Shown piece after piece: positions 1-64,000 of a stretch of 64,000 nt of DNA. The position numbers and the translations under genes are program-made. Source of the stretch: Amyelois transitella (Eukaryota > Arthropoda > Insecta > Lepidoptera > Pyralidae). Under the pieces are notes generated by a model. The model was not told where the DNA came from. It searched no databases and saw nothing but the letters and a program-made list of their open reading frames with translations. Numbering within the stretch: the first letter of the stretch is position 1; each line of letters begins with the position of its first letter. The stretch lies in the NCBI RefSeq assembly GCF_032362555.1, contig NC_083513.1, forward strand, positions 3,782,001-3,846,000, given 5' to 3'.

Positions 1-935
1 GTCTGCTCCACCACCACCGCCGCCAACCTACGACGCCTCTAATGGTTTTCACTTGCCCTACATGCATAAAACATATAACACACATCACTAAACATATTAG
101 CGGATTCCACAAAGGTATCGATGGCCTCCCAAATGAGATATCCCAAGGAATGAAGTGCAGCTTCCACATAATACCAAACATCATGAACGGATCGAACGGG
201 ATGAATGGTAACGCATATGTGACGGAGTCTGCTCATTCACGCTACTTGAAACCATCATCAAGTCGGGAACACCAAACAGGAGCGTAAACGAAGTTCAAAA
301 ATAGAATAGATTTCGCACTTTATCTACCACTCCGCAAATTCCGCAATTGAAGGTAGAACCATTCAGGAAACCATTATTTAGCCCAAACGCGGCGCATTAA
401 ACTGGCACAGACTCTCAATCTTAATGAAATAACTATAAAATTATGGTTCCAGAACCGCAGAATGATTCAAAAGAAACACATGTCTAATGCAGCTTTGAGG
501 AAACCGAAGGAAAAAGCAAATTCGAATCGGACATTCGGATACCAGGCGTTGTTTACATGCTACCCTTAGTTATCCACGAGTCGTATCCGACAATGCATAT
601 ATGTACATCCTAGAAATCCCAAACTTCAAGCTAACAATTCCTACCTCAATCATTTCACAAGACACTCAGGATTGGATTGACGAATACGAGGAGTACATAG
701 AACAAGAAGGCTTTAGTACGCAAAACGCAAAATACTACAGGAAATGTGCAAGCGCAGCAAAAGCCACATAGTTCCTACAACCAAATAGAGCCAGCACATG
801 CCGAGCCTTCGCCCCCCCCCCCCCCCCCCCCAATCCAATAACTCTACCAATTTCCCCGCCGCGACCAGTACTCCTCCAGAGGCACCGAACAAGTTAAGTT
901 CTAGACAAAAAATGTATTTAACTGTCCGAGCTTCC
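1..935 (+). pseudogene. Decayed Shx-like homeobox exon 2
   Basis: This is the remnant of the homeobox exon of a Shx-like gene, running in from the left edge of the window. It starts with proline codons and the 'gcctctaatggttt' segment that also opens exon 2 of the intact copy at 12.7 kb. It continues through the pre-homeobox linker (about 180-290) and a homeobox remnant (about 310-480, ending in the recognition-helix sequence 'tggttccagaaccgcagaat'), then the 'ccaggcgttgtttacatg' and 'gagccttcg' tail segments. Stop codons and frameshifts break every frame, for example after 'aacaggagcg' and inside helix 1. The tail holds a run of 20 C (812-831) where functional copies have 6. It is not translatable. 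Confidence 0.8.
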
Positions 936-1175
936 TAATTGAGATGAACGGATCCCACGGAATAAATGATAATGGATATACAACCACAGCCGCTCACCCA
1001 CTTGCGTGAAACGATCATACAGCTCTCAGAAAAGAAATCGCACTTCATTTACCACTCCGCACATTCTGCAACTGGAGGAAGCGCATTCGAGAAACCATTA
1101 TTTGAACCAAACGCGGCGCATTGAACTGGTACAAACTCTCAATCTTAATGAGAGAACTATAAAATTATGAACCGA
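936..1175 (+). pseudogene. Homeobox fragment, second copy in left array
   Basis: This fragment repeats the linker and first two helices of the preceding remnant: 'atgaacggatcccacggaat', then 'ttcatttaccactccgcaca', then 'acgcggcgcattgaactggt' and 'cttaatgagagaactataaaattatg'. It stops just before the recognition helix and joins directly to the next fragment. Several frameshifts are present. It looks like a truncated tandem duplicate of the unit before it. Confidence 0.7.
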
Positions 1176-1863
1176 ATCTTATGGAATTAATGGTAATGAA
1201 TGTGATTGCAACTGCTCACCCACGCTACATGAAACCACCAAGTTGGGGAACAGCGAAGAGTAGCGCAAACGGAGTTAAATAGATATCGCACTGCATGCAC
1301 CTCCCCGCAAATTCCGCATCTGGAGGAAAAATATTCAAGAAACTGTTATTAAAATAGTTATTTAATTTAGAATAGTTTTTTTATTATATAAAAATATTAT
1401 ATAGAACTTAAGGTATGTTTTAGTTTGGCAAAACAATAATTTTCTAAAATGTGAAATATTAATAAAATTGGTTATTTAAACCAAACGCGGCGCATTGAAC
1501 TGCACAAACTCTCAATCTTAATGAGAGAACTATAAAATTATGGTTCCAGAACCACATACATACATACATTTGGTCACGTCTATATCCCTTGCGGGGTAGA
1601 CAGAGCCAATAGTCTTGAAAAGACTGAATGGCCACGTTCAGCTATTTGGCGTAACGATAGAATTGAAATTCAACTAGTGACAGGTTGCTAGCCCATCGCC
1701 TAAAAAAGAATCCCAAGTTTGTAAGCCTATCCCTTAGTGGCCTTTTACGACATCCATGGGAAAGAGATGGAGTGGTCCTATTCTTTTTTGTATTGGTGCC
1801 GGGAGCCACGCGGCACTCCAGAACCACAGAATGAATCAAATAGAAGACATGTCTGAAGACATT
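1176..1863 (+). pseudogene. Homeobox fragment interrupted by two insertions
   Basis: This is a third decayed homeobox copy. The linker and helix 1 occupy about 1176-1350. An AT-rich insert of about 130 bp (about 1351-1478) follows, flanked by 'gttatttaa'-like sequence on both sides. The homeobox resumes with 'ccaaacgcggcgcattgaac'. A SINE (1557-1816) then splits the recognition helix: 'tccagaaccaca' occurs on both sides as a 12-bp target duplication. After the SINE the helix resumes with 'cagaatgaatcaaatagaag'. Not functional. Confidence 0.75.
1557..1816 (-). repeat. RTE-tailed SINE, full length, in a homeobox
   Basis: This is a 260-bp short interspersed element, family 1 of this window. Its 5' end lies on the right (reverse complement of 'cggtgccgggagccacgcgg') and its (ATGT)n tail on the left. 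Flanking 12-bp direct repeats, 'tccagaaccaca' at 1545-1556 and 1817-1828, fix both ends and show insertion by target-primed retrotransposition. No tRNA-type A and B boxes are evident. The 3' tail resembles the 3' end of the LINE at 26.7 kb. Confidence 0.85.
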
Positions 1864-2225
1864 TTTATGAACCGAATCTTACGGATTGAATGGTAATGGA
1901 TATGATTGCAACTGCTCACCCACGCTACATGACAAGTTAATAATATGATAATTTTATATCAAGTTGGGGAACACCGAACAGGAGTGTAAACGGAGTTAAA
2001 TAGCATGTACCACCCAGCAAAATTCCGCAACTGGAGGAAGGATATTCAAAAACTGTTACTTAAACCAAACGCGGAGCATTTAACTGGCACAAACTCTCAC
2101 TCTTAATGAGAAAACTTAAAAATACAGTTCCGAGTTTAGGACCGCCGTCTGTCTGTAGACAGTTTTCAGGAATCCGAAGAAGTAAGCAAGTCTGGATGGT
2201 TGCTGGAGATGCTTTTTATTAATAT
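1864..2225 (+). pseudogene. Homeobox fragment, fourth copy in left array
   Basis: The same linker and homeobox order as the three preceding fragments: 'aaccgaatcttacggattga', 'gttggggaacaccgaacagg', 'ccaaacgcggagcatttaac', 'gtagacagttttcaggaatc'. A foreign stretch of about 30 bp at roughly 1932-1960 interrupts the linker. The recognition helix is destroyed ('acagttccgagtttaggacc'). Homology stops near 2225, and unrelated DNA and a SINE follow. Confidence 0.7.
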
Positions 2226-2314
2226 TTCATGATATTATAACAATCATCCTCATATCTTGAGATCACCTTTCTTTTTTTCTATCAAACAAACAAACAACTT
2301 GATAACAATATGTA

Positions 2315-2568
2315 CATAGATACATACATTCAATCATATCTGTATTCCTTGCGGGGTAGACAGAGCCAACAGTCTTGAAAATATTGATAGGCCACGTTTA
2401 GTTATTTGGCTTACTGATATAATTCAGATTCACTATAGTGACAGATTGCTAGCCCGTCGCCTAAAAGAAGAATCCCAAGCCTATCCCTTAGTCGCCTAAT
2501 ACGACATCCATGGGGAAGAGATGGAGTGGTCCTATTCTTTTTTATATTGCTGCCGGAAACCACACGGC
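2315..2568 (-). repeat. RTE-tailed SINE (family 1)
   Basis: A near full-length copy with its tail on the left and the 'ccgtgtggtttccggca'-type 5' end on the right. A 10-bp direct repeat, 'acaatatgta' (2305-2314 and 2569-2578), brackets it and supports the ends given. Confidence 0.8.
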
Positions 2569-2705
2569 ACAATATGTAAACAACCTAAAAAATTATCCTA
2601 TTCAGGCAAATAATCTTAGTTTATGTATGTTTAATTATAAATTGGTGGGTAGGTTTTTGTTTATTATTTGTATTTATGTCTGTATATTATTATAGTATTG
2701 CTTAT

Positions 2706-4003
2706 ATACTACTCTGTCAAGAAAGTAGCAGGAAAAGATCAATAATACACAAACTGTTTGTTATTCATCCAAATTTATTTTATCACCTTCAAAATATGCT
2801 CCTTTAGAAACGATACACTTACGCCAACGAATAATCCAATCATCAAAACATTTTTTAAACGCTGTTTCCGGAATTGAGGTCAGTTCTCGCCGCGAATTCT
2901 CTTTTATGTCTTCTACCGATTGAAAACGGGTGCCACGAAGTGGTAATTTGAGTTTAGGAAAAAGAAAAAAGTCGGCTGGAGCCATATCTGGTGAATATGG
3001 TGGTTGCTCGATGGTATTTGTTGAGTGTTTGGTTAAAAATTCGTTCACAATGATGGTGCAAAATCCAAGAATTTTCTTTCCACAAATCTGGCCTTTTTCG
3101 TCGGATTTGCTCTCTTAAACGCCGCATAACACTCAAATAATATTCCTTATTTACCGTTTGACCTTCCGGCAAGAATTCCGAGTGCACAACACCGCGATAG
3201 TCAAAGAAAACAGTCAACATGACTTTGACTTTTGAACGACTTTGGCGTGGTTTTTTCGGTTTCGGTTCAGTTGGAAGGCGCCACTCCGAAGCTTGTTGAC
3301 TAGTTTGCATGTCAAACTCGTAAACCCACGTCTCGTCACCAGTAACAATGCGTTTCATGAATGTTGGGTCGGAATTGACTCGTTCTAGCATGTCCTCAGC
3401 GACTCCCATGCGATTGAGTTTTTGAAAAAAATTCAGGTCTTTTGGGACTAGCCGAGCGGCAACATGTTTCATACCCAAATTATTAGTTAAAATGGTACGG
3501 ATCGACTCGTGAGATACAGAAAGTTCGGTGGCTATCTCTCTCAAAGTTGAATGAGGATTTTCAGTCACTATTTCCTTCACTTTTGCGATGTTAACTTCAG
3601 TTGCAGACGTTGATGGCCTACCAGAGCGAGGCAAATCTTCCATCACATCTCGACCGCTTTTGAACGCTTTGTACCACTCATAAGCACGAGTTTTTGATAA
3701 AGTCGATTCACCGTAAGCCTTCTGTAACATTTTCAGTGACTCCGAACACGATATTCCATTGGCAATGCAAAATTTAAGACAAACTCTTTGTTCGATGTTT
3801 TTATCCATTATGAAATTAGCAATACACACTAGATATGATATAACTAAAAATAGCACTGTATTTAATGTAAACAACAGATGCAACTCAAACTCCGCGACAA
3901 AATGGAAAACAGTTGTGCCAATCTAACAACAACAAAAAAAACAAAAATTTGAATTTGGAACCATAAATAAATAATCCATTCCCGATACTTTTCTGACTGA
4001 ATG
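2706..4003 (-). mobile_element. mariner transposon, about 1.3 kb
   Basis: A DNA transposon of the mariner type. Imperfect terminal inverted repeats flank it: the left end reads 'ctactctgtcaagaaagtag' and the right end, read inwards, 'cattcagtcagaaaagtatc'. TA dinucleotides sit outside both ends, as expected for the TA target of this superfamily. The length of about 1.3 kb is typical. It encodes one broken transposase frame (2761-3808, minus). Confidence 0.85.
2761..3808 (-). pseudogene. mariner transposase, deletion in catalytic core
   Basis: The transposase would bind the inverted repeats and cut and paste the element. From the start codon at 3808 the N-terminal helix-turn-helix region is readable (MDKNIEQRVCLKFC, then EWYKAFKSGR and PRSGRPSTS). 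The first catalytic motif TGDETW follows, then EPKPKKPRQSRSK and the WxLHH segment. Directly after WILHH the frame breaks. A deletion of roughly 20 bases removes the 'DNAPxH' block that carries the second catalytic Asp of the D,D34D triad. The last part (2761-3048; NEFLTKHSTN, YSPDMAPADFFLFPKL, third Asp in PADFF) continues in another frame. The protein cannot be active, so the copy could only move with help from another element. Confidence 0.9.
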
Positions 4004-4279
4004 TATACATATGTTATATTATGTTATATGCAGCGGTTTCACTATTTTACTTAATTATCTAGTTCCTTTATTGTTTGTCGGTTGGCTGAATGAAAGATCC
4101 CTTCATCGAATAAGTAAATAATTATTTCTGAAATAACACTGCATATCATACTGTTTTTGTATCTAGAAATTTATATATAATACGCAAAACTCAGTCCAAT
4201 TAGAACTAGTTAACTTTTGATCATAATCTGCCAGGAATCGAACCCAGAACTGTTTGATCCAATCTTTTATTATATATCA

Positions 4280-4420
4280 GTACAGTACCCGGTTGACCGA
4301 GCTTTGCTCGGTCTACCAGAGATGGCGCTGATATAATTTCTTAAAACGCGGTTTATAAAATGTTTATTTATCTTGGGAACCGAGCTTTTCTCGCACCTAG
4401 GACCTTGATAAATCGATTCC
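4280..4420. repeat. Degenerate interspersed repeat end
   Basis: The stretch around 'cggttgaccgagctttgctc' followed by 'ccagagatggcgctgatat' looks like the edge of a dispersed lepidopteran repeat. Similar 'tagcgacccg...cttcgc' edges recur at about 5668, 7612, 9003, 25082, 30160, 36830, 48818 and 57315. The exact family is not recognised. Confidence 0.4.
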
Positions 4421-4493
4421 TTGAGCCGAAAAGCCCCTAATCTGTAACTTTCATGAAAATCGTTGGAGCCGTTTCCGAGATCCTGATTTTATA

Positions 4494-5104
4494 GATGTTA
4501 ACGGAAATGTATAAAATCTAGGAGATAGAGAACTCCTAGGAAATGTATACAATTCCGAAGCTATTTAGGAAATGTATAAAATATTGTTTAAAAAATTATT
4601 TAATACATACAAATCCTGGGAGATGTATTCATTTCCTAGGAATTGTATATAATTCCTATATCGTATTAGGAAATGTATAAAAAGAAGGCTTTCTGTAATA
4701 AAACACCTTGTTAAAATGAGAATTATATTTTTAGGTTAGGTTAGGTTAGTTTTTTTTATATGAAATTATAATTGCTTGGAGTTAAACTCTGACGATATAA
4801 TAGGCTTTACGAGTAAAACGATGCCCTTTTTTATGTTGCCCTATTTCTAGCTGTTTTTTTTTGCAGTGGAAACTTCTTCTATTAACTCTTTGTAACGTTC
4901 ATCTTCGATATTAGCTGTTTTTTAGCGTTTGTTAACATTCTAAATGATGCCCCTCTTCCCGCTAATCCCGCGTACCACCAAGGGTTTTACATTTCCGATT
5001 GCTAGTTAGGAAATGTATAGATTTCCTAGGAAATGTGTCTAATATAATTTATTTCACACATTTCCGGGCTACTTTAGGAATAACATACATTTCCGTTAAC
5101 ATAT
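4494..5104. mobile_element. Possible non-autonomous DNA element with GTTAAC ends
   Basis: An 18-bp perfect inverted repeat, 'atgttaacggaaatgtat', is read rightwards at the left end (about 4495) and leftwards at the right end (about 5086-5104). Inside, copies of 'taggaaatgtata' and its inverse recur at about 4538, 4566, 4620, 4668, 5008 and 5028, some as 'tttcctaggaaatgt' palindromes. Inverted ends plus subterminal reiterated motifs fit a miniature DNA transposon of about 610 bp. No coding frame is present and the superfamily is not recognised. Confidence 0.55.
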
Positions 5105-5247
5105 GTACAAGAATTGCTCGTTTAAATATATTAGATTTATTATATTTTCCTAACTGCTACCTGTCTTTCAATAAAGTTGAAACTAGGAATTAGGATTTGT
5201 CGTGGACAAAAAGTATGAGAAAATATTGTGGTTAAACATTATTTTGA

Positions 5248-5330
5248 CGGCCTCAGTGGTGCAGTAGCGTGCCCTTCCCGCTGAGTCATATAGAATATCA
5301 GGTTCGATTCCCGGTCATCAATATGATAAT
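5248..5330 (+). repeat. tRNA-like SINE head fragment
   Basis: The sequence 'cggcctcagtggtgcagtag' followed by 'caggttcgattcccggtcat' carries an A-box-like (tggtgcagtag) and a B-box-like (ggttcgattcc) promoter element at tRNA-like spacing. It resembles the heads of the SINE copies at 24.35 and 50.4 kb. Confidence 0.55.
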
Positions 5331-6008
5331 GAAATTTTGACGTGGTTCTATTCTTTTTTATATTGGTGCTTAATTATAATATGTATGTGTATCACCTATT
5401 TGACCGAGGCCAAATGTAGCCATGCCTACCCCTACGGGAAACAGGAGGGATGTATATTTACATACACTAAAGGTTGTACTATCGTTGGTAAGAATAGGGT
5501 TTCATTTCCAACAAAATCACAGTGATTTAAAATCCAGATATAGATAGATCTAGCCGGACAAAAATCTTGCGCTTATGTTACTTTGCTTACCAGAAGGGCA
5601 ATAAACAAACATCTTAAGTTCTTAGATTTATGTTTTTAATTTATTATAACAATATTTAGGTATACACTAGCTGTTGCCCGCGACTTCGTCCGCGTAAATT
5701 TTGAGTTGAATCTTAATCATACAGTCAAATACAGACAGACAAAAATGTAAAAAAAAATTCTCTATCCGTTTCAGACAAAATATTAAATGTACAGACAAAA
5801 TATTTTTACCGTTTTATTATATGTAGTATTTTGATTCTCATTTTTTTTAATTATATACTCAAACATCACAAAATAATTTTTTTTTAATAACTATAAATAC
5901 GTATGTTGTTTTGTTGGGGCTCGAACTTGGACCGCCAACTTCACAGTCTCACGCGCTAACCACTGGACCATCGAGGCCGTTGCGGTGGTGTCGAAATTAC
6001 AGTAGACT

Positions 6009-6194
6009 ACGTACATATGGTCACGTCTATATCCCTTGCGGGGTAGACAGAGCCAACAGGCTTGAAAAGACTGAATGGACACGTTCAGCTATTTGGCTTA
6101 ATGATAGAATTGAGATTCAAATATGATGGGTTGCTCGCCCATCGCCTAAAAAAGAATCCTAAGTTTGTAAGCCTATCCCTAAGTCGCCTTTTAC
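6009..6194 (-). repeat. RTE-tailed SINE (family 1), 5' truncated
   Basis: Reads 'ggtcacgtctatatcccttg' then 'gggtagacagagccaacagg' and 'aagcctatccctaagtcgcc'. It lacks the 5' end beyond about 6194. Confidence 0.7.
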
Positions 6195-8160
6195 TTATAT
6201 TTATATGTAATATGTAATAGGTATAGTGCTGTCGTATAATGATAAATGACTTTGAATTTAAAATTTCGTAACTTATTTGCAGGCAAACTCATGCCTTGAG
6301 TTCATTCAAATGTCGATAACTTTTTTTTAGTGAACTGATTTTGATGAAACAAACTTTATATGTTTTTCTGAGTTAAAACAAAGCAACTGGTGAATGTTTT
6401 AAGGAAATCGGTTCAGTACTTTCGGAGAAAATCGTGATCATACATACAGATAGACAGACAGACAGACAAGAAATTAAAAAAAATATATTTTTGCTTTCTA
6501 TTATTCATTCTAAGTGTCCCTCTATCCATTTCAGTCAAAAATACTAAATGTACAGACAAAATATTTTTACTATTTACACATACTTTGTAATAATATAAAT
6601 TGATGTTTTGTGACTATTACAGTAAATAAATGAATATTATTGTAATATTTCGTTTTATTAATTATATACACTTATAATTTTTGCTAGGCCAAAATTGAAA
6701 ATTTTGTATACATTATTTTTATACGACCGTGTATGTTAATACAAGGTGTACGTTACTAAAATCCAATATTATCAGTTACTACTTACGCAATCCAGAATCA
6801 TGACTAAAATGGCACCCCAGGCTCGTCTTCATAGAGGTGGCAATGAAACAGACATCTATACCAAGAGAAAGATGAGATAAAAGATATGGCGAAGAAATGT
6901 ACCTCAACTGCTGATTCTTGATCTCCGAGATTATTATTTCACGAAAAAAGAACTTCGGCAATTCACTCCGCGGTGAAATATGTTTATGGTTCTTCATCAT
7001 GGAGGCCCTGAAAAAAGCGCAAGTGCTGATAAGCAGGTGAAACGGTAGCATTATAGAGAAAGCGAATTTACTAAAATCATCATTATCACATTACAAATTG
7101 GATTGCATGAAATTATAAAACGGTACTTTAGTAATAGTTACATAATTTATAAATCACCTATTTTATAATTCGCCTACTGGAATTAACCAATACTAACCTT
7201 ATTGGAACACTCGTGTGTTAACGCCGTCATTACATGATGGATGAATGATTCAGGAAATTGAAATTTTATTAATATTTTTATGTAGAATGTGTTTTAAAAT
7301 TATTTAGAAAGCAATGGACACCTTAATGCACTTGTGGCTATTGAATTAATGATGACGTAGGTAAGGTAGAAAAAAAAATATTTTTAGTCAAATACGCACA
7401 GATTTTATGGATGTTGCAATTTATAAAAAGTTATGTTTTGAGGGTCCTCTAATCCTTGTAGCAGCTGTCAGACTTTGGATCCGCAACTTATCTCAGTTGT
7501 ATATACCTTCGTAAATAAGACAAATACGAGTAAATAGGTCGTTTGGAATGAATAAAATATAGATAGCTAGTATTATTTACGCAGCAAACTTCCATACTTA
7601 TATTTCAAACTAGTGACCCGCCCCACCTTTGCACGGGTGCATAGCTGATACCAAAATACATTACAGAATGTTTTTAATTTTTACATTACAGAAATTATTC
7701 CATATTATTAACCACTGGAATATATATATTTGAGGTACTTAATTAGGTAAGGATTGATGCTGTAATGCTTAAAATCGCTTGCCATTATTTCTTGTAAAAA
7801 GTAAAGGATAGAAATTAATTATTGTGGGTTATTCCTAAAAGTTAAACATATATTATCGCGGACTTTTTTGTAGACCTTTTTAAGGAATACAATGTTTAGC
7901 ATAATATTTTGATCTATCTCGTACAGTTCAGCCAGCATTTAGCCAGCGTTGGGTAGTAAGCGCAAAAAATGTTTACTTATGATTTCATATTAGAAATCTT
8001 AAAATTATCAGTGGTTCTCTAATATATTAAGCAAATTATTACAAATGTAAACCTTCCTCCTAAATCACTCTATTAAAAAACCGCATCAAAATCCGTTGTG
8101 AACTTTTAAAGATATAAGCGTACATTACTAATCACATTTATATCATCTTGATGAAACTTC
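6195..8160. other. Intergenic DNA with old repeat remnants
   Basis: AT-rich DNA without a convincing gene. The short open stretch at 6779-7051 (minus) has no recognisable motif and I do not call it. Around 6300-6480 and 7600-7650 are degenerate dispersed-repeat pieces ('ttgatgaaacaaactttata', 'cagacagacagacaag', 'actagtgacccgcc'). Confidence 0.5.
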
Positions 8161-8161
8161 G

Positions 8162-8405
8162 GGCCGTGTGGTTTCCAGCACTTTAGAATAGAAACACTGT
8201 CATTATCTTTCCCATGGATGTCATAAAAGGCATTTAAGGGAAATGCTTATAAACTTAGGATTGTTCGTGTAAGCGACGGACTAGCAACCTGTCACAATTT
8301 AAATCTCAATTCTATCATAAAGCTATACAGCTGAATGTGACTCCTTAAGTCTTTTCAAGACTCTGTCTACCCCGTAAGGAATATAGACGTGACTATGTAT
8401 ATAGG
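8162..8405 (+). repeat. RTE-tailed SINE (family 1)
   Basis: A copy in plus orientation. It starts with 'ggccgtgtggtttccagcac', runs through 'cctgtcacaatttaaatctc', and ends 'ccccgtaaggaatatagacg' plus a short tail. Confidence 0.75.
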
Positions 8406-8449
8406 TATCAGTTGTCGTATATCTTGTATGTGCAGTTACGTGATTTCGG

Positions 8450-8660
8450 CGGCTTCTGTGGAGCAGCTAAGTGAGCTTATCTGTGAAGTAGGAGGGTTTC
8501 AATCCCAGCCAGGGCCTGATGGAAAATAAACTTTTTCTGATTGGTCTGGGTCTTGGATGTTTATTAAAATTTTTATTAATGTGTGTATGTTGAGTCTCAT
8601 AACATAAGTATCGATCTTACTTTGTAGCTCAAATTGTGATTTTTCACCAAAATAAATCTA
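8450..8660 (+). repeat. tRNA-derived SINE (family 2)
   Basis: A head of tRNA type ('ttctgtggagcagctaagtg' ... 'gggtttcaatcccagccagg') is followed by a body 'ctgattggtctgggtcttgg' and 'aagtatcgatcttactttgt'. The same head and body occur in the minus-strand copy at 50.2-50.5 kb, which defines the family. The A box is partly decayed here. Confidence 0.7.
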
Positions 8661-8674
8661 TACATACATATAAT

Positions 8675-9020
8675 AAATCTGTAGAATTTTTATCTGTCTG
8701 TCTGTCTGAATGTTCAGGCATCACGTGAAAACTAACGGTTCGATTTCGATGAAACTTGGTATAATTATACATTATTATCCTGGGCATAAAATGGGATACT
8801 TTTTATCCTGGAAAAATACGTAGAAAAAAATTTATTAATTTTTCAGTTTAAGCGATCTTCTCTTACTAAAACATCGAAACATGCTAGGCGAAGCCTAGCC
8901 GTATTTGGGTCCAATAGATAATTATAAGATGTCATTGTCCGAGTTACTCAAAATGGAGAAATAAAACATCCACGCGAAGACCGACATCCGCGCGGACGGA
9001 GTCGTGGGCGGAAGCTAGTT
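8675..9020 (+). repeat. Dispersed lepidopteran-type repeat
   Basis: Begins near 'ataataaatctgtagaattt', continues with 'tctgtctgtctgtctgaatg' and 'aacggttcgatttcgatgaaac', and ends 'cggacggagtcgtgggcgga' plus 'agctagtt'. This boundary style is shared by several fragments in the window. The class is not resolved. Confidence 0.5.
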
Positions 9021-9900
9021 GGAAATATTTTTAATAACTAACTACATCAGATAACTTTGTAGGTATAGGTAGTGTTATTTATCTCCTAGCCTATAAAAGT
9101 TTGACGTTGTCTGAACTTTCTCTTCTTCTTTGAGGCTAATTGAAGTGGAAGAAAAGCGATGGCATATACATGAACAACAACGTTTGAGTTGACCTAATTG
9201 ATTAGTCGGTATTAGTTTTACCAAATTTTATTTCTGATGGATTTAGTGGAAGGCGAACCCAGGGCTCCTCCCGAGAAAGCATTGAATCAAGATTAAAATC
9301 TTGGGTATCAACAATAAACAATAAAACAATTTACGAGATAAATTGTATACTTATTCTTTAGATGTAGGACGCCGGTACCAATATCTTTATCTATTTATTT
9401 TCACCTCTCAAAGATACCTAACAAATGTCTAACAACTAAAAAGGCTTCTAATCACCTTGTTTACTTATTTTATCAATAGAAGCTGTTGTCTTTGATTTTG
9501 TTTCTTTTTTTAGTTTAACCAACCGATATTCTATTGTACCGAATCATTTATAAATGATGTTTTCTTAATTTTTGTAAACATATTATCTAATGATTTAAAG
9601 GCATAGGTAAATATTGTTTGTTTTGGGTGTAAGCTACGATCTCAAATTGCGAAAATATATGATCGAAGGGCGTAAGTTACATTTAATACTTTAAACTGTA
9701 AAAGCTAATGAAGGAAAATGTAAATCTTAATTACATCATGAATCCATCCATACATGTCCTTCGAGACTTTCGAAGGTACGTTTGAAGTTTCGGGTTGTTC
9801 GCACCGCGGTGTTAAGAACCCATACAAAAAGAGAACTTGAGAAAAGATACTAGACGTGCTAGTTTTTTCACACTACCTACCCACGAACTAGCGAACGATT
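9021..9900. other. Intergenic DNA, nothing recognised
   Basis: AT-rich non-coding DNA. I see no gene, RNA or clear repeat here. Confidence 0.5.
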
Positions 9901-9903
9901 TGT

Positions 9904-10142
9904 ACATACATACATAAAATCACGGCTATTATCCCTTGCGAGGTAGACAGAGCCAACAGTCTTGAAAAAACTGATAGGCCACGTTCAGCTATTTGGCTTT
10001 AAGATAGAATTGAGATTCAAATAGTGACAGGTTGCTAGCCCAAGTTTATAAGCCTACCCCTTAGTCGCCTTTTACGGCATCCATGGGAGAGAGATGGAGT
10101 GATCTTATTCTTTCTTCTATTGGTGCCGGGAACCACACGGCG
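9904..10142 (-). repeat. RTE-tailed SINE (family 1)
   Basis: Tail 'tacatacataaaatcacggc' on the left; 5' end 'ggtgccgggaaccacacggc' on the right. It has a small internal deletion near 10040. Confidence 0.8.
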
Positions 10143-10469
10143 CATTGTACGAACTATGGTAAGCGGATGTTTATCTTTGAAGGAGCGCAGTTATTTAGCA
10201 AAGTACCCATGAAATAAAAAAAAGAAAAAATGTATTTAAGATATCATAGCTCTCTGAATATCTTAGACGATCTTAGGAAAACAACTAACGTAATAACTTT
10301 AACTGTGCCTATTTTATAGTGTTATTGTAAACTACATACCATAAGTTCCTACAACTTTCATTTATATTCCGTGGCAGTGCCGTGGAAAATTCATATTGAA
10401 ATACTAATAATTGTTCTCATATACCTAAGTGGCTGTTGTGTTTTACTGAGAAAAATGAGGATACATGCC

Positions 10470-10705
10470 ACTTCTTATATCATACCCTTTGCGAGGTAGA
10501 TATAGACAACCGTATTGAAAAGTCTTAAAGGCCACGTTCAGTTGTATGGTTTTATGATAGAATTGAGATTCACATAGTGACAAGTTGCCAGCCCATAGCT
10601 TTCAAGAGAAGTTCCAAGTTTATAAGCCTATCCTTTAGTCGCCTTCTACGGCGTCCATAGGAAAGATATGGGGCGGTTCTCTTTAAAGTTCCGGAAACTA
10701 CACGG
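10470..10705 (-). repeat. RTE-tailed SINE (family 1), old copy
   Basis: A diverged copy recognised by 'tgcgaggtagatatagacaa', 'ggccacgttcagttgtatgg' and 'gtgacaagttgccagcccat'. Confidence 0.65.
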
Positions 10706-10766
10706 CAAAGAAAAATAAAGATCATCGAACCTAGACCCTTTCCGACGCTGTTGGCTCTCATTCCCC

Positions 10767-10838
10767 GTAAATAAAAATAAACTTACTCGTTACTTTTATC
10801 ACGAGATAAAAGTAACGAGTAAGTTTATTTTTACTTAC
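10767..10838. repeat. Long hairpin, 34-bp arms, 4-nt loop
   Basis: The left arm (10767-10800, ending 'ctcgttacttttatc') is the inverse of the right arm (10805-10838, starting 'gataaaagtaacgag') with one mismatch. The loop is acga. An RNA copy would fold into a stem of more than 30 bp. Confidence 0.9.
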
Positions 10839-10984
10839 AATTAAGATACGTACATTAATATGATGTTCCACTAAGAGTTGACTCGTTTGACAATGAATTG
10901 TACTATTAAAACGTTTATACATTATATTGCAATTTATTAAAATCCAATTAGTTGACATATAAAGTATGGTTTAGTTCATCTTGA

Positions 10985-11260
10985 ATGTCATTCTCCTGAC
11001 ACCAGGCTCTCTGGGGAGGAGCCTGGGGTCCTGAAGCGGGTAAGTCGGGTTTTCACACGAAATGACTACATCACGCCTGTCTCCTATTGGAGTAGGCAGA
11101 GACTATTGATTTCCACTTGCAGCGATCCTTATTACAGACCTTTCCCGCTTCCTCTGCACTCATTTCTATTTTCATGCATATTTGACAATTACGGGTACTC
11201 CCAACATCTCCCTTGTTTAAGACATTCGAAATTTGATTATTAAAAGTTCGATGACACCAG
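10985..11260 (-). repeat. Old 3' end of an RTE-like LINE
   Basis: The stretch 'atcacgcctgtctcctattg' then 'gtaggcagagactattgatttccacttgc' and 'attacgggtactcccaacat' matches, with many changes, the C-terminal coding end of the LINE at 26.7-27.0 kb in the same orientation. It is a heavily decayed 5'-truncated copy. Confidence 0.6.
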
Positions 11261-11930
11261 CCCTGTCCCTCTTAGACAGTCAGTTTATGTACCTTTTGCC
11301 TTTTCCGTGCGGATTAAGATCTTAATAAATGTCAGTCAGAGAAATAAATGTGATTTTATCTCTATTCGAATCTCAGTGCCATACGTGTAGCCGACACGTG
11401 GTCATAGCCTCCTTAAAAGACTGATGGCTCTGTCTACCCTACATATAAAGTTAATTCCATGAATGAATGTATGAAAAAGGTAAGAATGATTCACACTGCT
11501 CAAGCATACACTTATGTATTTGGTACAGATTTCCCATATTAAGTTAATTTGTGGAAAATGGTTTGAAAAATGAAATAAGATTTAATTAATTAGATATTAA
11601 AAAGATGAACAAAAAACTATGAATAAAAAACATGAACTCACTGCGAGAGCATAAATATATTAAAAAACAACAGTTAGGTTAGAAATGGCTGAGTATATTC
11701 GTTACAAAAACTAAAATGCAATCGAATTGATACTTATATAACTATTTAGAAGTCCATTGTAAAGAAAATCAGTTAAAATTGCCACCATAATAAAATCATA
11801 TTTAAAATTATACAAAAAATATTTAAATATTTCGTAATTCCAAAAGGAATCTTGTAGTACTTACAATGTAAGAGTTGTATATTACATAATTAGATAATCG
11901 AAACATTAGTCCAAAACCAATATTTAATCA
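11261..11930. other. Intergenic DNA upstream of the Shx array
   Basis: AT-rich. A short family 1 SINE scrap ('gactgatggctctgtctacc') lies near 11420. Nothing else is recognised. Confidence 0.45.
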
Positions 11931-11936
11931 GCTTTA

Positions 11937-12072
11937 ATCGATAGCCCGAGCTTTATGAGGTGATTATAAGGTGAAAAATAAAACATATAAATTGAAAATT
12001 TACCAAGAACAACCATTGACTCTTCGGCTTCTTTAGCGAACGTTGTTAACAGTCATTGTGAATATCTGGAAG
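11937..12072 (+). promoter_or_regulatory. Promoter and 5' leader of intact Shx copy
   Basis: The 135 bp before the start codon are conserved in all three array units (11937, 14979, 18779), beginning 'tcgatagc(c/t)cgagctttatga'. A TATA box (tataaa, 11986-11991) lies 87 bp upstream of the ATG. The third unit keeps it at the same distance (18829-18834). The second unit reads 'ttgtaaa' instead and so has probably lost it. That the conserved block is the promoter is inferred from position and the TATA box. Confidence 0.55.
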
Positions 12073-13662
12073 ATGTCGTCTCCATCGGAATCTTCGAGCA
12101 CGGTCGGGACCTTTTTCGACCCAACTACGAATCATTGCGTTCAGCATTTGAACCGCAACGTGCCGAGAAATGTTACGGTAAGTCCATAGTTTCATAATAA
12201 AGTAATCCTTCTCTTGCCGTTCGTATGTCTATTCGTTGATGGACTACTGAGTTTTCTTGTACTTTCTCTGCTCATAAAAGAACTGAAGTCTGCTTGGATC
12301 ATGGTAAATATATTTATTCACTTTGCCGTATTTTAAAGAAGCGTAAAATTATACGGTCGTCTGTGATTGATCGAACCGTTAAGAATGTTAGAATGTATAT
12401 TCGCTATTATATACTTTCCCGTGACATATATGTTATGTTGTTGGACCTATATATGTTTGTACTCGCGTTCTCTAAAACGGCTCTAACGATTTCATTGAAA
12501 TAATAGATTTGTATGTTTTTGTACGTAAAAATTTTAATTGTTAAAAAAAATTACCAGTTAAAAGCTTTATTATTGTTTAGTCTAAACACACCTATAATTT
12601 TAGGAGTTTTGAGAAGTACATACTACACAATACATACATACAAATAGGAAAAAGACTGGTTGAAGTAGTAGTTTTGTCAAACTCTTTTTTTTCCTATTAC
12701 AGGCACCGTATTTACAGCCTTATGCGATGCCGCCTACACAGAATACGGTCCCGGTCCACATGCCGGGGCCTGCTCAACCACCGCCAGCTTACCACGCTTC
12801 TAATGGCTTTAGCATAAATGGTAGTATTCAGTACTTGCAGGAAAATTTTAATGGTCATCACCCGACATTTAGTGGAAACCACAGAGATTTCAACGGCCAC
12901 ATAATAACAAATGGTATTACCAGACCTAACGGATTGAATGGCACTAGAAATGTGACCGCAGCTGCTCAGCTTCACTACTTGACACCGTCATCAAGTGCGG
13001 TAACACCGGGAAAACGCGTAAACGGAGTCAAGAAACCAAAAAGAAGTCGTACTGCATTTACCACGCAGCAACTTCTGCAGCTGGAGGAGCAATTTTCACA
13101 AAACCGGTATTTAGATCGGACGCGGCGCATAGAACTGGCAGCGGTTCTGAATATAAACGAGAGAACCATAAAAATATGGTTTCAGAACCGTAGAATGAAA
13201 GAAAAGAAGGACAGCTTAGAAGAAAGCATTGAGGAATCCGAAAGAGTGAAAACTGAATCGTCACCGGATATGTTAATACAAGGTGTTCCTAACATGCCCC
13301 CACTAGTCATTAATAATAGTGGATATGGCTCAAGCATTCATGAGCCATATCCACCAGCGCATGATATGTACTACCATATAACTCCTAACTATGAGCTATC
13401 AATTCCAGCTCCAAATCCAATTGACGAGTATATGGAGTATATAGAGGAACAAGGATTTGGTGCTCGAAATATTAGTGAAAATGTTTTAGCACAGCAAGTA
13501 CCCACTAATTGTAACAACCACCAAGAGCCAGTATATATCGAGCCATCGCCCCCCGAATCCAATGACTCTTCCAACATGCCTGCCGCGTCCACTTCAGCTC
13601 CAGAGGCACCAGAAAACTGGGATGTATCCTGGATAAAATGCATGCAAGAATTTCAATTCTAG
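12073..13662 (+). CDS. Shx: Shx homeodomain protein, intact array copy, two exons
   Basis: A homeodomain transcription factor, expected in the nucleus, of the lepidopteran Special homeobox group. Exon 1 is 12073-12177 (35 codons, [16 protein letters not shown]...), followed by a gtaagt donor. A 525-bp intron ends in cctattacag, and exon 2 is 12703-13662, all in phase 0, giving 354 aa. The homeodomain covers about residues 147-206 (13036-13215) with R5, L16, F20, W48, F49, Q50, N51 and R53 all present (recognition helix [13 protein letters not shown]). The N-terminal region is rich in Pro, Asn and Gly; the tail is acidic with Pro ([11 protein letters not shown]) and ends [19 protein letters not shown] after the homeodomain fits a SUMO-acceptor consensus (inference). 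I chose the exon 1 start because ATG, donor and frame are kept in the second unit. This is the only undamaged gene of the array. Which ShxA-D class it belongs to is left open. Confidence 0.88.
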
Positions 13663-13671
13663 GAAAACCAA

Positions 13672-14155
13672 TTGTCTTTAATAATTGGTATCACATATGT
13701 GACCCTACTTGCTCACCCATGCTACGTAACACGATTACCAAAATGGGGAACACCGAACAGAAGTATAAACGGAGTTAAAGAACAGAAATTAAACCACACA
13801 GCATTTACCACTCAGCAAATGCTGCTACTGGAGGAAGACTATTCACGGAACCGTTATTTAGACAGAATACGGCGCTTTGAATTGGCCGAGATTTTTAATC
13901 TAAATGAGAGAAGTATAGAAAAATGGTTCCAGAACCGCAGAATTAGTGAAAAGAAAAACAGATCTGAAGACAGCTTTGGGGAATCCGAAGAAGCAAGGAC
14001 GTCGTAGGAGATGCTGATACAAGGCGATGTTGACATGCCAACATTAGTGATCTACGAGCCATATCAGACAACGCGGGATATGTACAACTGAGAAACTCAA
14101 ATTTATCAGCTATCAATTCCTGCTTCAATCATTCCATAAGATCCTCAATATTTAA
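13672..14155 (+). pseudogene. Class B homeobox copy behind the intact gene
   Basis: A second homeobox starts about 10 bp after the stop of the intact Shx gene. An open frame of 111 codons (13672-14007) holds a full-length homeodomain ([18 protein letters not shown] ... WFQNRRISEKK), but there is no ATG before the homeodomain, no first exon, and a stop right behind it. Compared with the main copy, R5 is His, K46-I47 is Glu-Lys and M54-K55 is Ile-Ser. The tail homology (MLIQG..DMPTL, YEPYQTT) continues after the stop. The same class sits behind the other two array genes. It could be read through in the 3' UTR of the upstream gene, but it is unlikely to make a protein of its own. Confidence 0.75.
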
Positions 14156-14344
14156 TTGTGTAGCAGCTAATGTGCACAGCATCAATCAAAAAATTTGTAC
14201 AAAATACTGGAGCCAGAACATGTCATCGGTTTGTTCTTTCGTTCTAATCATTCCGCATAAATGCCTTTTGTGCTCAACGTAGCTCCATAGGCAAATAACA
14301 AGGACATATCCTTATTAAAGGACTGGAGAAATATAAGTTTCAGA

Positions 14345-14975
14345 GAAAGATCATAAATTGTGTGAACGGATCTTGCACAATGCTTGACATATTATAAGTG
14401 ACTGCATCTGCTTACCCATGCTATCTGACGCAATCATCAAGCTGTGGAACACTGAACAGGAGCGTGAACGAAATTAAATAACTGAACAAAAATCGCACCG
14501 CATTTACCACGCAGGTAATTCTGCAACTGGAGGAATAATATTCACGAAACGAACACGGTGCATTAAACTAGCCGATATTCTCAGTCTAAATGAAAGAAGT
14601 ACAGAAATATGGTTCCAGAACCGCCGAATGAATTGAAAAAAGACAGCATTGAGGAATGCGAAGTAGTAAGGACGTTTCAGTCGTCACCGGAGATGCTGAT
14701 ACAAGGCGTTGTTGACATGCCAACATTAGAGATCTACGAACCATATCCGACAACGTATGAAAATATTATATGTATTACCAAGAAACTCAAAACTGTAAGC
14801 AACTAATTCATGCTCCAATCATACCACAAGACCCTCAATATTCAAGACGAATATATGGAGTACAAAGAAGAACAAGGATTTGGCGCGCAATACATAAGTG
14901 GAAATATACTAGCACGGCAAGAACCAAATAAGTGTCACAACCAACTAGAGCCACTACATACTGAGCTTTCGCCCT
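14345..14975 (+). pseudogene. Class C homeobox copy, unit 1
   Basis: A third homeobox-derived segment of the unit: 'aaaaatcgcaccgcatttac', 'gaggaataatattcacgaaa', then 'cggtgcattaaactagccga' and 'tggttccagaaccgccgaat'. Helix 1/2 is shortened by a deletion and stops occur before and after the homeobox. The tail is recognisable (tcgtcaccggagatgctgat; gatctacgaaccatatccga) up to about 14975, where the next unit's promoter block begins. Confidence 0.7.
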
Positions 14976-15114
14976 CTAATCGATAGCTCGAGCTTTATGA
15001 GGTGATAATAAGTTGAAAAATAAAATTTGTAAATTGAAAATTTACCGAAAGCAACCATTGACACTACGGCTTCTTTAGCGAACGTTGTTGACAGTCATTT
15101 GGAATATCTGGAAG

Positions 15115-16616
15115 ATGTCGTCTCCATCGGAACCTTCGAGCACGGTCGGGACCTTTTTCGACTTAACTACGAATCATTGCGTTCAGCATTTGAACCGCAA
15201 CGCGCCGAGAAATGTAACGGTAAGTTCAAAGTTTGAAAATAAAATAATGTTACTCTTGCCGTTCGTATGTCTATTCGTTGATGGACTACTGGGTTTTCTT
15301 GTACTTTCTCTGTTCATAAAAGAACTGAAGTCTGCTTGGATAATGGTAAACTAATTTATTCACTTTGCCGTATTTTAATGAAGCGTAAAATTATACGCTC
15401 ATCTGTTATTGATCGAACCGTTTTGAATCTTAGAATGTATATTCGTTATTATATATTTTCCCGTGACATATATACCTATACATGCTTATACTCGCGTTCT
15501 CGAAAAAGGCTCTAACGATTTCATTGATATTTGAAATATAACATTTCTATGTTTTTGCACGTAAAAATTAATTTTATTGAAAATTTTTATTATTTAAAAA
15601 CATGCTTCTTGTAGAAAGGCTCATTATAAAAATTGTTATAGATACATTCTTGTTTTGAAATAAATAAGACTTTAAACATGTCAATGTTTTTAGGAGTTCT
15701 GAGAAGTATGTATATCTTATACCATACAACCAGGAAAACGACTGGTTAAAGAAGTAGTTAAGTGTCTAACTCTTTCTTTTCTTATTACAGGCACCGAATT
15801 TACCGCCTTATGAGATGCCGCCTACACAGAATACGGTCCCGGTCCACATGCCGGGGCCTGCGCAACTATCGCCAGCTTACCACGCTTCTAATGGCTTTAG
15901 CATGAATGGTAATATTCAGGACTTGCAGGACAATATTAATGGTTATCACCCAACTTTATGTGGAAACCACAGAGATGGCCACAAATGGTATTACTGGATC
16001 TAACAGATTTAATGGTACTAGATATGTGAGAAGTCGTACTGCATTTACCACGCAGCAACTTTTGCAGCTAGAGGAGAAATTTTCACAAAAACGATATTTA
16101 GACCGGACCCGGCGCATAGAACTGGCAGCGGTTCTGAATTTAAACGAGAGAACAATAAAAAAATGGTTTCAGAATCGTAGAATGAAAGAAAAGAAGGACA
16201 GCTTAGAAGAAAGCATTGAGTAATCCGAAAAAGTGAAGACTGAATCGTCACCGGATATGTTAATAGAAGGTGTTCCTAACATGTTACCATTCGTAATGCA
16301 TGAGCCATATCCACCAGCGCATGGTATGTACTACCTAATGAGTCCAAACTATGAGCTGTCAATTACAACTTCAAATCCAATTGACGAGTATATGGAGTAT
16401 ATAGAGGAACAAGGATTTGGTACGTGAAATATAAGTGGAAATGTTTTAGCACAGCAAGAACCCACTACTTGTTACAATCAACTAGAGCTAGTATATGCCG
16501 AGCCATCGCCCCCCGAATCCAATGACTCTTCCAACATGCCTGCCGCGTCCATTTCAGCTCCGGAGGTACCAGAAAACTTGGATATATCCTGGATTAAAAG
16601 CATGCAAGGATTTTAA
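15115..16616 (+). pseudogene. Shx copy of array unit 2, frameshifted
   Basis: A paralogue of the intact copy. Exon 1 (15115-15219) is open with ATG and gtaagt. The intron ends cttattacag, and exon 2 starts at 15791. The frame is lost near 15973, where part of the 'gatttcaacggccacataat' stretch is deleted, and the basic linker before the homeodomain is also missing. A homeodomain with all core residues follows in another frame (16027-16206), but I47 has become Lys. A nonsense change (gag-taa, 16221-16223) follows, and a further stop lies near 16425. The conserved tail end (DISWIKSMQGF) is still readable. The TATA box is lost as well. Confidence 0.85.
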
Positions 16617-16621
16617 TTCTA

Positions 16622-16797
16622 GGAAAACAACTGTCTGTAATTAATAGTATTGGATATGTGACCCTACTTGCTCACCCACGCTACGTAATACGATTACCAA
16701 AATGGGGAACACCGAACAAGAGTATAAACGGAGTTAAAGCACAGAAATTAAACCGCATAGCATTTACCACTCAGCAAATGCTGCAACTGGAGGAAGA
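16622..16797 (+). pseudogene. Class B homeobox stub, unit 2
   Basis: Linker and first half of helix 1 of the class B copy ('aatggggaacaccgaacaag' ... 'caaatgctgcaactggagga'). It breaks off at 'ggaggaagacaaatgg', where a class A linker joins directly. The same junction occurs in unit 3 at about 20627. Confidence 0.75.
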
Positions 16798-17531
16798 CAA
16801 ATGGTATAAGCGGATCTTACGGATTGATTTGTACTAGATATGTGACAGCAGTAGCAGCAGTGACGCAGCTGCTCGCCTTCGCTACTTGACACCATCATCA
16901 AGTGCGGTAACACCGGGAAAACACGTAAACAGAGTCAAGAAACCAAAGAGACGTCGTACTGCATTTACCACGCAACAACTTCTGCATCTGGAGGAGCAAT
17001 TTTCACAAAACCGATGTTAAGACCAGACGCGGTGCATAAAACTGGCAGCTGTTCTGAATTTAAACGAGAGAACTATAAAAATATGGTTCCAGAACCGTAG
17101 AATGAAAGAATAGAAGGACAGCTTAGAAGAAAGCTTTGAAAAATACGAAAAAGTTAAGACTGAATCGTCACCGGATATGTTAATACAATGTGTTACTAAC
17201 ATGCCACTATTAATAATGCATGAGCCATGTCCACCAGCGCATGATATGTACTACCAAATAACTCTAAACTATGAGCTATCAATTCCAGCTTCAAAGCAAA
17301 TTGACGAGTATATGGAGTATATAGAGGAACAAGGATTTGGTGCGCGAAATATAAGTGGAAATGTTTTAGCACACACCCACTAATTGTTACAACCAACTAG
17401 AGCCAGTATTTGCCGAGCCATCGCCCCCCGAATCCAATGACTCTTCCAACATGCCTGCCGCGTCCATTTCAGCTCCAGAGGCACCAAAAAACTGGGATAT
17501 ATCCTGGATTAAAAGCATGCAAGGGTTTTAA
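16797..17531 (+). pseudogene. Extra class A homeobox segment, unit 2
   Basis: A partial copy of Shx exon 2 from the late linker to the stop. The homeobox (about 16950-17130) contains stops (cgatgttaagac in helix 2; gaatagaagg behind helix 3). The tail from 'gatatgttaatacaatgtgt' to 'aaaagcatgcaagggtttta' is complete. A triplet run (gcagtagcagcagtgacgcag) interrupts the linker. No first exon belongs to it. Confidence 0.8.
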
Positions 17532-17536
17532 TTCTA

Positions 17537-18060
17537 GGGAAACAACTGTCTGTAATTAGTGGTATTGGATATGTGATCCTACTTGCTCACCCACGCTACA
17601 TAATACGATTACCGAAATGGGGAACACCGAATAGGAGCAGAAACGGAGTTAAAATCAAATTAAACCGCCCTGCATGTACCACTCAGCAAATGCTGCAACT
17701 GGAGGAAGAATATTAAAGGAACCGTTATTTAGACCAAACGCGGCGCATTGAATTGGCCGAGATTCTTGATCTTTATGAGAAAAGTATAGAAAAATGGTTC
17801 CAGAACCGCAAAATTAGTGAAAAGAAACACAGATCAGAAGACAGCTTTGGGGAATCCGAAGAAGTAAGGACGTCGCAGGAGATACTGATACAAGGCGTTA
17901 TTGACATGACAACATTAGTGATCTACGAGCCATATCAGACAACGCGTGATATGTACAACTGAGAAACTGGAAGTTATCAGCTATCAATTCCTGCTTCAAT
18001 CATTCCATAAGACCCTCAATATTCAATTGTGTAACAGCAAATGTGTAAGCGCAGCAACAA
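17537..18060 (+). pseudogene. Class B homeobox copy, unit 2
   Basis: Parallel to the class B copy at 13.7 kb, again immediately behind a class A tail. The homeobox has a stop in helix 1 (gaatattaaagg). An open stretch, 17753-17962, covers the remainder (WFQNRKISEKKHRS), with R53 changed to Lys. Confidence 0.75.
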
Positions 18061-18224
18061 TCAAGTAATTTGTACAACCAACTGGAGCCAGTACATGTCA
18101 CCCATTCGTCCTTTTTTTCTAATCATTTCGCATGTATGCCTGTCGTGCTCAATGCAGCTCCAGAGGCAAATAACTAGGATATATCCTGGACTAAAGGCCT
18201 GGAAAAATATAAGTTCCTAAGAAA

Positions 18225-18778
18225 GATTATAAATTGTATGAACGGATCCCGCACAATGAATGATATAGGATAAGTGACTTCATCTGCTCACCCATGCTAT
18301 CTGACACAATCATCAAGCTGGGAAACACCAAACAGGAGCGTGAACGGAATTAAAAAACTGAAAAGAAATCGCACCGTATTTACCACGCAGCTACTTTTGC
18401 AACTGGAGGAACAATATTCACGAAACCGATATTTAAACTGAACGCGGTGCATTAAACTGGCCGAGATTCTCAATCTAAATGAAAGAAAAATAGCAATATT
18501 GTTCCAGTAAAGTAAGACGTTTCAGTAGTAAGGACGTCACCGGAGATGCTGATCCTAGTATGATATGTACTACCAAGAAACTCGAAACAGTAAGCAACTA
18601 ATACTTGCTCCAATCATACCACAAGACCCTCAATATTCAATTGACGAATGTATGGAGTACAAAGAACAACAAGGATTTGGTGTGCTAAATATAAGTGGAA
18701 ATATACTAACTAGCACGGCAAGAACCAAATAATTCTCACAACCAACTAGAGCCACTACATACTGGGCTTTCGCCCTCT
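18225..18778 (+). pseudogene. Class C homeobox copy, unit 2
   Basis: Homologous to the copy at 14.35-14.97 kb: 'aaaagaaatcgcaccgtatt', 'gaggaacaatattcacgaaa', 'gcggtgcattaaactggccg'. The recognition helix is disrupted (attgttccagtaaagtaaga) by a deletion. Homology ends at the promoter block of unit 3. Confidence 0.72.
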
Positions 18779-18915
18779 AATCGATAGCTCGAGCTTTATG
18801 AGGTGACTATAAGGTGAAAAATAAAATATATAAATTGAAAATTTACCGAAAGCAACCATTGACACTACGACTTCTTTAGCGAACGTTGTTGACAGTCATT
18901 GTGAATATCTGGAAG

Positions 18916-20442
18916 ATATTGTCTCCATCGGAACCTTCGAGCACGGTCGGGATCTTTTTCGACTTAACTACGAATCATTCCGTTCAGGATTTGAACCGCA
19001 CCGTGCCGAGAAATGTAACGGTAAGTTCAAAGTTTCAAAATAAAATAATGTTACTCTTGACGTTCGTATGTCTATTCGTTGATGGACTACTCGGTTTTCT
19101 TTCTCTGTTCATAAAATAACTGAAGTCTGCTTGGATCATTGTAAATTTATTTATTCACTTTGCCGTATTTTATTGAAGCGTAAAATTATACGCTCATCTG
19201 TTATTGATCGAACCGTTTAGAATCTTAGAATGTATATTCGTTATTATATATTTTCCCGTAACATATATATGCTTGTACTCGCGTTCTCGAAAAAGGCTCT
19301 TACGATTTCATTGATATTTGAAATATAAGATTTCTATGTTTTTGTACGTAAAAATTAATTTGATTGAAAATTTTTATTATTCAAAAACATGTTTCTTGTA
19401 GAAAGCCTCATTATTACAAATTTTATAGATACATTCTTGTTTTGAAATAAATAAGGCTTTAAACACGTCAATGTTTTTAGGAGTTCTGAGAAGTATGTTT
19501 ATAAATATCTTATACCATACAACCAGGAAAACGACTGGTTAAAGTAGTGGTTAAGTGTCTAACTCTTTCTTTTCTTATTACAGGCACCGTATTTACCGCC
19601 TTATGAGATGCCGCCTACACAGAATACTTCTAATGGCTTTAGCATGAATGGTATTCAGTACGTGCAGGACAATTTTAATGGTCATCACCCGACATTTAGT
19701 GGAAGCCACAGGGATTTCAACGGCCACATAATAACAAATGGTATAACCGGATCTTACGGAAATGTGACCGCAGTTGCTCACCTTCGCTACTTGAAACCAT
19801 CATCAAGTGCGGTAACACCGGGCAAACGCGTAAACGGAGTCAAGAAACCAAAAAGAAGTCGTACTGCATTTACCACGCAGCAACTTCTGCAGCTGGAGGA
19901 GCAATTTTCACGAAACCGATATTTAGACCGGACGCGGCTCATAGAACTGGCAGCGGTTCCGAATTTAAACGAGAGAAATATTAAAATTTGGTTTCAGAAC
20001 CGTAGAATGAAAGAAAAGAAGGACAACTTAGAAGAAAGTATTGAGGAACCCGAAAAAAGTGAAGACTGAATCGTCACCGGATATGTTAATAGAAGGTGTT
20101 CCTAACATGCCACCATTAGTAATGCATGAGCCATATCCATCAGCACATGATATGTGCTACCAAATAAGTCCGAACTATGAGCTATCAATTCCAGCTTCAA
20201 ATCCAATTGACGAGTATATGGAGTATATAGAGGAACAAGGATTTCGTGCGCGAAATATAGGTGGAAATGTTTCAGCACAGCAAGAACACACTAATTGTTA
20301 CAACCAACTAGAGCCAGTATATGCCAAGCCATCGCGCCCCGAATCCAATGACTCTTCCAACATGCCTGCCGTGTCCATTTTAGCTCCAGAGGCACCAGAA
20401 AACTGGGATATATCCTGGATTAAAAGCATGCAAGGATTTTAA
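18916..20442 (+). pseudogene. Shx copy of array unit 3, start loss and frameshift
   Basis: The best preserved of the damaged copies. Exon 1 (18916-19020) keeps donor and frame, but its ATG reads ATA. The intron ends tcttattacag and exon 2 starts at 19584; an ATG at 19608 could start a shorter protein. The homeodomain ([18 protein letters not shown] ... [13 protein letters not shown]) has R31 changed to Leu and L38 changed to Pro, the latter in helix 2. One extra A in 'cccgaaaaaagtgaag' shifts the frame at about 20053, giving a stop at 20067-20069. The rest of the tail is open from 20041 to 20442 in the next frame. The TATA box is intact. A recent pseudogene is the simplest reading; a one-base assembly error in the A run cannot be excluded. 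Confidence 0.75.
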
Positions 20443-20627
20443 TTCTAGGAAAACAACTATCTGTAATTAATAGTATTGGATATGTGACCCTACATGCTCA
20501 CCAACGCTACTTAATACGATTACCAAAATGGGGAACACCGAATAGGAGCATAAACGGAGTTTAAGCTCAGAAATGAAACCGCATAGCATTTACCACTCAG
20601 CAAATGCTGCAACTGGAGGAAGACAAA
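20443..20627 (+). pseudogene. Class B homeobox stub, unit 3
   Basis: The same truncated class B piece as at 16.6-16.8 kb, ending at the same fusion point ('ggaggaagacaaatggtata'). Confidence 0.75.
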
Positions 20628-20960
20628 TGGTATAACCGGATCTTACGGATTGAATGGTACTAGATATGTGACCACAGCTGCTCACCTTCGCTACTTGACA
20701 CCATTATCAAGTAAGGTAATAGCGGGAAAACGCGTAAAAGGAGTCAAGAAACCAAAAACAAGTCGTACTGCATTTACCACGCAGCAACTTTTGCAGTTGG
20801 AGGAGCAATTTTCACAAAACCGATGTTTATACCGGACGCGGCGCCTAGAACTGGCAGCGGTTCTGAATTTAAACGAGAGAACTAAAAAAATATGGTTTCA
20901 GAACCATAGAATGAAAGAATAGAAGGACAGCTTCACTTTTTCGGATTCCTCAAAGCTTTC
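20628..20960 (+). pseudogene. Extra class A homeobox segment with micro-inversion, unit 3
   Basis: A partial exon 2 copy. The open stretch 20650-20922 includes most of the homeodomain ([17 protein letters not shown] ... [16 protein letters not shown]53 to His, I45 to Lys). Behind 'gaaggacagctt' about 28 bp (20933-20961) run backwards: 'cggattcctcaaagctttct' is the inverse of the normal 'agaaagctttgaggaatccg'. The sequence then resumes forward with 'gactgaatcgtcaccgg'. Confidence 0.8.
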
Positions 20961-21490
20961 TGACTGAATCGTCACCGGAGATGTGGACACAAGGTGTTCC
21001 TAACATGCCAACGAACTATCAATCTAAATGAAAGAAGTATAGAAATATGGTTTCAGAACCGCCAAATGAATAAAAAAAGACAGCATTGAGGAACCCGAAG
21101 AAGTAAGGCCGTAAAGAGAAACTGATACAGAAATTGTTGAAATGCCAACATTAGTGATCTACGAGCCATAATTGACAACGTATGATATGTACTACCAAGA
21201 AACTCGAAACTGTAAGCAACTAATTCTTGCTCCAATCATACCAAAAGACCCTCAATATTCAATTGACGAATATATGGAGTAGAAAGAACAACATAGATTC
21301 GGTGCGCAAAATATAAGTGGAAATATACTAGCACAACAAAAACCAATTTCTCACAACTAGAGCAACTATATACTGAGCCTTTGATTCTAATTTAACGATT
21401 ACGATCCAATATTCCCACCGCGCCCATTTTAGCTCCAGAGGCACTAATAAACTGGGGTATATCCTGGATTAAAAGCATGGAAGAATTTAA
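20961..21490 (+). pseudogene. Fused class A/C homeobox remnant, unit 3
   Basis: After 'aaggtgttcctaacatgcca' of the class A tail the sequence switches to a class C homeobox ('ctaaatgaaagaagtataga', 'tggtttcagaaccgccaaat') and then a class C tail ending near 'tggattaaaagcatggaaga'. Only the end of the homeobox remains. Confidence 0.7.
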
Positions 21491-22555
21491 ATTTCAGGAA
21501 AAATACTGTCTTTATCTAATGTGTGCTAATAATATGTGACCACAACTGCTCACGCATACTACGTAATACGATCACCAAAATGGAGAACACCCAACTGAAT
21601 AAAAAGAATGACTGATCTGAAAACAGCTGAATCAGGAAAATGAGGAATCCGAAGAACAGGACGGAGATGCTGATACAAGGCGTTGTTGACAAGCATGACA
21701 TGTTCAACCCAGAAACTCAAAACTATTCCTGTATTGTTCCAGAACCGCAGAATGAATAATTAAAAGACAGATCTGTAGACAGCTTTAAAGAATCCAAAAA
21801 AATACTGCAACTGGAGGAAAACTTTTCAAGACACTGATATTTAACCCAAACGCGGCGCATTGAACTATCAATTCCTGCGCCAATCATTCCGCAGCAACAA
21901 CCAAATCATTCTTTTAAGCAATTAGAGCTAGTATATGTGCCCCCATTCGGCCTTTCATTCTAATAATTCTACCAATAGGCAGTGCAGCCAAACAACTGGG
22001 ATATATCCTGGATTAAAATAGTGGAGAAACATTAGCTGCAGGGACAAATAATTAAATTTAACTGATTTCTAAATCGTATGAACGGATATTACAGAATGAA
22101 TAATAATGGATATGTGGCTGCGGCTGCCACCACGCTTCGTGACATGATCATTAAGTTGGGAAAACCGTACAAGCTGTGAACGGAGATAAAAAACAGATAG
22201 CAATCTCACTGCACTTTTCTGTTTTTCACACACAACTACTCAGCAAATGCTACAACTGGAGAAAGAATATTCACGAAACCTTTATTTAGACCGAACGCGG
22301 CGCATTAAACTGGACGAGGTTCTAAACCTAAATATAAAAATTAAATATACTTCCGGAATCTTCGAATGAAAGAAAAAAAAAACAGGTCTAAAGACAGACT
22401 AATGACAAGAAAAAAGCACATCTGCATCGACACCGTAGATGTAAGTCCAACAACAGAAAAATGCGCCGCAACAACCAAATAATTTGTACAACAATTGGAG
22501 CCAAATGATTCTGCCAATATGTCTGCCGCGTCAGATGCAGCTGCAGTGGCACCTG
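21491..22555 (+). pseudogene. Mosaic of homeobox scraps at the array's right edge
   Basis: Short pieces of the classes above in scrambled order. They include a class B linker at about 21540-21600, a recognition-helix scrap at 21735-21760 ('ttccagaaccgcagaatgaa') followed by a helix 1 scrap ('actgcaactggaggaaaact'), and a longer copy at 22070-22340 ('aatgctacaactggagaaag', 'gcggcgcattaaactggacg'). Stops occur throughout. Confidence 0.65.
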
Positions 22556-22720
22556 GAATATAATCACGTCTATATCCCTGGTGGGGTAGACAGCCCCAAC
22601 AGTCTTGAAATACTGATAGGCCACGATCAGCTGTTTGGTTTATACTGATAGAATTGAGATTCGTATAAAGTGACAGGTTGCAAGCCCGTCGCTCAGAAAA
22701 AGAAGAATCCCAAGTTTATA
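22556..22720 (-). repeat. RTE-tailed SINE (family 1), truncated
   Basis: Recognised by 'aatcacgtctatatccctgg', 'ggggtagacagccccaacag' and 'gtgacaggttgcaagcccgt'. The 5' part is missing beyond about 22720. Confidence 0.7.
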
Positions 22721-22774
22721 ATAAATACTGGATATACTATGTATAATAAATTACGGAAGAATTTTTGCGGGGGC

Positions 22775-23566
22775 GCATCGTCCCCAGAATTTCAGATCGT
22801 GGATCGGGATTATTACTCGTACGACGTTACAAACAAAGAAATGAGGTGAGTTTGATATTCCATAATACAAAAGCCGTACTCCTTTTGTACCCCTTTTTAT
22901 TGATCGACTAGGTACTGGATTTTCTTGTGATATGCCTGTTCATAGAAAAACTTATTGGATCATGGTAATTTTGTTTATTTACTTTGTGGCTGTTTGTTGA
23001 ATCCGTGGCAATGAGATCTGATTTATCAAAATAATATACGAATACAGCCAATATTAATATATATAAAAAATCTCACAGTTTTGCTCAAGACAAATCTCAA
23101 ACCCAAGAAACTGGATAAACATCCACTTTCTTTGGGAATATTTCAATGTTTTCTTCTAGAGATCGGCCTTGCAACCGATATACAAATTTTTTAAGACTTG
23201 AATCCCATTCATTTTTGTGTCGGTTAGTCAATCTCATTATAACTCAAAAATATTTTATTCTTGCTTATACGATACCTTCCAAGACAATAATATTTTATGT
23301 GTTTTAGATAATAGGTGTCTAATTATATATATTTTTTATTACAGACACCTAATTTGCGAAACTACGAGATACCTCAGCAGAATATGGACCCTGCCCCATG
23401 CTGCCTATTCCACCACCGCCACCGCCATCTTGCCTCGCAATGGTTTTACCATGAATGGAAACATTCACTTCATGTAGAACAACTATAATGGTCATCACCA
23501 GACATTTAATGGATATCACAGTGATATCAGAGGTGTCCTAAATGGAATACCTCAAGGAATGAGGTG
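22775..23566 (+). pseudogene. Shx remnant: exon 1, intron and start of exon 2
   Basis: The intron of this remnant (from about 22850) aligns with the Shx introns ('gatcgactaggtactggatt', 'cttattggatcatggtaatt'), so the preceding segment (about 22775-22849, 'cgtacgacgttacaaacaaa') should be its exon 1. The acceptor 'tttttattacag' at about 23344 leads into 'acacctaatttgcgaaacta', with proline-rich sequence and 'atgaatggaaacattcactt'. A stop (tag, about 23475) and frameshifts break it, and homology ends near 23566 before any homeobox. The end resembles the fragment at the start of the window ('caaggaatga(a/g)gtgc'). Confidence 0.65.
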
Positions 23567-24340
23567 CGGGTCCTCTTTTTTTATAAAGTTCATTTTGTTC
23601 TTATTAAGTTACATTCTTCTAAATAATGTGTTGTTTGTGACTATTTAATTTTAATAAATAAATGTGTATTATTGTTAATATTTCGTTTTCTTATAAGTAC
23701 GAGTAAGTATATCTTAAATTTATTATTTTGTTAGCCCATAATTGAAAAATCGAAAATATTGTCAACTTGTTTTTTCACTGCCTACACGGCAATTCAAAAC
23801 TTTTTACTATATTTTTGTATTATCATAAAAACCATCATATTATCAGCCACGGAACAGAACCACAGAACAGCTTTAATACCAAAAAAAATAACTTGATTTC
23901 GATGTGATTTTGAATTGATTCGATCGGAATTTGAAGCTCATAGGAATATATAAAAACACATAAAAACATTAACTTATTGAGATTACTTAGGTACAATTGG
24001 TTCTAATACTTATGCTTGTGTTCGACTGCGTGCATACTCGTAGAAATATGAAATCGTTTTTAACCTTTAGATATTGCAATGTTACAAATTTTGTTCTTTC
24101 TTAAAAAAGTCTAATTCTAACTAACTAACAAAAACAACGAATAGTAGAAATATAGTTTTAATTTTAAAAAGTATGTCAACCTTATTATAGTATATTAATT
24201 CGTTAATTTTAATTCTTAGTACGGTATCCGAACAAATGATATATACGAGTATTATTAATTTTATGTACGAACTGACATACAGCGTTTGCTACTGGGATTC
24301 GGAACCCTTTTATATGTTAAGATTTTATAATATGATTAAG
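23567..24340. other. Non-coding AT-rich DNA
   Basis: It replaces the missing homeobox of the preceding remnant, so an old insertion or deletion edge lies at about 23566. No gene is seen. Confidence 0.45.
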
Positions 24341-24346
24341 TATTGT

Positions 24347-24450
24347 GGCCTCTGTGGCGCAGCGGTAGTACGCTTGTCTGGGACACCGGAGGTCCCGGGT
24401 TCTAATCCCAGCCAGGAACTTACTTCGAGGCTTACTCAATATGTGTAATT
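24347..24450 (+). repeat. tRNA-derived SINE head (family 2)
   Basis: 'ggcctctgtggcgcagcggt' (A box) and 'cgggttctaatcccagccag' (B box) lie at tRNA spacing, followed by 'aacttacttcgaggcttact'. The body found in the 50.2-50.5 kb copy is deleted here. It is not a functional tRNA gene: no cloverleaf with a closing acceptor stem is evident. Confidence 0.75.
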
Positions 24451-24740
24451 TGTCCTGTATATATTTCTATTTATGCTTGCATTACATAATGATCAAATTC
24501 CTACAGACTTTGACAGTATTGAAATTATTTTATTGATAGAAAATTGACAGATAAGCAAGATCGATCAAATTGTTATCTAATCTGTTTGGTAATTTACTAA
24601 GTTATTTCTCCTGGATGCGGTTACACATAGAAGACCCGATGTTCTCTTTAAAAAGTAGGTAATTTTAAAATGTTTCTCCTTTTTTCATATCAAAAGATTC
24701 TGATAAATTGACTGACATTTATCAACTGCTTTTTACATTC

Positions 24741-24985
24741 ATGCATATAATCACGTCTTTGTCCATTACGGGGTATACAGGGCTAAAAATCTCGAAAAGA
24801 CTAGCAAGCCACGAATTTGATTACCCAGGTTACCAAAGTGAAATAAAACCTTTAACTCTATGCTAGAATTAAGATTCAAATAGTTGCTAACCTATTGCTA
24901 CAAGAAAAATCCCAAGTATAATAATAGCCTTTGCTTGATCGACTTTTACATTTTGCATGGGAAGACAAGCAGACCAGCTCAACAT
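24741..24985 (-). repeat. RTE-tailed SINE (family 1), strongly decayed
   Basis: 'ataatcacgtctttgtccat', 'acggggtatacagggctaaa' and 'cgaaaagactagcaagccac' mark it. An unrelated short stretch interrupts it near 24830. Confidence 0.55.
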
Positions 24986-25319
24986 GGAAGCTACTTTACG
25001 ATGTAACTCCTTTTCTAATATTGATTGACACGTAATAACCGTTCTGAGTAATTGATAACGTTGGTTTAATTTATTTTACCACTAGCGACCCGATCCGACT
25101 TCGCATGTGGCAGAACATTCGATTCCTACGTGTTTAAATGTGATTTATATATTGTAACGGGAAAATATAGCTGAATGGGAAATTGATTATTTTTTAAATT
25201 AAAAGGTAAATCATATGGAATCATTGGGATGCGAGGTACTCGTATAAGCACTGTTTGACCGACTGCTGGACCAGTCAAAACTATTGCATCGATTACGTTA
25301 TTGCGAGAAATTTAGATAA

Positions 25320-25361
25320 TTTGAAATTAATTATCTACATTAGTAGATAATTAATTTCAAA
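25320..25361. repeat. Perfect hairpin, 19-bp arms, 4-nt loop
   Basis: 'tttgaaattaattatctac', loop atta, then the exact inverse. Confidence 0.9.
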
Positions 25362-26159
25362 CCAACAACTAAAAAAAATATTTAAGAACCAAAATGTAAT
25401 ATCGCAAAAACAAATGAGCTCGCAAGCAACGCCTCTCCTTGCAGTGTCATATTTTGATCTCATTTTATATCGATGTTATTTTAAAATTGTAATAATCTTC
25501 TAAGATGTTCGTTGAAATTAAGTAATGTCAAAGACAATTTTGTTCAGAAATAAATACTCTTAATCAACAAAACATTTTTTTGGATAAAGATTAATATTAT
25601 TCCGTCGAAACAAATCTTAATAAATAATGCATTAATTTCGACCAACTATGATTACCGTAAAAACGGTCCTAGTGAGCTAATCTTAAAAGATAGACATATA
25701 CTATCGCGGCCATTTTTTTTAAGATTTTTTCAAGAGAAATAATTCTTTCATACATATATTTTGGTATCTTAAACCGTTTTCGCAGCGCACGCAACGCGTG
25801 AAAACGGCCCTCAATGATGAATAATTTTCCCCGTTTTTTTCACATTTTCCATTATTTCTTCGCTCCTAATAGTTGCAGCGTGATGTTATGTAGCCTTAAG
25901 CCTTCCTCAATAAATGGTCTATTTAACGCAAAAAGTATCTTTCAGTTCGAACCAGTAGTTCTTGAGATTAGCGCGTTCAAACAAACAAACTCTTCAGCTT
26001 TATAATATTAGTAAGTATAGATTACTCGCAGGAGGAAGCATCTTAAAATAAATAAGATTAATTACGCCACTTGTAGAATTGGCTTGAATTAAGTGAACTT
26101 TAGATCTTAAATATCTATATACTTTTTCTGAATGAAACCGTTGCTTTCTCCACACGCTG

Positions 26160-26255
26160 CACCATTTTTATCGCGCGAAAAACTATTGCTGTTTCGTTTT
26201 TTGTAGTGGCGTGAAACGATACTATTTCGCGCGGTAACAACGGCGTCGGGCGTGC
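26160..26255. repeat. GC-rich palindromic element
   Basis: 'accatttttatcgcgcgaaa' on the left is roughly inverted on the right as 'tatttcgcgcggtaacaac', with a central 'gtttcg...cgtgaaac'. A related CGCGCGAAA palindrome lies at about 60395-60440. GC content stands out from the surroundings. Confidence 0.5.
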
Positions 26256-26599
26256 CATACTACGGACGCTGGAAATGTTATTCATTGTGAGTTACTTTTA
26301 AATGGTCTTTATTTTATGAATCACAGATATATTAAATTAAGTTAAGAAAGTCATCGATTTTTGGCAGTAGCAAGCGTGACGTATAAAGACATATATACAT
26401 ATAGTCACGTCTTAAAAAGCTAAAATCTAAATATTAAAGCTAATTTGAAACTGCAAGAAATGGGATTATGACGCCATTTCAAAATTTTTCCAGTATAATA
26501 AATATCTTCCATGCTGACAATACACATAATGTGGGCCAGCTACTTCTTTTCCCATACTGATTATAAATCAATTTAAATCTTAATTTTATCATTTACCTA

Positions 26600-26711
26600 T
26601 ACAGCTATTTGTAAATACCTTCATATTGTCACTTCTTTATAAGTTAGGCACAGCCAACAGTCTCGCAAAGACTGACAGGTCATGTTAAGCTGTATGGTTT
26701 AAATATACATA
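26600..26711 (-). repeat. RTE-tailed SINE split by the LINE insertion
   Basis: 'cagccaacagtctcgcaaag' and 'actgacaggtcatgttaagc' belong to a family 1 SINE. It is cut after 'tatggtttaaatatacata', and its continuation resembles the DNA right of the LINE ('agaatttagatcaaat', from 29343). The LINE therefore landed inside an older SINE. Confidence 0.6.
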
Positions 26712-29327
26712 CATACATACATACATAAAATCACGCCTCTTTCCCGGAGGGGTAGGCAGAGACTACCTCTTTCCACTTGCCACGATCTCTGCATACTTCT
26801 TTCGCTTCGTCCACATTCATAACTCTCTTCATACAAGCTCGGCGGTTTCGGGTACTTTTGACCTGACCCTTTACCAGGACGTCCTTAATTTGATCAAGAT
26901 ACGTTCGTCTAGGTCTTCCCACTCCGACCTTTCCCTCCACACTCTCCTTGTATATCTGCTTAGTCAACCTGCTTTCATTCATCCTCTCCACATGACCGAA
27001 CCATCTTAACATACCCTTTTCTATTCCTGTAACTACATCTTCTTTCACATCACAACATTCCCTTATCACGCTGTTCCTTATCCTGTCACTCAATTTCACA
27101 CCCATCATACTCCTTAACGCTCTCATTTCCACTGCATTTATTCTGCTTTCATGCTTCTTTTGCCATACCCAACTTTCACTCCCATACATTAATGTCGGGA
27201 CCAACACGCCCCTGTGCACAGCCAGTCGAGCCTTTTTGGATAGTTTCTGACTGCTCATAAAGGCATGCAAAGCTCCATTCACCATGTTCCCCGCGTTCAC
27301 TCTCCTTTCAATATCACTATCATACTTGCCATCTGATGTAAACTTTGATCCTAGATATACAAACTCTTTCACTTGCTCCACTTTTTCTCCTCCAATCAAA
27401 ATATTACATGCTGTCATTTCTTTCTCCATTTCAAAAACCAGTGTTTTAGTTTTACTTACGTTCACTTTCATTCCTTTCTCTTTTAAAGCTTCATGCATAC
27501 AGTTTACCATCTCCTGTAACTCCTCCGCTGATGACGCCAGTATAACCTGATCGTCGGCATAGAGCAGACATTTGACGAGTAACTCATTCATCCTTAATCC
27601 ACTTTTAGACTCTTTCAAATCTGTCAAGCAGCTATCCATAAATAGGTTGAACAGCCACGGTGACGCAACACATCCTTGCCTAACGCCTTTCTCAATCTTA
27701 AACCACTCAGTGTGCGCTCCGTTTATCCTGACACAAGCACTCGAATCCTCATATAAGGATTTCAGTGCTCGTATTAAGAGACTGCTCACCCCATGCATAG
27801 AAAGTGCTGACCACAATTCATTCCTCTCAACTCTGTCATAGGCCTTTTCCAGATCTACGAATGTGCAATAGACTTTTTGACTCTTGGCCAAAAACTTTTC
27901 GGCTATGCACCGCAAGGAAAAGACCTGATCAGTACATCCCATTCCCTTTCGAAATCCCACTTGAGCATCCCATATTTTGTCATCAGTTTCATTCCTGACT
28001 CTATTAATCAATACCTTAGCATACAATTTGCCGACGACGCTAAGCAGGCTTATACCACGATAATTTTTGCAGTCCAGCTGTGACCCTTTTCCTTTGTAAA
28101 GTGGCACGATAACAGCCTTACACCAATCTTTTGGTACTCGGCCGCTTCTCCAACACAAATTGAAAAGGCAGTACAACTGACTAGCTACTACGCCTTTTCC
28201 TGCTTTAAGCATCTCGACCGACACTCTATCACACCCAGCAGCCTTTCCCGCTTTCATACTCTTAAGTGCTTCCACAATTTCGAACATTTCAATTTCGCCT
28301 TCCATCTCATTCTCTTTTTCTTCGCTATAGCAGAAATCTTTCTTATTTCCTTCCTTTTTTTCAAATAAACTTTCAAAATAGTCCTTCCATATCTTTAGTA
28401 CACATTCTTCTCCTTTCACAACGCTACCATCCTGGCATCTGATCCTAGTCAGCTCTCTGGTTATAGTATTTCCTCGGGCTGACCTTACGGATTTCCAGAA
28501 TACTTTCAGATTTGACTGAAAGTCTTCTGATAGCCTTTTATCAAAATCCTCTTTATACTCTTCTTTCTTTCTAATCACAGCTTTCTTAACCAAATCTTTC
28601 ATTTTCTTATATTCCTTACGTGCTTCATTCACATCTTCATCTATAACCTCTTGCATTCTTAAGTTAGCTTTTGCTGCTAACAAATCCAGCCATGCTTTCT
28701 TCTTTAATCGCACAAGTTCTTGCACATCTTTACTCATCCACGCATTTTTGTGATTTTTTCCTTTCCTTCTTCTACTTACACCACACACTTCAACAGCTAC
28801 TTTCACAATTCTTTCTTTAAATTCCTTCCATCCATCTTCAATATCGCTCATTTCCTCTAAATCTTCAAATTCATCCTTCAGTCTATTAATATACTTCTTA
28901 CCTACATCCATATCTTGCAAATTTTCTACTTTTACTCTTTCCAAAGCGCTGGTTTGCTCCCTTACCCTGTGCCGCCAGCGATTGAAGATACCCCTTATCC
29001 GGGATATCACCAGTAAATGGTCCGAGTCAATGCCAGCACCGCGATATGCACGGGTATCCAGCACTTTGTTCTTCAATCTTTCATCTACAATCACAAAGTC
29101 TATCATACTTTTTAAAATACCTTCCACTCTTGTGTAGGTGTGGATCTCTTTATGTTGAAACATTGAGTTCGACACAAAAAGATCCCACTCTAGACAAATT
29201 TCTAATACACTTCTTCCATTATCATTCACCTTTTCGTCACCAAACGCACCAAGCACCTTTTCATATCCATCACGCTTTACACCCACCCATCCATTAAAAT
29301 CACCTAACATAATAAATATACAATTTT
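26712..29327 (-). mobile_element. 5'-truncated RTE-like non-LTR retrotransposon
   Basis: A LINE of about 2.6 kb lies between 15-bp direct repeats 'gtttaaatatacata' (26697-26711 and 29328-29342), a target-site duplication. The 3' end has a short (ATGT)n tail directly behind the stop codon and no long poly-A, as in RTE-type elements. The 5' end is cut inside the endonuclease domain. The single long open frame suggests a fairly recent insertion. The exact clade is my inference from the tail and protein style. Confidence 0.85.
26731..29310 (-). CDS. LINE ORF2: endonuclease end plus reverse transcriptase
   Basis: An 859-aa open frame begins in mid-protein: the first residues, MLGDFNGWVG, are the GDFN motif of an apurinic-type endonuclease, and the frame stays open a little further upstream (IFIMLGDF). 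SDHLLV (residues about 95-100) is the endonuclease's final His motif. The reverse transcriptase follows: LYKGKGSQLDCKNYRGISLL, then FVDLEKAYDRVER, GVRQGCVASPWLFN and the active site YADD at residues 584-587. A C-terminal part with GWFGHVERM-like sequence (MLRWFGHVERMNESRLTKQI) and GVGRPRRTYLDQI ends SAYPSGKEA. The catalytic residues look intact, but the missing endonuclease front would prevent autonomous movement. Confidence 0.88.
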   Translation of the reverse strand: MLGDFNGWVGVKRDGYEKVLGAFGDEKVNDNGRSVLEICLEWDLFVSNSMFQHKEIHTYTRVEGILKSMIDFVIVDERLKNKVLDTRAYRGAGIDSDHLLVISRIRGIFNRWRHRVREQTSALERVKVENLQDMDVGKKYINRLKDEFEDLEEMSDIEDGWKEFKERIVKVAVEVCGVSRRRKGKNHKNAWMSKDVQELVRLKKKAWLDLLAAKANLRMQEVIDEDVNEARKEYKKMKDLVKKAVIRKKEEYKEDFDKRLSEDFQSNLKVFWKSVRSARGNTITRELTRIRCQDGSVVKGEECVLKIWKDYFESLFEKKEGNKKDFCYSEEKENEMEGEIEMFEIVEALKSMKAGKAAGCDRVSVEMLKAGKGVVASQLYCLFNLCWRSGRVPKDWCKAVIVPLYKGKGSQLDCKNYRGISLLSVVGKLYAKVLINRVRNETDDKIWDAQVGFRKGMGCTDQVFSLRCIAEKFLAKSQKVYCTFVDLEKAYDRVERNELWSALSMHGVSSLLIRALKSLYEDSSACVRINGAHTEWFKIEKGVRQGCVASPWLFNLFMDSCLTDLKESKSGLRMNELLVKCLLYADDQVILASSAEELQEMVNCMHEALKEKGMKVNVSKTKTLVFEMEKEMTACNILIGGEKVEQVKEFVYLGSKFTSDGKYDSDIERRVNAGNMVNGALHAFMSSQKLSKKARLAVHRGVLVPTLMYGSESWVWQKKHESRINAVEMRALRSMMGVKLSDRIRNSVIRECCDVKEDVVTGIEKGMLRWFGHVERMNESRLTKQIYKESVEGKVGVGRPRRTYLDQIKDVLVKGQVKSTRNRRACMKRVMNVDEAKEVCRDRGKWKEVVSAYPSGKEA

Positions 29328-29342
29328 GTTTAAATATACATA

Positions 29343-31120
29343 GAATTTAGATCAAATTGTGCCTACACGAACGCTATTAACCAATATCAAGAAGGAATAT
29401 GCCTTATTTTCTCTCTCTTTCTATCTTACTCATTAACTATGGCCCTAATTATGAAAGGCAATTTACCAATCACCCTGTATATACTAGTAGTACTAACAAG
29501 AATTCACTGTTTACCATGCACAAATGGCACCAACTGGTTCTAGTAAATACTTATTTCACAAACAAATTAACAAATAGGCATGACGACTTATTTTTGTTTT
29601 GGTGGTTATTAATTTAGTTTCATAACAACTAGAACATTAGTGAAATAATCTTATTTTAAACAAAAAGTACCTGAGATATAACGAAGTACTTAACGCATTA
29701 CTTGGACGAGTCCAAAACGTCTCTTACAAACGCTATTTAAGTATGACAGGTAGTCATCAGGTGGCAGCTATCTTAATTATTACGTTTATGGATATGATGT
29801 CTTAATAAAAGATGTTCCATATTTTTTTTATTCACTGATGACATAGTTGTTTTTAAATTATTTTGAATTTTTAAACTTGTCTTTTCCATCATAATATTGA
29901 ATGGCTATAAAATATTTATATATATTTAATTACAACTTAAAAGTCACATAATGTGTTCTGTCATGTTTTTTCTAGTTTATTTTGTTGAAGACCTTCTAAT
30001 CATCCCTATTGTCCAGCCCAATCTGTTATACTTCTCATTGAAGGGTTCATCCATACATATCCATATATATAATAATAAAATAGTAACCAACCGATAGCTA
30101 AGGTAAGATAAGCTAATATCCTTCTAAGGGGTGTCAGATTTTTCAGTGAACTTTTATGGCGAACGTTGTCGCGGGCAATAGCTAGTCAAAGATATTTTAT
30201 TCTAACACTAGATAAGGTTGAAAGTAATCAAGGTGTGTGTTATAGAAAAATAGTAAAACTTTAAATTAGATAAAACTTAACCCCGCATAGCTATCTAATG
30301 TAGAACCCTAAATAGGTTAAGCTTCAAATGTTATAAGTTTAACGAAAATGGAGTTTGTTTTTCCTGTAAAGAGCTGCAGATCAACTTGGGGCAAAAAAAT
30401 TTTTTTTATGTACACTATTATGTCTGTAATGCCATCTTATTTTGATGAAATTAGAAGGGGACAATAAAATTGGTCGGGTGGTATTTGAGATATTCACAAT
30501 TTTGTAAAAAAATAAAAATTTTATCGACGTTATTAAACAAAAAGAACTTTAAAGAAGAAGTTCAGAACAACTACTTTTATGTTTATTGTGTACAAGTATG
30601 CAATCATCATCATCGTTAATATCCCAATGGCATCATTAGTTGCTTCATAGTCCAGGGTCTATGGAAACCCGAACTATTGTTCCGATTAGTGGCACTTAGC
30701 AAAGAAGTCGGGATAATTATCTCTTCCTAACAATTGATAAGGGTTCTTTAATTACTCAGAACTAATGCTAAGAGAGGATGTATCAATAATTGCTGTGGGA
30801 TTTGCGAAAACCTGTATTCTTTTGTAGGTGACACTAAACTATCACTTGTGCGCAGCAAGTAATGACAGCTAGTATATAATAAAGGCAAAAATGTGGGTGG
30901 ACATGAAACAACTGTCAAAATTAGTGTCCTATTAATGTACGTTATGATAATTATATCAAAGACAATTAACTATAAATGGTATACTAACGTATCTGTATTA
31001 ATAGAAATTAGTTAATTGTGTATGATTTAGAAATAATAATAGTGATTAAATAACGTTTTTTGGAACACTATATATTGGAAATATGTAATTACCCAATAAT
31101 CAGTACTGCTTACGTTCTTC
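29343..31120. other. Intergenic DNA between LINE and Shx gene
   Basis: AT-rich with repeat scraps (about 30148-30190 'ggcgaacgttgtcgcgggca'; about 30600-30760). No gene is recognised. Confidence 0.45.
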
Positions 31121-31153
31121 ATAGTTTTGTTTGTGTCATTGTCAGTCATACGA

Positions 31154-32598
31154 ATGACAATCATGAAAAATCAAAGTGAGGTCGTTACAAGTTCCTTTTT
31201 TCAAAAGAGGTCATCCGTTTTCAAATACGATTTTATTCGAACTGTAAGTAGTTTTCTGCATTATATTCATTTATTCACATATTCCCGTGTATTTGCCTTG
31301 TGGGGTAGACAGAGCCAGGAGCCTTGAAAGACTTGTAGGCTTCATGCAGCTGTTAGGCTTAATGATAGAATTAGAGATTCAAATGACTGGTTACTGCCCA
31401 TCGCCTTAAATAAGAATCCTAAGTTTATAAGCATATCCCAAGTCCAAGAAAAAATTTCGTCATAATTTTATTGCACAGTAAAGGAAAATCAAACTAAAAT
31501 TTCTCTGAATTGTTATATTAAAAACTAGAAATTGAACTTGATAAATATTAAATGGCTTCTGTTTTTTAGAACTCCCCTCGAGATTCCGGCGGAAAGAAAA
31601 TAAAGAGGATAAGAAGTGCCTTCACGACTGACCAAGTGAATTATTTGGAGAGTGAGTTCAAAAAGTTTCCATACATTGAAACTTCAAGACGAAGAGAAAT
31701 CTCAACTACTTTGAATATTCCTGAACGAGCCGTGAAAATTTGGTTTCAAAATCGTCGAATGAAAGAAAAGAAAGAAAAATTGGAGTGTGAACAAGATATG
31801 CTTCATCAAGATAATCAAAGTGATAAAGAATCTAGTAACGATCCATTAATTAATATATCGGAGATACCATCAGCTAGCGATGACAGATTGAGATCATTGC
31901 CCCATTTGCCATCACTCACCTCGTCGGACGATTTAACAAACACAACCATACACCATGATCCAAAAGCAACTACAGAAGTTTCTGAAGAATTGGTTGACCC
32001 TAAATTATCACCGACACGAGATCAATCGACGTCATATACTGCTACATCACCAGTATCTGAAAAAAGTCCTAGATATAAGTCCTCACCTGAGTTTTCTATT
32101 GATGTATATAAAAAGTATAAAAAATACTTAATTAAAACTAGCCAACACCCAAGAAAACTCGAACCCGACTCGGCACCAAATATAATACAAGAAGAAAAGT
32201 CTGGTGATTGTGAACGATTATCTGAAAATGTTCCTGAGGATTTGTCTCTTAAGAAAGTTAATTCAGAACCGGAATACGATAATGAACATAAAACTGTGCC
32301 TCCAAATAGAATTGAATTATCACCATTTCATTCTCAACCACGTCTGCCTCCAGGAAATATGATTTGGAATGTTATGCCAACGACGCAGCCTGGTCCTTCT
32401 ACGGCTCCGGTAAATAGCAATCATCCATTAATGTTAGCTGCATGTCAAGAACAAACAGTACCAAAGAAAATTTGTAATTGCAATTGTCATGCATCAATAG
32501 TGAATTCAACAGAAGCCACATCACCTCTTGCTCAATACATGTTAACTGCAGTGTCTCTTCAAAATCTCTCCAATTATCCGAATAAGCCACTAGGTTAA
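31154..32598 (+). CDS. Shx: Shx homeodomain protein, subfamily member 1
   Basis: A homeodomain transcription factor, nuclear. Proposed exons are 31154-31243 (30 codons, MTIMKNQSEVV..., donor gtaagt) and 31570-32598 after 'gttttttag', both phase 0, giving 372 aa. The second exon is firm; the first rests on its open frame, donor and matching phase. The homeodomain covers residues 41-100 (31600-31779) with R5, W48, F49, Q50, N51, R53 and M54 present ([14 protein letters not shown]). Behind it lie blocks shared with the genes at 34.4 and 39.4 kb: HHDPKATT, DPKLSP, SPEFSIDVYKKY, ENVPEDLS (PEDLS at 32233-32247 fits the PxDLS CtBP-binding motif), QPGPSTAPVNSN, VPKKICNCNCH and QYMLTAVSLQNL. A SINE sits in the intron. 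Of the three related genes this has the most normal homeodomain. Confidence 0.85.
31267..31442 (-). repeat. RTE-tailed SINE (family 1) in Shx intron
   Basis: 'cttgtggggtagacagagcc' ... 'aataagaatcctaagtttat' lies wholly within the 326-bp intron, making up about half of it. Confidence 0.7.
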
Positions 32599-32810
32599 GG
32601 TATATTTCAAATAACGGCTAATACCGTCGGTTTTGATAAAATAACGCGCTGCATCGCGCCTGGGTGTGAACAGACCCTTCGTCTGACCTGGATTCTTCAA
32701 GTATTCCAAGTTTCAGCAATTTAGTTGGGAAATCGTAATTATCAGTCAAAATGTCACCGTCGTGATATTAAAAAGGCATAGTATGAAAGAAAGAACGAGA
32801 TCACTTTTTA

Positions 32811-32925
32811 TACATACATAAAATCACGCCTCTTTCCCGGAGATTTAGGCAGAGACTACCTCTTTCCACTTGCCACGATCTCTGCATACTTCCTTCGCTT
32901 CAACCACATTCATAACTTTTTATAA
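32811..32925 (-). repeat. Short 3' end copy of the RTE-like LINE
   Basis: 'tacatacataaaatcacgcc', 'tctttcccgga' and 'ttccacttgccacgatctct' match the last about 110 bp of the LINE at 26.7 kb almost exactly, with the tail on the same side. A very short 5'-truncated insertion. Confidence 0.85.
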
Positions 32926-34434
32926 GTAAAGTTAAAATAAAAGGTTACCTTTATTTACATATTTTTATTCAAATAACAACTTAATAAATTATAAAACAAA
33001 CTGAAATGTTAATTTTCATGAATTATTGTATATGATTGTAAATACTAATTAAAACAAACTAAAACTAATTATAATTAAAACATAACCAAAAAATGGAAAA
33101 TCTTAATCATAATTAACAATTCAAAAATCCAATGGTGCCAAGAACTCTGGCTGCATTCCGGCGCTGAATGGCAACCTTATCCTTTGTGCCAGATAGCTCT
33201 CTTGTTAAATTATCATAAAAGAACAGTAAAATGTAATATAATAACTTATTCAACCGAATGAACAGAAAAACTAACTTAGAATAAGATAATAATCTTTTTA
33301 TTTACTTTCAAAATTTAAATCATTACCTTATCTATGTAGTACAATGTACATAAAAGAGAATTGTTTTATTATTTGACAAATTTTAATGTTAAGCTAATAT
33401 ATTAATTGCAGATTCAAACAAATTTATCTTTTATGGAAATTTTAGACCTGATTCCACGCCTTATTCCCCACACCGAAATTCCACACCCAATTTAAATAAA
33501 TAGAGTAATCTATTTAACTTTTGTATTCTATCATCGTCCTTTTTATTAAAAAAAAAATAATTACTTCATTGTCTCATTAAAGTATAAGTTATCTGAAAGT
33601 AAAATGAACATATTATAAAAGAAACTAAATATTTAAATTTTTGGTATAACAACCACCTTCCTACAAAAAAAAAAAATAGTTAAAAATTTAAGGATCAACA
33701 TTCATTTTCATACTCACCTTAAACATTTTGATTTTTACTTTACTTATTTGAATAATACTTAAGAGTGACGGAAATAAAATAACTAAAACCAACAACTTAT
33801 ATGCAAGAAGCTTACTCATAGCTATTTACACTAATAATTATAAGTCCTTATTAATAGTATGATAAATGTGAACGTGTCTTTTTCCATCTTTCACGTCAAA
33901 GCCACTGAAGCGATCTTCATGAAATTTAGTAATCTTCTTTATCTTTTATTCTTTTTTCATTCATCATCTTATGTAATGATGTACATATAAAGGTAATAAT
34001 AATTCACTTGAGTCTCTCTCTCTCTTTTATTAAGTCAGTCCACTTGCCTTTTGTCTTATTTTCTGAGAATTTTTTTTATTTTTTAAGGATTAGGACGTAG
34101 GATAACAGTGGTTTTGCATTACAATTAATAAATGTTGTGACATTTAAATACATAACAACAATATTGAAAAGTTTGATTTAGTGAATTCCGAACTTCTAGC
34201 GATTTTATTACAAAACTAACTAAGGTGTCTTAGTACTTATTATCTTAATCTCTATTAATTGTACTACTGTTTATTATGTTATCTAGTACCCCAGCTATTC
34301 TGCAAAAAATCATGAAAATTTTCAAAATTTCATATTCAGTAGTTAGTTTTTGTGTGAAATAGTGACAAAAATCCTTAGAAACTTTCGTATTTATAATTTA
34401 GTAGGCAGTATTTAATAGCTTCATTTTGTTTTAG
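32926..34434. other. Very AT-rich spacer between Shx genes
   Basis: No coding region or clear repeat. The last 100 bp may be intron of the next gene, since a polypyrimidine tract and ttttag precede its start codon. Confidence 0.45.
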
Positions 34435-35556
34435 ATGGATGACGATCCAGGACATTTCTGTGAAAAAAATATAATTGACTTCACCACTGAACAAGTGAAT
34501 TTTTTGGAGAGTTTGTTTACAACGGTTCGTTACAATGAAGCTCCAGTACAAAGAAACATCGCTAATGCTATAGATGTCCCAGTAAGAGCTGTGAAAATTT
34601 GGTATGAAAATCGACAATTAAAAGAATCAGTAAATGTAGAGTATCAACAAGACATGGTTTATCATGATAATCAAAATTATCAAGAATCTAGCAACGTTTC
34701 ACCAGAAATACCATCAGAAAGCGATCATAGATTGAGATTATTGCGTCAATGCCCACCACACAAGCCTCCGGAAGATTTAACAAACAAAACAGTTCATCAT
34801 GATCCAAAAGCAACTACAAATGTTTCAGAAGAATTTGTTGATCCAAAATTATCACCAAAACAAAATTTATCGACACCATATAGTAAATATAAGGCTTCAA
34901 CCAAAGAGTTATACAAAAAATTTAAAAGTGACTTAATTAAACGTAGCCAACACGCAATGAACTATGACTCTGGAGATTCGCCTTCTACACCATTAATAAG
35001 AGTAGATAAGTCTTTTAATGAAAATGTTCCTGAAGATTTGTCTTCGAGTAAAATTAAGTCGAATTCGGAATGCGATAATACAAATAGAACTGTAGCTCCA
35101 AATGTTACTGGAATGCCACCATTATTTGTTGCTCAACCACATCTGCCTCCAGGAAATATGATTTTGAACGTTATGCCAATGATGCAACCTGGTCCTTCTA
35201 CGGCTCCGGTAAATAGCAATCATCTGTTTACTTTATCTGCATTTCAAGAACAAGGAGTACCGAAGAAAAAATGTATTAATTGCAATTGTCCAATGCCATC
35301 TCCAGGAAATAGGATTTTGAATGCTATGCCAATGATGCAACCTGGTCCTTCTACGGCTCCGGTAAATAGCCATCATCTGTTTACTTTATCTCCACCTCAA
35401 GAACAAGCAGTACTGAAGAAAAAATGTATTAATTGTAATTGTTCAATGCCATCTAATGTAGATTCAACAGAAACCTCATCACATCTTGTTCAATATATAT
35501 TGACTGCAGTGCCTGTTCAAAACCTCCCCAGTTACTCGAATACCCCACGTAACTAA
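34435..35556 (+). CDS. Shx: Shx-type protein with degenerate homeodomain
   Basis: A 373-aa open frame, second member of the three-gene subfamily. The homeodomain region (residues about 9-68) aligns from FTTEQVNFLESLF to VKIWYENRQLKES without gaps. R5 is Ile, F49 is Tyr, Q50 is Glu and R53 is Gln, while L16, F20, W48 and N51 remain. Normal sequence-specific DNA binding is therefore doubtful, although the fold core may persist. The C-terminal blocks are well kept: HHDPKATT, DPKLSPKQN, ELYKKFK, ENVPEDLS (35029-35043, CtBP-type PxDLS), QPGPSTAPVNSN, KKKCINCNC and QYILTAVPVQNL. A 51-codon segment is duplicated in tandem (35149-35454). 'gttttag' lies directly before the ATG, where subfamily member 1 has its exon 2 acceptor, so an upstream exon may exist and the true start may differ. 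Confidence 0.82.
   Translation: MDDDPGHFCEKNIIDFTTEQVNFLESLFTTVRYNEAPVQRNIANAIDVPVRAVKIWYENRQLKESVNVEYQQDMVYHDNQNYQESSNVSPEIPSESDHRLRLLRQCPPHKPPEDLTNKTVHHDPKATTNVSEEFVDPKLSPKQNLSTPYSKYKASTKELYKKFKSDLIKRSQHAMNYDSGDSPSTPLIRVDKSFNENVPEDLSSSKIKSNSECDNTNRTVAPNVTGMPPLFVAQPHLPPGNMILNVMPMMQPGPSTAPVNSNHLFTLSAFQEQGVPKKKCINCNCPMPSPGNRILNAMPMMQPGPSTAPVNSHHLFTLSPPQEQAVLKKKCINCNCSMPSNVDSTETSSHLVQYILTAVPVQNLPSYSNTPRN
35149..35454 (+). repeat. Tandem 51-codon duplication inside Shx gene
   Basis: Two in-frame copies with a 153-nt period, each running from 'ccaggaaat' through MPMMQPGPSTAPVNS and QEQ to KKKCINCNC. They differ at few positions, so the event is fairly young. The paralogues at 31 and 39 kb have one copy. 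Confidence 0.92.
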
Positions 35557-37690
35557 GGTGTCGGATAATATCATTGTTCACTTCATAAGCTCTTTATAAA
35601 ATTATTTTACAAGAATTATACAATTATATTTCATATCATTGTAGGTAATCACAAAATTAGTTAAACAAAATATAAAGGATTTAAAATTGAAGTTATCATC
35701 ATAACCTTTAATTAAGCTTTCCTTTGTAGATAAACAACTTTTTGTTAATCAGTGTGAATAATATTTAGAATAATTGAAAAAACATAATCGTATTTAAAAT
35801 AGATAACTTACTAGCTGACTCAAGTACTTTTGTACTGGTAATAAGAAAAGAATAAAGTTTTGAGTTAAAGTAAGGGAAATACCTAAGTAAATAATAAAAA
35901 TTGATTTTATAGTTAACATTATGCAAAAGTTATGATAAGATCAAAATCACAGGACGACCAGTAATGCGAAATGTTAAATATCCTCCAGAATAGTTGTAAT
36001 CCGCCAAATTGTCATCTTTAAATATATATAAAACATAAAATCCTTCCCTTTCTGACTGATTGACAGACAACGCACAGCTCAAACCGCTGGGTCTAGAGAT
36101 GTATATGGCATGTAGGATGATTATTTTGTTTAGCGCTGCAGTAAAAGAGGTATTTAATATGAGTATATAAAAATGCATTTATTGTTTTTAATTTGGATTT
36201 TACTATGTGAGACAGACTACATGAGTTACCACATTTAAAATATAATACTTAGCTTATAAAGTGCACCACCATTTTGGTTGTCTGCGAGCTACTACTGTAA
36301 TTATTCCATTTTACGAGAATTAACTTTTTTATTAAGTGTATTACAATTAACGTAGTTAGTAGTAAGAAAAGAACTTATCCATGACTAACAACAGCCTGAG
36401 AATTGAAATTCGTAGTGTTTTGCCCATAAAAAAGAAACGCAGCAGTCGACTTCGTACAGTCTTTTAAAGCCGAACAAGATGTTGACGTACTTAGAAGTGT
36501 CTCCCACAGCTGCCATCTTTTAACAGCGTAAAAGGCTTACCGAATCGGGCTTCGCCCGCCCGAATTTAATCCATCTGCACGCGCGAATTTAGATGATTTA
36601 TTAGCGCCAACTACACCATTTATTTTTAATAAGGTAGTATATAATTATAAGAACTATACGCGCGAAGTAAGCGCCACTTACAAAAGAACATTTGTATCTT
36701 GTCCTTCTCCAAGAAAATTTTAAGAAGATTGGCTACTAAACCAATCTTCTGCTATAAAATACTACTACTATATAAAAGAACACCTCTGCCGCCACCCTCT
36801 AAGGGGCAATATAGCTTTTTACTGAACTTTACGGCGAACGAAGTCTCGTGATTTCGGGTCATAGCTAGTTTATAATATTAGAGATTAGACTTATGTTGAG
36901 AATAGATTCGCGTGTCCTTTTGACATAGTACTTTGCTAGCTCGGGATATAGAAGACCTCTTTCTCTTATTTTCGTGTTCCGAGTATTATCATCCGCTACT
37001 ATGTTCCGGGGGCTAGGGTCATTATCAGATACACTTTGTGTGCCAAGATATCCACACCGAGAGTCCAGATGATTTTCAATACTTATACGGGAATTTCGGC
37101 AGTTGTAACTTTGCCACATTTTAGATGTTTTTATATGTCCGGGGGTTTGTGATCGTCAGTTATCCAAAGACTCTGAAGAATGTAACAATGTAAATCTGAC
37201 TAGATGTAACAACGTAACATTCAGAGTTTTCTATTGCCTAAGTCATAGGTCTCGTTATTATTTTTGACCTTATTGCATGCTGTTTCATTTCTGTACAGAT
37301 AGAGTTCCATATATCAATCTTTACAACTAGCTGTTGTTTTTAAACATTAATTTATTTAATCTCTTTTTGTTAAATCCCGATACTTTTTAATTGTGACTTT
37401 TCTCCACCAAATCACTTGTGCCAATCCACCAAGCCTCCTTTGTAAGCGAAAGCTGTCGTTTTGAAGTATTTCATCTTGGCTGAGATGATTTTACTGCTGT
37501 TTAATAGTAGTTTTACTTAGTTGCTAAATTAACTATGGAATAGCATCGCAGTTGGCAGATTAATTTTTCAAGGTTTCGCATTCTGCATGATCTATGTGAG
37601 GCCTCCATGTGAACAACTTTAAAACGCTTTGATATTTTCTTTGTGATTCTTTAGATCTACCAAGTTAAGTTTAAGACTTTCTCTCTCATC
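35557..37690. other. Intergenic DNA with repeat edges
   Basis: A possible polyadenylation signal (aataaa, about 35850) for the preceding gene. Dispersed-repeat edges occur at about 36540 ('tcgggcttcgcccgcccgaa') and about 36830. No gene recognised. Confidence 0.45.
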
Positions 37691-38790
37691 TCTGTGTTCC
37701 CGATTACACTCTTCACAGAAGTGTTTCGGTGCCCGGGGTCCGCCTTCCGACTTCTCTCTCTCCACTTGGTCCGGTTTTTGGCATCCTCGGATTTCAGTCC
37801 ATTGGCATTATCATCTTTTGCGACTTCCAGCCATGACCTTTTCGGCCTGTCTCAGCGGTAGCAGCATGGCCAGACATCTGTGCCTCAAGTAGTCTGCCGT
37901 TTTCCGCATGACATAACCGTGCCAGCGTAGGCGGCTCTCCTGCATTTTGTTCTGCTAATGATACGAACAAGATTCCGCGGATATGGGAATTTATCACCTG
38001 GTCCTTCTGTGTTATTTATTCCACGAATCCAGCGCAGCATGTCTATTTCTATAACACGCAAGTTTTGCTTGTGCCACTCAAGCACAGGGAACTTCTCGCT
38101 GCCATAAAACAGTACAGGCCTAATGATGGATTTATAGCCCTGCCTTTCAGCATAACTACGTTTAGTATCACCAACAGCAGTCTGGACTAAAGAACCGTAG
38201 TTGCGATACATGTCGCGAATTACATTAAAATAGATTTCTGAAACCCCTTTAGATCTCAGTACCTTCCAGATTCCTTGTGGAATAGGCCATCTCCATATCC
38301 AAAAAGTGGAAATGAAGAGGCGTGTTCTTCGTTCTATATTCCTCCATGATAATCGGTAGTAAAAACGGACTCCATAGTTCCCAGACCGGAGCGGTTTCCA
38401 TATTGGCACTCCGAGACAGCACACTCCTATCAGATACAGGATTCAATTATCGTCTCGAAGAGCCTAATGGTGTGGGACTTGATCTTTTAAGCCGCGAAAG
38501 TTGCTACATTCTTGCACTGATCCCTTGTAGACTGGAGTAATAATACTTAGCCGTCCCTTGTCAGAGATTTTCCCAGTGAAGAGCATATGGTTAAATAAAT
38601 TTCTTAAGGTGCCCACACCACGAGGACCCATCGCCTTCCAGGCCTCGATGGGACACCATCGGAAGTCCGAACTAATTTTTGCCGATTTTTCATGCGACAA
38701 AGATAAGTTTTTTATCAGAAAGAGACAGTAAAAATGCCAGTATCGTATGGCCGTTAATATTGAAGTAGAACAAATGATAACCATAATCGA
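37690..38790 (-). mobile_element. Degenerate LINE reverse transcriptase fragment
   Basis: Broken minus-strand frames resemble the middle and end of an RTE-like ORF2. From 38784 downwards: KAMGPRGVGTLRNLFNHML and GRLSIITPVYKG (RT entry motifs). Then, about 38424-37885: KGVSEIYFNVIRDMYRN, GDTKRSY, PVLFYGSEKFPV and VIEIDMLRWIRGIN. Frameshifts separate the parts and no YADD is readable. It is clearly older than the LINE at 26.7 kb and belongs to a different family. Confidence 0.75.
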
Positions 38791-39423
38791 TTTGGTTATG
38801 ATGTTTGCCGGCAGGGCCTGGTATAGAATCTCTTTAAGTGGTGTTTCAAGACAATTTATACAGGGTGACTTTTAATTCAACTGCATAAATTTAACTGTTA
38901 AGTGTACTCATCTAAAGGATATTAAAAAACGTTAAAAGAAAAATATCGGTTCACATTTCAGAAAGTATGAAAAAAAATAAAAGTATCAAAATCCACGATC
39001 CTAAATACGTCATATCACCCCGGCCTGCGGAAAAGCGACGCGTAAGATACAGAGGTCAACGACACAATTCATTCAGCGATCTCGACAACTCCGTACTTTA
39101 CTTGATTTTGATACTAGAAAAATAATTTATTTTTCAGACATTTATCTACATGTTTAGTGTTAATTTCTTTTTGTAGTATTGGTCTTTAATAAAGCGTGTG
39201 ACGTAGTTTTTGAGGGTTTTTTAAATGTGAAAATGATGACGTTTAATTTAAATAAAAATAGGCTCAAACAGCTCAGAAGCATGAGTATAGTCTATGTTTA
39301 AAAGGATGCAGTTGTTTTAAATGTCACCCTGTATATCATTAATATAGACGGTAATAATTATTGAACTGTTATATTAAATCCTAGTGATTTTATTACAAAA
39401 TTATAAAGTAACTACTTTTTTAG
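38791..39423. other. Spacer upstream of Shx subfamily member 3
   Basis: Non-coding. The last part ('tgttatattaaatcctagtg') resembles the intron end of the 31-kb gene, which suggests an unrecognised upstream exon. Confidence 0.4.
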
Positions 39424-40362
39424 ATGGATGATGCGTTTGAACATTCCTTCGCAAAGAAAATGAAAACGATTATGTATAGAAATGCATTTACTCCAGAACA
39501 AGTGAATTATTTAGAGAGTTTATTTAAAAAAAATCCATACATTGAATCTCCAAAACGGAAAGAAGTCGCATATGTTTTGAATGTACCCGATCATGTCGTG
39601 AGAACTTGGTTTCAAAATCGAAGATCGAAAGAAAAGAAAAAAACAGACGAAGTAAAGTATAAACCAGACATGTTCCACCAAACTAATCGAAATATTATAG
39701 AATTTAGTAACGAAACGTATAATGATATGCCAGAAATACTATCGGCTAACGATTATAAATTTGGATTATTGGACCATTGCAAGCCACATACGTCATCTGA
39801 AGATTTCACAAACAAAACAGTAGATCATGATCCAAAAGCAACGAAAGAATTGATTGAGCCAAAATTATCCCCAAAACAAAACCCATTATATATCGCTACG
39901 TCACCAGTTTTGAATAAAAGCCCTAATACTATACATAAGCCAGCAGCCGAGTTTTCCTTTGATTTATACAAAAAATATATGAATGACTTTATTGTCAGTA
40001 GCCAACAGCCAAAAAAGTCAGACTCTGGAGATACGACTTCTAAATTGTCAATTAAAGAAGAGAAGTGTGAGGATTGTGAATATTCATCTGAAAATGTTCC
40101 TGAAGAGTTTTGTACTAAAATCAAGTCAGAACCAGAATGCGATAATAGACAAAGAAATACTGTGCCTTCAAATAGTGTTGAATTACCACCATTATTTGTT
40201 GACCACAATCCAATGATTTGGAATCCAACAAATGTAATGCCAATGACGCAGCCTGGTCCTTCTACAGCTTCGGCAACCAGCAATCTTCCATCAACTTCAT
40301 CTGCCCCTCAAGAAAAATCAATACCGAAGAGAACTTGTAACTGCTATAGGCATGTTGAATAA
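39424..40362 (+). CDS. Shx: Shx homeodomain protein, subfamily member 3
   Basis: A 312-aa homeodomain protein, third member of the subfamily. The ATG follows 'ttttttag' directly, as in the 34.4-kb gene, so a first exon may be missing from this model. The homeodomain covers residues 15-74 (RNAFTPEQVNYLESLF ... VVRTWFQNRRSKEKKK) with R5, W48, F49, Q50, N51 and R53 kept, but K46-I47 is Arg-Thr and M54 is Ser, which may alter base contacts. Shared blocks are DHDPKAT, EPKLSPKQN, EFSFDLYKKY, ENVPEEF (the CtBP-type PEDLS is lost here, 40099-40113), IKSEPECDN (a SUMO-type IKSE), QPGPSTA and IPKRTCNCYRH, where it ends. It lacks the QYxLTAV tail of the other two. A polyadenylation signal aataaa lies at 40390. 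Confidence 0.86.
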   Translation: MDDAFEHSFAKKMKTIMYRNAFTPEQVNYLESLFKKNPYIESPKRKEVAYVLNVPDHVVRTWFQNRRSKEKKKTDEVKYKPDMFHQTNRNIIEFSNETYNDMPEILSANDYKFGLLDHCKPHTSSEDFTNKTVDHDPKATKELIEPKLSPKQNPLYIATSPVLNKSPNTIHKPAAEFSFDLYKKYMNDFIVSSQQPKKSDSGDTTSKLSIKEEKCEDCEYSSENVPEEFCTKIKSEPECDNRQRNTVPSNSVELPPLFVDHNPMIWNPTNVMPMTQPGPSTASATSNLPSTSSAPQEKSIPKRTCNCYRHVE

Positions 40363-40389
40363 TTAAAATGTTGGTGAAATAATAGCATC

Positions 40390-40395
40390 AATAAA
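40390..40395 (+). terminator. Polyadenylation signal aataaa
   Basis: Lies 28 bp behind the stop codon of the preceding gene. Inferred from sequence and position only. Confidence 0.5.
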
Positions 40396-40778
40396 TAAAA
40401 AAATGCATTAGTTTAACGAATAATACATGAATTATTTTCTTCTGGCAGCTTACTCAAATTGTTTTAAAGATATAATTTCTTAAAAAGTTGTCCCGTATTT
40501 TTTTATTCACTGATGACATAGTTATTATTTATCAATTTTAATTTTTTAAATGGACTTCTCCATCATATCTATTATAATAATAAAACTTTTCCTTCCAAAT
40601 TAAAATTGAAAATTCATGTAAAATTTTAATCACAATAAATGTTATTAACTAATTTATATTGTTTTAAGATTTGTCAACATCCCAATTAATGCATCAATAA
40701 ATAATCTGAAGTTCTTTTCAATACATACCTACTCGTAATTACCGCAGTGCTTGGTCAAAACTTCAGGACTAAGGTCCC
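40396..40778. other. Intergenic, nothing recognised
   Basis: AT-rich DNA downstream of the Shx gene. Confidence 0.4.
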
Positions 40779-40839
40779 TTTCACCTAATATCCAATATTA
40801 CAATTAGAAGTGCATTGTAATATTGGATATTAGGTGAAA
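40779..40839. repeat. Perfect hairpin, 26-bp arms, 9-nt loop
   Basis: The left arm starts 'tttcacctaatatccaatat' and the right arm is its exact inverse, ending 'ggatattaggtgaaa'; loop tagaagtgc. It lies about 420 bp behind the stop of the 39.4-kb Shx gene. Confidence 0.92.
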
Positions 40840-41287
40840 TGATGATGACTAAATGAAGATATATGAACTAAAAATGATATTAATTAATAGAGGCACCACC
40901 AGAAAAATATTTTAGAGTAGAAAGTAATAATAGTATAAAGAATATTGGTAGAATTATGAAAAAAGACCCAAGCAAATGATTAGGTTTTAATGTAACGATG
41001 CCTCGAAAGTAAAAATATCACTTATTTTCACCTCTAAATATTATAAATAAGTTTACCGCCAGGTTTTTTTAAGCTTCACGTCGCATTTTGTCTCGGGGTG
41101 AACACAACTTATTTTTGATGACGTTTATGTTTCGAAGTTATAACTTACCAAACAGACAGATAGACAATATTTTGAAAACTGTTTCTTTGGTTTCGGGCAC
41201 TTTTCCTTAATCCGTTCTTTGGAAAAAAATTGAAATGTACAAAAACCCAATTTTTACTTAAAATAATTTTAATAAATGTGTATTTGA

Positions 41288-41357
41288 CTAGATAAAAACT
41301 TTATAAAAACTTTATATTGTAACATCAAAATGTTACAATATAAAGTTTTTATCTAGT
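41288..41357. repeat. Hairpin, 28-bp arms, one arm with internal duplication
   Basis: The right arm (41330-41357, 'atgttacaatataaagtttt' to 'atctagt') is inverted on the left, except that the left arm carries 'taaaaacttta' twice. Loop caaa. Confidence 0.88.
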
Positions 41358-42465
41358 TTGTTTATTTTTATTGCAATAACTACTTCATAATAACTGGAAT
41401 GTAATTAATTAATTATTATTATTATTATAAATTATTACTCATAAGATATTGGTGAATAATTCTTAGAAATAAGTAAGTAATAAGTAACGAGAATGATAAA
41501 ATTCTATATCATTTTAGCTTTTATAAGGCATATACAACGAGAATAGTCTATCTTCCGGAATAAACGGTGCCCATGTCCTTTTCAGTAGACCTATAAAATG
41601 CCCATTTTAAGGAGCAATAAAATGGCCACTTTAACAAAAAAAAGCAAAACAGCGGGCAAAACGCTGTTTTCCTGTGCCGGATATTCTCTGTTCTAGTTCA
41701 ATAGCTTTCTAATGGTTTTATTGTGGATGTTGTAAATGAAAGAAAAATTATATTTCAGACTAAGTCCATATTGGATAAGTATACAATACTTAAATGTATG
41801 TTAGTATAACAAAATTATTTATTTCATTATCTGGATATATAAGAATTTCTAAAATCATAATAAATTATGACTTATTTTTGCAAGGTTCAGCATGTGATGG
41901 AGTAATAATTCCTTGTGACAAAATTTTACGTGTCTATCTAATTTGTTAAAAAAGAAGTAATTTTTTTTATTAATAAAGGCATTTATTAATTATGATTTTT
42001 TGTATTTATTTAAGAATATAATTTGATTTATCCTGTAAGGAGTTGAATATCACTGTCATGTCGATCTTTGTAATAAAAATAAATGATTTATTGCATATGT
42101 ATAAAAACAGAATTAATTAATTTATTTATCAAATTTCATTAAAAGGTAGATTATCAGAAAGTAGCATGAATAAAAATGGTAAATAAGAACTTAACAAAAA
42201 TTAACTTCTTTTAATAATATCTGAAATTAGAATGAACAATAATTATAATAGAGAACCTAACATGTACTTACAATAAATATAACAGAACCTACAAATGAAC
42301 AGATAAATAAATTCGTACTCATGCGTTCTAACATTTTAGTTTATACTTTATTTTCTATAATTAAAAGCTCGGCCTGTGCTAACATCTTGTTCAGGTAAGT
42401 ACTTAAATGCAAAGATAAGTAGTTTAACATAACCTTTAGGTTTATTTAGTAGTAGTAGTTTAGTA
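41358..42465. other. AT-rich intergenic DNA
   Basis: No gene seen. A short block near 41560-41660 ('taaaatgcccattttaagga', 'aaaacagcgggcaaaacgct') is unlike its surroundings but not identified. Confidence 0.4.
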
Positions 42466-42469
42466 GTGC

Positions 42470-42730
42470 CGTGTGGTTCCTGGCACCAGTACAAAAATGA
42501 ATAGGACCACTCCATCTCTTTTTCTATGGATGTCATAAAAGACGACTAAGGGATAGGCTTACAAACTTGGGATTCTTCTTTTAAGGCGATGGGCTAGCAA
42601 TGTGTCACTATTTGAATCTCAATTCTATCATTAAGCCAAATAGCTGAGCGTGGCCTATAAGTCTTTTCAAGACTATTGGCTCTGTCTACCCCACAAGGGA
42701 TATAGACGTGACCATATGTATGTATGTATT
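42470..42730 (+). repeat. RTE-tailed SINE (family 1), full length
   Basis: Starts 'gccgtgtggttcctggcacc', passes 'ggatgtcataaaagacgact' and ends 'ccacaagggatatagacgtg' plus a tgtatgtatgta tail. Confidence 0.85.
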
Positions 42731-43002
42731 TAGGTTTATTTCATTGGGTACCCACAGAAATTATTATTGCTACATATTTTAATCAAGATTGTTTATTTTA
42801 TTTCAGTAATATAAATGGACTATACATAACTTTTATTTAATTTCAATAAAAACTACCCTCGCGACAGTAGAGTTGACTGCAAGTAGTTTTTGGTGATAAG
42901 TATATGTGTTTCGATGAGTTTATTACAGTTTTGTAGGAAACTTTTTACATATCACCAAATGCTACTTGAAATAAACTAGATACCTAAGTAAATTGACTTT
43001 AA

Positions 43003-43385
43003 GTGTCGGTGATCGAATTGGTAAGGTGCCCGGTTAAAATGCGTGATCCGCAGATAGGCACATGTTTAAATCCCACATCGGCTAAGTACCAAAGACTATT
43101 TTCAAAGTTATGTGCATTAGTTTGAATACTAACCGATGCGCCTACGGTGAGTTAAAACATCGTAAGAAAACCTACACATTCAGGCAACTGGATGTGTAAC
43201 CATGAATCCAATACAGGTTAGATTTACCTGCAAAGGTTGCGGAAGTCAGATGGGAGTCGCTTTGTGTAAAAACCTGATTCACCTAATCCAGGATCCATGG
43301 TCAAAGCCATATTCTGGGCTCCTAGAGGTTAGGAGCCGGGTAAAGTCAGGAGGAAGGAGACCAATAAAGATTGACTGTTAAAAAT
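43003..43385 (+). repeat. SINE family 3
   Basis: 'ggtgatcgaattggtaaggt' and 'gcacatgtttaaatcccaca' give a tRNA-like head. The body 'aacatcgtaagaaaacctac', 'gttgcggaagtcagatggga' and 'ccatattctgggctcctaga' recurs in the copy at 49.36-49.81 kb. Confidence 0.7.
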
Positions 43386-43697
43386 GTATCAAGGAAATTC
43401 AACCAACATTAACAAAATGTTTATTTTGTAACGCCATATTGTTTAGTAAATACATAAAGATATAAATACAAAAAAAATATATTTTTCAAACTTAAGAACA
43501 ACATCGTTAATGATGTTATTCAATATTTGAAACAAAAGTAATTAGCTTGTTTATTTCAAACGCTCTATTGTTAAGATTTTAACGTGTTATTGTCAGTTAA
43601 ACTTATGTACATCAACAAGTCATTAAGAAAAGGCTTATCTACTATCGGCGATAAGAAAGTTTAATATGTGAGGGGTGGTAACTGACCAAATAAACCG

Positions 43698-43754
43698 TAT
43701 AAATTGCAACTAAACCAGGACAGTGCAGTCATTCACTCGAAGTGTGTCGTGAAG
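43698..43754 (+). promoter_or_regulatory. TATA box and short leader of six-exon Shx gene
   Basis: tataaa at 43698-43703 is followed about 28 bp downstream by 'gcagtcattc', an initiator-like sequence, and the ATG lies at 43755. The spacing fits a focused insect promoter with a leader of about 30 nt. Inferred. Confidence 0.5.
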
Positions 43755-46700
43755 ATGAATTCTCAAGTTCCACATATCAACCCCGTGATAACAAGTACGG
43801 ATGGATCGGACATTCAGAATATGACGTCCAGTATCTGTTCCAATACAAATTTAGAGGAGTATTGGAACATTGGCTTCCATCAAAATCAAATTCCAATTCA
43901 AACTAATCAGGTATGTTAACATTGACTTTATTTATTTTTCTATATATATTTTTTGGTTATATTGATTTCAGTTTGGAACCTATTTTTATAAATCTATGCA
44001 ACTTTATGATTGTCAATCCCATTTTTGCAGCTGTGCATTTTTAGCCATAAAATATAGTATCGTAGTGTACTCCAATAAGTCTCGAATTTACTTAAGGTCA
44101 ACTCATTGTGTGTAACTTGGCCAATTATTATATTATTTAATTCATCATTATTTCTGTAACACATTTTAAAGTTATTGATTTAACATATACGAGTATTTTT
44201 TTCTTATAACTTTTTTTTACTATTTCAGGCTCCGCAGTGTACCGAACAAATCGAAAACGTTTTATTAAATTTGGATAATCAGCCGCCACTAGCACCAGAG
44301 GTAAGTTTTTATTTAATATTCCGAGTGTATTTAAAATATATTTAGTTAGTACCGATACGCGCGCGGTTTTAACCCGCGTACTTATATCCGTCCACAACAG
44401 TGAGATAAAAAGCTCGAGGTGTTGTTAATAAAATTGATAAAATCAGTCTGGTAGTTTTTGAGTTAATGCGATAAGAAGAAAATTATAAGAAATATTAATA
44501 GTTTATATTATATCCAACATTAAACCATTCAACTGAACGTGGTCTTTAAGTTTGTGCGAAACCGTTGGCTCTGTCTAACCCAATAAAGACGTGATTATAT
44601 GTATACCTATATTTTTTTATATATTTTGCAACACATTAAGAGCTATTGATTTTCCCTTTTATTTACTTATAGTATAATTTATTTTACTATTTCAGGCTCC
44701 GCCGTGTATGCAACAAGCGGGAGCATCGTTATTCAATAATCAACAGGCACTAGTTCCAGAGGTAAATATTGTACAAATTTCACTCAAGTAATTTCTCAGC
44801 CACAATAAAAACTTTTAATTTTATGCATACATATAATCTATATCAAAGACTAAAAGGTCACGCTCATCTGTATGTCTTACTCATGGAATTGAAATTCAAA
44901 TAATGACAGTTTGCTAGCTCGTTGCCTACAACTACCTACGTTGATTTTATAAAATTAATTTTTCTAATACTGTCATGTTTCTCCTATTTCAGGATCCGCA
45001 GAGTATGGAACAAGTTATTGACATGTTATTAAATACTAATAACCAACAACCACCAGCTGCACAGGTAAATTTTATTTAATAATTTGACTGTAATAACATA
45101 ATAAGTATTTTTTATATTTCGATCTTACTTTGTATTCAAAATCCCGCTTTCAATCTTGTGTCAACTACAGGTTTTTTTATTTGACCACCGACTCACATTT
45201 AAAGTAAACAATAAAAGTAGATCATAAATTAAGACTCGCGAGTCTAAAATTTAGAACGCGGGTTACGTCCCTTCGATGAGTGTAATTTTTTTCTGGTAGT
45301 TTTATGATCGATGGCCCGGTGTGTACACTGATTCTGTACGGTTTCGCGAACATAATGTTCAAACTTCACGACTATGAATAGAAAGACCCAAGCCTCTGTT
45401 GTTTGCACCCTGCAGACTTTAGTCTTTGGTCTGACTAATAGCGACAAAAATAGTGGAGGACAATCAACTGATGATGGTGTCTGTCAAATTCAGTTACGCA
45501 AAAAAATGAACAGAAAATCCGCCTTTTCATTGTCACTAAGTCTATTAAAATATCAGTTCAGTTTTCTTGCCGTGCTAATCGTTATTAGTTTATAGTGTAC
45601 TATTATTGCAATCAAGAACATTGAGTAATTTCTAAGAGTTTTTTATAAGTTCAACTTTGTAAGCTCATGAGTCTTAACTCTGGCACCTATTTATACGTTC
45701 TAACATTCTTTCGGCTGGTGTGTACCCAGCTTCAAAGAATAAATAGGCCGTTGAAATTATAAAATATTATTTGCTACCCCACAAGCCATTAAATATTAAG
45801 TGTACCTACTCTCTGAATTGCGTGAGTGTGTAAAAACTGATAAAATTTTTAAACACATATCTAACATAATAATTAACTATGTTCCGAAATGATTTAATGT
45901 GGATGTACACACCTCTCGAATACACAAATGAGGTAGGCAAATGGAGGCATTAATTTTGAAGTCTATAAGATCCCCGTTTTTTGAACGTTTCCAACTGAAC
46001 GTAGATTTCCAGTTTTTTTTCGAGATTGTTATCGCTGTCTACCCCGTAAAGGGATAAATATATGATAACTTCTATGTTTGAATTTATTATTTATTTTTAC
46101 TTTTTGTTGCAGGTTCACCAATGGGAAAATAGACCCTTTGTTGGAAATTGGCCCACGCAGCCAGTTAATAATAATACACAACCCAGAGGTACATATTACT
46201 TTTATAGACTTTTGCGTGAATTTTAAACTGTTGCATCAATTACATCATTCTTCTTTAGTGTCGGTTGTGTTTTCACCTCTTTGCCCGAGGTTTACCTATA
46301 GCCACGGTCCAAGATTAGGGAAATCAGGATTAAAGATGTAAATTGATGCAAATTAATCTTAAATTATAAGTTTATCCTTTAAGGGTACTCATATCCTAAT
46401 CGTTTTGCAGATAGTACTAAATATAAAATTTTGTTACAGAATTCAATGTCACAACACCGAAAATAAGAAAACCAAAACGATTTCGAACAGCGTACACCAC
46501 GGAACAGTTACAATTTTTAGAGAGAACTTTCGCTTGCAACAAATACATAACCGCACAGTTACGCCGAGAAATCTCAAATTCAATCAAGATCAATGAGAGA
46601 TCCATAAAGATCTGGTTTCAGAATAGACGCATGAAAGAAAAAAAGGAGTGCCTCGAGTCTTATTCAGATTCTTCATGTGAAAGTCCTTCTTTTCCTAGTA

Positions 46701-47089
46701 GCGATTCTTCCAGTGAAGTACCTAGTTATGAAATTAAACTCCTATTACCTAGTGCCGTTTCTTCCAGTGGGGTATCAAGTACTGCAAATGAACTCGCTTT
46801 ACCTAGTAACAATTCTTTCAGTGCATTACCTTGCGGCGATAATTTTAAGAATGCACAATACGGAGTTCCTTTCAACTCGGAGTTGACACAATTCAACAAT
46901 GAACATGGAACAATAGTGCCTGTGGAACAAACAGCGACGATTCCTCAACAGGCTGCTGTTAATCCTACTGGGAACTATCCTAATTATTATAATTATAATA
47001 AGAATGATGTAAGTCATAATACATATAACAGCAATACGGTCAGTCCGGATTTCTGGTCGCCTTATAGTTTCGATGCAAGCTACTTTTAA
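43755..47089 (+). CDS. Shx: Shx homeodomain protein with six exons
   Basis: A homeodomain transcription factor of 363 aa. Exons: 43755-43910, 44229-44300, 44696-44761, 44993-45064, 46113-46188 and 46440-47089. Every intron has GT/AG ends; the first four junctions are phase 0 and the last is phase 1. Exons 2-4 (24, 22 and 24 codons: APQCTEQIENVLLN.., APPCMQQAGASLFN.., DPQSMEQVIDMLLN..) are tandem duplicates. The homeodomain is residues 159-218 (46472-46651), with R5, W48, F49, Q50, N51, R53 and M54 present ([14 protein letters not shown]). A serine-rich stretch follows (SYSDSSCESPSFPSSDSSSE), then an Asn/Tyr-rich tail ending SPYSFDASYF. It is the Shx gene nearest to zen and faces it tail to tail. 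SINE scraps lie in introns 2-4. Splice sites are predicted by eye. Confidence 0.85.
44525..44612 (+). repeat. SINE family 1 fragment in intron 2
   Basis: 'aactgaacgtggtctttaag' to 'aataaagacgtgattatatg': only the 3' third remains. Confidence 0.6.
44838..44940 (-). repeat. SINE family 1 fragment in intron 3
   Basis: 'atcaaagactaaaaggtcac' and 'gacagtttgctagctcgttg' mark a decayed copy. Confidence 0.55.
45120..45740. other. Unidentified insert-like block in intron 4
   Basis: The 1-kb intron 4 holds a block of higher GC content (about 45230-45730; 'ggcccggtgtgtacactgat', 'ttcggctggtgtgtacccag') unlike the short introns around it. It may be an old transposon. No frame in it is convincing. Confidence 0.35.
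46010..46072 (+). repeat. SINE family 1 scrap, end of intron 4
   Basis: 'gttatcgctgtctaccccgt' and 'aaagggataaatatatga' match the SINE 3' end. Confidence 0.5.
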
Positions 47090-47099
47090 TTTATTATTA

Positions 47100-47940
47100 T
47101 ATTTAAAAAAAAGTGATCGCCGTGCCGTCCTTTCTTTCTCTTTTGAAAAGACAATCTTGTTAAGTAAAAGACTTACTTATATGTTAAATTATTCAGTGTC
47201 TATAAGAACATAATGAAATGAGATTATAAATAATAATCTGTGAATTAGTTTTAAGCAATTTTGGTTTATTAAAAGTACAATCGAGTACAATGTATGCAAG
47301 TATTGTATTTTCTATACATTATTTAAATTGTTAGAAAAAAATATTACAGGCATTCTTGAAATTTGTTTTTAAGAAATTTTTAAATAAATTATTTTAACAT
47401 TTTGTAAATAATAGTTTATTGCAAGTAGGAACTATGACTGCATAAGCGAGTACCTAAATATTGTTTTACGCTTAAAATTTAGAAATTAATAATATTATAT
47501 AACTTCTTGCTGTTCTGCAACTAAAATTGTTTAAATTGTTTCTCATAATAATAATTTAGTCAATAATAGTTTATTGTAAGTTGTTAGTTGCACTATCGGC
47601 AATTATGCATTCGTTTTACTTTCAGAGATTTGTATTATGTTGATAATTATTGAACGCTTAAAATTTATTTTTAATATTATAATTTATTTATACTAAATGG
47701 TTGTAGAGAATAATAATGACCTTCAATGAAATAGTTTAAGGAAATGATAGTATTTTTTAGAGATTATTTTAATTTTATTTAAATTATTGTAAAATAAGAT
47801 AATTTAAAGAAAAGATAGTACTTAAGTAAAGTCTTAAATTGTATAAGCTTTTTTTAAAAATTCGAAGCTACTTCTCAATCTTGTATATTTTCAGAAACAT
47901 ATCTATTTTGTAGTGACTTCGTGATTACAATTTAAATTTT
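47100..47940. other. 3' flank of the six-exon Shx gene
   Basis: Very AT-rich, probably 3' UTR and spacer. Possible aataaa signals occur (for example about 47390). A 'tagtttattg(c/t)aagt' phrase occurs twice (about 47410 and 47567). Confidence 0.4.
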
Positions 47941-47954
47941 CTTAATTTTACTTA

Positions 47955-48800
47955 AAGGTATAATAATGTACCTGAAATCAATCTTGTACCTTTGTCTTAC
48001 TAAAAATATGTAAAAATATTAATATCCAGCGCTTTTCTTTTAATATTAAATTAGTATAATGTATTTCTGATTTTATTTTATCTTCATGTGATGCCTCCGA
48101 GTTATGAGATTCCTGGTTCCTTACCTGATAAGTTCAAGATGGAAAACCTAATGATGTACCTAAAATCAATCTTGTTCCTTTGTCTTACTAATGAATATGT
48201 AAAAATATCAATATCCAGCGCTTTACTTTTAATATTAAATTAGTATAATGTATTTCTGATTTTATTTTATCTTCATGTGATGCCTTCGAGTTATAAGATT
48301 CCTGGTTCCTTACCTGATAAGTTCAAGATGAAACCTAATGATGTACCTAAAATCAATCTTGTTCCTTTGTCTTACTAATAAATATGTAAAAATATCAATA
48401 TCCAGCGCTTTACTTTTAATATTAAATTAGAATAATGTATTTCACATTTTTATTTATACATACATACATACATATGATCACGTCTTTATCCCTTACGGGG
48501 TAGACAGAGCCAGCAGTCTTGAAAAGACTGATAGGCCACGTTCAGCTGTTTGGCTTAATGATAGAATTGAGATTCAAATAGTGACGGGTTGCTAGCCCAT
48601 CGCCTAAAAGAAGAATCCCAAGTTTATAAGCCTACCCTTTAGTCGCCTTTTACGACATCCATGGGAACGAGATGGAGTGGTCCTATTCTTTTTTTTTTAT
48701 TGGTGCCGGGAACCACACGGCATTTTATTTATCTTCATATGATGCCTCCGAATCATGAGATCCCAGGTTCCTTACCCGATCAGTTCAAGATGGAAAAAGA
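47955..48800. repeat. 187-bp tandem repeat, about 2.7 copies, split by SINE
   Basis: The phrase 'aatcaatcttgt(a/t)ccttt' recurs at about 47980, 48165 and 48353, giving periods of 187-188 bp. Each unit includes 'aatatccagcgctt', 'tgtatttctgattttatttt' and 'cctggttccttacctgataa'. The last copy is cut by the SINE at 48458-48722 and resumes behind it ('tcttcatatgatgcctccga', 'aggttccttacccgatcagt'). Confidence 0.88.
48458..48722 (-). repeat. RTE-tailed SINE (family 1), full length
   Basis: A 265-bp copy within the tandem repeat. A 10-bp direct repeat 'ttttatttat' (48448-48457 and 48723-48732) marks its ends. The tail is (catacata)n. Confidence 0.88.
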
Positions 48801-48814
48801 ATATAGATATTTAC

Positions 48815-49022
48815 TAGTCGTCTAGCGACTTCGCTTCTCGTAGAAGAACTCTGAAAATCTTTCATCCCGCTTTTAAACCCTTCTCACTCTTTTTTCCAAT
48901 AAAAAGTAGCCTATGTTCTTCCTCAGGATCTGGACCAAATTTAATCAAAATCGGTTTGGCGGTTTAGGCATGAAAGCTTAACAGACAGACAGAGTTACTT
49001 TGGCATTTATAATATAGTATCG
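48815..49022. repeat. Dispersed lepidopteran-type repeat
   Basis: 'tttactagtcgtctagcgac', 'aaaaagtagcctatgttctt', 'aaaatcggtttggcggttta', 'cagacagacagagttacttt' then 'tataatatagta'. A widespread style of repeat, class not resolved. Confidence 0.5.
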
Positions 49023-49354
49023 ATTTAATGTAGCCCGCACCTCCACCCGCTAGAAATGTTGCTAAGTTCTTATTTGCACTCCACACAACATGTACACAAA
49101 ATTTCGTAGCGCTCGGTTCGATAGCTTAATTAAAAAAAGGGATAACTAACCAACAAACTTCATCTATAACTATTTTAGAATAATGTATTAATATAAATCC
49201 CTAAAATCCCAGGCTATTCCTGACACTAACTAACTTCTTTTCTATGAAAAAATCTATCGAAGTAGCTAGAATGTAAACTACATTCAAGTAACAGCAATTT
49301 ACCCTTTCAGATTCCAAATAATATACACTACTAAAAGACAATAATATTTTGTAG

Positions 49355-49810
49355 GGAGTTAAGAAAGGGTGCGCTGAAAATGCGTGAGCGCACGCCTCCC
49401 ATGATTCGGCTCGTATAACCGGAAGGTTGGTAGAAGAGCGTTGGTGGTCGAGTCGCAGAAAGGCACAGGTTCAAATCCCTCCTCAGCCATGAACCAATGA
49501 CTGGTTTCAAAGTTATTAAAATTAGTTTGAATTTTAACCGATTCTCTTACGATGAGGGAAAACATCGTGAGAAAACTGCACATTAAGGCATGTGTAACCA
49601 TGGAACCAAAACGGGTTAGGATTACCCGCAAAAGTTGCGGAGGTCAGATGGGAGTCGCTTCGTATAAAAACCTGACTCACCTAATTTAGGATCCATGGTT
49701 AAAAGCATACCCTGGGTTCCTCTCGAGAGTGGTGAGGATGCAATCGGGAGTAGTGCTAGGAGGAAGAAGAACCGGAAGGTTAGTGGAGACATGGGTGGTG
49801 GTGGGATAGA
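49355..49810 (+). repeat. SINE family 3, second copy
   Basis: The head 'gcacaggttcaaatccctcc' and body 'aacatcgtgagaaaactgca', 'gttgcggaggtcagatggga' and 'gcataccctgggttcctctc' match the copy at 43.0-43.4 kb. Confidence 0.75.
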
Positions 49811-49961
49811 CTGCAAATAATAAAAAAGAGGCCAAGTGCAAGTCAGACTGTTTCCGTATCATTGCTAGGTAGGTACTCTGTTGTTCATATAGCCGCCTCT
49901 ATGAGTGATAAAATCAACGCATCAAAAGCTTTTTATGTATTAAATAAATATTAAATATTAT

Positions 49962-50220
49962 GTGTGGTTCCCGGCACCAATACGAAAAAGAATAGGACCA
50001 CACCATCTCTTTCCCATGGATGTCGTAAAAGGCGACTAAGGGATAGGCTTATAAAATTGCGATCCTTTTTTTTAGGCGATGGGCTTGCAACCTGTCACTA
50101 TTTGGATCTCAATTCCATCACTAAGCAGAGCAGCTGAATGTGGCCATTCAGTCTTTTCGGGACTATTGGCTCTGTCTACCCCGCAAGGGATATAGACGTG
50201 ACTATATGTTTGTATGTATG
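49962..50220 (+). repeat. RTE-tailed SINE (family 1), full length
   Basis: A 259-bp copy between 13-bp direct repeats 'tattaaatattat' (49949-49961 and 50221-50233). It begins 'gtgtggttcccggcaccaat' and ends 'gtttgtatgtatg'. Confidence 0.9.
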
Positions 50221-50224
50221 TATT

Positions 50225-50465
50225 AAATATTATACGGGACAAATTACACTGATTGAGTTAGTCTCGAAGTAAGTTCGAGACTTGTGTTACGAGCTACTAA
50301 CTCAACGATACTATATTTTATAATAAATACTTGTATAGATAAACATCCAAGACCCAGGCCAATCAGAAAAAGTTCTTTTCTCATCATGCCCTGGCCGGGA
50401 TTCAAACCCAGGACCTCTGGTGTCACAGACAAGCGTACTACCGCTGCGCCACAGAGGCCGTCAAT
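50225..50465 (-). repeat. tRNA-derived SINE (family 2), most complete copy
   Basis: Read on the minus strand: 'ggcctctgtggcgcagcggt' (A box), 'ggtttgaatcccggccaggg' (B box), then the body 'ctgattggcctgggtcttgg', 'agtagctcgtaacacaagtc' and the end 'cagtgtaatttgtcccgt'. It abuts the family 1 copy on the left. Confidence 0.82.
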
Positions 50466-51770
50466 GTTAATTATCTCTGGACACATAAATTATTTAAATT
50501 AGGGGATTTTAAATTATTTTATACGTGAGACGTATATTATATTTCGTACTTTTTGAAAAGCATATACAAAACATATATAAGTCTATTTAAACATTTAATT
50601 TTTTGTTATAATTTTTGTTACGAGTACCATAATACCTACATAATAACATGCAACAATTAATTTCAAACCCATCATTGAAAATTACATTGAAATCGAACCA
50701 GTGGTTTAGAGATAAATACATGTAATAACATAAATTTACACAAACAAAATTTATACGGCGGCGCAGTCAGGTAAATTGTAATCATAATACATTAATATGT
50801 AATTTATAACCTCAAGACAAGCACCCAATAAATTTGAAATTCATCACTAAGAACCGCAATGGAATTGATCCAGTGGTTTTAGAGTTTTTAAATGTCGAGA
50901 ACTGGTTTAATTTAAAGTATTAATAAAAACATTTAAACTTATTTACAAAACTATTATATAAATACAATTTTTGAAAAAATAATACCTTGATAAATATTAC
51001 TTAATTAAGAAGATAGTTATATAAAAAAAATGATTAATTATTAATGCTTTGGTTTCAATTATTTGCTCTTAAATAAATATTAGTAACGATATAATAGAAA
51101 GGTTGAAGGGAAATTTTCACAGCATGTTTGAATGATGAAACTGCGTAGTTTTCATCAAAAAAAATACTTACTAAAAGTGAAACAAGTTTTTTACTCATCT
51201 ATACAAATTAAAATTTCCGATTTTTTTCTATTTTACAGAAACTCATTAAGTTTCACTGTCCAAATATGCTATCAAAATTTCTCTAACGAATAAAAATTCA
51301 CCCAGTCGGTCGAACTGAAAAACCCTCTCCAGTTTGTCATTATGAAACATTATCTCACTTTTATAATTTGACCTCATATTGAATCAAATTCAGTCTTTCC
51401 AGTTGAATGTCGTATACAATTTAAAATGGTGTGTCACATTAAATTAAGGATGACTCCAAAAAAGAAATAAAAATCTCTTACAGCAATACAGTATATACAT
51501 TGTACGGTCGGGCACATAGAAATGTAACCACTTCTCCATATAAAAACTATTATATTAACCATAATATCGTGGTCACATTTTTCTGCCTCTGATCGTACCG
51601 TAACAACAATAACAATCAAGTTACAAACTTTGCCTCTTTATAATATTTTATAAGTCTAAATAAATGAAAGTTTAAAATACTTCAAGAAAATTGAATCCTT
51701 GATGGATGAATGATCATCTTTAGAAACATTGTTTAAATAGATATAGGGTCTCGATATTTTAAAAAAATAT
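50466..51770. other. AT-rich spacer between Shx and zen
   Basis: No gene or clear repeat. It includes the region between the convergent six-exon Shx gene and zen. Confidence 0.45.
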
Positions 51771-51775
51771 TTAAA

Positions 51776-51781
51776 TTTATT
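51776..51781 (-). terminator. Possible zen polyadenylation signal
   Basis: AATAAA on the minus strand, about 140 bp behind the zen stop codon. Confidence 0.4.
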
Positions 51782-51918
51782 AAAATCTAGCTCATCAAAA
51801 ACAGAATATTATGTGACTATATACATATATGTATGTATCCCTCAATTAAAATTATTATTAAAAAAATTACAAAATATATCAATCAAAATAACGACAAATG
51901 ATATTTCAATTATTCAAT

Positions 51919-53917
51919 TTATAAAGAAATATAAGAAGAATACTTGCTTGTAGATGAAGTCTGTTGATTAGTGGTCTCTGGTGGTGTTGTTAAATATGAA
52001 TAGTATGCATCTTGAGTCAAAGATAAGGTTGGGTTTCTAGAATGCAAATTACTTTCTTCATAAGTCGGTGCGGATAACGAGGATAATGACGTGCCAAATC
52101 CATAAGCTTCGGAAGTTGGAGGGTGCATCACCACTCCCGTTGTTAATGGATTATAATATGAAGAAGGCGTGGCAGTGTATCGAGGCAAATCATCGCTTAA
52201 CTTCAAGTTGACTCCGTTGGGCACGTAGCTATCGGTTTGCAGTGTGGACAGAGTATTAGAATTTGGCTGCAGTGATTCATCGACCGAGTATCGATAAACC
52301 TCCGACATCGGTGAGTAAGCGGCTCTACTTGTTCCTGGCGTGTAGTATGAGGAATAAGACAGGTTTGGAGTATAAGACGGAAGCTCAAGCGTATTCTGGG
52401 GTCCTTTTATCACAGATTTTAGTGAATTAATCGAAGAATAATCAGGGGGTCTTGATAGCGAATCATTTGTAGGCATAAAAACTTTGTGATGATTAGTATG
52501 ATTGTCAGTCAAAAGACGCCTATGTCTATCATGTCCACCGCAGCCTCTTCCATGGCTCATTTTATGTTCTTGACTAGGAGACATCTCTTTGGAACTAGAA
52601 GGACTGTTATCTTCCACTGATGAGGATGGCTTATTGTGCTTATTATCCTTTTTATATTTCATCCTTCTATTTTGAAACCATATCTTAATTTGTCGTTCAG
52701 AAAGCTGTAAGTAATTAGCAAGTTCAATGCGTCTTGGTCGACATAGATAACGGTTTTGGTGAAATTCATTTTCTAATTCTACTAGCTGTGAACTAGTGTA
52801 AGCTGTCCTTGCTCTTTTCGTAAATCCCTTCTGATAGGATGACTGCTCTGATGACATTTCTGAAATAAATAAGAAGTTCTTTACATAAAAACCTAATATA
52901 ATGTCATGTTATTATAAAAAAATAACATAAATAGAATCAAGTACATACCGTTACCAGAAAGAGATGACGCCGTCCTTGTTGTAGATATAGGGTTATTTAG
53001 CGTTGCTTTGTTACTCCATGAAATATTGTTCTGAAAATAATAATAAATATGCTAAATGCGTGTCACTTATTAAATAGTTGGCGATAAAATAAGTTAAATT
53101 CAACCTACTTCTCAACCACTACTGACAAATTAATTAAATTGTCATTATAAATCCGGTTATGTTGTGGTAAATCACGATAGGTTGCATACCTTTGGTGCAA
53201 CTAAAATATGTTTGTATCATTGGCATAAGGTTCAAAATAATTGTATTTTCTTACCTGACTGGGAAAACTAGTTTCATTTATTTCGTTAATTACTCTTCCA
53301 GGATCTTTGGTAACATCACCGTCAAAACTGCTTCTTGCTTGATATTGGACTGGTTCACTAATTGCATAGTTTCTATTGTGTTCAACTGGATTACCAAGTT
53401 GCGTTACAGATGAACTAAAAATATCGCCACCTTTATTGATGCAATCTTCAGCTAAGGTTTCTTCAGTGCCAGATCCATAATTGTTATTATTAGAACTATT
53501 GCTAATGTTTTCATAGTTCGGTATCTGATAATCATATCTCGGTTCCAAATCTTCTTGATTGCTTGCAGGGTTGTATGTTTGATGTAAACCAAGAATATCT
53601 TGTATGCTAAAACTAGTTGAATCCCTTGAATTGTAGTCTTGCACAAACGGGTTAGGTATTGATGAAATTATTTCTGCTTTGCAGTCTGTGAATGCATTTT
53701 CATTCACAGTATAATTTACTCCTTCAGAGAGTATATCTTCGACCCCATGAGACGTGATTGAATTTTTATAGTCATTTTTTTGTATTGGATCAAAAATCTG
53801 ACTGTTCTGATATTTTGTTATATTCTTACCAGATAATTCTGATGAAATTGAATCTCTCGAATCTTCAAATTCTGGATCAGAAAGAAGACTTGGCATTGAA
53901 GAAGACGATGTTGACAT
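51919..53917 (-). CDS. zen: Zerknullt (Hox3) homeodomain protein, three exons
   Basis: The insect Hox3 derivative, a nuclear transcription factor that specifies extra-embryonic serosa. Exons on the minus strand are 53917-53255 (221 codons), 53030-52949 (82 nt) and 52859-51919. They are joined in phase 0 and phase 1 with GT/AG ends, giving 561 aa. The homeodomain is residues 262-321 (52821-52642): [19 protein letters not shown], then [16 protein letters not shown], then [16 protein letters not shown], with all core and contact residues intact. It is far more conventional than the neighbouring Shx homeodomains. The N-terminal region is acidic and Ser/Asn-rich; the tail is Ser/Tyr/Pro/Thr-rich, ending SKYSSYISL. 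The start is the first ATG in the open frame ([12 protein letters not shown]). zen lies opposite in direction to all Shx genes here. The identification rests on the homeodomain plus the Shx neighbourhood. Confidence 0.9.
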
Positions 53918-53970
53918 TTTGAAAATTCTTTTTATATCACTTATCACAATAACAGTTACGTTCGAAACAA

Positions 53971-53978
53971 TGACGTCA
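53971..53978. promoter_or_regulatory. CRE-type palindrome in zen leader
   Basis: A perfect tgacgtca site lies 54 bp upstream of the zen start codon. It is a consensus site for CREB/ATF-type factors; function is inferred from sequence alone. Confidence 0.4.
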
Positions 53979-53989
53979 TAGTCAATCAC

Positions 53990-56900
53990 TAAGCACCTAG
54001 GCGTCCGTACTCATTGAGACTTGTTTACAAAATGCTTTTTTCTTTACCTGATTGTCGTTAATTTGGTAATGACTTTTGTCGTTTGTGTGCGTTGGACTTC
54101 ACGTTACTGCACTAGTCCGGTTTATTTGTGGGCATGATAAGGCTCACATACCGTGTTTCCGATAGTGGCCAGGAGATAATAGACAAAAATGGTTTACGGT
54201 AGCTCCAATGCTTATCACAATTACTAATTTGGAATCGTTTTGAATTTAACTTAAAGGTTTAGTTGATAGAACACTGCATGTTGTTCTTATACTCGTAACT
54301 GATGAACAGAAAATAGCAAATTTTTGAGTTCGACCACTTTTTCAAGGGTATTTTAAAGAAATTGTTTTAAACAAAGTTTGGGGAAGAAAGAGGGAATTGT
54401 CTATAAAAGGAACCAAAGGAAACCAAAGGGTGAAGAGTGAGGAAACCAAAGGGTCCAAACCCTGGTCATAGCTGTGTTAGGTTTCCCTGGTTGGCCCTGG
54501 GGAGGCTATATAGCGTCGCTTCGTGCAGTAACCTAATTAGAACAGTGGCATACTACCTTCACAATTAATTATGATTATGACACAATCTTTACAATAATAA
54601 GTTCGCTATTGTAATTGTTCAGATATTTGTATTCATTTGTTTAGTAAATATTACCCTACCAACTAAGTCGAACGAAAATTGCAATGTGGCATACTAACCA
54701 ATCTCAAATTTTATAGAAGATATAGAAGTAGACTTAAGATTATTAACTGTATTAGGTACCATAAAAACCTTAAAATTTGTTTAACAATTTAACGTGTCAG
54801 ACTAACAAATTTTTGAATTTATAATTTTAGTATAGCAATATGTATTGCATCCATCAACTCACATAATTCTTACAACCGTTATTTAGGTCTTCGGCCGTCC
54901 TGATAGGAAACTCATTAAGATATCGTGGAAAATTCTACTTTACCAAATACAAAAACATCTGAAATCTTCGTCGATTACAAGGGCAACACATAATTTGCTG
55001 ATTCAAAGGACGCCGTATGAACAAAACTAAAGATTAATGGGCATAACAATTACAGTAACGTTCGATGTAATATAGTAAAATGGTTTTTGAAGCGCCTGTT
55101 ATGGAGAAAAATTCATTAATCAATAATTGTTGTAGCAGCACGTGCGAACTAAGTGAGCATTAAATAATTGTGACTGTGGTTTGCTCCTTCTTTTTGTTGC
55201 ATCTTCCCTGGGTACGAAATTAGGAACCCAGGGTCTGTTTATTATGGATGGATTGGATGCATTAATACTAATATTATTAATGCGAAAGTGAATAAGGAAG
55301 TGTGTGTGTTCGATACTTTTTCACGCAAAATCTACGACGAATTTCGATGTTTAGTACACAGAGCTTAAGATGGAATAACGCATAAGTTATTATTCCGAAA
55401 CAACCATGGTAGCGAAGCCTGGGCATGGCGCATGGGCTAAATAATTTTTATTGTATGTATGATTGTTTGTTACGCGATAATTTTCGAATTTTTGATCTGA
55501 TTTTGACGAAATTGAAATATATGTAGGATCGTTCAATAGAATTTTTAGTTTCGTGGGGCATCGACATTGGTTGAGATGTTTTTGAGATATTCACAATTTT
55601 GTAAAAATTTATTGTTTGTCTAAGTTCGCGGCAAACAACTAATAAATAATACATTCGATTGCGATACTTTAAACCTCTTTGTTGTGACTTGGTTAGCAAT
55701 TAAACTAATATAACTTAAAAACTATTAATTGGTACATGACCGCCGTAATTATTCGGACACCTTAATAATTTGATCACCGACGGTCCTGTAAAGACCCTAT
55801 GCGTTTATTCTATGGCCCCGGTTTAATGGAAACGCACCCTTATAGTCAGCTGCTTTGAACCCGCCACCCTGGTCATTGTCGCGTATGATGGATGGCCCAG
55901 GGTCGTGAGAGTATGTCTCCTACGGGGTTTATGATCGTGATGGTAAGCAGGGAACTTTTGTCAAAGGATTTGTGCTCTTTCATATCACATTGAAATATGT
56001 CTAGCCTAAGTCTTAATTCTGTAACTGTATTTTATATGAAGGTGTTATTAGATCTCAGATCGGACCAGTATCCAATCTAGGATCCCGGTTCGAGAAGATA
56101 AATTAATAATTACTTAGATGTGTACTCTTTCTTATCTTTGCTTATTCTTTAGGATATAGAATGTGCTGAATGACTACCTATATTAATAAGTACGAGTACA
56201 AAATATTGTAATTGCTTTCAGAACCTTTGCAGATGTAGTTTTAAATCAAGTCAAATAAAGGAAAAATAATCCAATAACCGTTTTTTATATCTGTTCGCTT
56301 TGATACAACATAAGTCGGCAGAAATTTCACAGCTACGGCTAGCAACCGTTACTCTAATAAATTTTATGACTCCCGGGACAAAAGCGTGCTATCCCGTCCA
56401 AAGACCCTATGCTCATAACGTCAAAGCGATGATATATTACCATTTGCTCAAAGGGGACCTTTTTTTGTTCTCATCGTAATGGTTTTACTTAATCGACACC
56501 ACTGACAGGGATGGAGATATCGTTTTGTTTAAGTGGGAATGGGATACAAGATTGAGTATCTGTAGCAGAGAAAAGTGATTCAGACATCGGAGCTTGGTTT
56601 GGTTATCCACTGTCAACAGTTGTAGTCATAACCGTGGTGCTTGGTGGTAGCGGTTGAAAGTTTATAGGATTTCTTGGTTGAAGGACAAATGAGATATTAT
56701 TGTGATGTAACATGATAAAATTGAATATTTCTGGAGCCTGGAGAATCTGTGTATTAAATTTCTTAAATATTTGAAAGTTGGCGCCGTATCTTATTGAATT
56801 CTTAGAGAATGAATAAAGATGCAGAATAAATGTAAGTAATTAATTTGTCAAAAACTTTTCGATTTTTTTATTTTTTGATAGAACGAGATGATTCTTAAGG

Positions 56901-57520
56901 AATGTTATTTAATTTTCAACATGAAGTTAATTCTATGTAGAAATATAAACTTATTAGCTAGCCTTCTTAGATATCGAAATATTTAAAAGATTGCTAAGAT
57001 AGGTGCTTAATTTTTAAATTTGATGGATTTTTATTCCGCATAACAACGCATATAAGTTCGGAGTAAACATAACGAATAACAAACTTACGAAAAACGTGTC
57101 TATTTATATTTTTTTCTGTATTAAATTAGTGCCATCTCGTAGAAATGTAGTCATACACTGCCTCACTGCCTTATCGAGGGTAACCTAAACCGGAGGTTCT
57201 CATTCAAGGACAAATATAACATACGGAGGCTTGCACGCCACAGAAACGCAGTAACAGTTCACTAGATGGCGTCACTATGAAATTGATACTAATATGTCTG
57301 TGCAAAATATTGTGATACTAGTCGCGCCTCCGGGCTTCGCTTCCGTATGTATTTAAGTATTAAAATGCCGTATATGTTTTTCAACAAAGTTTAATTCTAC
57401 CCGTGTATCAAATTTTATCAAAATGCGCTAAGTGGATTTTGCGTGAAAGAGAAACAAACACAAAATAGAGACAGCATCCCTCCTTTCCCCAGAAAGGTAG
57501 CCAGAGACTATTTTAACGAA
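53990..57520. other. zen upstream region and intergenic DNA
   Basis: No coding region recognised. Around 54450-54540 ('ggccctggggaggctatata') and 55740-55940 ('gatggatggcccagggtcgt') are blocks richer in GC than the rest, possibly old repeats. A dispersed-repeat edge lies at about 57315. Confidence 0.45.
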
Positions 57521-57527
57521 CTTATAA

Positions 57528-57585
57528 GTACAGACTATTGGCTTTGTCTACCCCGCAAGGGATAAAGACGTGATTATATGTTTTT
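57528..57585 (+). repeat. SINE family 1 tail fragment
   Basis: 'actattggctttgtctaccc' and 'cgcaagggataaagacgtga' are the last about 55 bp of the SINE. It sits just behind a LINE-like 'aggtagccagagactatttt' piece. Confidence 0.6.
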
Positions 57586-58555
57586 ATACCTCTTTGGCAT
57601 AGGACAGTTTTGCTCTGGCCTTTCACCATAAAATTTTAATTAGAATTTTAGCTACGTTTATGATACGAGTAGATACGATAGTTTCTGACAAACATATTCA
57701 TACCATAATATTTAAATGTTTTATTTGACTTGAAATACTTATTTATATATAACATGGCCTGAACAACCTTAAGATGCTTGAGTTCGCTTTTTATGACAGC
57801 ATTGAGAAGTATAAGTTAGCAGTGAAAATGCATAATGCGTGCTAATACCTTTTTCCTGCGAGATTGTAAAAGTTAATCCGGAGGCTTTTAAACTTTTGCA
57901 ATATTATTTTACCTGACGAGAATGTCAGCTAATCGGGGCCTTTGAATCTTTTCTCTATCTGCTCCATAAGTTAGTAAATTACATAAATAAGACCGACCAT
58001 CTTTAAAATAGTCATATCCATTATAATATTATACATGATAGTAATATTATAAATGTGTTCGTGTGTTTGTTTGTCCCTCTTTCACGTCAAAACCATAGAA
58101 ACCATCTCCGTTAATTTTAGTACATATAGTGTGACGTACGCAGAGTGAGATAGAGTACTTGTACAGCCGCGGCCGAAAGCAAGTAGGTATACGATAAATA
58201 CTAATCCTTAAACAAATATAATAATAGCTGAAAATTAAATAAAATCAGTTTAGCAAGCAAAGCAAACAATGAAACCCGTTATACCGGCTATGTTTAATCA
58301 GCATTAATCTTCAAACATTCGGTTTCCATGTAACTGTCCGGATTTCTGTCATAAATTGTAATTAATATTCGGTCATGCGCGATTTTTATTATTACCATTA
58401 GCTATGGAATTAAATGAAAACCTTCAATAATTTAAGACCTATTTAAACACGCACGTCTTTAGCTCTTATGGGGTAGTAATAGTCATATTGAAATAACTAG
58501 TTCTACATTCATTCATGTTTTTTAATGTAGACAATGTGCATTCGTCCATGATTTA
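57586..58555. other. Intergenic, nothing recognised
   Basis: AT-rich DNA without gene signals. Confidence 0.4.
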
Positions 58556-58579
58556 GATTTAAGAGATCTATATTTGTAT

Positions 58580-58735
58580 ATTGACGTCCGATGAAAATGC
58601 TGCAGTGAAGTTTGTTCCGCCGCTTCTTCTACACATGCGCTTTGGAAGCAGTATAATTAGATTTAAGTGATGTGACGTCAATAAGTGAAATCTTGTATCC
58701 AATTTGAAAATAAATCTATTCTATTCATAATAATA
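58580..58735 (+). repeat. 3' end of a dispersed retroelement
   Basis: 'gatgaaaatgctgcagtgaa', 'gttccgccgcttcttctaca' and 'cgtcaataagtgaaatcttg' with 'aaataaatctattctattc' at the end has the look of a LINE or SINE 3' terminus. The family is not assigned. Confidence 0.45.
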
Positions 58736-58739
58736 AGTT

Positions 58740-59610
58740 TCTAGTCCAATAGTTCTCAAGTTTATTACCCTTTCTCTTGATCTATTTTTACCAACAATTT
58801 ATACAATATCGCTATATTCGGGTTTCCACTTCACATATATTGCCCATTAGAGGGGCGAGGGAGGTATTTAGTTGATTTTAAGTTGTATCAAGCCTAATAC
58901 ATTTGACAAAAACACGGCATTCAAATAGGAGCAATAGTTTTCGCTTTTGCGTGTACAAATATACAGATAGGCAGAAATTCAAAAAGGATATATTTTATTG
59001 ACATCTGTTGGTCTGATATATTATATATCCCCAAATTGACTTTTTGGTAACATCTCTCAAATACAGACATCAGTCAGTTACTATTTTATTATATGTATAT
59101 ATTGATTTCTTCATTAACCCATAGTGCCGTTAATAATTATGAGAAATGCTAATTGGACTGAAGTTATGGTTAATGACCATCATTTATGTATCAGTTTGAA
59201 ATGCGAGCTCACAGCAGCAGTAGCATGCATAATGTAATAAACCTATATGGTACTTATATCGTATGATGCGATAATTTACCCAGATTAGGATCAATGTATT
59301 TACGTTATTTACTTAAATAATTTGATGAGTCGTGATTTAATACTAAGGTTTATTGTTAAAGCAAAAATATCACAACTTTATATTCCATTATACATGAGGA
59401 GTTTTACCTTCTTAATCTTGAGCCACTAATAATCTGTAAGGCTCTTCATGAACTGATAAGAACCTTTATATTTTATCAGGGCTCTACATTGGTACCGAAG
59501 AGAAAGAAAGAAGATAAGACGTAAAGTGCCAATGCCTTATCTAAGTAAATCCATCTGGTCGATACTCCATACACGAGTAAGCAATTATAATGTCTATACT
59601 CTCTTCCATA
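58740..59610. other. Intergenic, nothing recognised
   Basis: No coding frame or clear repeat. Confidence 0.4.
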
Positions 59611-59612
59611 TA

Positions 59613-59712
59613 TAATTTATTACGTCTTTATCCCTAACGGGGTAGACAGAGGACATCCATGAGAGTGGAGATGGAGTAGTCTTAATCTAAAGTGACGGAA
59701 ACCACACGGCAC
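59613..59712 (-). repeat. SINE family 1 with internal deletion
   Basis: The 3' end ('cgtctttatccctaacgggg') joins directly to the 5' part ('gaaaccacacggcac'), the middle being lost. Confidence 0.65.
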
Positions 59713-60359
59713 AGCTTAAAATACATTAAAAATAAACACTTATTTGCAATTATCTAGCAACGCGTACTTACTTATGAATTCTCCCACAGCTATACGAGCA
59801 ATAAATCTAGAAAGAAATATTCAAATGCTAAAAGCGAGACCGCTAGGCTAAATTAATTTCGTTCTTGCAAATTTACAGGCAATGTTAAGTTGTTCGCCTG
59901 CAGTTACTTGCCAGAATGTGCAGTGGAACTCGTGAATGGCGAAACTTTTGTATAGTTCTGTCCTGGTGTGGTACGAGATATTACAATTGGAATTGCTAGA
60001 TGTAAAAAGAATCAGGAATAAATATGTCTTTTGTCTCCTTTTGTAATTCAGAGAAAACATTAGTTTTAGTTTAGAATTTCCTGGTTCTGTTGAAACGTTT
60101 AATTAAGCAAACGCTTTCTCTTATCATTTTGTGTGCCAGTTGCACCCTACGCTTTGCTACAATACATTGGGGCCTAACGTCCGCTGTCTGACTTTTTTCA
60201 TTCCACTTGTGCAATTTGGAGCATACTCAGTTTTGAGTACACTAGCTCTTATAATGTTATTTCGTAAAATCTCGGTTTCTTTCAGTGGGTTCCAGCACAG
60301 GCGGCGGGTCCCGATTTTTTTCTCTAGATAGCCTGCAGGCTTCTGTGATATGAGTACGT

Positions 60360-60445
60360 GACCGACCCAGGCCCTGTAGCATGGCCCGGACGGCGCCATT
60401 TTTACCGCGCGAAACAGCGATAGTTTTCGCGCGATAAAACGGAAT
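60360..60445. repeat. GC-rich palindromic element, second copy
   Basis: 'ggcgccatttttaccgcgcg' and 'agttttcgcgcgataaaacg' form a short palindrome related to the element at 26.16 kb. Confidence 0.5.
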
Positions 60446-60796
60446 CGTACGTGCAATGCCACAGGGATTGCGCAAGCTTGTATTTTGCTAGCTATATCGC
60501 AGACATGAAGACTGTCGACAGTATGCGTGAATGAATGAATGAAAAATTTATTTGAAATAACTCAAGCGTGAATTCCTGACGCGGCCTCTCCACGACACTA
60601 CGCACATTCAGTATTGTATTTTCATCTGCGTGGAATGAAGTTCCTGTTCGTGTCACTGGCTGCATGTCACTGCCATATAATAGAACAGGTCTAATGATGC
60701 ATCACTCATAATTCCCATAATATAATTTGGCCATTTTTTCGACCTGTTGCCTGCCTGGCGTCAATTTTACTTGAGAGTGTTGATAGTTGCATATTC

Positions 60797-60920
60797 ATGT
60801 ATATAATCACGTCTATATTCCTTGCGGGGTAAATAGAGCCAGCAGTCTTGAAAGACTGATAGGCCACGTTCAGCTGTTGGGCTGAATGAAACAATTGAGA
60901 TTCAAATAGTGACGTTGCAC
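60797..60920 (-). repeat. SINE family 1, 5' truncated
   Basis: 'cgtctatattccttgcgggg' to 'aacaattgagattcaaatag'. Confidence 0.7.
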
Positions 60921-61214
60921 AAGTAATAAATGTTTGTTTTCTAAATGGATGAAAAATATTTTGCGTTAAGTAAACTCTATTTCCAGTATCATCATTTAAT
61001 ATAAGCCTATGTATAACTTTTCTGTAATATCATAAACATATCTATACTATTATGTATGACATACGTTAGTGCCCTATGTAGGCTTTATATTAAAAACGTT
61101 CGAGTTCCCGGTAGACAGATGGCGCGAATGTGCCCGTTAACGCCGTTTCTGAACTGTTGCCAAACTTGATACCGGATGCCATATTGGATCTTTTATTATT
61201 ATAACTTGTAATAA

Positions 61215-61395
61215 TAACATAGGATAGGCTTATATAATTTGGGATTCCCCTTTTAGACGATGGGCTAGCGACCTGTCACTATTTCAATCTCAATTATATC
61301 ATTAAGCCAAACAGCTGAACGTGGCCTGTTAGTCTTTACAAGACTGTTAGCTATGTCTACCCCGCAAGGGGAAATAGACGTGATTATATGTATGT
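61215..61395 (+). repeat. SINE family 1, lacking the first part
   Basis: 'taggcttatataatttggga' to 'gcaaggggaaatagacgtga' plus a tgtatgta tail. Confidence 0.75.
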
Positions 61396-62290
61396 AATAA
61401 CAACAGAGGCTGAATAATTAATAATAACGACATAACTTGATACAGTTCGTGCCGTTTCTCGCGTCTGAATTAATCGTTTGTTCAATAGTTTTTGTGTGAA
61501 ACAGTTACAAACGAACATACTCTTGCTCATAGAGTTTTGTATGTTTTTATTAATAAAATTTAATGTATGTTAGTCAGATTATTCGCTAAAGCGAAACAAG
61601 TTTTGGATAACATATTTATTTCTATACAAGCTCTTCGATTAAATCTTTCTTGAATAATTTAAATGGGAAACTTAAAACACGTTGATTTCAAAAGCTATTT
61701 GCACTGTTTCATGGTAATTTAACGACGCCAATAAAATTTACCATCCAATTATAGAGATATATTTTTTTATGTGAGACCCAGTAATCTCGGCTGGCGAAAA
61801 TAAAACAAGCAATTATACTTACATTTTACGACTAGAAGTTTGTTTTCAGTTTAATTATTGGAGGTTCTTCGAAGAGTAGGCAGAGAGAAAGTCTCTCTCC
61901 TTTTTTTAATACAGGGTTTGCGAACTTGTTACAAATGCATTACGTAGAATAACATGATAATTCAAGTACTTTTTGAACGACCACAACATGATTACTTACG
62001 ATAATCTTCACTTATTTCATCTACATTCAATAATCTTTTCTGGAATTAGTTTTTCGATTCCTATATTCATAACCTGACCCTTCACCAGAACCTCCAGATT
62101 TTATCAACAAGCAAACAAAAACACGTATACTTCCCCTTTTGTAATAACTAATATTAATATAGCGTTCCTATACGGTCAATGAGAAGAATTTTACATTTGA
62201 ACTAACACATACTCTCAAATTATAATTATTTTACTCCATCAGCTTAGGTATAATAATATATGTATAAGTCCGCCTTTGCTCAACATATTC
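61396..62290. other. Intergenic DNA with LINE scraps
   Basis: About 61870-62110 holds weak matches to the RTE-like LINE end ('gagtaggcagagagaaagtc', 'cctgacccttcaccagaacc'). Otherwise nothing is recognised. Confidence 0.4.
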
Positions 62291-62294
62291 ATAA

Positions 62295-62366
62295 TGTATG
62301 TTTCTACTACAGATGTATTTTTTTATGGACAATAAAGATAATTTGTATTGTATTGTATTGTATAAT
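62295..62366 (+). repeat. Retroelement 3' end with (attgt)n tail
   Basis: 'ttttatggacaataaagata' is followed by 'attgtattgtattgta', a pentanucleotide tail as found at some LINE 3' ends. Confidence 0.5.
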
Positions 62367-62369
62367 GGG

Positions 62370-63460
62370 AAATATCGAACTTTTATTACTACAAAAGGTG
62401 TTGTATAAGTACCGAGCCTACATACTGCAGGGTCATTGCCCCCGTCTAGTGACAATTATTACAAGAGGGGTCCGACAGGGCTAACCGCTCTGAAATCTAC
62501 CAATGTATTTAGATCCATGTCACTTTGTTGTTTTCCTTTGAGTTTTAGAAACCCGATTAATTAAATTAACCCATTAAAGTGAGCTTAGAATTCTTCGCAT
62601 TATGAATTTTTATTAAAATATTTTCTTTTGAAATAAAGATTTCCATTAATAATTTTTTTTTCTTTTTGCGGAATTGTTTTCTAATTATTATTATTTAATA
62701 AATTTTGTTTTGTTTAATTGAACAGCTAATTTAAAGCTGTAAAAGTTAAGATTTTTATGGAATAATCCTGTAATTGTACAAATTTGAACATAATTCCATA
62801 ATCCTCTTTCCTGGAGGCAAAAATCTTCATAATTTTATGAATATGTATTTAGGTATTTAGGTACCGATTCCTTTAAAAAGTTAAAGAAAAAATAACGTTT
62901 AGAGTTTTAAAAAGTTATGTTTAGCGAATTGGTTGGTCTCTACAAAATGGTCTTTGTAACAACCAAACGCCTTAATGTTTTAGTGTTCCTACTAGATGTG
63001 TAAATTAAGCTTTTAGTATCTAGGCTGTATGGTGCGAGCCTTTTAGTGTTTATATAACTTAATGAATATTTCATGATTGATTTGAAGTGATAAACTTTTA
63101 AAATTTATTCGCTTTCGTAGAGAAAGTTTCCAATTGATATTGTTTCCGAGTGCATTAACAACATTTAAGCTTTAATCTCCTAGATTTTCTTCCTCCCGTG
63201 ATAGGTTTCTTCATCGATGATGACGTATGTGATGCACAATTTCAAATCTGCCGCCATATACTAAGTAGTTAATGCCTGTCTAGCACGTTCAGGCATTATA
63301 TAGTACATTTGCGCATTACTATTCACTGTACTTAATAAATTTAGACGATCACGCGTCAGTTACATATAATTAACACAATGCACTCAGAAAAAGTCATTTG
63401 TTTATGACCGAGGTTGGATTTGAACCTGTGCCTCTGAGCATCACTCATTTAATCTAGAAC
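62370..63460. other. Intergenic, nothing recognised
   Basis: AT-rich. A tRNA-like SINE scrap is possible at about 63400 ('gaggttggatttgaacctgt'). Confidence 0.4.
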
Positions 63461-63467
63461 TGTAACG

Positions 63468-63705
63468 GTGCCGTGTGGTTCCCGCAACTTTACAATAAAA
63501 CCACACCATATATTCTGTGGATGTCGTAAAAGACTAATAAACTTAGGATACTTCTTGTAGGCGATGGGCTAGCAACCTGTCACTATATGAATCCTGATGC
63601 CATCATTAATTCATATAGCTGGCCATGGCCGTTCAGTCTTTTCAAGACTGTTGACTCTGTCTACCCCGCAAGGGAGACGTGACTATACGTATGTATGTAC
63701 CTTAA
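63468..63705 (+). repeat. RTE-tailed SINE (family 1)
   Basis: 'ggtgccgtgtggttcccgca' at the start, 'gatgggctagcaacctgtca' in the middle, and 'ccccgcaagggagacgtgac' plus a tgtatgta tail at the end. Confidence 0.8.
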
Positions 63706-64000
63706 CGGTTTTACCACCGACGCACACCAAATTCCCGAAATCTATTAAACAATAAATTGTAACCAGCTAGAATGACATTAATTAGGACAGTTCCGATTTA
63801 CGTCACGTGCCTGACGTGGCGCTAATCGTTACACTAATAACTACAGTATGCAATACACCTAAATTACATTGTTCTGTCAACTCCTACGACATATTGTACA
63901 CGAATACAACATTCAGATCAGTGACTTATTATGATTAGTATCTGTGTAGTCATATAATTATTAGAATATCTACAATAAACGAACCTGATTTGTTAAAACA

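What the first reader, a model, noticed from the sequence alone, without database searches (positions are those of the whole stretch)
34435..34700. Intact gene with a homeodomain that has lost key DNA contacts
In the 34.4-kb gene the homeodomain aligns without gaps, but R5 is Ile, F49 Tyr, Q50 Glu and R53 Gln; only W48 and N51 of the recognition core remain. The 373-codon frame is open and its C-terminal motifs are conserved. It could act as a protein-interaction or dominant-negative form of its neighbours rather than a normal DNA binder. Position 50 sets base preference in homeodomains, and Glu there is unusual.
Basis: partly seen in the sequence, partly recalled or inferred. Interest (0 to 1): 0.75.

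Follow-up and report, generated by a model that had tools for sequence, protein, structure and literature searches.

The report
Moth Shx gene with eroded homeodomain
In a moth-type Hox cluster, one of three neighbouring copies of a fast-evolving homeobox gene still has a complete reading frame, but the surface its protein would use to hold DNA has lost many of its key residues, so it is probably an eroding duplicate, or just possibly a protein that found a job without DNA.

Summary
At 34435-35556 (+) an open 373-codon frame encodes a homeodomain (HD, 34459-34638) with I5, Y49, E50 and Q53. HD net charge is -1; the other 17 complete HDs found in one scan between pb and Dfd range from +2 to +11. 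AlphaFold2 still gives a three-helix HD, at lower confidence than its sister.
The locus is a lepidopteran Shx (special homeobox) gene by place, between pb and zen, one of three related copies (31.6, 34.4, 39.4 kb). Its HD has changed faster than theirs (p 0.006), but not if HD and tail get fully separate branch times (p 0.34). Branch dN/dS is 0.66 and 1 is not excluded. An open frame over that much divergence argues for coding through most of its history.
Most likely it is a duplicate under relaxed constraint whose protein no longer binds normal homeodomain sites. The dominant-negative idea is possible (a PEDLS corepressor-type motif survives) but untested. Shx divergence, duplication and decay are published: new variant of a known kind.

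The parts
34435..35556 (+). g34: open 373-codon exon of an Shx gene (stop included)
   Evidence: Pfam Homeodomain 31.4 bits
34459..34638 (+). homeodomain 1-60 with I5, D7, Q31, Y49, E50, Q53, S57, V58; net charge -1
34433..34434 (+). AG of a TTTTAG splice acceptor; exon would start in phase 0, as in the two sister genes (inferred from sequence, no transcript)
34768..34782 (+). PEDLT, second match to the CtBP-type pattern; not matched in the sisters
35029..35043 (+). PEDLS, CtBP-binding-type motif, shared with g31, degenerate (PEEFC) in g39
35147..35452 (+). in-frame 153-bp tandem duplication (2 copies, 93% identical) that doubles a CINCNC-containing tail segment
35851..35856 (+). AATAAA, possible poly(A) signal (a second at 35893)
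31570..32598 (+). g31: sister Shx gene with the usual HD contacts and PEDLS
39424..40362 (+). g39: sister Shx gene, HD keeps R5, R31, Q50, N51, R53, K57 (but T47); tail shorter, PEEFC in place of PEDLS
46442..47089 (+). g46: Shx gene next to zen (ShxD position)
51919..52857 (-). zen homeodomain exon
363..22383 (+). array of ShxA-like homeobox copies and fragments, several with stops or frame breaks

Best explanation
g34 is an Shx gene of a ditrysian moth or butterfly, made by tandem duplication with g31 and g39 in the pb-zen interval of the Hox cluster. It stayed protein-coding for most of its history, but constraint on its homeodomain was released. The domain probably still folds as three helices, yet its basic N-terminal arm and much of its recognition and phosphate-contact surface (R5, R31, Q50, R53, K57, K58) are gone, and its charge is -1 where the sisters have +8 and +7, so it should bind ordinary homeodomain sites weakly or not at all. 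Any remaining effect would come from the tail; more likely the gene is a duplicate drifting toward loss in a region known for gain and loss of Shx copies. Shown here: residues, charge, frame, place in the cluster, predicted fold, and faster HD change under two of three model settings. Inferred: loss of binding, relaxed constraint rather than selection for a new role, absence of a strong function.
For: Place: pb-type HD pieces at C9:3631476-3632138, then ShxA-like copies, the window, zen, and a Dfd-type HD at C9:3903822 (the names pb and Dfd are recalled from HD sequence). g34 is 55% and 49% identical to g31 and g39. A protein search of the 327-Mb own genome gave 6 matches at E <= 0.001, all in this window (that tool scores only its best candidates). 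HD net charge -1, the only negative one of 18 complete HDs. Of 34 HD sites equal in g31 and g39, g34 differs at 16; unique changes in HD and tail are 16 and 25 for g34 against 12 and 72 for the two sisters together, Fisher p 0.003. HD w on the g34 branch 1.27 against 0.46 in the sisters, with one tail w of 0.50 for all three, LRT p 0.006, and p 0.006 again if the HD has its own synonymous scale. HD tree: g34 end branch 2.02 against a median of 0.082. Frame: 5.2% of random substitutions would be nonsense; by formula P(no stop) is 0.005 at neutral divergence 0.09 and 9e-5 at 0.16, and in simulation 3 of 300 and 1 of 300 runs stayed open; fitted neutral branch times for the g34 tail run from 0.15 to 0.31. 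The two copies of the internal duplication differ at 10 codons, 8 of them amino-acid changing, which by eye is what drift would give (not tested formally). AlphaFold2: three helices, pLDDT 78-90 over residues 11-60 (for the g31 control at 95-96 over residues 21-60); solved HDs fill the listed top 50 Foldseek matches, and a sequence search of solved structures also finds HDs, best E 4.1e-05.
Against: dN/dS for the whole gene on this branch is below 1 (0.66), and with shared synonymous times a fully neutral g34 is rejected (p 0.006), which points to some remaining constraint; that rejection vanishes if the HD has its own synonymous scale (p 0.49) or separate times (p 0.84). The HD-acceleration result itself vanishes with fully separate times (p 0.34) and in the HD-only fit (lnL -464.44 against -464.81), because the HD of g34 also looks fast at synonymous sites. 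Three paralogues and 60 HD codons give little power. Changes are not significantly enriched at DNA contacts over core sites (5 of 8 against 3 of 11, p 0.18). K46, I47, N51 and K55 remain, so weak or altered DNA binding is possible. No expression data.
Confidence: 0.5

Rival explanations
1. Repurposed protein without DNA binding (HOPX-like in manner): the HD serves as a protein-interaction fold, and the tail, with PEDLS plus PEDLT, holds a CtBP-type corepressor away from the sister Shx proteins or is brought to DNA by a partner, making g34 an antagonist of g31 and g39 in the extraembryonic cells where Shx genes are expressed.
For: One tail w for all three genes (0.50) fits as well as a separate one for g34 (0.64, p 0.41) while the HD is accelerated. 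PEDLS is at the same aligned place in g31 and g34, and PXDLS is a CtBP-binding motif in flies (PMC12469452, passages). HOPX shows that a homeodomain can lose DNA binding and work through proteins (PMC9179269, passages). Shx genes are expressed in presumptive serosa of Pararge aegeria (PMC4207634, Results read).
Against: A PxDL[ST] match arises in 401 of 20000 shuffles of the g34 tail and 621 of 20000 of the g31 tail, and the motif is degenerate in g39. Tail w=1 on the g34 branch is not rejected (p 0.24). The buried I26N and lower model confidence suggest erosion rather than refinement. No expression, partner or phenotype data.
Confidence: 0.2
2. Working DNA-binding protein with altered preference: N51, I47, K46 and K55 still read an A/T core, and Glu50 shifts the flanking base preference.
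For: N51, I47, K46, K55, W48, R52 and Y25 are kept; the predicted fold is kept. HD w above 1 on this branch in some fits (1.27; not different from 1, p 0.42) leaves room for adaptive change. Ferguson et al. modelled divergent Shx HDs as able to bind DNA (PMC4207634, Results read).
Against: Loss of the arm basic residues, R31, R53, K57 and K58 together, with net charge -1, should remove much of the general DNA affinity (inference); Glu at 50 and Ile at 5 are absent from the 103-protein Drosophila table.
Confidence: 0.17
3. Recently dead pseudogene: no longer transcribed or translated, frame open only because death was recent.
For: Branch w=1 not rejected. The internal duplication drifts in a way that looks neutral. 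Neighbouring ShxA-like copies carry stops, and probable Shx pseudogenes are reported in Bombyx (PMC4207634, passages). No first exon was found for g34.
Against: At neutral divergence 0.04, P(no stop) is about 0.10 by formula (36 of 300 in simulation), and lower with indels under an assumed indel rate. The protein aligns to both sisters in one frame to near its end. Acceptor, stop and a possible poly(A) signal are present.
Confidence: 0.13

Closest known systems
Lepidopteran Shx (special homeobox) genes, ShxA-ShxD and their tandem expansions (PMC4207634, PMC9977156)
   Same: Place between pb and zen, fast homeodomain divergence, motifs C-terminal to the HD, tandem duplication; probable pseudogenes reported in Bombyx
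   Different: The Shx HDs modelled in PMC4207634 were judged compatible with DNA binding; g34 has lost many contacts and its positive charge. Assignment to ShxB or ShxC could not be made, since no orthologues were at hand
HOPX (homeodomain-only protein) of vertebrates
   Same: Homeodomain fold with DNA-contact residues missing
   Different: HOPX has a one-residue insertion between helices I and II and reported partners (SRF, HDAC2; PMC9179269, passages); g34 is a Hox-cluster gene with a long tail and no shown partner. Analogy only, not kinship
bicoid and other zen-derived genes of insects
   Same: A zen duplicate with a changed residue 50 (bicoid Lys50 is recalled, from no call)
   Different: Bicoid gained a new DNA specificity (recalled); g34 has lost charge and contacts

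Membership tests
Lepidopteran Shx genes | Located between pb and zen in the Hox cluster | tested here: met
   pb-type HD at C9:3631476-3632138 (-), zen at window 51919-52857 (-), Dfd-type HD at C9:3903822; names of pb and Dfd recalled from HD sequence
Lepidopteran Shx genes | Encodes a homeodomain | tested here: met
   Pfam PF00046 31.4 bits, above the cut-off of 22.9; predicted HD fold
Lepidopteran Shx genes | Homeodomain derived from zen, grouping with one of ShxA-D | tested here: inconclusive
   HD tree of 13 rows leaves g34 unplaced on a very long branch, 7 of 10 inner branches open; kinship to g31 and g39 rests on the shared tail; no lepidopteran orthologues were available
Lepidopteran Shx genes | Expression in oocyte or presumptive serosa | not testable with these tools
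   no RNA data at hand
DNA-binding homeodomain (HOX-like) | Arg5, Asn51, Arg53 and a net positive charge together (set chosen from recalled homeodomain structure) | tested here: not met
   N51 kept, but I5, Q53 and net charge -1
HOPX | One-residue insertion between helices I and II | tested here: not met
   g34 helices 1-3 align without insertion to the sister HDs; it resembles HOPX only in manner
Pseudogene | Stop codons or frameshifts, or neutral evolution throughout | tested here: inconclusive
   frame open, improbable if long neutral; whole-branch w=1 not rejected

The most novel reading that the evidence does not exclude
A Hox-cluster gene has become a homeodomain protein that does not hold DNA: it uses a conserved PEDLS tail to take up corepressor and so antagonise its own DNA-binding sister Shx proteins in the serosa, an insect counterpart in manner of HOPX that arose inside a tandem array.
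Probability: 0.13. Interest if true: 0.65.

Novelty: new variant of a known kind. Interest (0 to 1): 0.38.

Why it matters
Mulhair et al. [quoted passage not shown] g34 gives a sharp test case: three neighbouring sister genes, two with most of the usual contacts and one without, so expression, binding and removal can be compared directly. If g34 is only eroding, it supports the neutral birth-and-death view; if it is kept in related species, it would be a homeodomain freed from DNA within a Hox cluster.

Tried and rejected
Upstream coding exon for g34: DNA and translated comparison of the upstream regions of g31, g34, g39 and g46, plus a scan for ATG-to-donor frames, gave no convincing shared first exon. 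g31 has a plausible one at 31154-31243 (strong donor, judged by eye). For g34 there were only short DNA similarities: 23 bp shared with the region just before g39, another 19 bp with it, and a few pieces of 20-84 bp with the region before g46.

Retrocopy idea from the 13-bp direct repeat at 34217 and 35550: rejected by eye, since the 3' copy lies at the gene end, where g31 has similar sequence.

So no orthologue was compared.

Genome-wide homeodomain count (PF00046 in the own genome): not obtained. Rfam on the window: one tRNA match only. Papers on Glu at position 50: a four-term search with 'position 50' and 'glutamic acid' found none; 'homeodomain' with 'Glu50' gave 5 papers, seen as a listing only and judged unrelated. 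A search for homeodomains that do not bind DNA led to the HOPX review. 'Not in print' is not claimed beyond the searches.

Full report
What is there. The reading frame at 34435-35556 (+) is open for 373 codons, and its only Pfam match is the homeodomain (31.4 bits, cut-off 22.9). The picture is in one way worse and in one way better than described. Worse: R31Q, K57S, K58V, A7D and buried I26N are also changed, and the N-terminal arm counted from the exon start is shorter than in the sisters (16 residues to F8 against 18 and 22), although the 9-sequence alignment needs no gap there against g31. Better: K46, I47, R52, K55 and Y25 remain, and Tyr at 49 is a tolerated core variant (PMC4901127, section 'The HD sequence' read).

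How unusual. Net charge over HD 1-60 is -1. In a single motif scan of 180 kb upstream, the window and 60 kb downstream, 18 complete stop-free HDs were found; the other 17 range from +2 to +11. The scan asks for W48, N51 and a few core residues and reads each fetched piece alone, so more degenerate, split or edge copies are not counted (the pb HD, split by an intron, is one). Glu50 occurs once more, in a second-type ShxA-like homeobox at C9:3744708, net +2. In the Drosophila table of PMC4901127 (103 HDs) no row lists Glu50 or Ile5; the text gives Arg5 for 99 of 106 HDs.

Setting. The window lies at C9:3782001-3846000 of a 327-Mb, 33-contig genome. A pb-type HD lies at C9:3631476-3632138 on the minus strand, then many ShxA-like copies and fragments, then g31, g34, g39 and g46, then zen, then a Dfd-type HD at C9:3903822. 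The names pb and Dfd are recalled from their HD sequences; zen and Shx follow from place and from the papers. This is the pb-Shx-zen arrangement of ditrysian Lepidoptera (PMC4207634: abstract, Results and part 1 of the Discussion read; PMC9977156: abstract and three sections read). g31, g34 and g39 form one tail-sharing group (55% and 49% identity to g34) lying where ShxB and ShxC would be; which of these they are could not be tested. All three exons start after a T-rich TTTAG acceptor in phase 0, so an upstream exon may exist; none was found for g34.

Selection. Three paralogues only, so power is low. One ratio for all branches: w 0.53, and w=1 everywhere is rejected (lnL -2339.46 against -2348.43). 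For the g34 branch w is 0.66, and w=1 is not rejected (-2339.11 against -2339.89). With shared synonymous times the g34 HD has w 1.27 against 0.46 in the sisters, with one tail w of 0.50 (p 0.006), and a fully neutral g34 is rejected (p 0.006); the g34 tail, if given its own w, is 0.64 against 0.45, not a significant difference (p 0.41), and tail w=1 is not rejected (p 0.24). The HD acceleration survives giving the HD its own synonymous scale (p 0.006) but not fully separate branch times (p 0.34); the rejection of a neutral g34 survives neither (p 0.49, p 0.84). Shared times are themselves rejected when no extra HD w is allowed (p 0.03) but not when it is (p 0.50). In the tail-only fit the g34 w is 0.91 against 0.48. 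A count of unique amino-acid changes agrees with HD acceleration: 16 g34-unique against 12 in the sisters in the HD, 25 against 72 in the tail, p 0.003. DNA contacts are hit at 5 of 8 sites and core sites at 3 of 11, p 0.18 (site classes recalled), so erosion aimed specifically at contacts is not shown.

Coding or dead. About 5.2% of random substitutions in this frame would make a stop. By formula the chance of none is 0.10 at neutral divergence 0.04, 0.005 at 0.09 and 9e-5 at 0.16; simulation gave 36, 3 and 1 of 300 runs open, and 0 of 300 at 0.25 (the indel rate used there is assumed). Fitted neutral times for the g34 tail lie between 0.15 and 0.31. The gene was therefore probably coding for most of its branch; a recent death is not excluded. 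An in-frame 153-bp duplication (35147-35452) differs at 10 codons, 8 changing the amino acid, which looks like drift but was not tested.

Fold. AlphaFold2 with 9 aligned homeodomain segments, all from this window, gives three helices for g34: mean pLDDT 72.0, blocks 78-90 over residues 11-60 and 67 at 61-70. The g31 control, same 9 sequences, gives mean 80.7, blocks 95-96 over residues 21-60, 91 at 61-70 and 65 at 11-20. The 50 listed Foldseek matches are solved homeodomain chains or complexes holding one. Two jobs and one search were run; no DNA complex was modelled.

How it probably works. With the arm basics, R31, R53 and K57 gone and Glu at position 50, general affinity for DNA should fall sharply (inference from homeodomain structure knowledge). 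The tail keeps PEDLS at the same aligned place as g31; PXDLS binds CtBP in flies (PMC12469452, passages). Such a match arises in 401 of 20000 shuffled g34 tails and 621 of 20000 shuffled g31 tails, so its presence in two sisters, which share descent, is suggestive, not proof; g39 has lost it. I put most weight on an eroding duplicate, with a repurposed antagonist, an altered-specificity binder and a recently dead gene as rivals.

Novelty. Shx divergence, expansion and probable pseudogenes in Bombyx are in print. Loss of DNA binding by a homeodomain is known for HOPX (PMC9179269, passages). I found no paper on an Shx homeodomain without contacts in the searches, in a library that lacks most subscription journals. 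Hence: new variant of a known kind, of moderate interest.

Noticed in passing
C9:3768983-3781315 of the own genome (L008, L007), just left of the window: A head-to-tail array, spacing about 673-747 bp, of homeobox fragments, many sharing the same break and stops in the middle of the HD: a satellite-like array built from a dead ShxA-like homeobox.
   Followed up: partly
window 13786-13959, 16029-16202, 17657-17827; L010 at C9:3744708: Several ShxA-like HDs carry Lys at position 47, and one carries Glu50 as well; position 47 is Ile in most other copies read.
   Followed up: no
window 35147-35452: In-frame 153-bp tandem duplication that doubles a CINCNC-containing tail segment found once in g31.
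   Followed up: partly
window 26731-29310 and 37885-38784 (-): Frame of 859 aa and broken pieces that look like LINE reverse transcriptase (named from recall, no family search), lying between the Shx copies; PMC9977156 links LINE density to Shx expansion.
   Followed up: no
window 2954-3883 (-): Frame resembling a mariner-type transposase (named from recall).
   Followed up: no
window 44708-44761 and 44975-45064: Possible first exons of g46 (ATG frames ending at GTAA donors).
   Followed up: no
window 47961-48455: Tandem repeat of 189 bp, 2.6 copies, between g46 and zen.
   Followed up: no
window 50387-50458 (-): tRNA match (Rfam 34.4 bits, cut-off 29), the only Rfam match at the gathering score.
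   Followed up: no
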